Below, one piece after another: positions 1-64,000 of a stretch of DNA of 64,000 bases. The translations under genes were made by a program, and so were the position numbers. Each line of letters opens with the position of its first letter. The stretch's first letter is position 1. Source of the stretch: Plasmopara viticola (Eukaryota > Oomycota > Peronosporomycetes > Peronosporales > Peronosporaceae); assembly GCA_001695595.3 (NCBI GenBank), contig MBPM02000096.1, forward strand, positions 186,001 through 250,000. The letters are read 5' to 3'. The notes beneath the pieces are model-generated. The model searched no databases. It saw only the letters and a program-made list of their open reading frames with translations, and had not been told where the DNA came from.

Positions 1-1
1 C

Positions 2-2452
2 GACAGTTCAGCTGGGTCCGTACCCAACAACCCAGATGCCGGTGGGATTCACGGTTCCATCGAAGCTTCGTGTTTATGCACGGACCAGGGTAGTAACGCT
101 GGTTCTGTGTCGCAAGCCTCGCACGAAACAAGTGATGGCATGATCGTGCAGCTGCGGGTCACGCCTGCGCACAAGCCACCTGCTTCGCAGGATTTTGTGG
201 AAGATGTGCAGCCCAACAGCGACACACGCCAATATACGCCACCAACTAACGCCAGTGCTCTCCCGCAAACCGCAGCAACTCGCACGCGTTCGACTGCGAG
301 CGCACCAACGCGCATGCCAACGCTTCGTGCCCTGCTTCAACGTTCTACGGAGATCCGCCGCGACAACGTTGAGGCACCCGCCCCGCCGCGTGTCGAGATG
401 CCCCGCCCCAAGGCGATGGACATCGAAACCATTGATGCTCTTTATGAAGCCGGAGGCGATTGGAGCCAACTCGCCGCCTCGATTGACCGAGCTCGTCCAT
501 ACGCGCTGCCTCGTGCACGCTATGTAATGGTCATCGAGACTGGACACGCCTTCCAGCGCACTGCACCAAGCAAAATCCTCGCGTCGTTGCTCAAGGACCA
601 GGGCAACCCTGTCGTACAACAGCAAATCGACCAGCAGCAACTAGGTCAGCTGACCAAAGCTCCCGGCGGCAACATCCGCGTCAAGGTGAAGACGAAAGAA
701 GCCTGCCAGAGTCTTGCTGGCCAGGAAGTCAAGATCCTCGGAGGCAGGTACCGATTCGGCGGGTTTGACATCCTTGCCGACCGCTTCTTTATTGATGTGT
801 CAAGTGTCGACAGTGACTTCGATGCTGATCTCATGTTGAAACGCTTCTTCGAGCTCGGTACGCAGCCGATCTACGGCACTTTCCGCGATGTAAATCTGGA
901 CGCGGTGATCACCACCGCCACTTGGCGTGTGTACTTCCGCTCTAGCCATTGCCCTCCGGAGCTCGTGATAAGTGGTACTGTGTGCGACCAGCTCGTTTTT
1001 GCTGGACGCATTTACCCAGTACACACAAAGAACGCTCCGTTTCCAACCCAACGCATGTCGTTCGGTCAACGCTCAATCCACGCGCTCGACTTAGCTAGAG
1101 ACGGTGGTCCATCCTCCGACACTAGCCAAAGGCGGCCAGATAAATGCCCGTCGCAGCCATCTTATGCTGCCGTGGTACGTCGTGGCGTGCAGGAAACGTC
1201 GCTCCAACGATCGATCCGTGAAGACTCTGCCGCGACCACTGCTATCGTTGCAGCACCGACTGATACCTTAGAGCCTAGTGAGCTGTCCCTAAGCACTGCA
1301 GGCTCCCAAGTCGTGTCGCCACCAAGCAGCCCGACATCGTCTCCGTTGCTCTTGCTCCCACCACCACCGACTGCCCAATCTGAGTTGGTGCCCAGGGTCG
1401 GTGGCAAACGCAAAGGCAAACGTTCACGTGCTGATGAAGACTTTGCCAATATGCTGATGAAATCTCGTCCGAAACCTCTCACCGGCGTCACGACAAGCAA
1501 CTATTTCGACGTGCTCAGCAATGTCGAGGTCGAGTTTGACTGCTGCCCAGCAACGCTCGATGAGGTCGAGATCCCACGGTTTCAAATTGTGCCACGCAAG
1601 GTGCAGGCGCCGCGCAACCTGACTGACAGCAAAGAAGCCAGTCACTTTCTGACCAAACACCACACCAGAGTGGTGAAAACCAAAGAGCCTACTCCAATCC
1701 AAGAGATTGTCAGCGAGATGGAGGCTACTGAACAGACAGCCGATCTCCAGCTGCTTCCGGATCGCTTGGCCGCCGCCGACACCATGGTGAGTGGCCTTCG
1801 CAAGTCGCTTCGCACGACGAACAACCCCGACACGCTGACGTTCATGGGGTCCGTTAAAGCTCCAATGGCGTTTAACACCGCGCTCTTGCGTGAGATGCGT
1901 GAGCTGAGCCCCAGCGTCACCGAGCTGGCCCAGCTTCACATGATCAATCGCATCTTAAGCGCGACCGACAACACCGAAACGAATACGTTCGCTCGCAAGT
2001 GGGCCAAGTATCTCGGCACCAAGGTGCCTAAGACGCGTGACGGTGTATTCCGATGCGTTGCCCAGTGGTGGAACAACCCGGACACACCAACTATTGTGCG
2101 TGCGACTAGGGCGCTGTCCCTCTTTGAGTTGATGTTGATGTGCACAGCGCCCCAGATCTTTGAAAAGGACTACTGGCTCCAGCATCTGACCGGGTGGTCG
2201 GTGCCTTGGATACCAGCGCACAACCGACGTCTTCTTCACCCCAATATGTTGTTGGTCCTGCTTCGCTCCGAGATCGGCACACACTGCTTCAAGATTTGGG
2301 AAGCAGTCCAGTGGCAAGGGGATATACTCGAAGACCTCGAGTACCTTCGTGACTGCGGCCATTACTTCCCAGAGAACGCGGATGTGCTCCAGCTCCAGCA
2401 AGTCGACGGTCAGTCTGTGCTTGTGACTGGACCGCTCGCCTTAAGGTGCTAA
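2..2452 (+). CDS. LINE ORF1 protein (gag-like, nucleic-acid binding), 5' partial, copy A
   Basis: The frame is open from base 2 to TAA at 2450-2452. Compared with copy B (ATG at 30824), the first 46 codons are outside the window and the full protein would be 862 aa, with numbering below on that scale. Residues ~215-305 and ~306-390 look like two related alpha/beta units, each ending in a strand-rich stretch (IRVKVKTKEACQSLAG; TWRVYFRSSHCPPELV). This suggests tandem RRM-like folds, as in many LINE ORF1 proteins, but that is inference. A proline/serine-rich linker and a basic patch GGKRKGKRSR (~residue 512, possible nuclear signal) follow. The last ~260 residues are predicted by eye to be helical. 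No CCHC zinc knuckle is seen. Its expected role is binding LINE RNA in a ribonucleoprotein. This is the only ORF1 of the four copies that is uninterrupted in the window. Confidence 0.8.
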   Translation, partial: DSSAGSVPNNPDAGGIHGSIEASCLCTDQGSNAGSVSQASHETSDGMIVQLRVTPAHKPPASQDFVEDVQPNSDTRQYTPPTNASALPQTAATRTRSTASAPTRMPTLRALLQRSTEIRRDNVEAPAPPRVEMPRPKAMDIETIDALYEAGGDWSQLAASIDRARPYALPRARYVMVIETGHAFQRTAPSKILASLLKDQGNPVVQQQIDQQQLGQLTKAPGGNIRVKVKTKEACQSLAGQEVKILGGRYRFGGFDILADRFFIDVSSVDSDFDADLMLKRFFELGTQPIYGTFRDVNLDAVITTATWRVYFRSSHCPPELVISGTVCDQLVFAGRIYPVHTKNAPFPTQRMSFGQRSIHALDLARDGGPSSDTSQRRPDKCPSQPSYAAVVRRGVQETSLQRSIREDSAATTAIVAAPTDTLEPSELSLSTAGSQVVSPPSSPTSSPLLLLPPPPTAQSELVPRVGGKRKGKRSRADEDFANMLMKSRPKPLTGVTTSNYFDVLSNVEVEFDCCPATLDEVEIPRFQIVPRKVQAPRNLTDSKEASHFLTKHHTRVVKTKEPTPIQEIVSEMEATEQTADLQLLPDRLAAADTMVSGLRKSLRTTNNPDTLTFMGSVKAPMAFNTALLREMRELSPSVTELAQLHMINRILSATDNTETNTFARKWAKYLGTKVPKTRDGVFRCVAQWWNNPDTPTIVRATRALSLFELMLMCTAPQIFEKDYWLQHLTGWSVPWIPAHNRRLLHPNMLLVLLRSEIGTHCFKIWEAVQWQGDILEDLEYLRDCGHYFPENADVLQLQQVDGQSVLVTGPLALRC

Positions 2453-2453
2453 G

Positions 2454-5400
2454 GTGGTCCCACGCGTGGACGCACCCGAGGTCTCGTGGCAAGAAGTCAG
2501 CTTGCTGACCGTTAATACCAACGGGATCAAGAAAAACGGGCACCTACTAATAGAGAATTTACTCGAGAAGCACAGCCTCTCTTGCATCCAGGAGACCAAA
2601 TTCCGCGATTGCCACCATCTTGACACCTTCAAATTTAACCTTCAGGCCCGTTTCAGGCACAAGCTATTCGTCAGCGACCCTGGTGCAGTCAGTGCCACAC
2701 AGACAACACACCGATCTGGCGGAGTGCTCACTGTGCTTCGCTACGACTTTCCAGGCTTCGATGCGGCCGAAGAGCTTCGCGAGCTGACTGTCCCGGGACG
2801 CTATCTAGTTGTTCGATTGGTGGTCGTCAGTGCACCTGTGTACATCCACAATGTGTACTCGCCGGTGGACGACCACGAAAAAGCTGTGTTCTTCAACCAT
2901 CTTCCAGTGGACCGCTTTGAGGACAATGCAACGCACATAGTCCTCGGCGATTTGAACACGCCGCTGAACCCCAGCCTCGACTCATCCCAGCCACGCTTGC
3001 TTGCTCGCCCGGGCCGCAGCGCTTGTATGAGCTGGCTGAGCCAGCTAGGTGTCGTAGATGCCTGGCGGATCCACCACCAAGACGAGCGCATATACACTGG
3101 CCCCCAGCCGAGGCAGAACCGACTTGATTATGCTATGTTGTCGGAAGACTTCTGCAACGCGTTGTACGGCGACTCTAAGTACTTTGAGCCCAAAGGTGCT
3201 GGTGACCACCTGGCGCACACAGTAACCTTGCGCTCGGTGTCTCAACTCCACGGATATGGCTACTGGCGCTTTCCGGAGTATCTTCTTGAATACTCCGATG
3301 TTGTCGATGCCATCTGTGGCGAAGCCCGACAGGTGCTCGAGAATCTCCAGGCTGCATCGAACCCAGGCAAAGTCTGGGAGCAGTGGAAGAAATTTATGCG
3401 GCGCCAGATACAGGCCCTCCAACGTAAGCTACGCAGCCAAAACGACGTCGCCATTACAGCTGCACAAATCACGCTAGACCAAGCAGCAATGCGGTACCAT
3501 AACAAGCGAGACGCAACCTCCCAAGAGGCCTTTCGTGCTGCACTAGAAACATACCGCGACTGCGTGACCCGGTCTCGCTGCTACAACCAAGACTCGGCCT
3601 TTGACTTTCAAGTTCAGAAGGCCGAGACGTCTTCCACGTACTTCTTCCGTCCGATCGACCCATCACTCCGACGGGTCAGCATTGAACAAGTTCGGACTCC
3701 CAGCGGCGACATCTCGCAAAACCCAGCGGACATCTCAGCATGCTTTCGGGCCCACTGGGGTTGTATCATGGGCGATGCTGCCAATCCTGCCGGACCATTA
3801 CCACCCATCAATCCCAGCAGCCGACGAAAGCTGTTGAACACGATTGACAAGCGTCTAACAACAGATGAACAAGACCGTCTCAACGCCCCGATTTCCGGAG
3901 CCAATCTTGCTGACGCGCTCAAGCATATGAAGACCAACTCCGCGCCTGGCATGGACGGTCTCACAGCTGGCTTCTATCAGGTCGCGCCCGACGTTTTCGG
4001 GGAATGTCTGAGCATAGTGTTCAATTATCAGTTGGCACGAGGTGAGCTCCTCCCTTCCCAGCGCAAGTCGGCTGTGTGCATGTTGCACAAGAAAGGCTCG
4101 CGTGACGACCCCGGAAACTTTCGGCCGATCTCGCTCGTTGGCGTTGACGTGAAGGCGTTATCCAAGGTCTTGACCTGCCGCCTCCAGCACTTCCTTCCTG
4201 AGCTTATACACACCGACCAGAAGGCGATCGTCAAGGGTCGGTCTATTCATCATCATGTGCGGTTCATGGCCGATCTGCAAGACCTCACGACTGCACGAAG
4301 AAGCCTACGCTTTGTTTCTCGACTTCGAGAAGGCGTACGATCGGGTCGACTGGGACTACATGTTTCAAGTGCTTGATCGCATGGGTTGCGGCGGCGCCTT
4401 CACCAACTGGGCGAGGTTGCTTTACACCGCCCCACAAGCACACCTCTTGCTCAACGGTCACATCCAGCCGCCGATTTTCCCCACAAGAGGAGTCAAGCAA
4501 GGCGACCCACTCTCAGCGCTGCTGTTTCTTATGACTATCGAGCCACTGGGGAACCTGCTCCGACAGCATGAAGAGCATGGTGTTTGCCTCACCGAAGACC
4601 ACACCGCCACCAGCGTCTTTTTTGCTGATGACACAACGTTGCTCTCTGGCTCGGTGTCCGGCATCCAGGCACAGCTTGACCTGGTTCAGCTGTACTGCGA
4701 TGGCTCCGGAGCCAAGCTCAACTATGCCAAATGCGTGCTTATGCCTCTAAACCGACGGACAAACCCTCCTTGTTTTCTGGTGTCAAGTGCTCCAGCGTGG
4801 TGAGACGGTCAAGTTTCTGGGCATCCTGTTTGGTCAGGATCCTGTTGAAAACGCCATCATAGAGCTCTTGGACAGGCGATTTTACGAAGGTTTCCTCCAA
4901 TGGTTTCGTCGCGCTCGCACCTTGCGAGGACGCCTGCTGGTTGCGCTAACAATGGTGCTTTCTCGGTTGTGGCACTACACTGTGCATGTGCCAATCCCGC
5001 AGCGGATCGTTAAGCAGTGGCAGTCCACGCTCAACCGCTTTGTACTTGCACGTCGCTACGAACGCAACGCCAAACACGTCCAGCTGATTCCCAAGGAGTT
5101 TCTGTATCAACCTCGCTCCGACGGTGGTCTGTCAGTACCCAGCATCGAAGCCTCACTTAAGCGTCAAAAGCTCAGCGTGCTGCTCCAGTTCATCGCTGCG
5201 TCGACCTCGTCCCAATGTAACTGGACCACACCAGGAGTCGTGCTTCTGTCGCTTGTGCTGCCCACTTGGGGTCCCCGGCGTCCTCTCGACTATCTTACGG
5301 TTAGCCCCATGCGCCACGGCGCTCTGCTGCGGTGGGATGTGTTGTCACAGTGGTGGCGCCAAGTCTGGCGTCTATGGTATATGACCAAGTGGGAAGTCAC

Positions 5401-6586
5401 ATGGCGAGACCTCGCCCCCCTCGCCCGCTTCGGCTATGTGCTGAACCAACCGATTTGGTTCCACGCCGACGCTGATTTCCAGTTTGAACTCGCCGCCCGT
5501 GTTAGCAGCTCAAAAGTACAGCGGCGTAGTCTTTGCATGGTTGCCGAGCCCCAGCGCAGCTACCGCCAGCACACCGCAACAACTTTCAAACTTCGGTGTC
5601 TTGCTGACTTCTTGAATGCTGGCGGTGCATGGCCGGATGCTGATGCGTTTGCGCGCGGACACATTGACTACCGGCTCACGTCAGTCCCTGTGTACCAACA
5701 GTACCAGTGGCTCCGACGCCTGCATCACGAAGCCACACAAGTCTTCGAGCGACTACGGGATCTATGCGCCAATACACCGCTTCCGCCTCCAGGCGTGTCC
5801 TGGGTGTGTCCCACTGCACCATACGTTGGCGTGCGCGTGGGGGAACGCGTCTGTGTTGCGCCCTTAGTACCACGTTCCCAGTTGCTCCTGCTTGTGTGGA
5901 AGATCCCCACGCTCACGAAGCCACACCCAATCCAGCTGCACGATGAGCACGCCACAACAATCGACATCAAAGTTTTCGTGACACAGTCCAAGCGTTTACG
6001 TCGGCTGCTGCTTCCTGTATACGAAGATCTGCAATTCCGACTCGCCTTCCGTCTGTTGCCAGTGCGTTCACGATTCTCTTTTCTGCGCGAGGCGCATCCC
6101 GGCATCATCTACTGCGTACGCAGCGGATGCAACGCAGTGGAAACAGAGCGGCACCTGTTCTTTGAGTGCGTTTTACCAGCCGAGCTATGGCCAGTTCTGT
6201 TCCGTGACTGGTCAGCTTTCTTCGTCACCACACCGACATGGCTCGACATCGCCCTTGGTCGCCCACCAGCCCTTACATCCGCTTGGCACGACCATGCCGC
6301 CGTGGTTCATGATCTGTGGCAGATCACACGTTGCATCACGCTCCACTTGCTGTGGACAGTGCGCAATGACGGATTGTTCCGCCAGCGTGAGCTTTTGCCT
6401 CTGGTGCCTGCGCTTCGGGTCGTGTACACCACACTTAGTGCCCACGTGCGTGCATGCAAACGTAGGGTGTACGACGAAGACCAGCAAGCATCGCTCCAGT
6501 CTGTGCTGACCCGGCTCCGATGCTCTCGCTCGATGGGTGCCTTTATGCGCACCAACGCTCCGCTGTTTGCTGTGCGTTTCCTGTAG
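2454..6586 (+). pseudogene. LINE ORF2 (APE endonuclease + reverse transcriptase), frameshifted, copy A
   Basis: Intact length would be 1379 aa. The N-terminal endonuclease shows LLTVNTNG, CIQETKF, GDLNTP, RLDYAML and GAGDHLAHT. The RT shows APGMDG, LDFEKAYDRVDWDY (motif A), GVKQGDPLSALLF (B) and FFADDTTLLS (C). The tail has a C-x4-C-x7-H-x4-C motif at about 6112-6170, like the zinc-binding tail of LINE RTs. Compared with copy C, 5 nt are missing near 4294 (just before motif A), and two single-base deletions near 4780-4793 shift the frame again. The copy is therefore broken as written, although single-base losses could be assembly error. The frame has no ATG near its start and begins immediately after the ORF1 stop. 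Confidence 0.88.
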
Positions 6587-6650
6587 CCGTCCCTACTTCT
6601 ACCAACACTTCGCCTTAGCCGTCCCTACTTCTACCAACACTTCGCCTTAG
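6587..6650 (+). repeat. 32-bp direct repeat, two copies
   Basis: Two identical abutting units beginning CCGTCCCTACTTCTACC directly after the ORF2 stop. Copy B has two units with a diverged second one, and copy C has only one, so the number varies between LINE copies. Confidence 0.9.
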
Positions 6651-6807
6651 CCGTTTCTTTTCGCCGGCGGACTCAATTCGGCTCCAAAATTGGCCAAAAT
6701 TTCGGTTTACCTGTGATACTGTATATGAATTTTACAGAATATCATGTCCCGAAGTGATCGGCTTTGACGGGGGATAAGTCTGACAGGTCAGAAGATTATT
6801 TTAGAGC

Positions 6808-6889
6808 GATCGATTTTCGGAGGGGATAAGATCTAGAGGTGATTTTGTGATCGATTTTCGGAGGGGATAAGATATAGAGGTGATTTTGT
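6808..6889 (+). repeat. 41-bp direct repeat, two copies
   Basis: Units begin GATCGATTTTCGGAGGGG and differ by one base (AGATCTAG versus AGATATAG). The same pair is present in copies B and C. Confidence 0.9.
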
Positions 6890-7031
6890 GCCTCATAACA
6901 CACATCCTCACTTTCCAATTTTCCTCCAAGTACCCAAGTCAAGCCGATCAAGCCCCAAGTAGCCAGGATGAACTCAACCAGCAACCAGTGCTTCCCCAGG
7001 GCCCCCCGACCAAGACGACTGGACCGAGGTC

Positions 7032-7233
7032 GGAGACTAGACGGTCGTCGCCAGGGCCCGAAAGGGTGACGGGCGGCCTGAGCCTGACTCTCGATCCAGT
7101 CGCTGCGGTAGAGGACCCTGTGGTCGAGGCGCTGCATCAGGGCTGCGCGTCCAAAGAGTGAGCCTCCACTTCTCCACTTCAGTTTCGGAGACTAGAGGGT
7201 CGTCGCCAGGGCCCGAAAGGGCGACGGGCGGCT
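7032..7233 (+). repeat. duplicated hairpin element in the LINE 3' UTR
   Basis: Two copies of a GGAGACTAG...GGGCGG unit. In the RNA sense, CGTCGCC (7201-7207) pairs perfectly with GGCGACG (7220-7226). In the upstream copy, CGTCGCC (7046-7052) pairs with GGTGACG (7065-7071), where a C to U change keeps a G-U pair. Both arms are also present in copies B and C. Confidence 0.7.
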
Positions 7234-7613
7234 CGAGCCCGAATTCTGTTGTGGAGTTAGTGGTTGACTGCTCTAAGCGGCGTGTCTGCAGCGGACCGAG
7301 AGCTGGAACACCGGCTTCGCTTCCCGCAACGACGGACAAGGCTTCGAACTGTACATGGAAGGTCAATACTTTGCTAGGTAGGTCAACTATCACGTCCAAG
7401 TGGAATCCGCGAAACCAGCAGAAACACTGGTCCCGGTGAAGGATTGTGAAATAAAATCAATCACTTCTATCCGGCCGATCAAAGTGCTTGTCACACCAAA
7501 CGATTAGAAGAAAACCTCAAGTTAACCTGTAGACAGGTAGTAGATTGTATATTAGTTAAACGACGTAGGCATAGAGAAGTGGAAGTCGTATTAAGTAATA
7601 CAGACTACTTGAA

Positions 7614-7629
7614 CTCGGCCATCGTGTCC
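7614..7629 (+). repeat. target-site duplication after LINE A
   Basis: CTCGGCCATCGTGTCC, equal to the first 15 nt of the minus-strand tRNA plus one upstream base. No tRNA body follows, only normal 5'-flank spacer. Confidence 0.93.
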
Positions 7630-7784
7630 TCGGCATGATGAGAATTGTTTATTAGAAAAAATACGGAGATACACCGGCAAAATAAAATCAATTTAGTGAG
7701 GAACTCATTGCGAGATAAAACAAGTTAATGTGTTCAGGTAGTGACATTTGTATGTTTTAGTAAAATTGATTGTCGAGTAGTTGT

Positions 7785-7861
7785 GACACGAGTGGGATTC
7801 GAACCCACGCCCGAAGACTGGTGCCTAAAACCAGCGCCTTAGACCACTCGGCCATCGTGTC
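7785..7861 (-). tRNA. tRNA-Leu(UAG)
   Basis: Reference copy for the array. Cloverleaf: 7-bp acceptor GACACGA/TCGTGTC, D arm GCC/GGC, anticodon stem CTGGT/ACCAG with loop TTTAGGC (anticodon TAG, reads CUA), variable arm GTC-TTCG-GGC, T arm GTGGG/CCCAC with TTCGAAT loop. The A box TGGCCGAGTGG and B box GGTTCGAATCC are intact. A T4 run about 20 nt after the 3' end fits Pol III termination. No intron and no encoded CCA. Class I 3' flank. Anticodon bases lie at about 7826-7828. Confidence 0.96.
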
Positions 7862-8014
7862 CTTGACATAACGAAGATTATTTATAAAAACAAATACGGA
7901 GAAAGACCGGCAAAATAAAATCAATTCAATGGAGCACTCATTGCGAGATAAAACAAGTTAATGTGGTCAGGTGACATTTGTATGTTTTAGTAAAATTGAT
8001 TGTCGAGTAGTTGT

Positions 8015-8091
8015 GACACGAGTGGGATTCGAACCCACGCCCGAAGACTGGTGCCTAAAACCAGCGCCTTAGACCACTCGGCCATCGTGTC
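8015..8091 (-). tRNA. tRNA-Leu(UAG)
   Basis: Canonical; class I flank. This copy has no counterpart after LINE B. Confidence 0.95.
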
Positions 8092-8242
8092 CTCGGCATG
8101 ATTAATTACTTCTCAAACAAATAGAGAGAAACACCGGCAAATAAAATCAATTTGATGGAGTACTCATTGCGAGATAAAACAAGTTTATGCGGTCAGGTAG
8201 TGACATTTGTATATTTTGGTAAAATGATTGACGGTGTGTTGT

Positions 8243-8319
8243 GACACGAGTGGTATTCGAACCCAAGCCCGAAGACTGGTGCCTAAAACCAGCGCCTTAG
8301 ACCACTCGGCCATCGTGTC
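8243..8319 (-). tRNA. tRNA-Leu(UAG), T-arm variant
   Basis: Class II flank. Plus strand reads GTGGTATTCGAACCCAAGC, which breaks two T-stem pairs, so it may be inactive. Duplicated 5' half at 8324-8349. Confidence 0.75.
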
Positions 8320-8505
8320 ATCGGCCTTAGACCACTCGGCCATCGTGTCCTCGGCATGATGATAATTATTTATTAAAACAAATACGGAGAAACACCGGCA
8401 AAATAAAATCAATTTAATGGAGTAGTCATTGCGAGATAAAACACGTTATTGTGGTCAGGTAGTCACATTTGTATGTTTTAGTAAAAGTGATTGTCGAGTA
8501 GTTGT

Positions 8506-8582
8506 GACACGAGTGGGATTCGAACCCACGCCCGAAGACTGGTGCCTAAAACCAGCGCCTTAGACCACTCGGCCATCGTGTC
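8506..8582 (-). tRNA. tRNA-Leu(UAG)
   Basis: Canonical; class I flank. Confidence 0.95.
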
Positions 8583-8738
8583 CTCGGCATGATAATAATT
8601 ATTTATTAAAACAAATACGGAGAAACACCGGCAAAATAAAATCAATTTAATGGAGTAGTCATTGCGAGATAAAACACGTTATTGTGGTCAGGTAGTGACA
8701 TTTGTATGTTTTAGTAAAAGTGATTGTCGAGTAGTTGT

Positions 8739-8815
8739 GACACGATTGGGATTCGAACCCACGCCCGAAGACTGGTGCCTAAAACCAGCGCCTTAGACCA
8801 CTCGGCCATCGTGTC
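8739..8815 (-). tRNA. tRNA-Leu(UAG), upstream flank replaced by S1
   Basis: CGATTGGG variant: the outer T-stem pair becomes G-A. S1 begins one base upstream of the gene. Confidence 0.85.
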
Positions 8816-8816
8816 C

Positions 8817-9362
8817 TCACCGACGCAAGTCGACGGCTACCCAACATGTGGCAACACTACGTCAGCCAAGCCAAGCTCGTTGGCTTTGATGTTGACAATG
8901 GCTTCCGGAAGATTGACCGGATCGTTCGTTACTGTCGTCAAGCCGTCCCCAAGTCAGGATGGAGCATTCACCTGCCTCAACTTCGCTGTAACCTCTTCGA
9001 CAGCAATGGTGCAGGATACCTCGCATTCGCTCGACGGGTGCTTCCCATGCCCAAAGTCGTTCTTGCCCGTGATGTTAACCTCGTCGGGGTGTACAAGAAG
9101 AACATGCGAGGTCACTGCTTTGCTATGCAGGTCAACGTTAAAGGTGAGGTAATTTTTCGCGAACATAGCATCAATATTGGTCTCGGTGAGAACTTATGGT
9201 CTCGTACAATAAGTTTTATCCGACCGATCAAAGTGTTTGTCACATCTAACGACTAGAAGTCCCCCTCACATTAGCCTATAGCAACGTAGTAATATTGTAT
9301 GTTATTATTCGACGTAGGCATAGAGAAGTCTAAGTCGTAATCAGTAACATAGACTACTTGAA
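8817..9362 (+). mobile_element. S1, short non-autonomous tRNA-targeting element
   Basis: A 546-bp insertion at exactly the LINE target site. The complete tRNA gene (8739-8815) lies on its 5' side and CTCGGCCATCGTGTCC (9363-9378) on its 3' side. The 3' ~250 bp are related to the LINE 3' end (shared blocks CGACGTAGGCATAGAGAAGT and GACTACTTGAA), which suggests mobilisation in trans by the LINE machinery. The 5' ~300 bp are unlike the LINE. No poly-A tail. It may instead be the 3' end of a second LINE family. Confidence 0.8.
8846..9256 (+). CDS. possible 136-aa ORF in S1
   Basis: ATG to TAG, reading MWQHYVSQAK... to ...RPIKVFVTSND. Not recognised. Its last ~45 codons align codon by codon with the LINE 3' UTR (for example GHCFAMQVN versus GQYFAR-stop-VN), where the frame is closed by stops. 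S3 has lost the start codon and S4 has a 1-nt deletion, so coding function is doubtful. Confidence 0.3.
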   Translation: MWQHYVSQAKLVGFDVDNGFRKIDRIVRYCRQAVPKSGWSIHLPQLRCNLFDSNGAGYLAFARRVLPMPKVVLARDVNLVGVYKKNMRGHCFAMQVNVKGEVIFREHSINIGLGENLWSRTISFIRPIKVFVTSND

Positions 9363-9503
9363 CTCGGCCATCGTGTCCTCTACAGAGAAACACCGGCAAA
9401 ACAAAATCAATTCGATGGTGTAGTCATTGCGAGATAAAACAAGTTAATGTGGTCAGGTAGTGACATTTGTATGTTTTAGTAAAAATGATTGTCGAGTAGT
9501 TGT

Positions 9504-9580
9504 GACACGAGTGGAATTCGAACCCACGCCCGAAGACTGGTGCCTAAAACCAGCGCCTTAGACCACTCGGCCATCGTGTC
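9504..9580 (-). tRNA. tRNA-Leu(UAG), T-stem wobble variant
   Basis: GTGGAATTC on the plus strand: the inner T-stem pair becomes G-U. Class I. The 5' flank between gene and spacer is normal. Confidence 0.9.
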
Positions 9581-9736
9581 CTCGGCATGATAATAATTAT
9601 TTATTAAAACAAATACGGAGAAACACCGGCAAAATAAAATCAATTTAATGGAGTAGTCATTGCGAGATAAAACACGTTATTGTGGTCAGGTAGTGACATT
9701 TGTATGTTTTAGTAAAAGTGATTGTCGAGTAGTTGT

Positions 9737-9813
9737 GACACGATTGGGATTCGAACCCACGCCCGAAGACTGGTGCCTAAAACCAGCGCCTTAGACCACT
9801 CGGCCATCGTGTC
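9737..9813 (-). tRNA. tRNA-Leu(UAG), upstream flank replaced by S2
   Basis: Copy of 8739-8815 within the 998-bp tandem duplication; CGATTGGG variant. Confidence 0.85.
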
Positions 9814-9814
9814 C

Positions 9815-10360
9815 TCACCGACGCAAGTCGACGGCTACCCAACATGTGGCAACACTACGTCAGCCAAGCCAAGCTCGTTGGCTTTGATGTTGACAATGGC
9901 TTCCGGAAGATTGACCGGATCGTTCGTTACTGTCGTCAAGCCGTCCCCAAGTCAGGATGGAGCATTCACCTGCCTCAACTTCGCTGTAACCTCTTCGACA
10001 GCAATGGTGCAGGATACCTCGCATTCGCTCGACGGGTGCTTCCCATGCCCAAAGTCGTTCTTGCCCGTGATGTTAACCTCGTCGGGGTGTACAAGAAGAA
10101 CATGCGAGGTCACTGCTTTGCTATGCAGGTCAACGTTAAAGGTGAGGTAATTTTTCGCGAACATAGCATCAATATTGGTCTCGGTGAGAACTTATGGTCT
10201 CGTACAATAAGTTTTATCCGACCGATCAAAGTGTTTGTCACATCTAACGACTAGAAGTCCCCCTCACATTAGCCTATAGCAACGTAGTAATATTGTATGT
10301 TATTATTCGACGTAGGCATAGAGAAGTCTAAGTCGTAATCAGTAACATAGACTACTTGAA
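9815..10360 (+). mobile_element. S2, short non-autonomous tRNA-targeting element
   Basis: Same length and junctions as S1 and apparently a segmental copy of it (offset 998 bp), not a separate insertion. Target duplication at 10361-10376. Confidence 0.8.
9844..10254 (+). CDS. possible 136-aa ORF in S2
   Basis: Identical translation to the S1 ORF at 8846-9256; the same doubts apply. Confidence 0.28.
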   Translation: MWQHYVSQAKLVGFDVDNGFRKIDRIVRYCRQAVPKSGWSIHLPQLRCNLFDSNGAGYLAFARRVLPMPKVVLARDVNLVGVYKKNMRGHCFAMQVNVKGEVIFREHSINIGLGENLWSRTISFIRPIKVFVTSND

Positions 10361-10501
10361 CTCGGCCATCGTGTCCTCTACAGAGAAACACCGGCAAAAC
10401 AAAATCAATTCGATGGTGTAGTCATTGCGAGATAAAACAAGTTAATGTGGTCAGGTAGTGACATTTGTATGTTTTAGTAAAAATGATTGTCGAGTAGTTG
10501 T

Positions 10502-10578
10502 GACACGAGTGGAATTCGAACCCACGCCCGAAGACTGGTGCCTAAAACCAGCGCCTTAGACCACTCGGCCATCGTGTC
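10502..10578 (-). tRNA. tRNA-Leu(UAG), T-stem wobble variant
   Basis: Copy of 9504-9580 (GTGGAATTC); class I. Confidence 0.9.
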
Positions 10579-10734
10579 CTCGGCATGACGAAGATTATTT
10601 ATAAAAACAAATACGGAGAAACACCGGCAAAATAAAATCAATTCAATGGAGTACTCATTGCGCGATAAAACAAGTTAATGTGTTCAGGTAGTGACATTTG
10701 TATGTTTTAGTAAAAGTGATTGTCGAGTAGTTGT

Positions 10735-10811
10735 GACACGAGTGGGATTCGAACCCACGCCCGAAGACTGGTGCCTAAAACCAGCGCCTTAGACCACTCG
10801 GCCATCGTGTC
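10735..10811 (-). tRNA. tRNA-Leu(UAG)
   Basis: Canonical; class I. Duplicated 5' half at 10816-10841, where the half has GACC instead of GGCC in the A box. Confidence 0.95.
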
Positions 10812-10995
10812 ATCGGCCTTAGACCACTCGGTCATCGTGTCCTCGGCATGATGAGATTTATTTAATAAAACAAATAGAGAGAAACACCGGCAAGTAAAAT
10901 CAATTTAATGGAGTACACATTGCGAGATAAATCAAGTTAATGTGGTCAGGTAGTGACATTTGTATATTTTGTTAAAATGATCGACGTTGTGTTGT

Positions 10996-11072
10996 AACAC
11001 GAGTGGGATTCGAACCCACGCCCGAAGACTGGTGCCTAAAACCAGCGCCTTAGACCACTCGGCCATCGTGTC
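10996..11072 (-). tRNA. tRNA-Leu(UAG), terminal pair variant
   Basis: The last base is changed so that the end pair is G1-U72. Class II-like flank. Confidence 0.88.
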
Positions 11073-11226
11073 CTCGGCATGATGAGAATTATTTATTAAA
11101 ACAAATACGGATAAACACCGGCAAATAAAATCAATTTAATGGAGTACACATTGCGAGATAAAACAAGTTAATGTGGTCAGGTAGTGACATTTGTATATTT
11201 TGTTAAAATGATCGACGGTGTGTTGT

Positions 11227-11303
11227 GACACGAGTGGGATTCGAACCCACGCCCGAAGACTGGTGCCTAAAACCAGCGCCTTAGACCACTCGGCCATCGT
11301 GTC
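11227..11303 (-). tRNA. tRNA-Leu(UAG)
   Basis: Canonical; class II. Confidence 0.95.
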
Positions 11304-11454
11304 CTCGGCATGATGAGAATTTATTAAAACAAATACGGAGAAACACCGGCAAATAAAATCAATTTAATGGAGTACACATTGCGAGATAAAACAAGTTAAT
11401 GTGGTCAGGTAGTGACATTTGTATATTTTGGTAAAATAATCGACGGTGTGTTGT

Positions 11455-11531
11455 GACACGAGTGGGATTCGAACCCACGCCCGAAGACTGGTGCCTAAAA
11501 CCAGCGCCTTAGACCACTCGGGTATCGTGTC
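11455..11531 (-). tRNA. tRNA-Leu(UAG), A-box variant (TACCC)
   Basis: Minus strand reads GACACGATACCCGAG instead of GACACGATGGCCGAG. This breaks the D stem (C-C) and the A box, so it is probably weak or inactive. Class II. Confidence 0.7.
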
Positions 11532-11686
11532 CTCGGCATGATGAGAATTATTTATAAAAACAAATACGGAGAAACACCGGCAAGATAAAATCAAATTAAT
11601 GGAATACTCATTGCGAGATAAAACAAGTTAATGTGGTCAGGTAGTGACATTTGTATATTTTGTTAAAATGATCGACGGTGTGTTGT

Positions 11687-11763
11687 GACACGAGTGGGAT
11701 TCGAACCCACGCCCGAAGACTGGTGCCTAAAACCAGCGCCTTAGACCACTCGGCCATCGTGTC
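11687..11763 (-). tRNA. tRNA-Leu(UAG)
   Basis: Canonical; class II. Confidence 0.95.
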
Positions 11764-11914
11764 CTCGGCATGATGAGAATTTATTAAAACAAATACGGAG
11801 AAACACCGGCAAATAAAATCAATTTAATGGAGTACACATTGCGAGATAAAACAAGTTAATGTGGTCAGGTAGTGACATTTGTATATTTTGGTAAAATAAT
11901 CGACGGTGTGTTGT

Positions 11915-11991
11915 GACACGAGTGGGATTCGAACCCACGCCCGAAGACTGGTGCCTAAAACCAGCGCCTTAGACCACTCGGGTATCGTGTC
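11915..11991 (-). tRNA. tRNA-Leu(UAG), A-box variant (TACCC)
   Basis: Same damaged A box as 11455-11531. The SINE-like insert lies upstream in its 5' spacer. Confidence 0.7.
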
Positions 11992-12116
11992 CTCGGCATG
12001 ACGAGAATTATTTATAAAAACAAATACGGAGAAACACCGGCAAGATAAAATCAAATTAATGGAATACTCATTGCGAGATAAAACAAGTTAATGTGGTCAG
12101 GTAGTGACATTTGTAT

Positions 12117-12437
12117 TTGTATTGTATTACGTTATCGCGTTGCCAAGTTATGCACGTGCTAGGCTCTATGGCTAGTCCACGGCATAGAGTGGTGTCCGCA
12201 TACGTCGGGTCTCGTTCGGCGGGCAGTGCATCCAGCACCGAGGCCGTGAGGGTCTTCCATTATTTTGTGTAGTTATGACTTGGTAAGAGCCCAGGTGGCG
12301 CCCTGGTGCTGGAGACCGTCGCGTCGAGGGTGAGACTCGTTAGAAACCTGCAGATGCCCGAGAGCACCTGCCCGGAGCGCGCGAGCATTTAGCCCCCGCG
12401 CTTGGAAGGAGGGCGTCACCCCGACCTTTTCCAAAAA
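12117..12437 (-). mobile_element. 321-bp SINE-like insert, copy 1
   Basis: GC-rich block inserted in a class I spacer and flanked by the 12-bp duplication TGACATTTGTAT (12105-12116 and 12438-12449). On the minus strand it runs from TTTTTGGAAAAGGTCGGGG to a simple tail ending TACAATACAA, and it has no terminal inverted repeats. Short length, target duplication and simple tail suggest a retroposed SINE-like element. I could not find a clean Pol III A/B box pair. Orientation is inferred from the tail. Confidence 0.65.
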
Positions 12438-12480
12438 TGACATTTGTATGTTTTAGTAAAATTGATTGTCGAGTAGTTGT

Positions 12481-12557
12481 GACACGAGTGGGATTCGAAC
12501 CCACGCCCGAAGACTGGTGCCTAAAACCAGCGCCTTAGACCACTCGGCCATCGTGTC
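12481..12557 (-). tRNA. tRNA-Leu(UAG)
   Basis: Canonical; class I. 5' half duplicate at 12562-12587. The SINE-like insert lies in its downstream region. Confidence 0.95.
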
Positions 12558-12743
12558 ATCGGCCTTAGACCACTCGGTCATCGTGTCCTCGGCATGATGA
12601 GAATTATTTATTAAAACAAATACGGAGAAACACCGGCAAAATAAAATCAATTTAGTGAAGAACTCATTGCGAGATAAAACAAGTTAATGTGGTCAGGTAG
12701 TGACATTTGTATGTTTTAGTAAAAGTGATTGTCGAGTAGTTGT

Positions 12744-12820
12744 GACACGAGTGGGATTCGAACCCACGCCCGAAGACTGGTGCCTAAAACCAGCGCCTTA
12801 GACCACTCGGCCATCGTGTC
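12744..12820 (-). tRNA. tRNA-Leu(UAG)
   Basis: Canonical; class I. Confidence 0.95.
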
Positions 12821-12974
12821 CTCGGCATGATGAGAATTATTTATTAAAAAAAATACGGATAAACACCGGCAAATAAAATCAATTTAATGGAGTACACATT
12901 GCGAGATAAAACAAGTTAATGTGGTCAGGTAGTGACATTTGTATATTTTGTTAAAATGATCGACGGTGTGTTGT

Positions 12975-13051
12975 GACACGAGTGGGATTCGAACCCACGC
13001 CCGAAGACTGGTGCCTAAAACCAGCGCCTTAGACCACTCGGCCATCGTGTC
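12975..13051 (-). tRNA. tRNA-Leu(UAG)
   Basis: Canonical; class II. 5' half duplicate at 13056-13081. Confidence 0.95.
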
Positions 13052-13237
13052 ATCGGCCTTAGACCACTCGGTCATCGTGTCCTCGGCATGATGAGAATTA
13101 TTTATTAAAACAAATACGGAGAAACACCGGCAAAATAAAATCAATTTAGTGAAGAACTCATTGCGAGATAAAACAAGTTAATGTGGTCAGGTAGTGACAT
13201 TTGTATGTTTTAGTAAAAGTGATTGTCGAGTAGTTGT

Positions 13238-13314
13238 GACACGAGTGGGATTCGAACCCACGCCCGAAGACTGGTGCCTAAAACCAGCGCCTTAGACCAC
13301 TCGGCCATCGTGTC
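13238..13314 (-). tRNA. tRNA-Leu(UAG)
   Basis: Canonical; class I. Confidence 0.95.
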
Positions 13315-13470
13315 CTCGTCATGGTGAGAATTATTTATAAAAACAAATAGAGAGAAACACCGGCAAAATAAAACCAATTTAATGGAGTACTTATTGCGAT
13401 ATAAAACAAGTTAATGTGGTCAGGTAGTGACATTTGTATATTTTGGTAAAAGTGATTGTCGAGTAGTTGT

Positions 13471-13547
13471 GACACGAGTGGGATTCGAACCCACGCCCGA
13501 AGACTGGTGCCTAAAACCAGCGCCTTAGACCACTCGGCCATCGTGTC
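13471..13547 (-). tRNA. tRNA-Leu(UAG)
   Basis: Canonical; class I. 5' half duplicate at 13552-13577. Confidence 0.95.
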
Positions 13548-13731
13548 ATCGGCCTTAGACCACTCGGTCATCGTGTCCTCGGCATGATGAGATTTATTTA
13601 ATAAAACAAATAGAGAGAAACACCGGCAAGTAAAATCAATTTAATGGAGTACACATTGCGAGATAAATCAAGTTAATGTGGTCAGGTAGTGACATTTGTA
13701 TATTTTGTTAAAATGATCGACGGTGTGTTGT

Positions 13732-13808
13732 GACACGAGTGGGATTCGAACCCACGCCCGAAGACTGGTGCCTAAAACCAGCGCCTTAGACCACTCGGCC
13801 ATCGTGTC
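13732..13808 (-). tRNA. tRNA-Leu(UAG)
   Basis: Canonical; class II. Confidence 0.95.
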
Positions 13809-13959
13809 CTCGGCATGATGAGAATTTGTTAAAACAAATACGGAGAAACACCGGCAAATAAAATCAATTTAATGGAGTACACATTGCGAGATAAAACAAG
13901 TTAATGTGGTCAGGTAGTGACATTTGTATATTTTGGTAAAATAATCGACGGTGTGTTGT

Positions 13960-14036
13960 GACACGAGTGGGATTCGAACCCACGCCCGAAGACTGGTGCC
14001 TAAAACCAGCGCCTTAGACCACTCGGGTATCGTGTC
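13960..14036 (-). tRNA. tRNA-Leu(UAG), A-box variant (TACCC)
   Basis: Segmental copy of 11915-11991 (offset 2045 bp) with the same damaged A box. Confidence 0.7.
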
Positions 14037-14161
14037 CTCGGCATGACGAGAATTATTTATAAAAACAAATACGGAGAAACACCGGCAAGATAAAATCAAA
14101 TTAATGGAATACTCATTGCGAGATAAAACAAGTTAATGTGGTCAGGTAGTGACATTTGTAT

Positions 14162-14482
14162 TTGTATTGTATTACGTTATCGCGTTGCCAAGTTATGCAC
14201 GTGCTAGGCTCTATGGCTAGTCCACGGCATAGAGTGGTGTCCGCATACGTCGGGTCTCGTTCGGCGGGCAGTGCATCCAGCACCGAGGCCGTGAGGGTCT
14301 TCCATTATTTTGTGTAGTTATGACTTGGTAAGAGCCCAGGTGGCGCCCTGGTGCTGGAGACCGTCGCGTCGAGGGTGAGACTCGTTAGAAACCTGCAGAT
14401 GCCCGAGAGCACCTGCCCGGAGCGCGCGAGCATTTAGCCCCCGCGCTTGGAAGGAGGGCGTCACCCCGACCTTTTCCGAAAA
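14162..14482 (-). mobile_element. 321-bp SINE-like insert, copy 2
   Basis: Same spacer position and same TGACATTTGTAT flanks (14150-14161; 14483-14494) as copy 1, so it spread by segmental duplication. Confidence 0.65.
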
Positions 14483-14525
14483 TGACATTTGTATGTTTTA
14501 GTAAAATTGATTGTCGAGTAGTTGT

Positions 14526-14602
14526 GACACGAGTGGGATTCGAACCCACGCCCGAAGACTGGTGCCTAAAACCAGCGCCTTAGACCACTCGGCCATCGTG
14601 TC
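14526..14602 (-). tRNA. tRNA-Leu(UAG)
   Basis: Canonical; class I. 5' half duplicate at 14607-14632. Confidence 0.95.
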
Positions 14603-14788
14603 ATCGGCCTTAGACCACTCGGTCATCGTGTCCTCGGCATGATGAGAATTATTTATTAAAACAAATACGGAGAAACACCGGCAAAATAAAATCAATTTAG
14701 TGAAGAACTCATTGCGAGATAAAACAAGTTAATGTGGTCAGGTAGTGACATTTGTATGTTTTAGTAAAAGTGATTGTCGAGTAGTTGT

Positions 14789-14865
14789 GACACGAGTGGG
14801 ATTCGAACCCACGCCCGAAGACTGGTGCCTAAAACCAGCGCCTTAGACCACTCGGCCATCGTGTC
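14789..14865 (-). tRNA. tRNA-Leu(UAG)
   Basis: Canonical; class I. Confidence 0.95.
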
Positions 14866-15019
14866 CTCGGCATGATGAGAATTATTTATTAAAAAAAATA
14901 CGGATAAACACCGGCAAATAAAATCAATTTAATGGAGTACACATTGCGAGATAAAACAAGTTAATGTGGTCAGGTAGTGACATTTGTATATTTTGTTAAA
15001 ATGATCGACGGTGTGTTGT

Positions 15020-15096
15020 GACACGAGTGGGATTCGAACCCACGCCCGAAGACTGGTGCCTAAAACCAGCGCCTTAGACCACTCGGCCATCGTGTC
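15020..15096 (-). tRNA. tRNA-Leu(UAG)
   Basis: Canonical; class II. 5' half duplicate at 15101-15126. Confidence 0.95.
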
Positions 15097-15282
15097 ATCG
15101 GCCTTAGACCACTCGGTCATCGTGTCCTCGGCATGATGAGAATTATTTATTAAAACAAATACGGAGAAACACCGGCAAAATAAAATCAATTTAGTGAAGA
15201 ACTCATTGCGAGATAAAACAAGTTAATGTGGTCAGGTAGTGACATTTGTATGTTTTAGTAAAAGTGATTGTCGAGTAGTTGT

Positions 15283-15359
15283 GACACGAGTGGGATTCGA
15301 ACCCACGCCCGAAGACTGGTGCCTAAAACCAGCGCCTTAGACCACTCGGCCATCGTGTC
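15283..15359 (-). tRNA. tRNA-Leu(UAG)
   Basis: Canonical; class I. Confidence 0.95.
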
Positions 15360-15515
15360 CTCGGCATGGTGAGAATTATTTATAAAAACAAATAGAGAGA
15401 AACACCGGCAAAATAAAACCAATTTAATGGAGTACTTATTGCGATATAAAACAAGTTAATGTGGTCAGGTAGTGACATTTGTATATTTTGGTAAAAGTGA
15501 TTGTCGAGTAGTTGT

Positions 15516-15592
15516 GACACGAGTGGGATTCGAACCCACGCCCGAAGACTGGTGCCTAAAACCAGCGCCTTAGACCACTCGGCCATCGTGTC
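15516..15592 (-). tRNA. tRNA-Leu(UAG)
   Basis: Canonical; class I. 5' half duplicate at 15597-15622. Confidence 0.95.
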
Positions 15593-15776
15593 ATCGGCCT
15601 TAGACCACTCGGTCATCGTGTCCTCGGCATGATGAGATTTATTTAATAAAACAAATAGAGAGAAACACCGGCAAATAAAATCAATTTAATGGAGTACACA
15701 TTGCGAGATAAATCAAGTTAATGTGGTCAGGTAGTGACATTTGTATATTTTGTTAAAATGATCGACGGTGTGTTGT

Positions 15777-15853
15777 GACACGAGTGGGATTCGAACCCAC
15801 GCCCGAAGACTGGTGCCTAAAACCAGCGCCTTAGACCACTCGGCCATCGTGTC
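15777..15853 (-). tRNA. tRNA-Leu(UAG)
   Basis: Canonical; class II. Confidence 0.95.
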
Positions 15854-16007
15854 CTCGGCATGATGAGAATTATTTATTAAAAAAAATACGGATAAACACC
15901 GGCAAATAAAATCAATTTAATGGAGTACACATTGCGAGATAAAACAAGTTAATGTGGTCAGGTAGTGACATTTGTATATTTTGTTAAAATGATCGACGGT
16001 GTGTTGT

Positions 16008-16084
16008 GACACGAGTGGGATTCGAACCCACGCCCGAAGACTGGTGCCTAAAACCAGCGCCTTAGACCACTCGGCCATCGTGTC
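16008..16084 (-). tRNA. tRNA-Leu(UAG)
   Basis: Canonical; class II. 5' half duplicate at 16089-16114. Starts a 494-bp two-gene unit repeated at 16502. Confidence 0.95.
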
Positions 16085-16270
16085 ATCGGCCTTAGACCAC
16101 TCGGTCATCGTGTCCTCGGCATGATGAGAATTATTTATTAAAACAAATACGGAGAAACACCGGCAAAATAAAATCAATTTAGTGAAGAACTCATTGCGAG
16201 ATAAAACAAGTTAATGTGGTCAGGTAGTGACATTTGTATGTTTTAGTAAAAGTGATTGTCGAGTAGTTGT

Positions 16271-16347
16271 GACACGAGTGGGATTCGAACCCACGCCCGA
16301 AGACTGGTGCCTAAAACCAGCGCCTTAGACCACTCGGCCATCGTGTC
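16271..16347 (-). tRNA. tRNA-Leu(UAG)
   Basis: Canonical; class I. Confidence 0.95.
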
Positions 16348-16501
16348 CTCGGCATGATGAGAATTATTTATTAAAAAAAATACGGATAAACACCGGCAAA
16401 TAAAATCAATTTAATGGAGTACACATTGCGAGATAAAACAAGTTAATGTGGTCAGGTAGTGACATTTGTATATTTTGTTAAAATGATCGACGGTGTGTTG
16501 T

Positions 16502-16578
16502 GACACGAGTGGGATTCGAACCCACGCCCGAAGACTGGTGCCTAAAACCAGCGCCTTAGACCACTCGGCCATCGTGTC
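16502..16578 (-). tRNA. tRNA-Leu(UAG)
   Basis: Canonical; class II. 5' half duplicate at 16583-16608. Confidence 0.95.
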
Positions 16579-16764
16579 ATCGGCCTTAGACCACTCGGTC
16601 ATCGTGTCCTCGGCATGATGAGAATTATTTATTAAAACAAATACGGAGAAACACCGGCAAAATAAAATCAATTTAGTGAAGAACTCATTGCGAGATAAAA
16701 CAAGTTAATGTGGTCAGGTAGTGACATTTGTATGTTTTAGTAAAAGTGATTGTCGAGTAGTTGT

Positions 16765-16841
16765 GACACGAGTGGGATTCGAACCCACGCCCGAAGACTG
16801 GTGCCTAAAACCAGCGCCTTAGACCACTCGGCCATCGTGTC
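16765..16841 (-). tRNA. tRNA-Leu(UAG)
   Basis: Canonical; class I. Confidence 0.95.
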
Positions 16842-16997
16842 CTCGTCATGGTGAGAATTATTTATAAAAACAAATAGAGAGAAACACCGGCAAAATAAAA
16901 CCAATTTAATGGAGTACTTATTGCGATATAAAACAAGTTAATGTGGTCAGGTAGTGACATTTGTATATTTTGGTAAAAGTGATTGTCGAGTAGTTGT

Positions 16998-17074
16998 GAC
17001 ACGAGTGGGATTCGAACCCACGCCCGAAGACTGGTGCCTAAAACCAGCGCCTTAGACCACTCGGCCATCGTGTC
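16998..17074 (-). tRNA. tRNA-Leu(UAG)
   Basis: Canonical; class I. 5' half duplicate at 17079-17104. Confidence 0.95.
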
Positions 17075-17258
17075 ATCGGCCTTAGACCACTCGGTCATCG
17101 TGTCCTCGGCATGATGAGATTTATTTAATAAAACAAATAGAGAGAAACACCGGCAAGTAAAATCAATTTAATGGAGTACACATTGCGAGATAAATCAAGT
17201 TAATGTGGTCAGGTAGTGACATTTGTATATTTTGTTAAAATGATCGACGGTGTGTTGT

Positions 17259-17335
17259 GACACGAGTGGGATTCGAACCCACGCCCGAAGACTGGTGCCT
17301 AAAACCAGCGCCTTAGACCACTCGGCCATCGTGTC
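17259..17335 (-). tRNA. tRNA-Leu(UAG)
   Basis: Canonical; class II. Confidence 0.95.
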
Positions 17336-17489
17336 CTCGGCATGATGATAATTATTTATTAAAACAAATACGGAGAAACACCGGCAAAAAAAATCAATTT
17401 AATCGAGTACACATTGCGAGATAAAACAAGTTAATGTGGTCAGGTAGTGACATTTGTATATTTTGTTTAAATGATTGTCGAGTAGTTGT

Positions 17490-17566
17490 GACACGATTGG
17501 GACTCTAACCCACGCCCGAAGACTGGTGCCTTAAACCAGCGCCTTAGACCACTCGGCCATCGTGTC
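17490..17566 (-). tRNA. tRNA-Leu(AAG)-like, probable pseudogene
   Basis: Anticodon loop is TTAAGGC, so the anticodon is AAG (Leu, CUU) after one U34 to A change. The T loop TTAGAGT has lost C56 and A58, the B box is broken, the outer T-stem pair is G-A, and the first downstream T-run is interrupted (ATTTAAAC). 5' half duplicate at 17571-17596. Confidence 0.75.
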
Positions 17567-17752
17567 ATCGGCCTTAGACCACTCGGCCATCGTGTCCTCG
17601 GCATGATGATAATTATTTATTAAAACAAATACGGAGAAACACCGGCAAAATAAAATCAATTTAGTGAGAAACTCATTGCGAGATAAAACAAGTTAATGTG
17701 TTCAGGTAGTGACATTTGTATGTTTTAGTAAAATTGATTGTCGAGTAGTCGT

Positions 17753-17829
17753 GACACGAGTGGGATTCGAACCCACGCCCGAAGACTGGTGCCTAAAACC
17801 AGCGCCTTAGACCACTCGGCCATCGTGTC
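17753..17829 (-). tRNA. tRNA-Leu(UAG)
   Basis: Canonical gene; class I flank with a TAGTCGT change. 5' half duplicate 17834-17859 carries TCAAAGGC instead of TCTAAGGC. Confidence 0.95.
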
Positions 17830-18015
17830 ATCGGCCTTTGACCACTCGGCCATCGTGTCCTCGGCATGATGAGAATTATTTATTAAAACAAATACGGAGA
17901 AACACCGGCAAAATAAAATCAATTTAATGGAGTAGTCATTGCGAGATAAAACACGTTAATGTGGTCAGGTAGTGACATTTGTATGTTTTAGTAAAAGTGA
18001 TTGTCGAGTAGTTGT

Positions 18016-18092
18016 GACACGATTGGGATTCGAACCCACGCCCGAAGACTGGTGCCTAAAACCAGCGCCTTAGACCACTCGGCCATCGTGTC
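18016..18092 (-). tRNA. tRNA-Leu(UAG), T-stem variant
   Basis: CGATTGGG variant (outer T-stem G-A). 5' half duplicate 18097-18122 carries TGATCT in the D loop. Confidence 0.85.
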
Positions 18093-18278
18093 ATCGGCCT
18101 TAGATCACTCGGCCATCGTGTCTTCGGCATGATGAGAATTATTTATTAAAACAAATACGGAGAAACAACGGCAAAATAAAATCGATTTAGTGAGGAACTC
18201 ATTGCGAGATAAAACAAGTTAATGTGTTCAGGTAGTGACATTTGTATGTTTTAGTAAAATTGTTCGTCGAATAGTTGT

Positions 18279-18355
18279 GACACGAGTGGGATTCGAACCC
18301 ACGCCCGAAGACTGGTGCCTAAAACCAGCGCCTTAGACCACTCGGCCATCGTGTC
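18279..18355 (-). tRNA. tRNA-Leu(UAG)
   Basis: Canonical gene; class I flank with GTCGAATAGTTGT. Confidence 0.95.
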
Positions 18356-18509
18356 CTCGGCATGATGAGAACTATTTATTAAAAAAAATACGGATAAACA
18401 CCGGCAAATAAAATCAATTTAATGGAGTACACATTGCGAGATAAAACAAGTTAATGTGGTCAGGTAGTGACATTTGTATATTTTGTTAAAATGATCGACG
18501 GTGTGTTGT

Positions 18510-18586
18510 GACACGAGTGGGATTCGAACCCACGCCCGAAGACTGGTGCCTAAAACCAGCGCCTTAGACCACTCGGCCATCGTGTC
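18510..18586 (-). tRNA. tRNA-Leu(UAG)
   Basis: Canonical; class II. 5' half duplicate at 18591-18616. Confidence 0.95.
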
Positions 18587-18771
18587 ATCGGCCTTAGACC
18601 ACTCGGTCATCGTGTCCTCGGCATGATGAGAATTATTTATTAAAACAAATACGGAGAAACACCGGCAAAATAAAATCAATTTAGTGAAGAACTCATTGCG
18701 AGATAAAACAAGTTAATGTGGTCAGGTAGTGACATTTGTATATTTTGGTAAAATGATCGACGGTGTGTTGT

Positions 18772-18848
18772 GACACGAGTGGGATTCGAACCCACGCCCG
18801 AAGACTGGTGCCTAAAACCAGCGCCTTAGACCACTCGGCCATCGTGTC
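18772..18848 (-). tRNA. tRNA-Leu(UAG)
   Basis: Canonical; class II. Confidence 0.95.
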
Positions 18849-18999
18849 CTCGGCATGATGAGAATTTATTAAAACAAATACGGAGAAACACCGGCAAATA
18901 AAATCAATTTAATGGAGTACACATTGCGAGATAAAACAAGTTAATGTGGTCAGGTAGTGACATTTGTATATTTTGGTAAAATAATCGACGGTGTGTTGT

Positions 19000-19076
19000 G
19001 ACACGAGTGGGATTCGAACCCACGCCCGAAGACTGGTGCCTAAAACCAGCGCCTTAGACCACTCGGGTATCGTGTC
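19000..19076 (-). tRNA. tRNA-Leu(UAG), A-box variant (TACCC)
   Basis: Damaged D stem and A box; class II; upstream spacer carries the SINE-like insert. Confidence 0.7.
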
Positions 19077-19201
19077 CTCGGCATGACGAGAATTATTTAT
19101 AAAAACAAATACGGAGAAACACCGGCAAGATAAAATCAAATTAATGGAATACTCATTGCGAGATAAAACAAGTTAATGTGGTCAGGTAGTGACATTTGTA
19201 T

Positions 19202-19521
19202 TTGTATTGTATTACGTTATCGCGTTGCCAAGTTATGCACGTGCTAGGCTCTATGGCTAGTCCACGGCATAGAGTGGTGTCCGCATACGTCGGGTCTCGT
19301 TCGGCGGGCAGTGCATCCAGCACCGAGGCCGTGAGGGTCTTCCATTATTTTGTGTAGTTATGACTTGGTAAGAGCCCAGGTGGCGCCCTGGTGCTGGAGA
19401 CCGTCGCGTCGAGGGTGAGACTCGTTAGAAACCTGCAGATGCCCGAGAGCACCTGCCCGGAGCGCGCGAGCATTTAGCCCCCGCGCTTGGAAGGAGGGCG
19501 TCACCCGACCTTTTCCGAAAA
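19202..19521 (-). mobile_element. SINE-like insert, copy 3
   Basis: 320 bp (one C fewer in a CCCC run near 19505) with the same flanks as the other copies. Confidence 0.65.
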
Positions 19522-19564
19522 TGACATTTGTATGTTTTAGTAAAATTGATTGTCGAGTAGTTGT

Positions 19565-19641
19565 GACACGAGTGGGATTCGAACCCACGCCCGAAGACTG
19601 GTGCCTAAAACCAGCGCCTTAGACCACTCGGCCATCGTGTC
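19565..19641 (-). tRNA. tRNA-Leu(UAG)
   Basis: Canonical; class I. 5' half duplicate at 19646-19671. Confidence 0.95.
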
Positions 19642-19827
19642 ATCGGCCTTAGACCACTCGGTCATCGTGTCCTCGGCATGATGAGAATTATTTATTAAAA
19701 CAAATACGGAGAAACACCGGCAAAATAAAATCAATTTAGTGAAGAACTCATTGCGAGATAAAACAAGTTAATGTGGTCAGGTAGTGACATTTGTATGTTT
19801 TAGTAAAAGTGATTGTCGAGTAGTTGT

Positions 19828-19904
19828 GACACGAGTGGGATTCGAACCCACGCCCGAAGACTGGTGCCTAAAACCAGCGCCTTAGACCACTCGGCCATCG
19901 TGTC
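19828..19904 (-). tRNA. tRNA-Leu(UAG)
   Basis: Canonical; class I. Confidence 0.95.
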
Positions 19905-20058
19905 CTCGGCATGATGAGAATTATTTATTAAAAAAAATACGGATAAACACCGGCAAATAAAATCAATTTAATGGAGTACACATTGCGAGATAAAACAAGT
20001 TAATGTGGTCAGGTAGTGACATTTGTATATTTTGTTAAAATGATCGACGGTGTGTTGT

Positions 20059-20135
20059 GACACGAGTGGGATTCGAACCCACGCCCGAAGACTGGTGCCT
20101 AAAACCAGCGCCTTAGACCACTCGGCCATCGTGTC
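20059..20135 (-). tRNA. tRNA-Leu(UAG)
   Basis: Canonical; class II. 5' half duplicate at 20140-20165. Confidence 0.95.
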
Positions 20136-20321
20136 ATCGGCCTTAGACCACTCGGTCATCGTGTCCTCGGCATGATGAGAATTATTTATTAAAACAAATA
20201 CGGAGAAACACCGGCAAAATAAAATCAATTTAGTGAAGAACTCATTGCGAGATAAAACAAGTTAATGTGGTCAGGTAGTGACATTTGTATGTTTTAGTAA
20301 AAGTGATTGTCGAGTAGTTGT

Positions 20322-20398
20322 GACACGAGTGGGATTCGAACCCACGCCCGAAGACTGGTGCCTAAAACCAGCGCCTTAGACCACTCGGCCATCGTGTC
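20322..20398 (-). tRNA. tRNA-Leu(UAG)
   Basis: Canonical; class I. Confidence 0.95.
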
Positions 20399-20554
20399 CT
20401 CGGCATGGTGAGAATTATTTATAAAAACAAATAGAGAGAAACACCGGCAAAATAAAACCAATTTAATGGAGTACTTATTGCGATATAAAACAAGTTAATG
20501 TGGTCAGGTAGTGACATTTGTATATTTTGGTAAAAGTGATTGTCGAGTAGTTGT

Positions 20555-20631
20555 GACACGAGTGGGATTCGAACCCACGCCCGAAGACTGGTGCCTAAAA
20601 CCAGCGCCTTAGACCACTCGGCCATCGTGTC
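20555..20631 (-). tRNA. tRNA-Leu(UAG)
   Basis: Canonical; class I. 5' half duplicate at 20636-20661. Confidence 0.95.
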
Positions 20632-20815
20632 ATCGGCCTTAGACCACTCGGTCATCGTGTCCTCGGCATGATGAGATTTATTTAATAAAACAAATAGAGA
20701 GAAACACCGGCAAATAAAATCAATTTAATGGAGTACACATTGCGAGATAAATCAAGTTAATGTGGTCAGGTAGTGACATTTGTATATTTTGTTAAAATAA
20801 TCGACGGTGTGTTGT

Positions 20816-20892
20816 GACACGAGTGGGATTCGAACCCACGCCCGAAGACTGGTGCCTAAAACCAGCGCCTTAGACCACTCGGCCATCGTGTC
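20816..20892 (-). tRNA. tRNA-Leu(UAG)
   Basis: Canonical; class II. Confidence 0.95.
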
Positions 20893-21046
20893 CTCGGCAT
20901 GATGATAATTATTTATTAAAACAAATACGGAGAAACACCGGCAAAAAAAATCAATTTAATCGAGTACACATTGCGAGATAAAACAAGTTAATGTGGTCAG
21001 GTAGTGACATTTGTATATTTTGTTTAAATGATTGTCGAGTAGTTGT

Positions 21047-21123
21047 GACACGATTGGGACTCTAACCCACGCCCGAAGACTGGTGCCTTAAACCAGCGCC
21101 TTAGACCACTCGGCCATCGTGTC
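21047..21123 (-). tRNA. tRNA-Leu(AAG)-like, probable pseudogene
   Basis: Segmental copy of 17490-17566 with the same AAG anticodon, broken T loop and interrupted T-run. 5' half duplicate at 21128-21153. Confidence 0.75.
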
Positions 21124-21309
21124 ATCGGCCTTAGACCACTCGGCCATCGTGTCCTCGGCATGATGATAATTATTTATTAAAACAAATACGGAGAAACACC
21201 GGCAAAATAAAATCAATTTAGTGAGAAACTCATTGCGAGATAAAACAAGTTAATGTGTTCAGGTAGTGACATTTGTATGTTTTAGTAAAATTGATTGTCG
21301 AGTAGTCGT

Positions 21310-21386
21310 GACACGAGTGGGATTCGAACCCACGCCCGAAGACTGGTGCCTAAAACCAGCGCCTTAGACCACTCGGCCATCGTGTC
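21310..21386 (-). tRNA. tRNA-Leu(UAG)
   Basis: Canonical; class I (TAGTCGT). 5' half duplicate at 21391-21416. Confidence 0.95.
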
Positions 21387-21572
21387 ATCGGCCTTTGACC
21401 ACTCGGCCATCGTGTCCTCGGCATGATGAGAATTATTTATTAAAACAAATACGGAGAAACACCGGCAAAATAAAATCAATTTAATGGAGTAGTCATTGCG
21501 AGATAAAACACGTTAATGTGGTCAGGTAGTGACATTTGTATGTTTTAGTAAAAGTGATTGTCGAGTAGTTGT

Positions 21573-21649
21573 GACACGATTGGGATTCGAACCCACGCCC
21601 GAAGACTGGTGCCTAAAACCAGCGCCTTAGACCACTCGGCCATCGTGTC
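21573..21649 (-). tRNA. tRNA-Leu(UAG), T-stem variant
   Basis: CGATTGGG variant. 5' half duplicate at 21654-21679. Confidence 0.85.
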
Positions 21650-21835
21650 ATCGGCCTTAGATCACTCGGCCATCGTGTCTTCGGCATGATGAGAATTATT
21701 TATTAAAACAAATACGGAGAAACAACGGCAAAATAAAATCGATTTAGTGAGGAACTCATTGCGAGATAAAACAAGTTAATGTGTTCAGGTAGTGACATTT
21801 GTATGTTTTAGTAAAATTGTTCGTCGAATAGTTGT

Positions 21836-21912
21836 GACACGAGTGGGATTCGAACCCACGCCCGAAGACTGGTGCCTAAAACCAGCGCCTTAGACCACTC
21901 GGCCATCGTGTC
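21836..21912 (-). tRNA. tRNA-Leu(UAG)
   Basis: Canonical; class I (GTCGAATAGTTGT). Confidence 0.95.
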
Positions 21913-22066
21913 CTCGGCATGATGAGAATTATTTATTAAAAAAAATACGGATAAACACCGGCAAATAAAATCAATTTAATGGAGTACACATTGCGAGATA
22001 AAACAAGTTAATGTGGTCAGGTAGTGACATTTGTATATTTTGTTAAAATGATCGACGGTGTGTTGT

Positions 22067-22143
22067 GACACGAGTGGGATTCGAACCCACGCCCGAAGAC
22101 TGGTGCCTAAAACCAGCGCCTTAGACCACTCGGCCATCGTGTC
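22067..22143 (-). tRNA. tRNA-Leu(UAG)
   Basis: Canonical; class II. 5' half duplicate at 22148-22173. Confidence 0.95.
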
Positions 22144-22328
22144 ATCGGCCTTAGACCACTCGGTCATCGTGTCCTCGGCATGATGAGAATTATTTATTAA
22201 AACAAATACGGAGAAACACCGGCAAAATAAAATCAATTTAGTGAAGAACTCATTGCGAGATAAAACAAGTTAATGTGGTCAGGTAGTGACATTTGTATAT
22301 TTTGGTAAAATGATCGACGGTGTGTTGT

Positions 22329-22405
22329 GACACGAGTGGGATTCGAACCCACGCCCGAAGACTGGTGCCTAAAACCAGCGCCTTAGACCACTCGGCCATC
22401 GTGTC
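22329..22405 (-). tRNA. tRNA-Leu(UAG)
   Basis: Canonical; class II. Confidence 0.95.
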
Positions 22406-22556
22406 CTCGGCATGATGAGAATTTATTAAAACAAATACGGAGAAACACCGGCAAATAAAATCAATTTAATGGAGTACACATTGCGAGATAAAACAAGTTA
22501 ATGTGGTCAGGTAGTGACATTTGTATATTTTGGTAAAATAATCGACGGTGTGTTGT

Positions 22557-22633
22557 GACACGAGTGGGATTCGAACCCACGCCCGAAGACTGGTGCCTAA
22601 AACCAGCGCCTTAGACCACTCGGGTATCGTGTC
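22557..22633 (-). tRNA. tRNA-Leu(UAG), A-box variant (TACCC)
   Basis: Damaged D stem and A box; class II. Confidence 0.7.
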
Positions 22634-22758
22634 CTCGGCATGACGAGAATTATTTATAAAAACAAATACGGAGAAACACCGGCAAGATAAAATCAAATTA
22701 ATGGAATACTCATTGCGAGATAAAACAAGTTAATGTGGTCAGGTAGTGACATTTGTAT

Positions 22759-23079
22759 TTGTATTGTATTACGTTATCGCGTTGCCAAGTTATGCACGTG
22801 CTAGGCTCTATGGCTAGTCCACGGCATAGAGTGGTGTCCGCATACGTCGGGTCTCGTTCGGCGGGCAGTGCATCCAGCACCGAGGCCGTGAGGGTCTTCC
22901 ATTATTTTGTGTAGTTATGACTTGGTAAGAGCCCAGGTGGCGCCCTGGTGCTGGAGACCGTCGCGTCGAGGGTGAGACTCGTTAGAAACCTGCAGATGCC
23001 CGAGAGCACCTGCCCGGAGCGCGCGAGCATTTAGCCCCCGCGCTTGGAAGGAGGGCGTCACCCCGACCTTTTCCGAAAA
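22759..23079 (-). mobile_element. 321-bp SINE-like insert, copy 4
   Basis: Same flanking TGACATTTGTAT duplication (22747-22758; 23080-23091). Confidence 0.65.
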
Positions 23080-23122
23080 TGACATTTGTATGTTTTAGTA
23101 AAATTGATTGTCGAGTAGTTGT

Positions 23123-23199
23123 GACACGAGTGGGATTCGAACCCACGCCCGAAGACTGGTGCCTAAAACCAGCGCCTTAGACCACTCGGCCATCGTGTC
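23123..23199 (-). tRNA. tRNA-Leu(UAG)
   Basis: Canonical; class I. Unlike the other genes next to the insert, it lacks the 5' half duplicate. Confidence 0.95.
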
Positions 23200-23350
23200 C
23201 TCGGCATGATGAGAATTTATTAAAACAAATACGGAGAAACACCGGCAAATAAAATCAATTTAATGGAGTACACATTGCGAGATAAAACAAGTTAATGTGG
23301 TCAGGTAGTGACATTTGTATATTTTGGTAAAATAATCGACGGTGTGTTGT

Positions 23351-23427
23351 GACACGAGTGGGATTCGAACCCACGCCCGAAGACTGGTGCCTAAAACCAG
23401 CGCCTTAGACCACTCGGGTATCGTGTC
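23351..23427 (-). tRNA. tRNA-Leu(UAG), A-box variant (TACCC)
   Basis: Copy of 22557-22633 at 794 bp offset. Confidence 0.7.
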
Positions 23428-23552
23428 CTCGGCATGACGAGAATTATTTATAAAAACAAATACGGAGAAACACCGGCAAGATAAAATCAAATTAATGGAA
23501 TACTCATTGCGAGATAAAACAAGTTAATGTGGTCAGGTAGTGACATTTGTAT

Positions 23553-23873
23553 TTGTATTGTATTACGTTATCGCGTTGCCAAGTTATGCACGTGCTAGGC
23601 TCTATGGCTAGTCCACGGCATAGAGTGGTGTCCGCATACGTCGGGTCTCGTTCGGCGGGCAGTGCATCCAGCACCGAGGCCGTGAGGGTCTTCCATTATT
23701 TTGTGTAGTTATGACTTGGTAAGAGCCCAGGTGGCGCCCTGGTGCTGGAGACCGTCGCGTCGAGGGTGAGACTCGTTAGAAACCTGCAGATGCCCGAGAG
23801 CACCTGCCCGGAGCGCGCGAGCATTTAGCCCCCGCGCTTGGAAGGAGGGCGTCACCCCGACCTTTTCCGAAAA
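23553..23873 (-). mobile_element. 321-bp SINE-like insert, copy 5
   Basis: Same flanks (23541-23552; 23874-23885), 794 bp from copy 4. Confidence 0.65.
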
Positions 23874-23916
23874 TGACATTTGTATGTTTTAGTAAAATTG
23901 ATTGTCGAGTAGTTGT

Positions 23917-23993
23917 GACACGAGTGGGATTCGAACCCACGCCCGAAGACTGGTGCCTAAAACCAGCGCCTTAGACCACTCGGCCATCGTGTC
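23917..23993 (-). tRNA. tRNA-Leu(UAG)
   Basis: Canonical; class I. 5' half duplicate at 23998-24023. Confidence 0.95.
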
Positions 23994-24179
23994 ATCGGCC
24001 TTAGACCACTCGGTCATCGTGTCCTCGGCATGATGAGAATTATTTATTAAAACAAATACGGAGAAACACCGGCAAAATAAAATCAATTTAGTGAAGAACT
24101 CATTGCGAGATAAAACAAGTTAATGTGGTCAGGTAGTGACATTTGTATGTTTTAGTAAAAGTGATTGTCGAGTAGTTGT

Positions 24180-24256
24180 GACACGAGTGGGATTCGAACC
24201 CACGCCCGAAGACTGGTGCCTAAAACCAGCGCCTTAGACCACTCGGCCATCGTGTC
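24180..24256 (-). tRNA. tRNA-Leu(UAG)
   Basis: Canonical; class I. Confidence 0.95.
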
Positions 24257-24410
24257 CTCGGCATGATGAGAATTATTTATTAAAAAAAATACGGATAAAC
24301 ACCGGCAAATAAAATCAATTTAATGGAGTACACATTGCGAGATAAAACAAGTTAATGTCGTCAGGTAGTGACATTTGTATATTTTGTTAAAATGATCGAC
24401 GGTGTGTTGT

Positions 24411-24487
24411 GACACGAGTGGGATTCGAACCCACGCCCGAAGACTGGTGCCTAAAACCAGCGCCTTAGACCACTCGGCCATCGTGTC
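24411..24487 (-). tRNA. tRNA-Leu(UAG)
   Basis: Canonical; class II. 5' half duplicate at 24492-24517. Confidence 0.95.
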
Positions 24488-24673
24488 ATCGGCCTTAGAC
24501 CACTCGGTCATCGTGTCCTCGGCATGATGAGAATTATTTATTAAAACAAATACGGAGAAACACCGGCAAAATAAAATCAATTTAGTGAAGAACTCATTGC
24601 GAGATAAAACAAGTTAATGTGGTCAGGTAGTGACATTTGTATGTTTTAGTAAAAGTGATTGTCGAGTAGTTGT

Positions 24674-24750
24674 GACACGAGTGGGATTCGAACCCACGCC
24701 CGAAGACTGGTGCCTAAAACCAGCGCCTTAGACCACTCGGCCATCGTGTC
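24674..24750 (-). tRNA. tRNA-Leu(UAG)
   Basis: Canonical; class I. Confidence 0.95.
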
Positions 24751-24905
24751 CTCGGCATGGTGAGAATTATTTATAAAAACAAATAGAGAGAAACACCGGC
24801 AAAATAAAACCAATTTAATGGAGTACTTATTGCGATATAAAACAAGTTAATGTGGTCAGGTAGTGACATTTGTATATTTTGGTAAAATGATCGACGGTGT
24901 GTTGT

Positions 24906-24982
24906 GACACGAGTGGGATTCGAACCCACGACCGAAGACTGGTGCCTAAAACCAGCGCCTTAGACCACTCGGCCATCGTGTC
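24906..24982 (-). tRNA. tRNA-Leu(UAG), variable-arm variant
   Basis: CACGACCGAAG on the plus strand: one base change in the short variable arm. Class II. First of three 1252-bp five-gene units. Confidence 0.9.
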
Positions 24983-25136
24983 CTCGGCATGATGATAATT
25001 ATTTATTAAAACAAATACGGAGAAACACCGGCAAAAAAAATCAATTTAATCGAGTACACATTGCGAGATAAAACAAGTTAATGTGGTCAGGTAGTGACAT
25101 TTGTATATTTTGTTTAAATGATTGTCGAGTAGTTGT

Positions 25137-25213
25137 GACACGATTGGGACTCTAACCCACGCCCGAAGACTGGTGCCTTAAACCAGCGCCTTAGACCACT
25201 CGGCCATCGTGTC
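25137..25213 (-). tRNA. tRNA-Leu(AAG)-like, probable pseudogene
   Basis: AAG anticodon, broken T loop. 5' half duplicate at 25218-25243. Confidence 0.75.
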
Positions 25214-25399
25214 ATCGGCCTTAGACCACTCGGCCATCGTGTCCTCGGCATGATGATAATTATTTATTAAAACAAATACGGAGAAACACCGGCAAAATAA
25301 AATCAATTTAGTGAGAAACTCATTGCGAGATAAAACAAGTTAATGTGTTCAGGTAGTGACATTTGTATGTTTTAGTAAAATTGATTGTCGAGTAGTCGT

Positions 25400-25476
25400 G
25401 ACACGAGTGGGATTCGAACCCACGCCCGAAGACTGGTGCCTAAAACCAGCGCCTTAGACCACTCGGCCATCGTGTC
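25400..25476 (-). tRNA. tRNA-Leu(UAG)
   Basis: Canonical; class I (TAGTCGT). 5' half duplicate at 25481-25506. Confidence 0.95.
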
Positions 25477-25662
25477 ATCGGCCTTTGACCACTCGGCCAT
25501 CGTGTCCTCGGCATGATGAGAATTATTTATTAAAACAAATACGGAGAAACACCGGCAAAATAAAATCAATTTAATGGAGTAGTCATTGCGAGATAAAACA
25601 CGTTAATGTGGTCAGGTAGTGACATTTGTATGTTTTAGTAAAAGTGATTGTCGAGTAGTTGT

Positions 25663-25739
25663 GACACGATTGGGATTCGAACCCACGCCCGAAGACTGGT
25701 GCCTAAAACCAGCGCCTTAGACCACTCGGCCATCGTGTC
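25663..25739 (-). tRNA. tRNA-Leu(UAG), T-stem variant
   Basis: CGATTGGG variant. 5' half duplicate at 25744-25769. Confidence 0.85.
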
Positions 25740-25925
25740 ATCGGCCTTAGATCACTCGGCCATCGTGTCTTCGGCATGATGAGAATTATTTATTAAAACA
25801 AATACGGAGAAACAACGGCAAAATAAAATCGATTTAGTGAGGAACTCATTGCGAGATAAAACAAGTTAATGTGTTCAGGTAGTGACATTTGTATGTTTTA
25901 GTAAAATTGTTCGTCGAATAGTTGT

Positions 25926-26002
25926 GACACGAGTGGGATTCGAACCCACGCCCGAAGACTGGTGCCTAAAACCAGCGCCTTAGACCACTCGGCCATCGTG
26001 TC
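25926..26002 (-). tRNA. tRNA-Leu(UAG)
   Basis: Canonical; class I (GTCGAATAGTTGT). Confidence 0.95.
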
Positions 26003-26157
26003 CTCGGCATGGTGAGAATTATTTATAAAAACAAATAGAGAGAAACACCGGCAAAATAAAACCAATTTAATGGAGTACTTATTGCGATATAAAACAAGTT
26101 AATGTGGTCAGGTAGTGACATTTGTATATTTTGGTAAAATGATCGACGGTGTGTTGT

Positions 26158-26234
26158 GACACGAGTGGGATTCGAACCCACGACCGAAGACTGGTGCCTA
26201 AAACCAGCGCCTTAGACCACTCGGCCATCGTGTC
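26158..26234 (-). tRNA. tRNA-Leu(UAG), variable-arm variant
   Basis: CACGACCG change; second 1252-bp unit begins here. Confidence 0.9.
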
Positions 26235-26388
26235 CTCGGCATGATGATAATTATTTATTAAAACAAATACGGAGAAACACCGGCAAAAAAAATCAATTTA
26301 ATCGAGTACACATTGCGAGATAAAACAAGTTAATGTGGTCAGGTAGTGACATTTGTATATTTTGTTTAAATGATTGTCGAGTAGTTGT

Positions 26389-26465
26389 GACACGATTGGG
26401 ACTCTAACCCACGCCCGAAGACTGGTGCCTTAAACCAGCGCCTTAGACCACTCGGCCATCGTGTC
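26389..26465 (-). tRNA. tRNA-Leu(AAG)-like, probable pseudogene
   Basis: AAG anticodon, broken T loop. 5' half duplicate at 26470-26495. Confidence 0.75.
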
Positions 26466-26651
26466 ATCGGCCTTAGACCACTCGGCCATCGTGTCCTCGG
26501 CATGATGATAATTATTTATTAAAACAAATACGGAGAAACACCGGCAAAATAAAATCAATTTAGTGAGAAACTCATTGCGAGATAAAACAAGTTAATGTGT
26601 TCAGGTAGTGACATTTGTATGTTTTAGTAAAATTGATTGTCGAGTAGTCGT

Positions 26652-26728
26652 GACACGAGTGGGATTCGAACCCACGCCCGAAGACTGGTGCCTAAAACCA
26701 GCGACTTAGACCACTCGGCCATCGTGTC
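26652..26728 (-). tRNA. tRNA-Leu(UAG), D-stem variant
   Basis: GCGACTTAG on the plus strand breaks one D-stem pair. 5' half duplicate at 26733-26758. Confidence 0.82.
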
Positions 26729-26914
26729 ATCGGCCTTTGACCACTCGGCCATCGTGTCCTCGGCATGATGAGAATTATTTATTAAAACAAATACGGAGAA
26801 ACACCGGCAAAATAAAATCAATTTAATGGAGTAGTCATTGCGAGATAAAACACGTTAATGTGGTCAGGTAGTGACATTTGTATGTTTTAGTAAAAGTGAT
26901 TGTCGAGTAGTTGT

Positions 26915-26991
26915 GACACGATTGGGATTCGAACCCACGCCCGAAGACTGGTGCCTAAAACCAGCGCCTTAGACCACTCGGCCATCGTGTC
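26915..26991 (-). tRNA. tRNA-Leu(UAG), T-stem variant
   Basis: CGATTGGG variant. 5' half duplicate at 26996-27021. Confidence 0.85.
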
Positions 26992-27177
26992 ATCGGCCTT
27001 AGATCACTCGGCCATCGTGTCTTCGGCATGATGAGAATTATTTATTAAAACAAATACGGAGAAACAACGGCAAAATAAAATCGATTTAGTGAGGAACTCA
27101 TTGCGAGATAAAACAAGTTAATGTGTTCAGGTAGTGACATTTGTATGTTTTAGTAAAATTGTTCGTCGAATACTTGT

Positions 27178-27254
27178 GACACGAGTGGGATTCGAACCCA
27201 CGCCCGAAGACTGGTGCCTAAAACCAGCGCCTTAGACCACTCGGCCATCGTGTC
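27178..27254 (-). tRNA. tRNA-Leu(UAG)
   Basis: Canonical gene; class I flank with TACTTGT. Confidence 0.95.
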
Positions 27255-27409
27255 CTCGGCATGGTGAGAATTATTTATAAAAACAAATAGAGAGAAACAC
27301 CGGCAAAATAAAACCAATTTAATGGAGTACTTATTGCGATATAAAACAAGTTAATGTGGTCAGGTAGTGACATTTGTATATTTTGGTAAAATGATCGACG
27401 GTGTGTTGT

Positions 27410-27486
27410 GACACGAGTGGGATTCGAACCCACGACCGAAGACTGGTGCCTAAAACCAGCGCCTTAGACCACTCGGCCATCGTGTC
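27410..27486 (-). tRNA. tRNA-Leu(UAG), variable-arm variant
   Basis: CACGACCG change; third 1252-bp unit begins here. Confidence 0.9.
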
Positions 27487-27640
27487 CTCGGCATGATGAT
27501 AATTATTTATTAAAACAAATACGGAGAAACACCGGCAAAAAAAATCAATTTAATCGAGTACACATTGCGAGATAAAACAAGTTAATGTGGTCAGGTAGTG
27601 ACATTTGTATATTTTGTTTAAATGATTGTCGAGTAGTTGT

Positions 27641-27717
27641 GACACGATTGGGACTCTAACCCACGCCCGAAGACTGGTGCCTTAAACCAGCGCCTTAGAC
27701 CACTCGGCCATCGTGTC
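27641..27717 (-). tRNA. tRNA-Leu(AAG)-like, probable pseudogene
   Basis: AAG anticodon, broken T loop. 5' half duplicate at 27722-27747. Confidence 0.75.
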
Positions 27718-27903
27718 ATCGGCCTTAGACCACTCGGCCATCGTGTCCTCGGCATGATGATAATTATCTATTAAAACAAATACGGAGAAACACCGGCAAA
27801 ATAAAATCAATTTAGTGAGAAACTCATTGCGAGATAAAACAAGTTAATGTGTTCAGGTAGTGACATTTGTATGTTTTAGTAAAATTGATTGTCGAGTAGT
27901 CGT

Positions 27904-27980
27904 GACACGAGTGGGATTCGAACCCACGCCCGAAGACTGGTGCCTAAAACCAGCGACTTAGACCACTCGGCCATCGTGTC
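27904..27980 (-). tRNA. tRNA-Leu(UAG), D-stem variant
   Basis: GCGACTTAG change as at 26652. 5' half duplicate at 27985-28010. Confidence 0.82.
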
Positions 27981-28165
27981 ATCGGCCTTTGACCACTCGG
28001 CCATCGTGTCCTCGGCATGATGAGAATTATTTATTAAAACAAATACGGAGAAACACCGGCAAAATAAAATCAATTTAATGGAGTAGTCATTGCGAGATAA
28101 AACACGTTAATGTGGTCAGGTAGTGACATTTGTATGTTTTAGTAAAATGATTGTCGAGTAGTTGT

Positions 28166-28242
28166 GACACGATTGGGATTCGAACCCACGCCCGAAGACT
28201 GGTGCCTAAAACCAGCGCCTTAGACCACTCGGCCATCGTGTC
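28166..28242 (-). tRNA. tRNA-Leu(UAG), T-stem variant
   Basis: CGATTGGG variant; flank one base shorter. 5' half duplicate at 28247-28272. Confidence 0.85.
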
Positions 28243-28428
28243 ATCGGCCTTAGATCACTCGGCCATCGTGTCTTCGGCATGATGAGAATTATTTATTAAA
28301 ACAAATACGGAGAAACAACGGCAAAATAAAATCGATTTAGTGAGGAACTCATTGCGAGATAAAACAAGTTAATGTGTTCAGGTAGTGACATTTGTATGTT
28401 TTAGTAAAATTGTTCGTCGAATAGTTGT

Positions 28429-28505
28429 GACACGAGTGGGATTCGAACCCACGCCCGAAGACTGGTGCCTAAAACCAGCGCCTTAGACCACTCGGCCATC
28501 GTGTC
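28429..28505 (-). tRNA. tRNA-Leu(UAG)
   Basis: Canonical; class I (GTCGAATAGTTGT). Confidence 0.95.
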
Positions 28506-28659
28506 CTCGGCATGATGAGAATTATTTATTAAAAAGAATACGGATAAACACCGGCAAATAAAATCAATTTAATGGAGTACACATTGCGAGATAAAACAAG
28601 TTAATGTGGTCAGGTAGTGACATTTGTATATTTTGTTAAAATGATCGACGGTGTGTTGT

Positions 28660-28736
28660 GACACGAGTGGGATTCGAACCCACGCCCGAAGACTGGTGCC
28701 TAAAACCAGCGCCTTAGACCACTCGGCCATCGTGTC
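28660..28736 (-). tRNA. tRNA-Leu(UAG)
   Basis: Canonical; class II. 5' half duplicate at 28741-28766. Confidence 0.95.
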
Positions 28737-28922
28737 ATCGGCCTTAGACCACTCGGTCATCGTGTCCTCGGCATGATGAGAATTATTTATTAAAACAAAT
28801 ACGGAGAAACACCGGCAAAATAAAATCAATTTAGTGAAGAACTCATTGCGAGATAAAACAAGTTAATGTGGTCAGGTAGTGACATTTGTATGTTTTAGTA
28901 AAAGTGATTGTCGAGTAGTTGT

Positions 28923-28999
28923 GACACGAGTGGGATTCGAACCCACGCCCGAAGACTGGTGCCTAAAACCAGCGCCTTAGACCACTCGGCCATCGTGTC
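28923..28999 (-). tRNA. tRNA-Leu(UAG)
   Basis: Canonical; class I. Confidence 0.95.
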
Positions 29000-29154
29000 C
29001 TCGGCATGGTGAGAATTATTTATAAAAACAAATAGAGAGAAACACCGGCAAAATAAAACCAATTTAATGGAGTACTTATTGCGATATAAAACAAGTTAAT
29101 GTGGTCAGGTAGTGACATTTGTATATTTTGGTAAAATGATCGACGGTGTGTTGT

Positions 29155-29231
29155 GACACGAGTGGGATTCGAACCCACGACCGAAGACTGGTGCCTAAAA
29201 CCAGCGCCTTAGACCACTCGGCCATCGTGTC
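29155..29231 (-). tRNA. tRNA-Leu(UAG), variable-arm variant
   Basis: CACGACCG change; class II. 5' half duplicate at 29236-29261. Confidence 0.9.
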
Positions 29232-29417
29232 ATCGGCCTTAGACCACTCGGCCATCGTGTCTTCGGCATGATGAGAATTATTTATTAAAACAAATACGGA
29301 GAAACAACGGCAAAATAAAATCGATTTAGTGAGGAACTCATTGCGAGATAAAACAAGTTAATGTGTTCAGGTAGTGACATTTGTATGTTTTAGTAAAAGT
29401 GATTGTCGAATAGTTGT

Positions 29418-29494
29418 GACACGAGTGGGATTCGAACCCACGCCCGAAGACTGGTGCCTAAAACCAGCGCCTTAGACCACTCGGCCATCGTGTC
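29418..29494 (-). tRNA. tRNA-Leu(UAG)
   Basis: Canonical; class I. Confidence 0.95.
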
Positions 29495-29650
29495 CTTGGC
29501 ATGACGAAGATTATTTATAAAAACAAATACGGAGAAAGACCGACAAAATAAAATCAATTCAATGGAGCACTCATTGCGAGATAAAATAAGTTAATGTGTT
29601 CAGGTAGTGACATTTGTATGTTTTAGTAAAATTGATTGTCGAGTAGTTGT

Positions 29651-29727
29651 GACACGAGTGGGATTCGAACCCACGCCCGAAGACTGGTGCCTAAAACCAG
29701 CGCCTTAGACCACTCGGCGATCGTGTC
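29651..29727 (-). tRNA. tRNA-Leu(UAG), A-box variant (TCGCC)
   Basis: One base changed at the A-box start (GACACGATCGCC). 5' half duplicate at 29732-29757, itself with AAGCC. Confidence 0.82.
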
Positions 29728-29911
29728 ATCGGGCTTAGACCACTCGGCCATCGTGTCCTCGGCATGATGAGAATTATTTATTAAAACAAATACGGAGAAA
29801 CACCGGCAAATAAAATCAATTTAATGGAGTACACATTGCGAGATAAAACAAGTTAATGTGGTCAGGTAGTGACATTTGTATATTTTGTTAAAATGATCGA
29901 CGGTGTGTTGT

Positions 29912-29988
29912 GACACGAGTGGGATTCGAACCCACGCCCGAAGACTGGTGCCTAAAACCAGCGCCTTAGACCACTCGGCCATCGTGTC
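29912..29988 (-). tRNA. tRNA-Leu(UAG)
   Basis: Canonical; class II. 5' half duplicate at 29993-30018 with AAGCC and a TGAT linker. Confidence 0.95.
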
Positions 29989-30172
29989 ATCAGGCTTAGA
30001 CCACTCGGCCATCGTGTCCTCGGCATGATGAGAATTATTTATTAAAACAAATACGGAGAAACACCGGCAAATAAAATCAATTTAATGGAGTACACATTGC
30101 GAGATAAAACAAGTTAATGTGGTCAGGTAGTGACATTTGTATATTTTGGTAAAATAATCGACGGTGTGTTGT

Positions 30173-30249
30173 GACACGAGTGGGATTCGAACCCACGCCC
30201 GAAGACTGGTGCCTAAAACCAGCGCCTTAGACCACTCGGCCATCGTGTC
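30173..30249 (-). tRNA. tRNA-Leu(UAG)
   Basis: Canonical; class II. Confidence 0.95.
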
Positions 30250-30405
30250 CTCGGCATGTTGAGAATTATTTATTAAAACAAATACGGAGAAACACCGGCA
30301 AAATAAAATCAATTTAGTGAAGAACTCATTGCGAGATAAAACAAGTTAATGTGGTCAGGTAGTGACATTTGTATGTTTTAGTAAAAGTGATTGTCGAGTA
30401 GTTGT

Positions 30406-30482
30406 GACACGAGTGGGATTCGAACCCACGCCCGAAGACTGGTGCCTAAAACCAGCGCCTTAGACCACTCGGCCATCGTGTC
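30406..30482 (-). tRNA. tRNA-Leu(UAG)
   Basis: Canonical; class I. 5' half duplicate at 30487-30512 with TCCAAGGC. Confidence 0.95.
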
Positions 30483-30667
30483 ATCGGCCTTGGACCACTC
30501 GGCCATCGTGTCCTCGGCATGATGAGAATTATTTATAAAAACAAATAGAGAGAAACACCGGTAAAATAAAATCAATTTAATGGAGTACTCATTGCGAGAT
30601 AAAACAAGTTAATGTGGTCAGGTAGTGACAATTGTATATTTTGGTAAAATAATCGACGGTGTGTTGT

Positions 30668-30744
30668 GACACGAGTGGGATTCGAACCCACGCCCGAAGA
30701 CTGGTGCCTAAAACCAGCGCCTTAGACCACTCGGCCATCGTGTC
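30668..30744 (-). tRNA. tRNA-Leu(UAG), upstream flank replaced by LINE B
   Basis: Canonical gene; class II. LINE B starts two bases beyond its 5' end, so its natural upstream spacer is now about 7.8 kb away. The internal A and B boxes are intact. Confidence 0.95.
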
Positions 30745-30823
30745 CGCCTCGTCGTGCTCAAGTCGACCAAGTCAAGTTTCGAAGTATCCAGTTTTTCAAG
30801 CACCCAAGCAAGCCTTTCCACCA

Positions 30824-33408
30824 ATGGACACCGAAGCCAGTTGCCCTTTCTTAGAGTCAGCGCAAGCTGATTGTGAGATGGGTGAGCTGATTCTACGTCC
30901 ATCCTCCCCCGCACGTACCCACGACCCATCGCCTAAAGAAGGTTCTGCAACCCTACCAAGCGACAGTTCAGCTGGGTCCGTACCCAACAACCCAGATGCC
31001 GGTGGGATTCACGGTTCCATCGAAGCTTCGTGTTTATGCACGGACCAGGGTAGTAACGCTGGTTCTGTGTCGCAAGCCTCGCACGAAACAAGTGATGGCA
31101 TGATCGTGCAGCTGCGGGTCACGCCTGCGCACAAGCCAACTGCTTCGCAGGATTTTGTGGAAGATGTGCAGCCCAACAGCGACACACGCCAATATACGCC
31201 ACCAACTAACGCCAGTGCTCTCCCGCAAACCGCAGCAACTCGCACGCGTTCGACTGCGAGCGCACCAACGCGCATGCCAACGCTTCGTGCCCTGCTTCAA
31301 CGTTCTACGGAGATCCGCCGCGACAACGTTGAGGCACCCGCCCCGCCGCGTGTCGAGATGCCCCGCCCCAAGGCGATGGACATCGAAACCATTGATGCTC
31401 TTTATGAAGCCGGAGGCGATTGGAGCCAACTCGCCGCCTCGATTGACCGAGCTCGTCCATACGCGCTGCCTCGTGCACGCTATGTAATGGTCATCGAGAC
31501 TGGACACGCCTTCCAGCGCACTGCACCAAGCAAAATCCTCGCGTCGTTGCTCAAGGACCAGGGCAACCCTGTCGTACAACACCAAATCGACCAGCAGCAA
31601 CTAGGTCAGCTGACCAAAGCTCCCGGCGGCAACATCCGCGTCAAGGTGAAGACGAAAGAAGCCTGCCAGAGTCTTGCTGGCCAGGAAGTCAAGATCCTCG
31701 GAGGCAGGTACCGATTCGGCGGGTTTGACATCCTTGCCGACCGCTTCTTTATTGATGTGTCAAGTGTCGACAGTGACTTCGATGCTGATCTCATGTTGAA
31801 TTCTTCGAGCTCGGTACGCAGCCGATCTACGGCACTTTCCGCGATGTAAATCTGGACGCGGTGATCACCACCGCCACTTGGCGTGTGTACTTCCGCTCTA
31901 GCCATTGCCCTCCGGAGCTCGTGATAAGTGGTACTGTGTGCGACCAGCTCGTTTTTGCTGGACGCATTTACCCAGTACACACAAAGAACGCTCCGTTTCC
32001 AACCCAACGCATGTCGTTCGGTCAGCGCTCAATCCACGCGCTCGACTTAGCTAGAGACGGTGGTCCATCCTCCGACACTAGCCAAAGGCGGCCAGATAAA
32101 TGCCCGTCGCAGCCATCTTATGCTGCCGTGGTACGTCGTGGCGTGCAGGAAACGTCGCTCCAACGATCGATCCGTGAAGACTCTGCCGCGACCACTGCTA
32201 TCGTTGCAGCACCGACTGATACCTTAGAGCCTAGTGAGCTGTCCCTAAGCACTGCAGGCTCCCAAGTCGTGTCGCCACCAAGCAGCCCGACATCGTCTCC
32301 GTTGCTCTTGCTCCCACCACCACCGACTGCCCAATCTGAGTTGGTGCCCAGGGTCGGTGGCAAACGCAAAGGCAAACGTTCACGTGCTGATGAAGACTTT
32401 GCCAATATGCTGATGAAATCTCGTCCGAAACCTCTCCCCGGCGTCACGACAAGCAACTACTTCGACGTGCTCAGCAATGTCGAGGTCGAGTTTGACTGCT
32501 GCCCAGCAACGCTCGATGAGGTCGAGATCCCACGGTTTCAAATTGTGCCACGCAAGGTGCAGGCGCCGCGCAACCTGACTGACAGCAAAGAAGCCAGTCA
32601 CTTTCTGACCAAACACCACACCAGAGTGGTGAAAACCAAAGAGCCTACTCCAATCCAAGAGATTGTCAGCGAGATGGAGGCTACTGAACAGACAGCCGAT
32701 CTCCAGCTGCTTCCGGATCGCTTGGCCGCCGCCGACACCATGGTGAGTGGCCTTCGCAAGTCGCTTCGCACGACGAACAACCCCGACACGCTGACGTTCA
32801 TGGGGTCCGTTAAAGCTCCAATGGCGTTCAACACCGCGCTCTTGCGTGAGATGCGTGAGCTGAGCCCCAGCGTCACCGAGCTGGCCCAGCTTCACATGAT
32901 CAATCGCATCTTAAGCGCGACCGACAACACCGAAACGAATACGTTCGCTCGCAAGTGGGCCAAGTATCTCGGCACCAAGGTGCCTAAGACGCGTGACGGT
33001 GTATTCCGATGCGTTGCCCAGTGGTGGAACAACCCGGACACACCAACTATTGTGCGTGCGACTAGGGCGCTGTCCCTCTTTGAGTTGATGTTGATGTGCA
33101 CAGCGCCCCAGATCTTTGAAAAGGACTACTGGCTCCAGCGTCTGACCGGGTGGTCGGTGCCTTGGATACCAGCGCACAACCGACGTCTTCTTCACCCCAA
33201 TATGTTGTTGGTCCTGCTTCGCTCCGAGATCGGCACACACTGCTTCAAGATTTGGGAAGCAGTCCAGTGGCAAGGGGATATACTCGAAGACCTCGAGTAC
33301 CTTCGTGACTGCGGCCATTACTTCCCAGAGAACGCGGATGTGCTCCAGCTCCAGCAAGTCGACGGTCAGTCTGTGCTTGTGACTGGACCGCTCGCCTTAA
33401 GGTGCTAA
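30824..33408 (+). pseudogene. LINE ORF1, frameshifted, copy B
   Basis: ATG chosen because MDTEASCPFLESAQ starts the conserved frame in copies B, C and D. An upstream extension exists only by reading antisense through the tRNA gene. A 4-nt deletion at about 31799 (TTGAATTCTTCG versus TTGAAACGCTTCTTCG) shifts the frame inside the second RRM-like unit, and the proper frame resumes to the stop at 33406-33408. Otherwise nearly identical to copy A. Confidence 0.85.
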
Positions 33409-33409
33409 G

Positions 33410-36400
33410 GTGGTCCCACGCGTGGACGCACCCGAGGTCTCGTGGCAAGAAGTCAGCTTGCTGACCGTTAATACCAACGGGATCAAGAAAAACGGGCACC
33501 TACTAATAGAGAATTTGCTCGAGAAGCACAGCCTCTCTTGCATCCAGGAGACCAAATTCCGCGATTGCCACCATCTTGACACCTTCAAATTTAACCTTCA
33601 GGCCCGTTTCAGGCACAAGCTATTCGTCAGCGACCCTGGTGCAGTCAGTGCCACACAGACAACACACCGATCTGGCGGAGTGCTCACTGTGCTTCGCTAC
33701 GACTTTCCAGGCTTCGATGCGGCCGAAGAGCTTCGCGAGCTGACTGTCCGGGACGCTATCTAGTTGTTCGATTGGTGGTCGTCAGTGCACCTGTGTACAT
33801 CCACAATGTGTACTCGCCGGTGGACGACCACGAAAAAGCTGTGTTCTTCAACCATCTTCCAGTGGACCGCTTTGAGGACAATGCAACGCACATAGTCCTC
33901 GGCGATTTGAACACGCCGCTGAACCCCAGCCTCGACTCATCCCAGCCACGCTTGCTTGCTCGCCCGGGCCGCAGCGCTTGTATGAGCTGGCTGAGCCAGC
34001 TAGGTGTCGTAGATGCCTGGCGGATCCACCACCAAGACGAGCGCATATACACTGGCCCCCAGCCGAGGCAGAACCGACTTGATTATGCTATGTTGTCGGA
34101 AGACTTCTGCAACGCGTTGTACGGCGACTCTAAGTACTTTGAGCCCAAAGGTGCTGGTGACCACCTGGCGCACACAGTAACCTTGCGCTCGGTGTCTCAA
34201 CTCCACGGATATGGCTACTGGCGCTTTCCGGAGTATCTTCTTGAATACTCCGATGTTGTCGATGCCATCTGTGGCGAAGCCCGACAGGTGCTCGAGAATC
34301 TCCAGGCTGCATCGAACCCAGGCAAAGTCTGGGAGCAGTGGAAGAAATTTATGCGGCGCCAGATACAGGCCCTCCAACGTAAGCTACGCAGCCAAAACGA
34401 CGTCGCCATTACAGCTGCACAAATCACGCTAGACCAAGCAGCAATGCGGTACCATAACAAGCGAGACGCAACCTCCCAAGAGGCCTTTCGTGCTGCACTA
34501 GAAACATACCGCGACTGCGTGACCCGGTCTCGCTGCTACAACCAAGACTCGGCCTTTGACTTTCAAGTTCAGAAGGCCGAGACGTCTTCCACGTACTTCT
34601 TCCGTCCGATCGACCCATCACTCCGACGGGTCAGCATTGAACAAGTTCGGACTCCCAGCGGCGACATCTCGCAAAACCCAGCGGACATCTCAGCATGCTT
34701 TCGGGCCCACTGGGGTTGTATCATGGGCGATGCTGCCAATCCTGCCGGACCATTACCACCCATCAATCCCAGCAGCCGACGAAAGCTGTTGAACACGATT
34801 GACAAGCGTCTAACAACCGATGAACAAGACCGTCTCAACGCCCCGATTTCCGGAGCCAATCTTGCTGACGCGCTCAAGCATATGAAGACCAACTCCGCGC
34901 CTGGCATGGACGGTCTCACAGCTGGCTTCTATCAGGTCGCGCCCGACGTTTTCGGGGAATGTCTGAGCATAGTGTTCAATTATCAGTTGGCACGAGGTGA
35001 GCTCCTCCCTTCCCAGCGCAAGTCGGCTGTGTGCATGTTGCACAAGAAAGGCTCGCGTGACGACCCCGGAAACTTTCGGCCGATCTCGCTCATTGGCGTT
35101 GACGTGAAGGCGTTATCCAAGGTCTTGACCTACCGCCTCCAGCACTGCCTTCCTGAGCTTATACACACCGACCAGAAGGCGTTCGTCAAGGGTCGGTCTA
35201 TTCATCATCATGTGCGGTTCATGGCCGATCTGCAAGACCTCACGACTGCACGCGACGAAGAAGCCTACGCTTTGTTTCTCGACTTCGAGAAGGCGTACGA
35301 TCGGGTCGACTGGGACTACATGTTTCAAGTGCTCGATCGCATGGGTTGCGGCGGCGCCTTCACCAACTGGGCGAGGTTGCTTTACACCGCCCCACAAGCA
35401 CACCTCTTGCTCAACGGTCACATCCAGCCGCCGATTTTCCCCACAAGAGGAGTCAAGCAAGGCGACCCACTCTCAGCGCTGCTGTTTCTTATGGCTATCG
35501 AGCCACTGGGGAACCTGCTCCGACAGCATGAAGAGCATGGTGTTTGCCTCACCGAAGACCACACCGCCACCAGCGTCTTTTTTGCTGATGACACAACGTT
35601 GCTCTCTGGCTCGGTGTCCGGCATCCAGGCACAGCTTGACCTGGTTCAGCTGTACTGCGATGGCTCCGGAGCCAAGCTCAACTATGCCAAATGCGTGCTT
35701 ATGCCTCTAAACCGACGGACAAACCCTCCTTGTTTTCCTGGTGTCAAGTTGCTCCAGCGTGGTGAGACGGTCAAGTTTCTGGGCATCCTGTTTGGTCAGG
35801 ATCCTGTTGAAAACGCCATCATAGAGCTCTTGGACAGGCGATTCTACGAAGGTTTCTCCAATGGTTTCGTCGCGCTCGCACCTTGCGAGGACGCCTGCTG
35901 GTTGCGCTAACAATGGTGCTTTCTCGGTTGTGGCACTACACTGTGCATGTGCCAATCCCGCAGCGGATCGTTAAGCAGTGGCAGTCCACGCTCAACCGCT
36001 TTGTACTTGCACGTCGCTACGAACGCAACGCCAAACACGTCCAGCTGATTCCCAAGGAGTTTCTGTATCAACCTCGCTCCGACGGTGGTCTGTCAGTACC
36101 CAGCATCGAAGCCTCACTTAAGCGTCAAAAGCTCAGCGTGCTGCTCCAGTTCATCGCTGCGTCGACCTCGTCCCAATGTAACTGGACCACACCAGGAGTC
36201 GTGCTTCTGTCGCTTGTGCTGCCCACTTGGGGTCCCCGGCGTCCTCTCGACTATCTTACGGTTAGCCCATGCGCCACGGCGCTCTGCTGCGGTGGGATGT
36301 GTTGTCACAGTGGTGGCGCCAAGTCTGGCGTCTATGGTATATGACCAAGTGGGAAGTCACATGGCGAGACCTCGCCCCCCTCGCCCGCCTCGGCTATGTG

Positions 36401-37544
36401 CTGAACCAACCGATTTGGTTCCACGCCGACGCTGATTCCAGTTTGAACTCGCCGCCCGTGTTAGCAGCTCAAAAGTACAGCGGCGTAGTCTTTGCATGGT
36501 TGCCGAGCCCCAGCGCAGCTACCGCCAGCACACCGCAACAACTTTCAAACTTCGGTGTCTTGCTGACTTCTTGAATGCTGGCGGTGCATGGCCGGATGCT
36601 GATGCGTTTGCGCGCGGACACATTGACTACCGGCTCACGTCAGTCCCTGTGTACCAACAGTACCAGTGGCTCCGACGCCTGCATCACGAAGCCACACAAG
36701 TCTTCGAGCGACTACGGGATCTATGCGCCAATACACCGCTTCCGCCTCCAGGCGTGTCCTGGGTGTGTCCCACTGCACCATACGTTGGCGTGCGCGTGGG
36801 GGAACGCGTCTGTGTTGCGCCCTTAGTACCACGTTCCCAGTTGCTCCTGCTTGTGTGGAAGATCCCCACGCTCACGAAGCCACACCCAATCCAGCTGCAC
36901 GATGAGCACGCCACAACAATCGACATCAAAGTTTTCGTGACACAGTCCAAGCGTTTACGTCGGCTGCTGCTTCCTGTATACGAAGATCTGCAATTCCGAC
37001 TCGCCTTCCGTCTGTTGCCAGTGCGTTCACGATTCTCTTTTCTGCGCGAGGCGCATCCCGGCATCATCTACTGCGTACGCAGCGGATGCAACGCAGTGGA
37101 AACAGAGCGGCACCTGTTCTTTGAGTGCGTTTACCAGCCGAGCTATGGCCAGTTCTGTTTCGTGACTGGTCAGCTTTCTTCGTCACCACACCGACATGGC
37201 TCGACATCGCCCTTGGTCGCCCACCAGCCCTTACATCCGCTTGGCACGACCATGCCGCCGTGGTTCATGATCTGTGGCAGATCACACGTTGCATCACGCT
37301 CCACTTGCTGTGGACAGTGCGCAATGACGGATTGTTCCGCCAGCGTGAGCTTTTGCCTCTGGTGCCTGCGCTTCGGGTCGTGTACACCACACTTAGTGCC
37401 CACGTGCGTGCATGCAAACGTAGGGTGTACGACGAAGACCAGCAAGCATCGCTCCAGTCTGTGCTGACCCGGCTCCGATGCTCTCGCTCGATGGGTGCCT
37501 TTATGCGCACCAACGCTCCGCTGTTTGCTGTGCGTTTCCTGTAG
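33410..37544 (+). pseudogene. LINE ORF2, frameshifted, copy B
   Basis: Endonuclease and RT motifs are as in copy C, including FADD at about 35582. Losses relative to copy C: one C near 33748, one C near 35855, one C near 36266, one T near 36436 and one T near 37130, all in short homopolymers. The central frame still carries most of the endonuclease and the complete RT core (33772-35910). The pattern fits either young pseudogene decay or uncorrected long-read indels. Confidence 0.87.
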
Positions 37545-38573
37545 CCGTCCCTACTTCTACCAACACTTCGCCTTAGCCGTCCCTACTTCCAACACCAACG
37601 CTTCGCCTTAGCCGTTTTTCGCCGGCGGACTCAATTCGGCTCCAAAATTGGCCAAAATTTCGGTTTACCTGTGATACTGTATATGAATTTTACAGAATAT
37701 CATGTCCCGAAGTGATCGGCTTTGACGGGGATAAGTCTGACAGGTCAGAAGATTATTTTAAGAGCGATCGATTTTCGGAGGGGATAAGATCTAGAGGTGA
37801 TTTTGTGATCGATTTTCGGAGGGGATAAGATATAGAGGTGATTTTGTGCCTCATAACACACATCCTCACTTTCCAATTTTCCTCCAAGTACCCAAGTCAA
37901 GCCGATCAAGCCCCAAGTAGCCAGGATGAACTCAACCAGCAACCAGTGCTTCCCCAGGGCCCCCCGACCAAGACGACTGGACCGAGGTCGGAGACTAGAC
38001 GGTCGTCGCCAGGGCCCGAAAGGGTGACGGGCGGCCTGAGCCTGACTCTCGATCCAGTCGCTGCGGTAGAGGACCCTGTGGTCGAGGCGCTGCATCAGGG
38101 CTGCGCGTCCAAAGAGTGAGCCTCCACTTCTCCACTTCAGTTTCGGAGACTAGAGGGTCGTCGCCAGGGCCCGAAAGGGCGACGGGCGGCTCGAGCCCGA
38201 ATTCTGTTGTGGAGTTAGTGGTTGACTGCTCTAAGCCGGCGTGTCTGCAGCGGACCGAGAGCTGGAACACCGGCTTCGCTTCCCGCAACGACGGACAAGG
38301 CTTCGAACTGTACATGGAAGGTCAATACTTTGCTAGGTAGGTCAACTATCACGTCCAAGTGGAAATCCGCGAAACCAGCAGAAACACTGGTCCCGGTGAA
38401 GGATTGTGAAATAAAATCAATCACTTCTATCCGGCCGATCAAAGTGCTTGTCACACCAAACGATTAGAAGAAAACCTCAAGTTAACCTGTAGACAGGTAG
38501 TAGATTGTATATTAGTTAAACGACGTAGGCATAGAGAAGTGGAAGTCGTATTAAGTAATACAGACTACTTGAA
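37545..38573 (+). other. LINE copy B 3' untranslated region
   Basis: Same organisation as copy A: 32-bp repeat pair with a diverged second unit, 41-bp repeat pair, two hairpin units and the conserved terminal ~250 bp. Confidence 0.75.
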
Positions 38574-38744
38574 CTCGGCCATCGTGTCCTCGGCATGATG
38601 AGAATTGTTTATTAGAAAAAATACGGAGATACACCGGCAAAATAAAATCAATTTAGTGAGGAACTCATTGCGAGATAAAACAAGTTAATGTGTTCAGGTA
38701 GTGACATTTGTATGTTTTAGTAAAATTGATTGTCGAGTAGTTGT

Positions 38745-38821
38745 GACACGAGTGGGATTCGAACCCACGCCCGAAGACTGGTGCCTAAAACCAGCGCCTT
38801 AGACCATTCGGCCATCGTGTC
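38745..38821 (-). tRNA. tRNA-Leu(UAG), D-loop variant
   Basis: CCATTCGG on the plus strand: one A-box base changed (GAATGG). Class I; counterpart of 7785-7861. Confidence 0.88.
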
Positions 38822-38976
38822 CTCGGCATGATGAGAATTATTTATTAAAACAAATACGAGAGAAACACCGGCAAATAAAATCAATTTGATGGAGTACTCA
38901 TTGCGAGATAAAACAAGTTTATGCGGTCAGGTAGTGACATTTGTATATTTTGGTAAAATGATTGACGGTGTGTTGT

Positions 38977-39053
38977 GACAGGAGTGGTATTCGAACCCAA
39001 GCCCGAAGACTGGTGCCTAAAACCAGCGCCTTAGACCACTCGGCCATCGTGTC
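38977..39053 (-). tRNA. tRNA-Leu(UAG)-like, T-arm and acceptor variant
   Basis: Counterpart of 8243-8319 with the same two T-stem breaks plus an acceptor change (GACAGGA). Probably inactive. 5' half duplicate at 39058-39083. Confidence 0.68.
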
Positions 39054-39239
39054 ATCGGCCTTAGACCACTCGGCCATCGTGTCCTCGGCATGATGATAAT
39101 TATTTATTAAAACAAATACGGAGAAACACCGGCAAAATAAAATCAATTTAATGGAGTAGTCATTGCGAGATAAAACACGTTATTGTGGTCAGGTAGTCAC
39201 ATTTGTATGTTTTAGTAAAAGTGATTGTCGAGTAGTTGT

Positions 39240-39316
39240 GACACGAGTGGGATTCGAACCCACGCCCGAAGACTGGTGCCTAAAACCAGCGCCTTAGACC
39301 ACTCGGCCATCGTGTC
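39240..39316 (-). tRNA. tRNA-Leu(UAG)
   Basis: Canonical; class I. 5' half duplicate at 39321-39346, absent from the counterpart at 8506. Confidence 0.95.
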
Positions 39317-39502
39317 ATCGGCCTTAGACCACTCGGCCATCGTGTCCTCGGCATGATAATAATTATTTATTAAAACAAATACGGAGAAACACCGGCAAAA
39401 TAAAATCAATTTAATGGAGTAGTCATTGCGAGATAAAACACGTTATTGTGGTCAGGTAGTCACATTTGTATGTTTTAGTAAAAGTGATTGTCGAGTAGTT
39501 GT

Positions 39503-39579
39503 GACACGATTGGGATTCGAACCCACGCCCGAAGACTGGTGCCTAAAACCAGCGCCTTAGACCACTCGGCCATCGTGTC
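39503..39579 (-). tRNA. tRNA-Leu(UAG), upstream flank replaced by S3
   Basis: CGATTGGG variant (outer T-stem G-A). Confidence 0.85.
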
Positions 39580-39580
39580 C

Positions 39581-40126
39581 TCACCGACGCAAGTCGACGG
39601 CTACCCAACATCTGACAACACTACGTCAGCCAAGCCAAGCTCGTTGGCTTTGATGTTGACAATGGCTTCCGGAAGATTGACCGGATCGTTCGTTACTGTC
39701 GTCAAGCCGTCCCCAAGTCAGGATGGAGCATTCACCTGCCTCAACTTCGCTGTAACCTCTTCGACAGCAATGGTGCAGGATACCTCGCATTCGCTCGACG
39801 GGTGCTTCCCATGCCCAAAGTCGTTCTTGCCCGTGATGTTAACCTCGTCGGGGTGTACAAGAAGAACATGCGAGGTCACTGCTTTGCTATGCAGGTCAAC
39901 GTTAAAGGTGAGGTAATTTTTCGCGAACATAGCATCAATATTGGTCTCGGTGAGAACTTATGGTCTCGTACAATAAGTTTTATCCGACCGATCAAAGTGT
40001 TTGTCACATCTAACGACTAGAAGTCCCCCTCACATTAGCCTATAGCAACGTAGTAATATTGTATGTTATTATTCGACGTAGGCATAGAGAAGTCTAAGTC
40101 GTAATCAGTAACATAGACTACTTGAA
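39581..40126 (+). mobile_element. S3, short non-autonomous tRNA-targeting element
   Basis: 546 bp, same start TCACCGACGC and same end as S1. The internal 136-aa frame has lost its start (ATCTGA in place of ATGTGG). Target duplication at 40127-40142, followed by spacer that S1 and S2 lack. Confidence 0.8.
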
Positions 40127-40296
40127 CTCGGCCATCGTGTCCTCGGCATGAAGGAATTATCTATAAAGACAAATACAGAGAAACACCGGCAAAACAAAAT
40201 CAATTCGATGGTGTAGTCATTGCGAGATAAAACAAGTTAATGTGGTCAGGTAGTGACATTTGTATGTTTTAGTAAAAATGATTGTCGAGTAGTTGT

Positions 40297-40373
40297 GACA
40301 CGAGTGGAATTCGAACCCACGCCCGAAGACTGGTGCCTAAAACCAGCGCCTTAGACCACTCGGCCATCGTGTC
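40297..40373 (-). tRNA. tRNA-Leu(UAG), T-stem wobble variant
   Basis: GTGGAATTC; class I. Confidence 0.9.
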
Positions 40374-40529
40374 CTCGGCATGACGAAGATTATTTATAAA
40401 AACAAATACGGAGAAACACCGGCAAAATAAAATCAATTCAATGGAGTACTCATTGCGCGATAAAACAAGTTAATCTGTTCAGGTAGTGACATTTGTATGT
40501 TTTAGTAAAAGTGATTGTCGAGTAGTTGT

Positions 40530-40606
40530 GACACGAGTGGGATTCGAACCCACGCCCGAAGACTGGTGCCTAAAACCAGCGCCTTAGACCACTCGGCCAT
40601 CGTGTC
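40530..40606 (-). tRNA. tRNA-Leu(UAG)
   Basis: Canonical; class I. 5' half duplicate at 40611-40636. Confidence 0.95.
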
Positions 40607-40790
40607 ATCGGCCTTAGACCACTCGGTCATCGTGTCCTCGGCATGATGAGATTTATTTAATAAAACAAATAGAGAGAAACACCGGCAAGTAAAATCAATT
40701 TAATGGAGTACACATTGCGAGATAAATCAAGTTAATGTGGTCAGGTAGTGACATTTGTATATTTTGTTAAAATGATCGACGGTGTGTTGT

Positions 40791-40867
40791 GACACGAGTG
40801 GGATTCGAACCCACGCCCGAAGACTGGTGCCTAAAACCAGCGCCTTAGACCACTCGGCCATCGTGTC
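40791..40867 (-). tRNA. tRNA-Leu(UAG), upstream flank replaced by LINE C
   Basis: Canonical; class II. LINE C begins two bases past its 5' end. Confidence 0.95.
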
Positions 40868-40958
40868 CACTTCTCAATTTGCCTCGTCGTGCTCAAGTCG
40901 ACCAAGTCAAGTTTCGAAGTATCCAGTTTTTCAAGCACCCAAGCAAGCCTTTCCACCA

Positions 40959-43545
40959 ATGGACACCGAAGCCAGTTGCCCTTTCTTAGAGTCAGCGCAA
41001 GCTGATTGTGAGATGGGTGAGCTGATTCTACGTCCATCCTCCCCCGCACGTACCCACGACCCATCGCCTAAGAAGGTTCCGCAACCCTACCAAGCGACAG
41101 TTCAGCTGGGTCCGTACCCAACAACCCAGATGCCGGTGGGATTCACGGTTCCATCGAAGCTTCGTGTTTATGCACGGACCAGGGTAGTAACGCTGGTTCT
41201 GTGTCGCAAGCCTCGCACGAAACAAGTGATGGCATGATCGTGCAGCTGCGGGTCACGCCTGCGCACAAGCCACCTGCTTCGCAGGATTTTGTGGAAGATG
41301 TGCAGCCCAACAGCGACACACGCCAATATACGCCACCAACTAACGCCAGTGCTCTCCCGCAAACCGCAGCAACTCGCACGCGTTCGACTGCGAGCGCACC
41401 AACGCGCATGCCAACGCTTCGTGCCCTGCTTCAACGTTCTACGGAGATCCGCCGCGACAACGTTGAGGCACCCGCCCCGCCGCGTGTCGAGATGCCCCGC
41501 CCCAAGGCGATGGACATCGAAACCATTGATGCTCTTTATGAAGCCGGAGGCGATTGGAGCCAACTCGCCGCCTCGATTGACCGAGCTCGTCCATACGCGC
41601 TGCCTCGTGCACGCTATGTAATGGTCATCGAGACTGGACACGCCTTCCAGCGCACTGCACCAAGCAAAATCCTCGCGTCGTTGCTCAAGGACCAGGGCAA
41701 CCCTGTCGTACAACAGCAAATCGACCAGCAGCAACTAGGTCAGCTGACCAAAGCTCCCGGCGGCAACATCCGCGTCAAGGTGAAGACGAAAGAAGCCTGC
41801 CAGAGTCTTGCTGGCCAGGAAGTCAAGATCCTCGGAGGCAGGTACCGATTCGGCGGGTTTGACATCCTTGCCGACCGCTTCTTTATTGATGTGTCAAGTG
41901 TCGACAGTGACTTCGATGCTGATCTCATGTTCAAACGCTTCTTCGAGCTCGGTACGCAGCCGATCTACGGCACTTTCCGCGATGTATTCTGGACGCGGTG
42001 ATCACCACCGCCACTCGGCGTGTGTACTTCCGCTCTAGCCATTGTCCTCCGGAGCTCGTGATAAGTGGTACTGTGTGCGACCAGCTCGTTTTTGCTGGAC
42101 GCATTTACCCAGTACACACAAAGAACGCTCCGTTTCCAACCCAACGCATGTCGTTCGGTCAACGCTCAATCCACGCGCTCGACTTAGCTAGAGACGGTGG
42201 TCCATCCTCCGACACTAGCCAAAGGCGGCCAGATAAATGCCCGTCGCAGCCATCTTATGCTGCCGTGGTACGTCGTGGCGTGCAGGAAACGTCGCTCCAA
42301 CGATCGATCCGTGAAGACTCTGCCGCGACCACTGCTATTGTTGCAGCACCGACTGATACCTTAGAGCCTAGTGAGCTGTCCCTAAGCACTGCAGGCTCCC
42401 AAGTCGTGTCGCCACCAAGCAGCCCGACATCGTCTCCGTTGCTCTTGCTCCCACCACCACCGACTGCCCAATCTGAGTTGGTGCCCAGGGTCGGTGACAA
42501 ACGCAAAGGCAAACGTTCTCGTGCTGATGAAGACTTTGCCAATATGCTGATGAAATCTCGTCCGAAACCTCTCACCGGCGTCACGACAAGCAACTATTTC
42601 GACGTGCTCAGCAATGTCGAGGTCGAGTTTGACTGCTGCCCAGCAACGCTCGATGAGGTCGAGATCCCACGGTTTCAAATTGTGCCACGCAAGGTGCAGG
42701 CGCCGCGCAACCTGACTGACAGCAAAGAAGCCAGTCACTTTCTGACCAAACACCACACCAGAGTGGTGAAAACCAAAGAGCCTACTCCAATCCAAGAGAT
42801 TGTCAGCGAGATGGAGGCTACTGAACAGACAGCCGATCTCCAGCTGCTTCCGGATCGCTTGGCCGCCGCCGACACCATGGTGAGTGGCCTTCGCAAGTCG
42901 CTTCGCACGACGAACAACCCCGACACGCTGACGTTCATGGGGTCCGTTAAAGCTCCAATGGCGTTTAACACCGCGCTCTTGCGTGAGATGCGTGAGCTGA
43001 GCCCCAGCGTCACCGAGCTGGCCCAGCTTCACATGATCAATCGCATCTTAAGCGCGACCGACAACACCGAAACGAATACGTTCGCTCGCAAGTGGGCCAA
43101 GTATCTCGGCACCAAGGTGCCTAAGACGCGTGACGGTGTATTCCGATGCGTTGCCCAGTGGTGGAACAACCCGGACACACCAACTATTGTGCGTGCGACT
43201 AAAGCGCTGTCCCTCTTTGAGTTGATGTTGATGTGCACAGCGCCCCAGATCTTTGAAAAGGACTACTGGCTCCAGCGTCTGACCGGGTGGTCGGTGCCTT
43301 GGATACCAGCGCACAACCGACGTCTTCTTCACCCCAATATGTTGTTGGTCCTGCTTCGCTCCGAGATCGGCACACACTGCTTCAAGATTTGGGAAGCAGT
43401 CCAGTGGCAAGGGGATATACTCAAAGACCTCGAGTACCTTCGTGACTGCGGCCATTACTTCCCAGAGAACGCGGATGTGCTCCAGCTCCAGCAAGTCGAC
43501 GGTCAGTCTGTGCTTGTGACTGGACCGCTCGCCTTAAGGTGCTAA
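40959..43545 (+). pseudogene. LINE ORF1, frameshifted, copy C
   Basis: ATG at 40959 (MDTEASCP). One A is missing in GCCTAAGAAGG near 41071 relative to copy B. A second change, GATGTATTCTGG for GATGTAAATCTGG near 41988, shifts the frame again in the second RRM-like unit. From 41998 to 43545 the C-terminal part is open. Confidence 0.85.
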
Positions 43546-43546
43546 G

Positions 43547-46500
43547 GTGGTCCCACGCGTGGACGCACCCGAGGTCTCGTGGCAAGAAGTCAGCTTGCTG
43601 ACCGTTAATACCAACGGGATCAAGAAAAACGGACACCTACTAATAGAGAATTTGCTTGAGAAGCACAGCCTCTCTTGCATCCAGGAGACCAAATTCCGCG
43701 ATTGCCACCATCTTGACACCTTCAAATTTAACCTTCAGGCCCGTTTCAGGCACAAGCTATTCGTCAGCGACCCTGGTGCAGTCAGTGCCACACAGACAAC
43801 ACACCGATCTGGCGGAGTGCTCACTGTGCTTCGCTACGACTTTCCAGGCTTCGATGCGGCCGAAGAGCTTCGCGAGCTGACTGTCCCGGGACGCTATCTA
43901 GTTGTTCGATTGGTGGTCGTCAGTGCACCTGTGTACATCCACAATGTGTACTCGCCGGTGGACGACCACGAAAAAGCTGTGTTCTTCAACCATCTTCCAG
44001 TGGACCGCTTTGAGGACAATGCAACGCACATAGTCCTCGGCGATTTGAACACGCCGCTGAACCCCAGCCTCGACTCATCCCAGCCACGCTTGCTTGCTCG
44101 CCCGGGCCGCAGCGCTTGTATGAGCTGGCTGAGCCAGCTAGGTGTCGTAGATGCCTGGCGGATCCACCACCAAGACGAGCGCATATACACTGGCCCCCAG
44201 CCGAGGCAGAACCGACTTGATTATGCTATGTTGTCGGAAGACTTCTGCAACGCGTTGTACGGCGACTCTAAGTACTTTGAGCCCAAAGGTGCTGGTGACC
44301 ACCTGGCGCACACAGTAACCTTGCGCTCGGTGTCTCAACTCCACGGATATGGCTACTGGCGCTTTCCGGAGTATCTTCTTGAATACTCCGATGTTGTCGA
44401 TGCCATCTGTGGCGAAGCCCGACAGGTGCTCGAGAATCTCCAGGCTGCATCGAACCCAGGCAAAGTCTGGGAGCAGTGGAAGAAATTTATGCGGCGCCAG
44501 ATACAGGCCCTCCAACGTAAGCTACGCAGCCAAAACGACGTCGCCATTACAGCTGCACAAATCACGCTAGACCAAGCAGCAATGCGGTACCATAACAAGC
44601 GCGACGCAACCTCCCAAGAGGCTTTTCGTGCTGCACTAGAAACATACCGCGACTGCGTGACCCGGTCTCGCTGCTACAACCAAGACTCGGCCTTTGACTT
44701 TCAAGTTCAGAAGGCCGAGACGTCTTCCACGTACTTCTTCCGTCCGATCGACCCATCACTCCGACGGGTCAGCATTGAACAAGTTCGGACTCCCAGCGGC
44801 GACATCTCGCAAAACCCAGCGGACATCTCAGCATGCTTTCGGGCCCACTGGGGTTGTATCATGGGCGATGCTGCCAATCCTGCCGGACCATTACCACCCA
44901 TCAATCCCAGCAGCCGACGAAAGCTGTTGGACACGATTGACAAGCGTCTAACAACCGATGAACAAGACCGTCTCAACGCCCCGATTTCCGGAGCCAATCT
45001 TGCTGACGCGCTCAAGCATATGAAGACCAACTCCGCGCCTGGCATGGACGGTCTCACAGCTGGCTTCTATCAGGTCGCGCCCGACGTTTTCGGGGAATGT
45101 CTGAGCATAGTGTTCAATTATCAGTTGGCACGAGGTGAGCTCCTCCCTTCCCAGCGCAAGTCGGCTGTGTGCATGTTGCACAAGAAAGGCTCGCGTGACG
45201 ACCCCGGAAACTTTCGGCCGATCTCGCTCATTGGCGTTGACGTGAAGGCGTTATCCAAGGTCTTGACCTACCGCCTCCAGCACTGCCTTCCTGAGCTTAT
45301 ACACACCGACCAGAAGGCGTTCGTCAAGGGTCGGTCTATTCATCATCATGTGCGGTTCATGGCCGATCTGCAAGACCTCACGACTGCACGCGACGAAGAA
45401 GCCTACGCTTTGTTTCTCGACTTCGAGAAGGCGTACGATCGGGTCGACTGGGACTACATGTTTCAAGTGCTCGATCGCATGGGTTGCGGCGGCGCCTTCA
45501 CCAACTGGGCGAGGTTGCTTTACACCGCCCCACAAGCACACCTCTTGCTCAACGGTCACATCCAGCCGCCGATTTTCCCCACAAGAGGAGTCAAGCAAGG
45601 CGACCCACTCTCAGCGCTGCTGTTTCTTATGGCTATCGAGCCACTGGGGAACCTGCTCCGACAGCATGAAGAGCATGGTGTTTGCCTCACCGAAGACCAC
45701 ACCGCCACCAGCGTCTTTTTTGCTGATGACACAACGTTGCTCTCTGGCTCGGTGTCCGGCATCCAGGCACAGCTTGACCTGGTTCAGCTGTACTGCGATG
45801 GCTCCGGAGCCAAGCTCAACTATGCCAAATGCGTGCTTATGCCTCTAAACCGACGGACAAACCCTCCTTGTTTTTCTGGTGTCAAGTTGCTCCAGCGTGG
45901 TGAGACGGTCAAGTTTCTGGGCATCCTGTTTGGTCAGGATCCTGTTGAAAACGCCATCATAGAGCTCTTGGACAGGCGATTTTACGAAGGTTTCCTCCAA
46001 TGGTTTCGTCGCGCTCGCACCTTGCGAGGACGCCTGCTGGTTGCGCTAACAATGGTGCTTTCTCGGTTGTGGCACTACACTGTGCATGTGCCAATCCCGC
46101 AGCGGATCGTTAAGCAGTGGCAGTCCACGCTCAACCGCTTTGTACTTGCACGTCGCTACGAACGCAACGCCAAACACGTCCAGCTGATTCCCAAGGAGTT
46201 TCTGTATCAACCTCGCTCCGACGGCGGTCTGTCAGTACCCAGCATCGAAGCCTCACTTAAGCGTCAAAAGCTCAGCGTGCTGCTCCAGTTCATCGCTGCG
46301 TCGACCTCGTCCCAATGTAACTGGACCACACCAGGAGTCGTGCTTCTGTCGCTTGTGCTGCCCACTTGGGGTCCCCGGCGTCCTCTCGACTATCTTACGG
46401 TTAGCCCCATGCGCCACGGCGCTCTGCTGCGGTGGGATGTGTTGTCACAGTGGTGGCGCCAAGTCTGGCGTCTATGGTATATGACCAAGTGGGAAGTCAC

Positions 46501-47678
46501 ATGGCGAGACCTCGCCCCCCTCGCCCGCTTCGGCTATGTGCTGAACCAACCGATTTGGTTCCACGCCGACGCTGTTTTCCAGTTTGAACTCGCCGCCCGT
46601 GTTAGCAGCTCAAAAGTACAGCGGCGTAGTCTTTGCATGGTTGCCGAGCCCCAGCGCAGCTACCGCCAGCACACCGCAACAACTTTCAAACTTCGGTGTC
46701 TTGCTGACTTCTTGAATGCTGGCGGTGCATGGCCGGATGCTGATGCGTTTGCGCGCGGACACATTGACTACCGGCTCACGTCAGTACCAACAGTACCAGT
46801 GGCTCCGACGCCTGCATCACGAAGCCACACAAGTCTTCCAGCGACTACGGGATCTATGCGCCAATACACCGCTTCCGCCTCCAGGCGTGTCCTGGATGTG
46901 TCCCACTGCACCATACGTTGGCGTGCGCGTGGGGGAACGCGTCTGTGTTGCGCCCTTAGTACCACGTTCCCAGTTGCTCCTGCTTGTGTGGAAGATCCCC
47001 ACGCCCACGAAGCCACACCCAATCCAGCTGCACGATGAGCACGCCACAACAATCGACATCAAAGTTTTCGTGACACAGTCCAAGCGTTTACGTCGGCTGC
47101 TGCTTCCTGTATACGAAGATCTGCAATTCCGACTCGCCTTCCGTCTGTTGCCAGTGCGTTCACGATTCTCTTTTCTGCGCGAGGCGCATCCCGGCATCAT
47201 CTACTGCGTACGCAGCGGATGCAACGCAGTGGAAACAGAACGGCACCTGTTCTTTGAGTGCGTTTTACCAGCCGAGCTATGGCCAGTTCTGTTTCGTGAC
47301 TGGTCAGCTTTCTTCGTCACCACACCGACATGGCTCGACATCGCCCTTGGTCGCCCACCAGCCCTTACATCCGCTTGGAACGACCATGCCGCCGTGGTTC
47401 ATGATCTGTGGCAGATCACACGTTGCATCACGCTCCACTTGCTGTGGACAGTGCGCAATGACGGATTGTTCCGCCAGTGTGAGCTTTTGCCTCTGGTGCC
47501 TGCGCTTCGGGTCGTGTACACCACACTTAGTGCCCACGTGCGTGCATGCAAACGTAGGGTGTACGACGAAGACCAGCAAGCATCGCTCCAGTCTGTGCTG
47601 ACCCGGCTCCGATGCTCTCGCTCGATGGGTGCCTTTATGCGCACCAACGCTCCGCTGTTTGCTGTGCGTTTCCTGTAG
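43547..47678 (+). pseudogene. LINE ORF2 (APE endonuclease + RT), one late frameshift, copy C
   Basis: Best view of the protein (1379 aa if restored in length). APE endonuclease residues ~15-260: LLTVNTNG (17-24), catalytic E47 in CIQETK, GDLNTP (~165) and GAGDHLAHT (~248). RT residues ~490-760: APGMDG, FVKGRS, LDFEKAYDR (~622, motif A Asp), GVKQGDP (~681), FFADD (~724) and KFLGILFG. A Trp- and Arg-rich region and the zinc-type motif C-x4-C-x7-H-x4-C follow. An 8-nt deletion near 46784 separates the last ~300 codons, which continue open in another frame to TAG at 47678. Expected role: nicks the tRNA target and copies element RNA by target-primed reverse transcription in the nucleus. First codon is GTG; the frame has no early ATG. 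Confidence 0.9.
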
Positions 47679-48676
47679 CCGTCCCTACTTCTACCAACAC
47701 TTCGCCTTAGCCGTTTCTTTTCGCCGGCGGACTCAATTCGGCTCCAAAATTGGCCAAAATTTCGGTTTACCTGTGATGCTGTATATGAATTTTACAGAAT
47801 ATCATGTCCCGAAGTGATCGGCTTTGACGGGGGATAAGTCTGACAGGTCAGAATATTATTTTAAGAGCGATCGATTTTCGGAGGGGATAAGATCTAGAGG
47901 TGATTTTGTGATCGATTTTCGGAGGGGATAAGATATAGAGGTGATTTTGTGCCTCATAACACACATCCTCACTTTCCAATTTTCCTCCAAGTACCCAAGT
48001 CAAGCCGATCAAGCCCCAAGTAGCCAGGATGAACTCAACCAGCAACCAGTGCTTCCCCAGGCCCCCCCGACCAAGACGACTGGACCGAGGTCGGAGACTA
48101 GACGGTCGTCGCCAGGGCCCGAAAGGGTGACGGGCGGCCTGAGCCTGACTCTCGATCCAGTCGCTGCGGTAGAGGACCCTGTGGTCGAGGCGCTGCATCA
48201 GGGCTGCGCGTCCAAAGAGTGAGCCTCCACTTCTCCACTTCAGTTTCGGAGACTAGAGGGTCGTCGCCAGGGCCCGAAAGGGCGACGGGCGGCTCGAGCC
48301 CGAATTCTGTTGTGGAGATAGTGGTTGACTGCTCTAAGCGGGCGTGTCTGCAGCGGACCGAGAGCTGGAACACCGGCTTCGCTTCCCGCAACGACGGACA
48401 AGGCTTCGAACTGTACATGGAAGGTCAATACTTTGCTAGGTAGGTCAACTATCACGTCCAAGTGGATATCCGCGAAACCAGCAGAAACACTGGTCCCGGT
48501 GAAGGATTGTGAAATAAATTCAATCACTTCTATCCGGCCGATCAAAGTGCTTGTCACACCAAACGATTAGAAGAAAACCTCAAGTTAACCTGTAGACAGG
48601 TAGTAGATTGTATATTAGTTAAACGACGTAGGCATAGAGAAGTGGAAGTCGTATTAAGTAATACAGACTACTTGAA
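47679..48676 (+). other. LINE copy C 3' untranslated region
   Basis: Only one 32-bp unit after the stop; the 41-bp pair and both hairpin units are present. Ends GACTACTTGAA. Confidence 0.75.
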
Positions 48677-48841
48677 CTCGGCCATCGTGTCCTCGGCATG
48701 ATGAGAATTATTTATAAAAACAAATAGAGAGAAACACCGGCAAATAAAATCAATTTAATGGAGTACTCATTGCGAGATAAAACAAGTTAATGTGGTCAGG
48801 TAGTGACATTTGTATATTTTGTAAAATGATTAGTGTGTTGT

Positions 48842-48918
48842 GACACGAGTGGGATTCGAACCCACGCCCGAAGACTGGTGCCTAAAACCAGCGCCTTAGA
48901 CCACTCGGCCATCGTGTC
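48842..48918 (-). tRNA. tRNA-Leu(UAG)
   Basis: Canonical gene; shortened class II flank (GATTAGTGTGTTGT). Confidence 0.95.
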
Positions 48919-49065
48919 CTCGGCATGATGAGAATTGTTTATTAAAAAAATACGGAGAAACACCGGCAAATAAAATCAATTTAGTGGGATTTGCGAGATA
49001 AAACAAGTTAATGTGTCAGGTAGTGACATTTGTATGTTTTAGTAAAATGATTGTCGAGTAGTTGT

Positions 49066-49142
49066 GACACGAGTGGGATTCGAACCCACGCCCGAAGACT
49101 GGTGCCTAAAACCAGCGCCTTAGACCACTCGGCCATCGTGTC
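49066..49142 (-). tRNA. tRNA-Leu(UAG)
   Basis: Canonical; class I. Confidence 0.95.
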
Positions 49143-49294
49143 CTCGGCATGATGAGAATTTATTAAAACAAATACGGAGAAACACCGGCAAATAAAATCA
49201 ATTTAATGGAGTACACATTGCGAGATAAAACAAGTTAATGTGGTCAGGTAGTGACATTTGTATGTTTTAGTAGAAATGATTGTCGAGTAGTTGT

Positions 49295-49371
49295 GACACG
49301 AGTGGGATTCGAACCCACGCCCGAAGACTGGTGCCTAAAACCAGCGCCTTAGACCACTCGGCCATCGTGTC
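49295..49371 (-). tRNA. tRNA-Leu(UAG)
   Basis: Canonical gene. The usual first T4 run is changed (TTTCTACTAAAA on the minus strand), so termination may occur further downstream. Confidence 0.93.
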
Positions 49372-49527
49372 CTCGGCATGATGATAATTATTTATTAAAA
49401 CAAATACGGAGAAACACCGGCAAAATAAAATCAATTTAGTGAGGAACTCATTGCGAGATAAAACAAGTTGGTGTGTTCAGGTAGTGACATTTGTATGTTT
49501 TAGTAAAATTGATTGTCGAGTAGTTGT

Positions 49528-49604
49528 GACACGAGTGGGATTCGAACCCACGCCCGAAGACTGGTGCCTAAAACCAGCGCCTTAGACCACTCGGCCATCG
49601 TGTC
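49528..49604 (-). tRNA. tRNA-Leu(UAG)
   Basis: Canonical; class I. Confidence 0.95.
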
Positions 49605-49760
49605 CTCGGCATGATGATAATTATTTATTAAAACAAATACGGAGAAACACCGGCAAAATAAAATCAACTTAATGGAGTAGTCATTGCGAGATAAAACACG
49701 TTATTGTGGTCAGGTAGTCACATTTGTATGTTTTAGTAAAAGTGATTGTCGAGTAGTTGT

Positions 49761-49837
49761 GACACGAGTGGGATTCGAACCCACGCCCGAAGACTGGTGC
49801 CTAAAACCAGCGCCTTAGACCACTCGGCCATCGTGTC
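49761..49837 (-). tRNA. tRNA-Leu(UAG), upstream flank replaced by S4
   Basis: Canonical, with CGAGTGGG, unlike the CGATTGGG genes beside S1-S3. Confidence 0.95.
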
Positions 49838-49838
49838 C

Positions 49839-50383
49839 TCACCGACGCAAGTCGACGGCTACCCAACATGTGGCAACACTACGTCAGCCAAGCCAAGCTC
49901 GTTGGCTTTGATGTTGACAATGGCTTCCGGAAGAATGACCGGATCGTTCGTTACTGTCGTCAAGCCGTCCCCGAGTCAGGATGGAGCATTCACCTCCCTC
50001 AACTTCGCTGTAACCTCTTCGACAGCAATGGTGCAGGATACCTCGCAATCGCTAGACGGGTGCTTCCCATGCCAAAAGTCGTTTTTGCCCGTGATGTTAA
50101 CCTCGTCTGGGTGTACAAGAAGAACTGCGAGGTCACTGCTTTGCTATGCAGGTCAACGTTAAAGGTGAGGTAATTTTTTGCGAAAATAGCATCAATACTG
50201 GTTCCGGTGAGAACTTATGGTCTCGTACCATTAGTTTTATCCGACCGATCAAAGTGTTTGTCACATCTAACGACTAGAAGTCCACCTCACACTAGCCTAT
50301 AGCAACGTAGTAATATTGTATGTTATTATTCGACGTAGGCATAGAGAAGTCTAAGTCGTAATCAGTAACATAGACTACTTGAA
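49839..50383 (+). mobile_element. S4, short non-autonomous tRNA-targeting element
   Basis: 545 bp and the most diverged S copy. The 136-aa frame is broken by one missing base (AAGAACTGCGAGG for AAGAACATGCGAGG). Target duplication at 50384-50399. Confidence 0.8.
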
Positions 50384-50553
50384 CTCGGCCATCGTGTCCT
50401 CGGCATGAAGGAATTATCTATAAAGACAAATACAGAGAAACACCGGCAAAACAAAATCAATTCGATGGTGTAGTCATTGCGAGATAAAACAAGTTAATGT
50501 GGTCAGGAAGTAAAATTTGTGTGTTTTAGTAGAAATGATTGTCGAGTAGTTGT

Positions 50554-50630
50554 GACACGAGTGGGATTCGAACCCACGCCCGAAGACTGGTGCCTAAAAC
50601 CAGCGCCTTAGACCACTCGGCCATCGTGTC
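50554..50630 (-). tRNA. tRNA-Leu(UAG), upstream flank replaced by LINE D
   Basis: Canonical; class I with an altered spacer (GTAGAAATGATTGTCG), so the normal first T4 run is lost. Confidence 0.93.
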
Positions 50631-50722
50631 CCACTTCTCAATTTGCCTCGTCGTGCTCAAGTCGACCAAGTCAAGTTTCGAAGTATCCAGTTTTTCAAGC
50701 ACCCAAGCAAGTCTTTCCCCCA

Positions 50723-53310
50723 ATGGACACCGAAGCCAGTTGCCCTTTCTTAGAGTCAGCGCAAGCTGATTGTGAGATGGGTGAGCTGATTCTACGCCCA
50801 TCCTCCCTCGCACGTATCCGCGATCCATCGCCTATAGAAGGTTCCGCAACCCTGCCCAGCGACAGTTCAGCTGGGTCCCCACCCAACAACCCAGATGCCG
50901 GTGGGATCCACGGTTCCATCGAAGCTTCGTGTTTATGCACGGACCAGGGTAGTTACGCTGGTTCTGTGTCGCAAGCCTCGCACGAAAGAAGTGATGGCAT
51001 GGTCGTGCAGCTGCGTGTCCCGCCTGCGCACAAGCCACCTGCTTCGCAGGATTTTGTGGAAGATGTGCAGCCCAACAGCAACATACGCCAAAATACGCCA
51101 CCAACTAGCGCCAGTGCTCTCCCGCAAACCGCAGCAACTCGCACGCGTTCAACTGCGAGCGGACCAACGCGCATGCCAACGCTTCGTGCCCTGCTTCAAC
51201 GTTCTACGGAGATCCGCCGCGACAACGTTGAGGCACCCGCCCCGCCGCGTGTCGAGATGCCCCGCCCCAAGGCGATGGACATCGAAACCATTGATGCTCT
51301 TTATGAAGCCGGAGGCGATTGGAGCCAACTCGCCGCCTCGATTGACCGAGCTCGTCCATACGCGCTGCCTCGTGCACGCTATGTAATGGTCATTGAGACT
51401 GGACACGCCTTCCAGCGCACTGCACCAAACAAAACCCTCGCGTCGTTGCTCAAGGACCAGGACAACCCTGTCGTACAACAGCAGATCGACCAGCAGCAAC
51501 TAGGTCAGCTGACCAAAGCTCCCGGCGGCAACATTCGCGTCAAGGTGAAGACGAAAGAAGCCTGCCAGAGTCTTGCTGGCCAGGAAGTCAAGATCCTCGG
51601 AGGCAGGTACTAATTCGGCGGGTTTGACATCCTTGCCGACCGCTTCTTTATTGATGTGTCAAGTGTCGACAGTGACTTCGATGCTGATCTCATGTTGAAA
51701 CGCTTCTTCGAGCTCGGTACGCAGCCGATCTACGGCACGTTCCGCGATGTAAATCTGGACGCGGTAATCACCACCGCCACTTGGCGTGTGTACTTCCGCT
51801 CTAGCCATTGTCCTCCGGAGCTCGTGATAAGTGGTACTGTGTGCGACCAGCTCGTTTTTGCTGGACGCATTTTCCCAGTACACACGAAAATGCTCCGTTT
51901 CCAACCCAACGCATGTCGTTCGGTCAACGCTCGATCCACGCGCTCGACTTAGCTGGAGACGGTGGTCCATCCTCCAACAATAGCCAAAGCAGGCCAGATA
52001 AATGCCCGTTGCAGCCATCTTATGCTGCCGTGGTACGTCGTGGCGTGCAGGAAACGTCGCTTCAACGATCGATCCGTGAAGACTCTGCCACGACCACTGT
52101 TATCGTTGCAGCACCGACTGATACCTTAGAGCCTAGTGAGCTGTCTCTAAGCACTGCAGGCTCCCAAGTCGTGTCGCCACCAAGCAGCCCGACATCGTCT
52201 CCGTTGCTCTTGCTCCCACCACCACCGACTGCCCAATCTGAGTTGGTGCCCAGGGTCGGTGACAAACGCAAAGGCAAACGTTCTCGTGCTGATGAAGACT
52301 TTGCCAATATGCTGATGAAATCTCGTCCGAAACCTCTCACCGGCGTCACGACAAGCAACTATTTCGACGTGCTCAGCAATGTCGAGGTCAAGTTTGACTG
52401 CTGCCCAGCAACGCTCGATGAGGTCGAGATCCCACGGTTTCAAATTGTGCCACGCAAGGTGCAGGCGCCGCGCAACCTGACTGACAGCAAAGAAGCCAGT
52501 CACTTTCTGACCAAACACCACACCAGAGTGGTGAAAACCAAAGAGCCTACTCCAATCCAAGAGATTGTCAGCGAGATGGAGGCTACTGAACAGACAGCCG
52601 ATCTCCAGCTGCTTCCGGATCGCTTGGCCGCCGCCGACACCATGGTGAGTGGCCTTCGCAAGTCGCTTCGCACGACGAACAACCCCGACACGCTGACGTT
52701 CATGGGGTCCGTTGAAGCTTCAATGGCGTTTAACACCGCGCTCTTGCGTGAGATGCGTGAGCTGAGCCTCAGCGTCACCGAGCTGGCCCAGCTTCACATG
52801 ATCAATCGCATCTTAAGCGCGACCGACCACACCGAAACCAACACGTTCGCTCGCAAGTGGGCCAAGTATCTCGGCACCAAGGTGCCTAAGACGCGTGACG
52901 GTGTATTCCGATGCGTTGCCCAGTGGTATAACAACCCGGACAAACCAAGTATTGTGCGTGCGACTAGGGCGCTGTCCCTCTTTGAGTTGATGTTGATGTG
53001 CACAGCGCCCAGATCTTTGAAAAGGACTACTTGCTCCAGCATCTGACCGGGTGGTCGGTGCCTTGGATACCAGCGCACAAAACGACGTCTTCTTCATTCC
53101 AATATGTTGTTGGTCCTGCTTCGCCCCGAGATCGGCACACACTGCTTCAAGATTTGGGAAGCAGTCCAGTGGCAAGGAGATATACTCGAAGACCTCGAGT
53201 ACCTTCGTGACTGCGGCCATTACTTCCCAGAGAACGCGGATGTGCTCCAGCTCCAGCAAGTCGACGGTCAGTCTGTGCTTGTGACTGGACCGCTCGCCTT
53301 AAGGTGCTAA
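50723..53310 (+). pseudogene. LINE ORF1, broken, copy D
   Basis: ATG at 50723. A nonsense change (TACTAATTC for TACCGATTC) at 51611-51613 ends the frame after 296 codons. Further indels near 51885 and 53010 follow. Carries more substitutions than copies A-C, so it is older. Confidence 0.87.
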
Positions 53311-53311
53311 G

Positions 53312-55460
53312 GTGGTCTCACGCGTGGACGCGCCCGAGGTCTCGTGGCAAGAAGTCAGCTTGCTGACCGTTAATACCAACGGGATCAAGAAAAACGGACA
53401 CCTACTAATCGAGAACTTGCTCGAGAAGCACGGCCTCTCTTGCATCCAGGAAATCAAGTTCCGCGATTACCACCATCTTGACACCTTCAAATTTAACCTT
53501 CAGGCCCGTTTCAAGCACAAGCTATTCGTCAGCGACCCTGGTGCAGTCAGTGCCACACAGACGACACACCGATCTGGCGGATCGCTCACTGTGCTTCGTT
53601 CGGACTTTCCAGGTTTCGATACGGCCGAAGAGCTTCGCGAGCTGACTCTCCAGGGACGCTATCTAGTCGTTCGATTGGTGGTCACCAGTGCACCTGTGTA
53701 CATCCACAATGTGTACTCGCCGGTGGACAACCACGAAAAAGCTGTGTTCTTCGATCATCTTCCAGTGGACCGCTTTGAGGACAATGCAACGCACATAGTC
53801 CTCAACGATCTAATCACGCCGCTGAACCCCAGCCTCGACTCATCCCAGCCACGCTTGCTTGCTCGCCCGGGCCGCAGCGCTTGTATGAGCTGGCTGGGAC
53901 AGCTAGGCGTCGTAGATGCCTGGCGGATTCACCACCAAGACGAGCGCATATACACTGGTCCCCAGCCGCGGCAGAACCGACTTAATTATGCTATGTTGTC
54001 AGAAGACTTCTGCAACGCGTTGTACGGCGACTCTAAGTTTTTTGAACCCAAAGGTGCTGGTGACCACCTGGCGCACACAGTAACCTGCGCTCGGTGTCTC
54101 AACTCCACGGATATGGCTACTGGCGCTTTCCGGAGTATCTTCTTGAGTACTCCGATGTTGTCGATGCCATCTGTGGTGAAGCCCGACAGGTGCTCGAGAA
54201 TCTCCAGGCTGCATCGAACCCAGGCAAAGTCTGGGAGCAGTGGAAGAAATTTATGCGGCGCCAGCTACAGGCCCTCCAACGTAAGCTACGCAGCCAAAAC
54301 GACGTCGCCATTACAGCCGCACAAACCACGCTAGACCAAGCAGCAATGCGGTACCATAACAAGCGAGACGCAACTTCCCAAGAGGCCTTTCGTGCTGCAC
54401 TAGACACAAACCGCGACTGCGTGACCCGGTCTCGCTGCTACAACCAAGACTCGGCCTTTGACTTTCAAGTTCAGAAGGCCGAGACGTCCTCCACGTACTT
54501 CTTCCGTCCGATCGACCCATCACTCCGGCGGGTCAGCATTGAACAAGTTCGGACTCCCAGCGGCGACATCTCGCAAAACCCAGCGGACATCTCAGCATGC
54601 TTTCGGGCCCACTGGGGTTGTATCATGGGCGATGCCGCCAATCCTGCCGGACCAATACCACCCATCAATCCCAGCAGCCGACGAAAGCTGTTGGACACGA
54701 TTGACAAGCGTCTAACAACCGATGAACAAGACCGTCTCAACGCCCCGATTTCCGGAGCCAATCTTGCTGACGCGCTCAAGCATATGAAGACCAACTCCGC
54801 GCCTGGCATGGACGGTCTCACAGCTGGCTTCTATCAGGTCGCGCCCGACGTTTTCGGGGAATGTCCGAGCATAGTGTTCAATTATCAGTTGGCACGAGGT
54901 GAGCTCCTCCCTTCCCAGCGCAAGTCGGCTGTGTGCATGTTGCACAAGAAAGGCTCGCGTGACGACCCCGGAAACTTTCGGCCGATCTCGCTCATTGGCG
55001 TTGACGTGAAGGCGTTATCCAAGGTCTTGACCTACCGCCTCCAGCACTGCCTTCCTGAGCTTATACACACCGACCAGAAGGCGTTCGTCAAGGGTCGGTC
55101 TATTCATCATCATGTGCGGTTCATGGCCGATCTGCAAGACCTCACGGCAGCATCGAAGCCTCACTCAAGCGTCAAAAGCTCAGCGTGCTGCTCCAATTCA
55201 TCGCTGCGTCGACCTCATCCAATGTAACTGAACCACACCAGGAGTCGTGCTTCTGTCGCTTGTGCTGCCCACTTGGGGTCCCTGGCGACACCTCGACTAT
55301 CTTACGATTAGCCCCTTGCGCCACGGCGCTCTGCTGCGGTGAGAGGTGTTGTCCCAGTGGTGGCGTCTGGTCTGGCGTGTGTGGTATATGACCAAGTGGG
55401 AAGTCACATGGCGTGACCTCAATCCTCTCGCCCGCCTAGGTTATGTGCTAAGCCAACCAA
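53312..55460 (+). pseudogene. LINE ORF2, catalytic residues mutated and RT core deleted, copy D
   Basis: Endonuclease motifs are altered: GDLNTP is NDLITP, CIQETKF is CIQEIKF and RLDYAML is RLNYAML. One base is missing near 54088. RT motifs A, B and C (LDFEKAYD, GVKQGDP, FADD) are removed by the deletion at ~55148. Cannot encode an active enzyme. Confidence 0.87.
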
Positions 55461-55672
55461 GTGGTCATTCGCGAGACAGCAGCTGTACTGGTCCCGGAGA
55501 AAACTTGTGGGTTTGAATGGTTAATTATATCCGGCCGATCAAAGTGTTTGTCACACCAAACGATGAGAAGGCCACCTCAAAAAAACCTGTAGACAAATAG
55601 TAAATTATATACTATTACTCGACATAGGTATAGAGAAGAGTAAGTCGTTTCAAGAAATACAGACTTCTTGAA

Positions 55673-55795
55673 CTCGGCCTTCGTGTCCTCCGCATTAATT
55701 AAAGTATCTATGAGTACAATTAAAGAGAAACACCGGCAAAACAAAATCAGTTTAATGGAGTGCTCATTGCGAGATGAAACAAATAAATCTAATGA
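55673..55795. repeat. terminal remnant of tRNA array spacer
   Basis: After the imperfect target duplication the sequence follows the usual spacer (GAGAAACACCGGCAAAA, CATTGCGAGATGAAACAA) and then diverges. No tRNA gene follows, so this is the array edge. Confidence 0.8.
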
Positions 55796-57350
55796 TGCCT
55801 TGGACTGCGCAAGCAACACCACGCAAGTTAGCGGCTGATCCAGGGAATAACTTTTTCGGAGTAGAGTTGCATCCATCTTCGATTAGGTTCGTGGGGTCTA
55901 ACTTGACGAACGAAGCACACCTGTTTCTGCTTATTGGTGTCAATATTTTTTCTTTAGTAAATTCTCAGCAGTAGTATATATTATTGAACGACAACAAAGC
56001 TGAGCATGAAGATCAACGAAGCATATGAGAAATAACAGTTGTAAGCGCAGCATTTTTTGTATATCTGCACCCGATCGTCGGTCAAAATGAAAGCATAATT
56101 CACTTCTTACGAAATCCTTATGCAAAATTTGACTTGTATCAGAGATAGCTTTATTATAAGAATCCATAATATTCCTATCGCTAAGGCTAGGTATATCAAG
56201 GTCTTTCAAAACCACGCTTAGATCTCGCTTTTTTTCGCCTTGAAAACTGCATCATACTCAAAGTTGAGCTTCAGTAACTTAATTAATGCAAAGTATGAAT
56301 GAGCTATAAACATAGTGCTCAAGATATAGTGTCGACCTCTGATGAAGAAATCACAAAAGTTTCTTTTTGGATAACTAATTGGCCCAGAGAGGCTCTGGCA
56401 AGCTTTCCTCGTCTTAACTTTACGTGATCACATTAATGGTGTCAACGGAAAAATTGGAATATCCATATTCTTAATCGCCGCCTCAACTTGATTTGCCGGG
56501 CAGACAGTAATTGATAACAGGATTTTGCAAGAGCAAAGTAGTTTTACTTTCTATTATAACGATGATCGTTAAAGGACGCGTTTCTGTCTAGAACTATGGA
56601 AAAAGTTAGCCGGCCACACAAGATGATGGCTCAATTTGATTCTAGTGGTGTCTATACGGTGTGAATGATCTAAACATTGATGGAAAGAAAAGAATCGCTT
56701 ATAACTCGTGCGAGGCTTTCTACAAGTGACGTTCTTCTTTTCACGGAAAACAAACCAACAGCCAATTAATCTTCAAAGTAAATATCTATAGCATAGCCAT
56801 GAGTTGCGGTCCGAGAGAAGAGCTCTGAGCAATCTGACAACTAATGAACCTAACCAAATCGTGGGATCGACCAGGCTCCAAGCTAATAAAATTATTGCGC
56901 TCAGTAGTAGTGTGTTCCTTTCTAATCAAATTCCTGATGAAGAGCCTATCATCATAAAGACCAGTATCAAAGATAGGGTCAATTGTGAATATTTATATAA
57001 TATGAGATTGCTATAATAACCAGGGCTAAGCGAACTCGCTTGCGTGCCTTGCGCCACTGAACTTCTTTCAAATGGTGAATCACAGCTTACGCTTTTATTC
57101 GGATGGTAAGGTCACATACGACCCCATGCATTTGCGTTGAGGCATCTACCTTCTCCGATGGTTTATCGAGATCGGTTGCTCATACAGCTGTCTAAGTTCT
57201 CTGAGGTGAATCAGGGGTGGCACAATTTTTCGTGATAACTTGATTCCAGCGCCATTGACTTCGACGTTATCACCATAGCTACCAGTTGAGCTAAAATTAT
57301 GCTGGGATAATTAGGTAGAGCACGATTATATTAAACGGATGATAATATCC
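55796..57350 (-). other. AT-rich region with unassigned decayed ORFs
   Basis: Visibly AT-rich, unlike the LINEs. A minus-strand frame is open at about 55940-56240 (includes RDLSVVLKDLDIPSLSD) without a start codon and without a family I recognise. No tRNA or LINE sequence is seen here. Confidence 0.4.
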
Positions 57351-57359
57351 TTGAACTTA

Positions 57360-57829
57360 GAAAATCAGTCGATTGGGTACATATCCACAGTAAGCGACTT
57401 AAGCTGTTCGGAACTAGATGGGTTATCATTTCCGAACTCAATCTTTCTCTCAAGCTTGTTATGCTCAGCACTTAGAGTTTCCAATGGATCCGTGAGCTTG
57501 TCATGGACGATGATTCTAAGAATCTCCTTGAAAGTTCTTTGTTTTCGATGCCAAGCTTATTGTTCGTTAACAATATTTTGCTTATACACAAACATTTTGA
57601 TCATGCCTTGAAGACTATCACTGATCAGACACTTTGATCCGCACTTTTGAGGATTCGGTTGTACATTCACACGTGTCTTAGCATTGAGGTCAGGAATACG
57701 GATGAATTTACTACTGAATGTCCAGTATACGTAGGCACTTGGAATAGCTAAGCCTTGAATCCCATAGTGATCAATAGTCCTTCCAAGTTTGACAACATCT
57801 TCCAGTGGGGCCACGTCAGCACCTCTCAT
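57360..57829 (-). pseudogene. possible N-terminal piece of a viral/Polinton-type DNA polymerase B
   Basis: Minus-strand frame open except for one TAA (57557-57559). It reads AYVYWTFSSKFIRIPD..., then KCGSKCLISDS, KMFVYKQNIVNEQ, and after the stop RIIVHDKLTDPLETLSAEH. The order resembles the exonuclease region of protein-primed B-family polymerases: a Y-x-D-F-E type motif, a short basic linker, a VY-x-G-x-N-type segment and a charged helix. The key Asp and Glu of exonuclease motif I are not preserved. Assignment is by eye and weak. Confidence 0.3.
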
Positions 57830-58140
57830 ACCACGACTTTGAGGCTATCTTGATTATTTTGTGTTATTTCCTTTTAATGCTTCGTTAGCCTCATCCCAAA
57901 GCCTTTGAGCGTCTCCACATACTTAATAAGGTTTTTTCGATTGATCATGAAGCTTCTGTAAATTTCTCATCACTATCCGGAATAATACTCTGTCATCTAG
58001 TGTCATGAGCAGAAGTATTCACGATTATCGTCAAGATTATTATGAGTTTGCTTAACCCTTCTCTCCTCCTCAGCTAGTTTTGCTGCTTCTTTGTTATTTG
58101 ATGGGAGTGGATACTCGCCATCCCTGAGATATCTATCAGC

Positions 58141-58560
58141 CCTCAAATTTGTTAAGTAGCGATAAAAATGTAACCATTCAACGAATATCTTTCGTCAGCC
58201 CCTTCCAAGCTTTATCGGACATTTGCTTGTGCTCTTCATTTTTAATGATATTGAACTGAGAGCAAACTCCTCTCCAATATACTTTAATGTACGATGTATA
58301 ATGCCACTGTTAGATCTTGCAACAGCATTTAATACAAAGGGAATGTAAACACTCTTAAAGTGGAGTTGCGTGTAGTTATTAGCTCCATTAAGCTCAATTG
58401 TCCGCGATGGTCAGGTTTTGATCCAGGTCTTCGTCAGCTCCATTCAATAGACCTTGGCAAGCTTCACCATCACCTTTTGTGAGATTATAGCATCGACTTT
58501 CTCATCTTCCTTACTAATTAACGCCAACTCAAGACATTTCGCTATAGCCATACTATTTGA
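58141..58560 (-). pseudogene. unassigned decayed ORF chain
   Basis: One minus-strand frame stays open across about 140 codons apart from three stops. Stretches include MAIAKCLELALISKEDEK and ELNGANNYTQLHFKSVYIP. It looks like former coding sequence. I do not recognise the family. Confidence 0.35.
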
Positions 58561-58656
58561 TGATCGGAGTGTGAGTTGTCATTAGTGATTGCTTGCTTCG
58601 GACAATTACTCTCGTTACCAAATACCTCACCTTAATGTTCCGTCTCACCCATTTAT

Positions 58657-58850
58657 AGCAATTGATTAATTTTTCCTTTATCAATTAATACCATCTAATT
58701 TCTAAATCCATTTGGTATGATAGCGATTAATTGATTTTTCCTTTATCAATTGGTACCATCTAATTTCTTAATCCATTTGGTATGATAGCAATTAATCAAA
58801 TTTTCTTTATCAATTGGTACCATCTAATTTCTCAATCCATTTGGTATGAG
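58657..58850 (+). repeat. ~65-bp tandem repeat, three units
   Basis: Units start at about 58657, 58721 and 58786, each running from TAGC-AATTAAT through CTTTATCAATTGGTACC to CCATTTGGTATGAT, with a few substitutions between units. No coding sense evident. Confidence 0.85.
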
Positions 58851-59253
58851 CATTACTAATGGTCCGAATGATGGTAATTTTGCTAAAGCCTGATCAGTTG
58901 TCATTAGATATTGAAGAGAAAACTATATATGAGTCTCATTTTGCTATGCTTATCGTCACCAATAGAAGAAGCGGAAGCTCTTTTGAATCTAATACACTGC
59001 CATGCTAGAAAAAATACTCATTTGTCCCTTGACTCATTTCATTACATGGATATTATAAAGAAATTGAGCATTATTTATTAGAACCACACCAATATGATCG
59101 TATTTTTCTGCTTATCGATGCTTGGGTCCTAGACAAGCTTCTACAATCAATCACTGTATGATAAGCATCGTTTACAGTATTTTACTTTGAAAGCTGACGT
59201 CTATTTAAAGCGAGGAAATGAATTCCAAATTCAGATAGAACAGAATAAATCTT

Positions 59254-59470
59254 AAATAATTTTTGCAACCGCTTGTTTTGGTAGCTTTTGTTCTTCGATT
59301 TCATCGTTGCAACCATCACTTCACAAAGTAACATCGGCTGTTGCCTTCTCCTCACCAATTTTGACATCAGTCATATTGAGTATACTTTTGACTCTATCGA
59401 CAGCCAAAGAAGTTGCTTGTAGATCAGCATCATTAATATTTGGCTTTGCTTGAACTCTACCATCTGCCAT
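59254..59470 (-). pseudogene. hypothetical short ORF with one nonsense codon
   Basis: ATG at 59468-59470 opens MADGRVQAKPNINDADLQ... for 49 codons to TGA (59321-59323). The same frame then continues SDGCNDEIEEQKLPKQ to a second stop. Hydrophilic and helical-looking. Family unknown. Confidence 0.35.
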
Positions 59471-59731
59471 ATTGAGGTAACATTTACTTCAAGATCAGTT
59501 GAAAGTACGGGGTTTGTTTAGGTTTTCATTTTTCAATTTTTTTAGCGTCTTCAGTCATTTTTTTTTCGAAGCATTAGAAATAATAGTGGTTCATGATGAG
59601 CCCTAATACGTATCGCGCTTTGCATTGGCTTATTGAACACGACGTGGGGATCTTTCGGGAAGCTCCTGTCGCTTCTACTCTCTCTGAGCGAGGGATATAG
59701 AATTGAAGAACATGTTGTCTATATATTTGTA

Positions 59732-60456
59732 TCATAAAAAAATAGTTACTTAATTACCAGCAGGATGGTATAAATAAATCGTGGCGAAACGAGGCATACG
59801 AATGACATACGTGATTTCAGTCATTCAGTATACCCCAAAACGATCATTGATACAGTGAAACGGAACACAAAGTCTTGCTTTAAATTTGCTTCGATACGCG
59901 TAGTTCACTGCCATTTTACGAAGATTAGCTATTCAAATCGGGTCCATTAGTCCTTTTTCAATTTGACTCACTTCCTAGATGATCAACAAGCTTCGCCGTA
60001 GCTTGGCAAGCTCACGTTTTTCCTCTAAACAGCCTACACGCATTACTGTATTAATATTTCTGGGTAGGTATTTACAAAAGTATCACAAAAAATACGTCGA
60101 ACGATATACTGAGTCATAAGCATTTAAAGGATGTCGCTATCAAATTTATCTGAAAGCTACTTATGACTCTTTTGACGCGGGGTGAGACCCCCGTCCGGAG
60201 TGACTACGTCAGCTTTTTGACGTCTCCCAGTACAAGAGCCGATCTCCGACTCTTAAAAATTAATCTTAGATTATCTTTAGCTCTCAGAATTACCAGGCAG
60301 GAAAATAAAGTAATTGTATTTCTAATTTGCAACCTTTTGTAGTCTAACATCTTCTCTGCTTCAAGGTTATCACCGCGATTGATGGTAGCTTCTCTTGTCT
60401 TCCATTGTATCATCGTATGATCATTTGGGTCTCTGTAAAGTATATGCCCATTCATG
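59732..60456 (-). repeat. left arm of a ~725-bp inverted repeat
   Basis: Reverse complement of 63277-64000 with very few differences. The inner boundary is at ATGAATGGGCAT (60456 on the minus strand), inside the integrase C-terminal sequence. The outer limit is unknown because the right arm meets the window end. Confidence 0.9.
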
Positions 60457-61377
60457 GAGAGGATCTGAACTTGAGAGCCAACCATATCAACGATTGAGTA
60501 TTCCGCCTTGCTCCAACGGGCTTGTTCCTAGTCGAAAATTTAATTTATAAGTCGATATGTGACATTGGCTATACCCTGAGTTCTTTATCGTTTTGATCAG
60601 CTTCAACTTGGTTGCGATTCCACCCAGCCTCAAGCACCTTGTCTTCGGCTTTATTAAGTGTCATGGCAATTGCTCGGTGAGTGATTGCGTTGTAATTAGA
60701 GATAACATCGCTGATGTGATTTTGAATTATCCTCTTGGGAGACATTTTGTTAAAACTCTGCTCCAGTATTCGGTTGAAAGACTCGATTTTTTCCATAGTA
60801 CCGTGATCACCGGGTCCATTAATGAGTGTTCGATCTTCTTGGCTATAAACAGCTGCTAAGCGCTATTGATATAGTATATTCGACAAATGTTTTGCGTACC
60901 CGATACAAAAATTAATCTTGATATTGCTTGAATCCGTTGTTTAGCCCGAAAAACAAGGTTGATTTGCCAAGCATTTCGATTAAGCGAGGCAAATTTGAAC
61001 CCATCGAATCTCTGCTATTGCTCTTGGAATCGCTAAATCTCTAACTGTGCAGCATACTAATTTTTCTCCAGGTCTAATCTATAAGCTTTCTCGTACAAAG
61101 CCTGAGCATTGATACAAGCGGATTTGGGATCAGGATAATCTCGACAGAAGCTGTATTTTGATCCTACGTCACATGAGACAAATAAAACCAATGAGGTAGT
61201 TATTAAAACATCATGAGGGTCTATAGCAACTTTGTCCAAGCACACACCGCTTGTCCTAAGTATTTGATAGTGCTGTCTCTTCACGACAGTATGTGATGAT
61301 AGATTTGGTCTCTTCCAAATTTCAAAATCCCTTGTTAGTACCTTGGGGTGTGATATAGTTCCGCACAACAATCCCAA
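60204..61377 (-). pseudogene. decayed retroviral-type (DDE) integrase, probably Maverick/Polinton-like
   Basis: Read from 61377 downwards. The catalytic core begins with HYQILRTSGVCLDK, KVAIDPHDV and LFVSCDVGSKYSFC (first Asp region). A degenerate stretch follows where the second Asp should be. Then come KKIEHSLM and, after a frameshift, PGDHGTMEKIESFNR (the catalytic Glu region) and YNAITHRAIAMTLNKA. After a stop the C-terminal domain reads RWSKAEYSIVDMVGS and QILSMNGHILYRDPNDHTM. These are typical of integrases of Maverick/Polinton and Ginger-type elements; LTR retrotransposon origin is less likely from the C-terminal wording. Several stops and frameshifts rule out activity. Confidence 0.65.
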
Positions 61378-62913
61378 AATTCTTAGGAGAAACGCCCACG
61401 AACCTGTTGCACACTCTTAGGAGACACCCTGACCGTGTGCAAATCGTCAGATGGACAGCAAATATAGAAATTTGACGATAATGATAAAGCTATAGCATTC
61501 CCTGACCATATTTTTCGAAATAGATCATGCGTTCGACTACTAAATCCGGGCTGTATCCGCGTAGAAACCAAACATACTTGCACAGGACGAAGTGCTAACG
61601 TAGTTTAGTTTGATACAATCTTGAATAAATTATCAGAGCTGATGCAATGTAAACGGGTCCTAATGCATCTTCTGATATTGAAAGCCTGAACAATTGATGG
61701 AAAAGGCAATGCAATCATAGTTGGACTGAACCATGCGTAGCTTAGCGAACTGATAGATAGCAATCAACAAATGGATCGATTTTCATTCTTGAGCTTGCAA
61801 TTTATCATAGTAGATGCACAAGCATCGTTGGGATCCTTCAATCCGTTAACGGCGAAGTGCTCAATCTTAGCCGTTGACACTTTGCCGCTCTACACATGCT
61901 TGATCTTTTTGTGCTTGCTCATGGCCATGCGAGTTCGGTCAGAAGCACTATTGCCACCCGTCAGCAGTCATAGTTTTGCTCTTGGGCATCACCCTCACGT
62001 CGCGCGTTCGAAACAGCTTCCATAAATGAGTTAAGTGCATTGTGTGAGTCTGCTTTGACGAAGCAATATGTATTGGTATTTTAACGGATCATGAGATGGG
62101 CACCACTTAGACTACGGCGCGTAGATAAGGATCTTTGCTCTCAAGTACCTGTTTATTGACTTGCAAGCTGGCTTTGGTCTACTTTTCTCTCTTGCCTCGC
62201 TGTTGTCCCACATACGCTTACCAATCATACTCGCATCTGTATAGTTGACAAGTGCATTCTTGAAGATGGGGGTCGTCTCACCGAAATTTGGATAACTACG
62301 ATAGTTGAGTCGTCTGCATGGCATGTCATTAACGACAGCCTATGATACAGAGCACTAGCATCGGATCCGATTACCTTTTTACAAAGCTTACTACCACGAA
62401 TCTTTGTCTCGTTAAGCTAAGCGTATCGGACAAAGGGAATTGATTGTTGTCTGCCAGCATTATTAGCTTTCATTTTAGTGTAGATATCCTTCTCCAATTA
62501 ACAGATTTTAAAAGCTTCCTTAGGCAAAGTGGTAGTCTGATAAAGCACATTGAACGTAATGATATACTCACACGAAAATAAATTCTTGCCAAGATAACAT
62601 AAACATCTAAATTTGTTATCACAGTTGCAGCTACCGAAATATGTTGTAATGTACTTATCGTAGCTGGTACTAGCGGCCACATATTTTTTCAATATTGAGC
62701 ATATACATGTCCGATGTAGCAATGCGCATGTACCTTCGATTCTTGATTATATGGTTGACGTTGTCGGTACCGATAATGGTGAACGAACAAGCCGTGAGCA
62801 ATGATGTGAGCAACATATTCAAATCATCATTTACAAAGCAAGGTACATCCTTGATTAGGCTATCAGTGTTCGTTTGTGAAGAAAGTATTCTTACTGTGTT
62901 GAGTCGCGGTAGG
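61378..62913. other. AT-rich region between integrase remnant and polymerase-like motif
   Basis: Only short frames on both strands (for example 62112-62324 minus and 61771-62025 plus). None recognised. Likely decayed element interior. Confidence 0.4.
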
Positions 62914-63080
62914 CTAGAGAATGGCCTCAAAGTCATAAACATTGAAGTGATCGATGTACTGGACAGCTGTCTTGATCGAATACTCGGTTGGCACTGGTCG
63001 AATAGTATTCAGAGCTAGTCTACAGATGGATCATTCAGCTGGAAAACCCTCGATGTTTACAAACTCACAACGGTTTTTGC
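62914..63080 (-). pseudogene. possible exonuclease motif I of a B-family DNA polymerase
   Basis: Minus-strand frame with one internal TGA reads CEFVNIEGFPAE, then after the stop NTIRPVPTEYSIKTAVQ and HFNVYDFEAIL. The Y-D-F-E-A-I-L string matches the usual wording of exonuclease motif I in virus- and Polinton-type polymerases. Very short, so tentative. Confidence 0.3.
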
Positions 63081-63276
63081 TATGGTCCTGTAGCTTAGCA
63101 GAGCTAACGAATACTATCTCACAATTTTAAATACATTTGAAGTATGGGTAGTTGGAATGGAGCATATCGATATTCTTAATGTAAAGAGGATGGTTTTACG
63201 GGAAGGGTACCCATTGCCACTCTTTCTCTTACCGAACGACGGATGCACTCAACATTGTCGACTTTTACATCCATGA

Positions 63277-64000
63277 ATGAATGGGCATATACTTTACAGA
63301 GACCCAAATGATCATACGATGATACAATGGAAGACAAGAGAAGCTACCATCAATCGCGGTGATAACCTTGAAGCAGAGAAGATGTTAGACTACAAAAGGT
63401 TGCAAATTAGAAATACAATTACTTTATTTTCCTGCCTGGTAATTCTGAGAGCTAAAGATAATCTAAGATTAATTTTTAAGAGTCGGAGATCGGCTCTTGT
63501 ACTGGGAGACGTCAAAAAGCTGACGTAGTCACTCCGGACGGGGGTCTCACCCCGCGTCAAAAGAGTCATAAGTAACTTTCAGATAAATTTGATAGCGACA
63601 TCCTTTAAATGCTTATGACTCAGTATATCGTTCGACGTATTTTTTGTGATACTTTTGTAAATACCTACCCAGAAATATTAATACAGTAATGCGTGTAGGC
63701 TGTTTAGAGGAAAAACGTGAGCTTGCCAAGCTACGGCGAAGCTTGTTGATCATCTAGGAAGTGAGTCAAATTGAAAAAGGACTAATGGACCCGATTTGAA
63801 TAGCTAATCTTCGTAAAATGGCAGTGAACTACGCGTATCGAAGCAAATTTAAAGCAAGACTTTGTGTTCCGTTTCACTGTATCAAGGATCGTTTTAGGGT
63901 ATACTGAATGACTGAAATCACGTATGTCATTCGTATGCCTCGTTTCGCCACGATTTATTTATACCATCCTGCTGGTAATTAAGTAACTATTTTTTTATGA
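63277..64000 (+). repeat. right arm of the ~725-bp inverted repeat (continues past window)
   Basis: Carries the integrase C-terminal fragment on the plus strand (63277-63528, starting MNGHILYRDPNDH) and about 470 bp of non-coding DNA. The spacer between arms is about 2.8 kb. Confidence 0.9.

Follow-up and report, generated by a model that had tools for sequence, protein, structure and literature searches.

A tandem tRNA-Leu array broken up by LINE copies

The window, a stretch of 64,000 nucleotides from Plasmopara viticola (contig MBPM02000096.1), contains a tandem array of tRNA-Leu genes that is broken up by copies of a LINE (Table 1). ARAGORN identified 96 tRNA genes, every one of them a tRNA-Leu on the minus strand, with the anticodon UAG in 91 and AAG in 5, and an Rfam search likewise returned 96. 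Genome-wide, a first look gave 13,680 tRNA candidates, of which 63 were scored, and this figure is a rough upper bound only. With at most two mismatches allowed, the window contains the 16-mer CTCGGCCATCGTGTCC 145 times, compared with 0.02 expected occurrences. Its description in an earlier note on this DNA, as the first 15 nt of the tRNA gene and the base just upstream, is correct. According to the sister lineages treated below, the base at tRNA position 15 is part of the element tail, and the part duplicated in the window copies comprises tRNA nucleotides 1–14 and one or two upstream bases.

Table 1. Features of the tRNA-Leu array and its LINE copies (positions in the window)
Feature	Position	Strand	Remarks
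Tandem tRNA-Leu array, 96 genes, broken up by LINE copies	7783..50630	-	ARAGORN and Rfam
LINE copy C, class II tRNA lineage	40869..48677	+	full 5′ end ACTTCTCAATTTGCC; tail ...CTTGAAC; 5′ and 3′ joints to tRNA-Leu(UAG)
LINE copy A, without first 12 nt	30746..38574	+	98.8% identity to copy C
LINE copy W, 3′ part	1..7614	+	5′ end outside window at C96:185786; 99.4% identity to copy A
LINE copy E, internally deleted	50633..55673	+	own 3′ end and target duplication
S1, short 5′-truncated copy	8817..9363	+	3′ tail and target site as in long copies
S2, short copy like S1	9815..10361	+	
S3, short copy like S1	39581..40127	+	
S4, short copy like S1	49839..50384	+	
Intact tRNA-Leu(UAG) adjoining copy C 5′ end	40789..40867	-	back to back with copy C
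Intact tRNA-Leu(UAG) adjoining copy A	30666..30744	-	
Intact tRNA-Leu(UAG) adjoining copy E	50552..50630	-	
Target duplication after copy C	48678..48692	-	complement of tRNA nt 14-1 plus one upstream base
Target duplication after copy A	38575..38589	-	
Target duplication after copy E	55674..55688	-	one substitution
ORF1 part of copy C	41923..43545	+	no Pfam match
ORF2 open frame of copy C	43538..47038	+	Exo_endo_phos endonuclease and RVT_1 reverse transcriptase

Copies A, C, E and W and the short copies S1–S4 all stop at the 5′ end of a tRNA-Leu gene, which bears out the common end position reported earlier. Copies A and W share the 12-nt 5′ truncation, and their right flanks are 99.6% identical; pairwise identities are 99.6–100% among S1–S3 and 96–100% among S1–S4. 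Judged by these sequences, A and W on the one hand and S1–S4 on the other look like array duplicates. An interpretation of S1–S4 as a SINE family was rejected: their homologues elsewhere are longer and carry a third ORF, so that S1–S4 most simply represent one truncated copy multiplied with the array. Segmental duplication, which the earlier note had considered as a possible origin of all copies, therefore holds for part of the window (A/W and S1–S3) but does not explain insertions in different tRNA genes. It is these other tRNA families, and not the window copies, that argue for independent insertions.

Coding capacity and classification

By its sequence, the element is an APE-type LINE (L1 group), as had been proposed. 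In copy C, Pfam detected an N-terminal APE-like endonuclease (PF03372, E 7.6e-06) and a reverse transcriptase (PF00078, E 3.8e-33), and the motif blocks of both are found, with residues that we take to be catalytic. Nucleases other than the APE type were not returned by Pfam for copy C, P0003 or P0019; the nuclease found is the N-terminal APE type and not the restriction-like endonuclease (RLE) of NeSL and other RLE LINEs. Over the endonuclease and reverse transcriptase, the nearest solved structure is that of human L1 ORF2p (E 8.4e-62). Target duplications and 5′ truncations (copy A, S1–S4), as expected for target-primed reverse transcription, are present. Longer ORF2 frames than that of copy C occur in several other copies, for example one of 1382 aa at C72. 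A Pfam search with ORF1 gave no match; in the third ORF Pfam found no chromodomain, and the chromodomain match came from comparison with solved structures alone.

Sequence-specific insertion, which the element shows, is a trait of the Tx1 clade, but by itself is not diagnostic of Tx1. Two protein searches (51 rows, and the best 120 of 673) returned no rows named Tx1 or L1, and in a reverse transcriptase tree, none of whose rows bears either name, a group of 76 rows contains the tree's named oomycete rows. A placement of the clade in either L1 or Tx1 was set aside, as no reference row so named was among the matches listed.

Joints between LINE copies and tRNA genes

The joints were read in the best-scoring copies (the best 40 of 1013 protein candidates, the best 40 of 63 and the best 40 of 79), and the counts given here are of places and not of independent events, since the arrays duplicate copies. 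A 3′ joint was scored as matching when it agreed with a tRNA 5′ 14-mer with at most one mismatch. In the window lineage, all 40 places examined run from the 3′ end of the LINE into nucleotides 14 to 1 of Leu or Ser tRNA genes; C9:715534 and the fragments at C33, C37 and C16 (matches without a 3′ end) were left out of this count. The sister lineages in class I tRNA genes gave a matching joint in 35 of 39 cases. Their first set comprised 20 stretches, in which the joint was reached in 17 and matched in 15, and in the second set 20 of 22 stretches matched. At C245, the first of the four exceptions, the contig end stops the joint after 7 matching nucleotides; at C48 and L147 the A box is of the class I type but no gene was identified, and L149 lies in tRNA-Leu(CAA) in the opposite orientation. 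The Arg(ACG) and Ala(AGC) genes resolve the joint, since they carry another base at position 15: here the 3′ end is joined directly after the invariant A14 of the A box. The target duplication is about 14–16 nt long. Copies whose 3′ ends are 99–100% identical, and which for that reason are probably young, show the same joint.

The sequence beyond the duplication also points to the gene family that was hit. In 15 of the 17 loci that could be compared (out of 22; those left out include L013, L015 and L028), the 50 nt past the duplication match an array unit of the same family with an identity of 96% or more. At L033, where the reference tRNA gene itself adjoins a LINE, the identity is 38%. Numerous copies in unrelated sites, which the earlier note had named as an observation that would speak against site specificity, do not appear among the sampled copies.

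At the other end of the element, 22 of 27 5′ ends of the window lineage adjoin an intact tRNA gene, 21 of 27 a Leu or Ser gene (8 isoacceptors), and the same is true of 30 of 38 5′ ends in the class I lineages, with 14 isoacceptors. Most 5′ ends lie no more than 3 nt from nucleotide 1 of the intact gene. The 13 of 65 ends that lack one comprise 3 tandem LINE joints, 4 tRNA genes that look decayed, and 6 that are elsewhere or unclear. The LINE does cut inside the tRNA gene, as first claimed, but in most copies checked the gene survives whole beside the 5′ end.

Tandem joints of the order LINE, duplication, LINE occur. An argument from such joints for insertion into a 14-nt remnant was dropped, because a second LINE hitting a rebuilt gene gives the same joint.

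Target range and choice of the site

In total, the target genes are of 22 isoacceptor kinds, 8 Leu/Ser and 14 class I, all hit at the homologous position. The initial description, of base-exact insertion in the tRNA-Leu(UAG) genes of a tandem array, is right but too narrow: beyond the window, copies of the same lineage occupy the corresponding position in Leu and Ser genes of 8 isoacceptors, and the sister lineages add the 14 of class I. GC(T/C)CA stands at nucleotides 10–14 in every one of the 14 class I families in which a 5′ end adjoins an intact gene. The type of A box read would differ by lineage, being GCYCA for class I and CCGA for class II, and the shared position suggests that a short stretch of promoter common to these tRNA genes is what the enzyme recognises when it cuts. 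Val genes next to Ser genes are not hit, which carries little weight because the Ser-hitting lineage is a class II lineage.

We favour, with a probability of roughly 0.84, an APE-type LINE clade of Plasmopara viticola that is inserted after A14, with an endonuclease predicted to recognise its site in the A-box DNA itself. We infer that this recognition is direct; Pol III factors may instead recruit the element, with the endonuclease setting the exact cut.

A stronger role of the host, in which the Pol III machinery on tRNA genes recruits the LINE as for the TRE elements and sequence specificity owes little to the endonuclease, would account for sites that lie in A-box-bearing Pol III genes, and has parallels in TRE5-A, which is targeted via host DNA-binding proteins (PMC3706591), and in the dictyostelid integration windows described in tRNA gene flanks (PMC5006619). 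We nevertheless regard it as unlikely, since the joints are base-exact and intragenic instead of being spread over an external window, the A-box sequence separates class I from class II lineages, and the joints read in His/Ala dimer arrays, which are few and perhaps not independent, fall in Ala and not in His. Relaxed insertion followed by selection, with survival only of copies that sit in a multicopy array and spare the tRNA gene, is very improbable: arrays should be safe sites, and P. infestans is known to have large ones made of tRNA genes (PMC9584435), but selection would hardly fix one nucleotide over 22 isoacceptor families or exclude the spacers, which are longer than the genes in the window array, and the probably young copies have the same joint. 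The spread of a single old insertion by unequal crossing-over, with the common position an accident, is true of part of the window, as the truncation and flanks shared by A and W and the near-identity of S1–S4 indicate, but is refuted as a general explanation by the 8 Leu/Ser isoacceptors and 14 class I isoacceptors adjoined and by flanks that follow the family of the gene hit.

Proposed mechanism

The endonuclease would nick the tRNA-sense strand after A14, and the element RNA, with its tail ...CTT(N)AAC, would be copied from the nicked 3′ end by target-primed reverse transcription. A cut of the other strand at about tRNA position 1 would then yield a duplication that rebuilds the tRNA gene, and LINE and gene would end up back to back. 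Because it is rebuilt in this way, the gene likely still works and stays a target, and the tandem joints described above fit repeated hitting of a rebuilt gene. Within its first 15 nt, the LINE has a sequence that agrees with the FPR core-promoter motif of oomycetes.

Comparison with known systems

The zebrafish element Dewa reportedly belongs to the Tx1 group, has an apurinic-type endonuclease and is found in tRNA tandem arrays. Like the present LINE it is tied to tRNA-Leu genes, but it targets the tRNA-Leu spacer (Kojima and Fujiwara 2004, as cited in PMC3706591) and, by this description, neither an intragenic nucleotide nor a range of isoacceptors. LINEs specific for tRNA genes have been described in NeSL-1_TV (tRNA-Pro), LIN15_SM (tRNA-Arg) and LIN25_SM (tRNA-Glu) (PMC4640811); in contrast to the present LINE, these are described as NeSL-related, outside the target-specific clades that bear an APE, and directed at one tRNA each. 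Among the dictyostelid elements that target tRNA genes, TRE5-A and the other TREs are also LINEs; their integration windows are in the flanks of the gene, outside it and at a distance, and host proteins direct them there, whereas the present joints lie at nucleotides 14/15 and about nucleotide 1.

The same target is used by the Dada DNA transposons, of which several lineages, in fish and Perkinsus, are described as inserting into the A box at tRNA nucleotides 8–13, with the sites in the various tRNA genes being orthologous (PMC8869645). However, Dada has a DDE transposase and 6–7 bp duplications according to PMC3706591, while the present element has reverse transcriptase and APE domains and a duplication of about 14–16 nt. 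The two are convergent and not related, and the LINE would be a second, independent answer to this target. L1 is not known to be gene-specific. The 15 bp duplications given for L1 (PMC4245944) resemble those of the present LINE, whose nearest solved relative is human L1 ORF2p. Keno and Utopia are likewise site-specific LINEs within small RNA genes, but their target is the U2 snRNA genes, and Utopia is RLE-type; several Utopia lineages are described as kept in oomycetes (PMC4640811).

The titles and abstract openings listed, which do not cover Repbase and subscription literature, contained no APE LINE at a tRNA A box and no LINE of oomycete tRNA genes. The earlier note held an APE-type LINE that cuts inside an amplified tRNA gene to be little or not described. 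LINEs specific for tRNA genes have been published, but the examples found either are RLE-type, occupy a spacer or insert near the gene. Dewa, NeSL-1_TV, LIN15/25 and Dada are precedents, and none of them, by their descriptions, has the present combination.

Significance

In these lineages nature offers a set of related endonucleases, each with its own A box, at one structural position and in one gene family, so that domain swaps on naked DNA can test how an APE endonuclease becomes site-specific. A mode of insertion that leaves the target gene whole may serve safe-site gene insertion. The LINEs are also a possible cause of the size of oomycete tRNA arrays, which in P. infestans hold thousands of tRNA genes as described in PMC9584435.

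Taken together, these points might be joined in a wider reading that we offer tentatively and consider doubtful as a whole. The clade would be as old as the split between downy mildews and Globisporangium, and the A box would be its universal, self-renewing site, read by its endonuclease and nicked after A14 in more than 20 families. The rebuilt gene would be functional and could be hit again, the LINE, back to back with it, would be driven by a Pol II promoter of its own, and class I and class II genes would form separate niches. Nicking would then make the tRNA arrays of oomycetes grow and turn over, as is thought for R2 in rDNA. Proteins related to those of the element were found in other oomycetes, in a comparison at the protein level.

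LINE copies of the tRNA-Leu array end at one position

The window (C96:186001-250000) carries a tandem tRNA-Leu array on its minus strand, in which ARAGORN called 96 genes (91 UAG and 5 AAG); the Rfam count is also 96. LINE copies are interspersed among these genes, and the long copies A, C, E and W as well as the short, 5'-truncated copies S1-S4 all stop at one tRNA-gene position, which bears out the common end position proposed in the earlier note. The 16-mer given there as flanking the LINE ends occurs 145 times in the window at no more than two mismatches, against 0.02 expected.

LINE copies and examples of partial tRNA duplications in the window
Feature	Position (nt)	Remark
LINE copy A	30746-38574	end at common tRNA-gene position
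LINE copy C	40869-48677	end at common tRNA-gene position
LINE copy E	50633-55673	end at common tRNA-gene position
LINE copy W, 3' part	1-7614	end at common tRNA-gene position
Four short LINE copies, S1-S4		end at common tRNA-gene position
Partial tRNA 5' duplications, examples	8305-8350, 10797-10842, 40592-40637	

At 30 places in the window, part of the tRNA 5' end (~30 nt) is duplicated within array units, precisely at the LINE target; such a repeat could have been left by a cut that healed with no LINE inserted, and could later have spread with the array. A 58-bp stretch occurs twice in the 3' region of copy A (37988-38045 and 38143-38200, 91% identical), and an inverted repeat of 724 bp (59732-60455 and 63277-64000, 721/724 identical) probably represents the ends of another mobile element.

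The same lineage occupies Leu and Ser genes across the genome

A search of the assembly (92,937,831 bases in 358 contigs) returned 40 matches for the LINE 3' end, 40 for a short copy and 28 for the 5' end. The 3' flanks were examined at 40 separate places, 39 among the 3'-end matches and one, on C211, from the short-copy query; C9:715534 and fragments on C33, C37 and C16, which are without a 3' end, were left out of this count. At all 40 joints the LINE is followed by complementary tRNA sequence, from nucleotide 14 down to 1, with no more than one mismatch. The earlier note asked whether copies outside the locus also sit in tRNA-Leu(UAG) genes, and some may: by their 14-mer (tRNA nucleotides 1-14), 18 joints are in Leu-UAG/AAG, and the rest are in other Leu or Ser genes (Ser 15, Leu-CAG 4, Leu-CAA 2, Leu-UAA 1). 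The Ser 14-mer is common to four isoacceptors.

Flanking genes were read for 27 of the 28 5' ends; the 28th (C96:185786) comes directly after the 16-mer. An intact tRNA gene adjoins 22 of the 27, namely Leu-UAG (7), Leu-CAG (3), Leu-CAA (1), Leu-UAA (1), and Ser-AGA (3), -GCU (2), -CGA (2) and -UGA (2), with Lys-UUU at the last of the 22, a weak match of 55 bp that is probably from a sister lineage. The remaining five comprise a tandem LINE joint (C20), an end without a tRNA (C90) and three that look like neighbours of decayed Leu/Ser-like genes (C9, C25, C49).

Sister lineages occupy class I tRNA genes

Relatives of the copy C ORF2, at 55-63% identity, are present in the same genome (best 40 of 1013 candidates), and 20 stretches downstream of their ORFs were fetched for 3' joints. 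Fourteen of these contain tRNA genes by ARAGORN (Arg, His and Ala, Thr, Lys, Tyr, Ser, Met, Ile, Phe), which all lie antisense to the LINE. The joint was reached in 17 stretches; those of C342 and C6 stop short of it, and C8 showed none. The tRNA 14-mer, taken from the fetched loci, is matched exactly by 14 of the 17 and with one mismatch by another; the C245 joint has seven matching nucleotides before the contig ends, and at C48 the joint shows a class I A box, but no tRNA gene was recognised. Among 22 more 3' stretches, 20 match the 14-mer at no more than one mismatch. At the L147 joint a class I A box is present, with three mismatches, and L149 (C349:14378-14473) is the 3' end of a class I LINE placed in tRNA-Leu(CAA), near the same gene part and opposite in orientation to the other joints read.

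For the 5' ends, 38 of 40 matches (best 40 of 63 candidates) were fetched. Thirty adjoin an intact class I gene, covering 14 isoacceptors: Thr-AGU (5), Phe (4), Tyr (4), Cys (3), Lys-UUU (3), Thr-CGU (2), Ala-CGC (2), and one each of Lys-CUU, Met, Ile, Ala-AGC, Thr-UGU, Arg-ACG and Asn. The other eight are two tandem LINE joints, one decayed Thr gene, one end inside a Ser gene elsewhere, and four that are unclear or without a tRNA. Tandem joints, consisting of a LINE tail, a 14-nt tRNA remnant and the 5' end of the next LINE, were seen at L025/L081 (C20), L088 (C233), L089 (C48), L117 and L118.

Even with the 13,680 tRNA candidates of a first genome look (63 of them scored) taken as if all were genes, random insertion at one given nucleotide in one orientation has a chance of ~7 in 100,000. 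Segmental duplication of a single insertion, the alternative raised in the earlier note, fits parts of the window: copies A and W have a common 12-nt 5' truncation and right flanks 99.6% identical, and S1-S3 are mutually 99.6-100% identical, so these parts look like products of array duplication. Such duplication cannot account for the insertions found next to genes of 22 isoacceptor families.

Insertion directly after A14

Because tRNA position 15 is G in most genes, the final base of the tail could there belong to either the element or the gene. The Arg(ACG) gene reads GGCCCA-ATGG against GGCCCA-GTT at the LINE joint, and the Ala(AGC) gene TAGCTCA-AATGG against TAGCTCA-GTTT; the tail ...AAC therefore belongs to the element, which places the joint immediately behind A14, an invariant nucleotide of the A box. 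Tails mostly agree between copies, with CTTGAAC in the class II (Leu/Ser) lineage and CTTTAAC, CTTCAAC or CTTTCAAC in the class I lineages. Wherever a gene was called, the 5' joint is within 3 nt of tRNA nucleotide 1, which gives a target duplication of ~14-16 nt. Of 22 loci tried for an empty-site comparison, 17 had an intact same-family gene in the same stretch, and in 15 of these the 50 nt past the duplication agree with that gene's array unit at 96% identity or more (exceptions: L105, 82%; L033, 38%); array units thus show the empty site.

The joint structure fits target-primed reverse transcription, which would be primed at a nick behind A14 in the tRNA-sense strand, with a second cut ~14-16 nt away. 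With nucleotides 1-14 rebuilt by the duplication, the tRNA gene beside the LINE is complete; downstream of the gene adjoining copy C, a run of four T starts after ~16 nt. The LINE starts with 15 nt, ACTTCTCAATTTGCC, that are conserved between lineages, and 35 of the 38 class I 5' ends fit CAWTTTNYY, given in PMC3599244 as the oomycete FPR core-promoter motif. With such a LINE start next to a tRNA start, both would stand back to back.

All 14 class I families whose intact genes adjoin LINE 5' ends have GC(T/C)CA at nucleotides 10-14, and the class II families have CCGA. Since the genes hit share A-box sequence, whereas Pol III factors serve all tRNA genes, the joints favour a site choice in which the element itself would read A-box DNA. 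Recruitment by Pol III factors is the less favoured explanation: of the two genes in His/Ala dimer arrays, Ala holds the joints read and His, which has GTATA, does not. In Val/Ser dimers the joints read are in Ser, but the LINE there is of the class II lineage.

Relation to known elements

Several tRNA-linked elements are on record. Dewa is described as a LINE targeting a tRNA-Leu spacer (PMC3706591), and PMC4640811 names tRNA-Pro, -Arg and -Glu genes as the specific targets of NeSL-1_TV, LIN15_SM and LIN25_SM, respectively. Dada DNA transposons of fish and Perkinsus, which according to PMC8869645 insert at tRNA nucleotides 8-13, reach the same target by another route. The earlier note had held that a LINE with an apurinic-type endonuclease (APE) cutting inside a tRNA gene, its target gene being amplified into an array, was little or not described; among the papers listed from the open literature, no title or abstract opening names an APE LINE at the A14 site or oomycete tRNA-gene LINEs, and the P. 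viticola LINEs are thus a new form of a known phenomenon. For P. infestans, PMC9584435 gives 7,519 chromosomal tRNA genes, mostly in tandem arrays.

The ORF2 of copy C contains PF03372 and PF00078. The closest relative of solved structure is human L1 ORF2p, which matches across endonuclease and reverse transcriptase (RT; E = 8.4e-62), and R2 proteins match in the RT part only. Among the matches listed, many of them without a name, the named relatives above ~40% identity are from oomycetes (Globisporangium, Plasmopara, Peronospora, Phytophthora, Lagenidium, Aphanomyces, Thraustotheca), and weaker ones include Cannabis and Chara. In an RT tree of 94 rows, whose root is only drawn, the window copy groups with the protein P0001 and Globisporangium splendens proteins (support 97/92). 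An 11-row group (100/93) holds this cluster together with the class-I-targeting C233 element, and the class-I-targeting elements of C55, C255 and C147 fall in another (100/99). These groupings suggest that the class II lineage may predate the Plasmopara/Globisporangium split and may have arisen by a switch from class I targets.

Some LINE copies (L046, C112:51276-54828; L048; L103) have a third ORF after ORF2. A Pfam search of it found no chromodomain; comparison with solved structures matched one stretch to the cpSRP43 chromodomain (E = 2.9e-07), and a Lagenidium homologue is named Chromo domain-containing. The stretch that follows looks like a cysteine protease, and of this ORF the copies in the window seem to have retained no more than a remnant.
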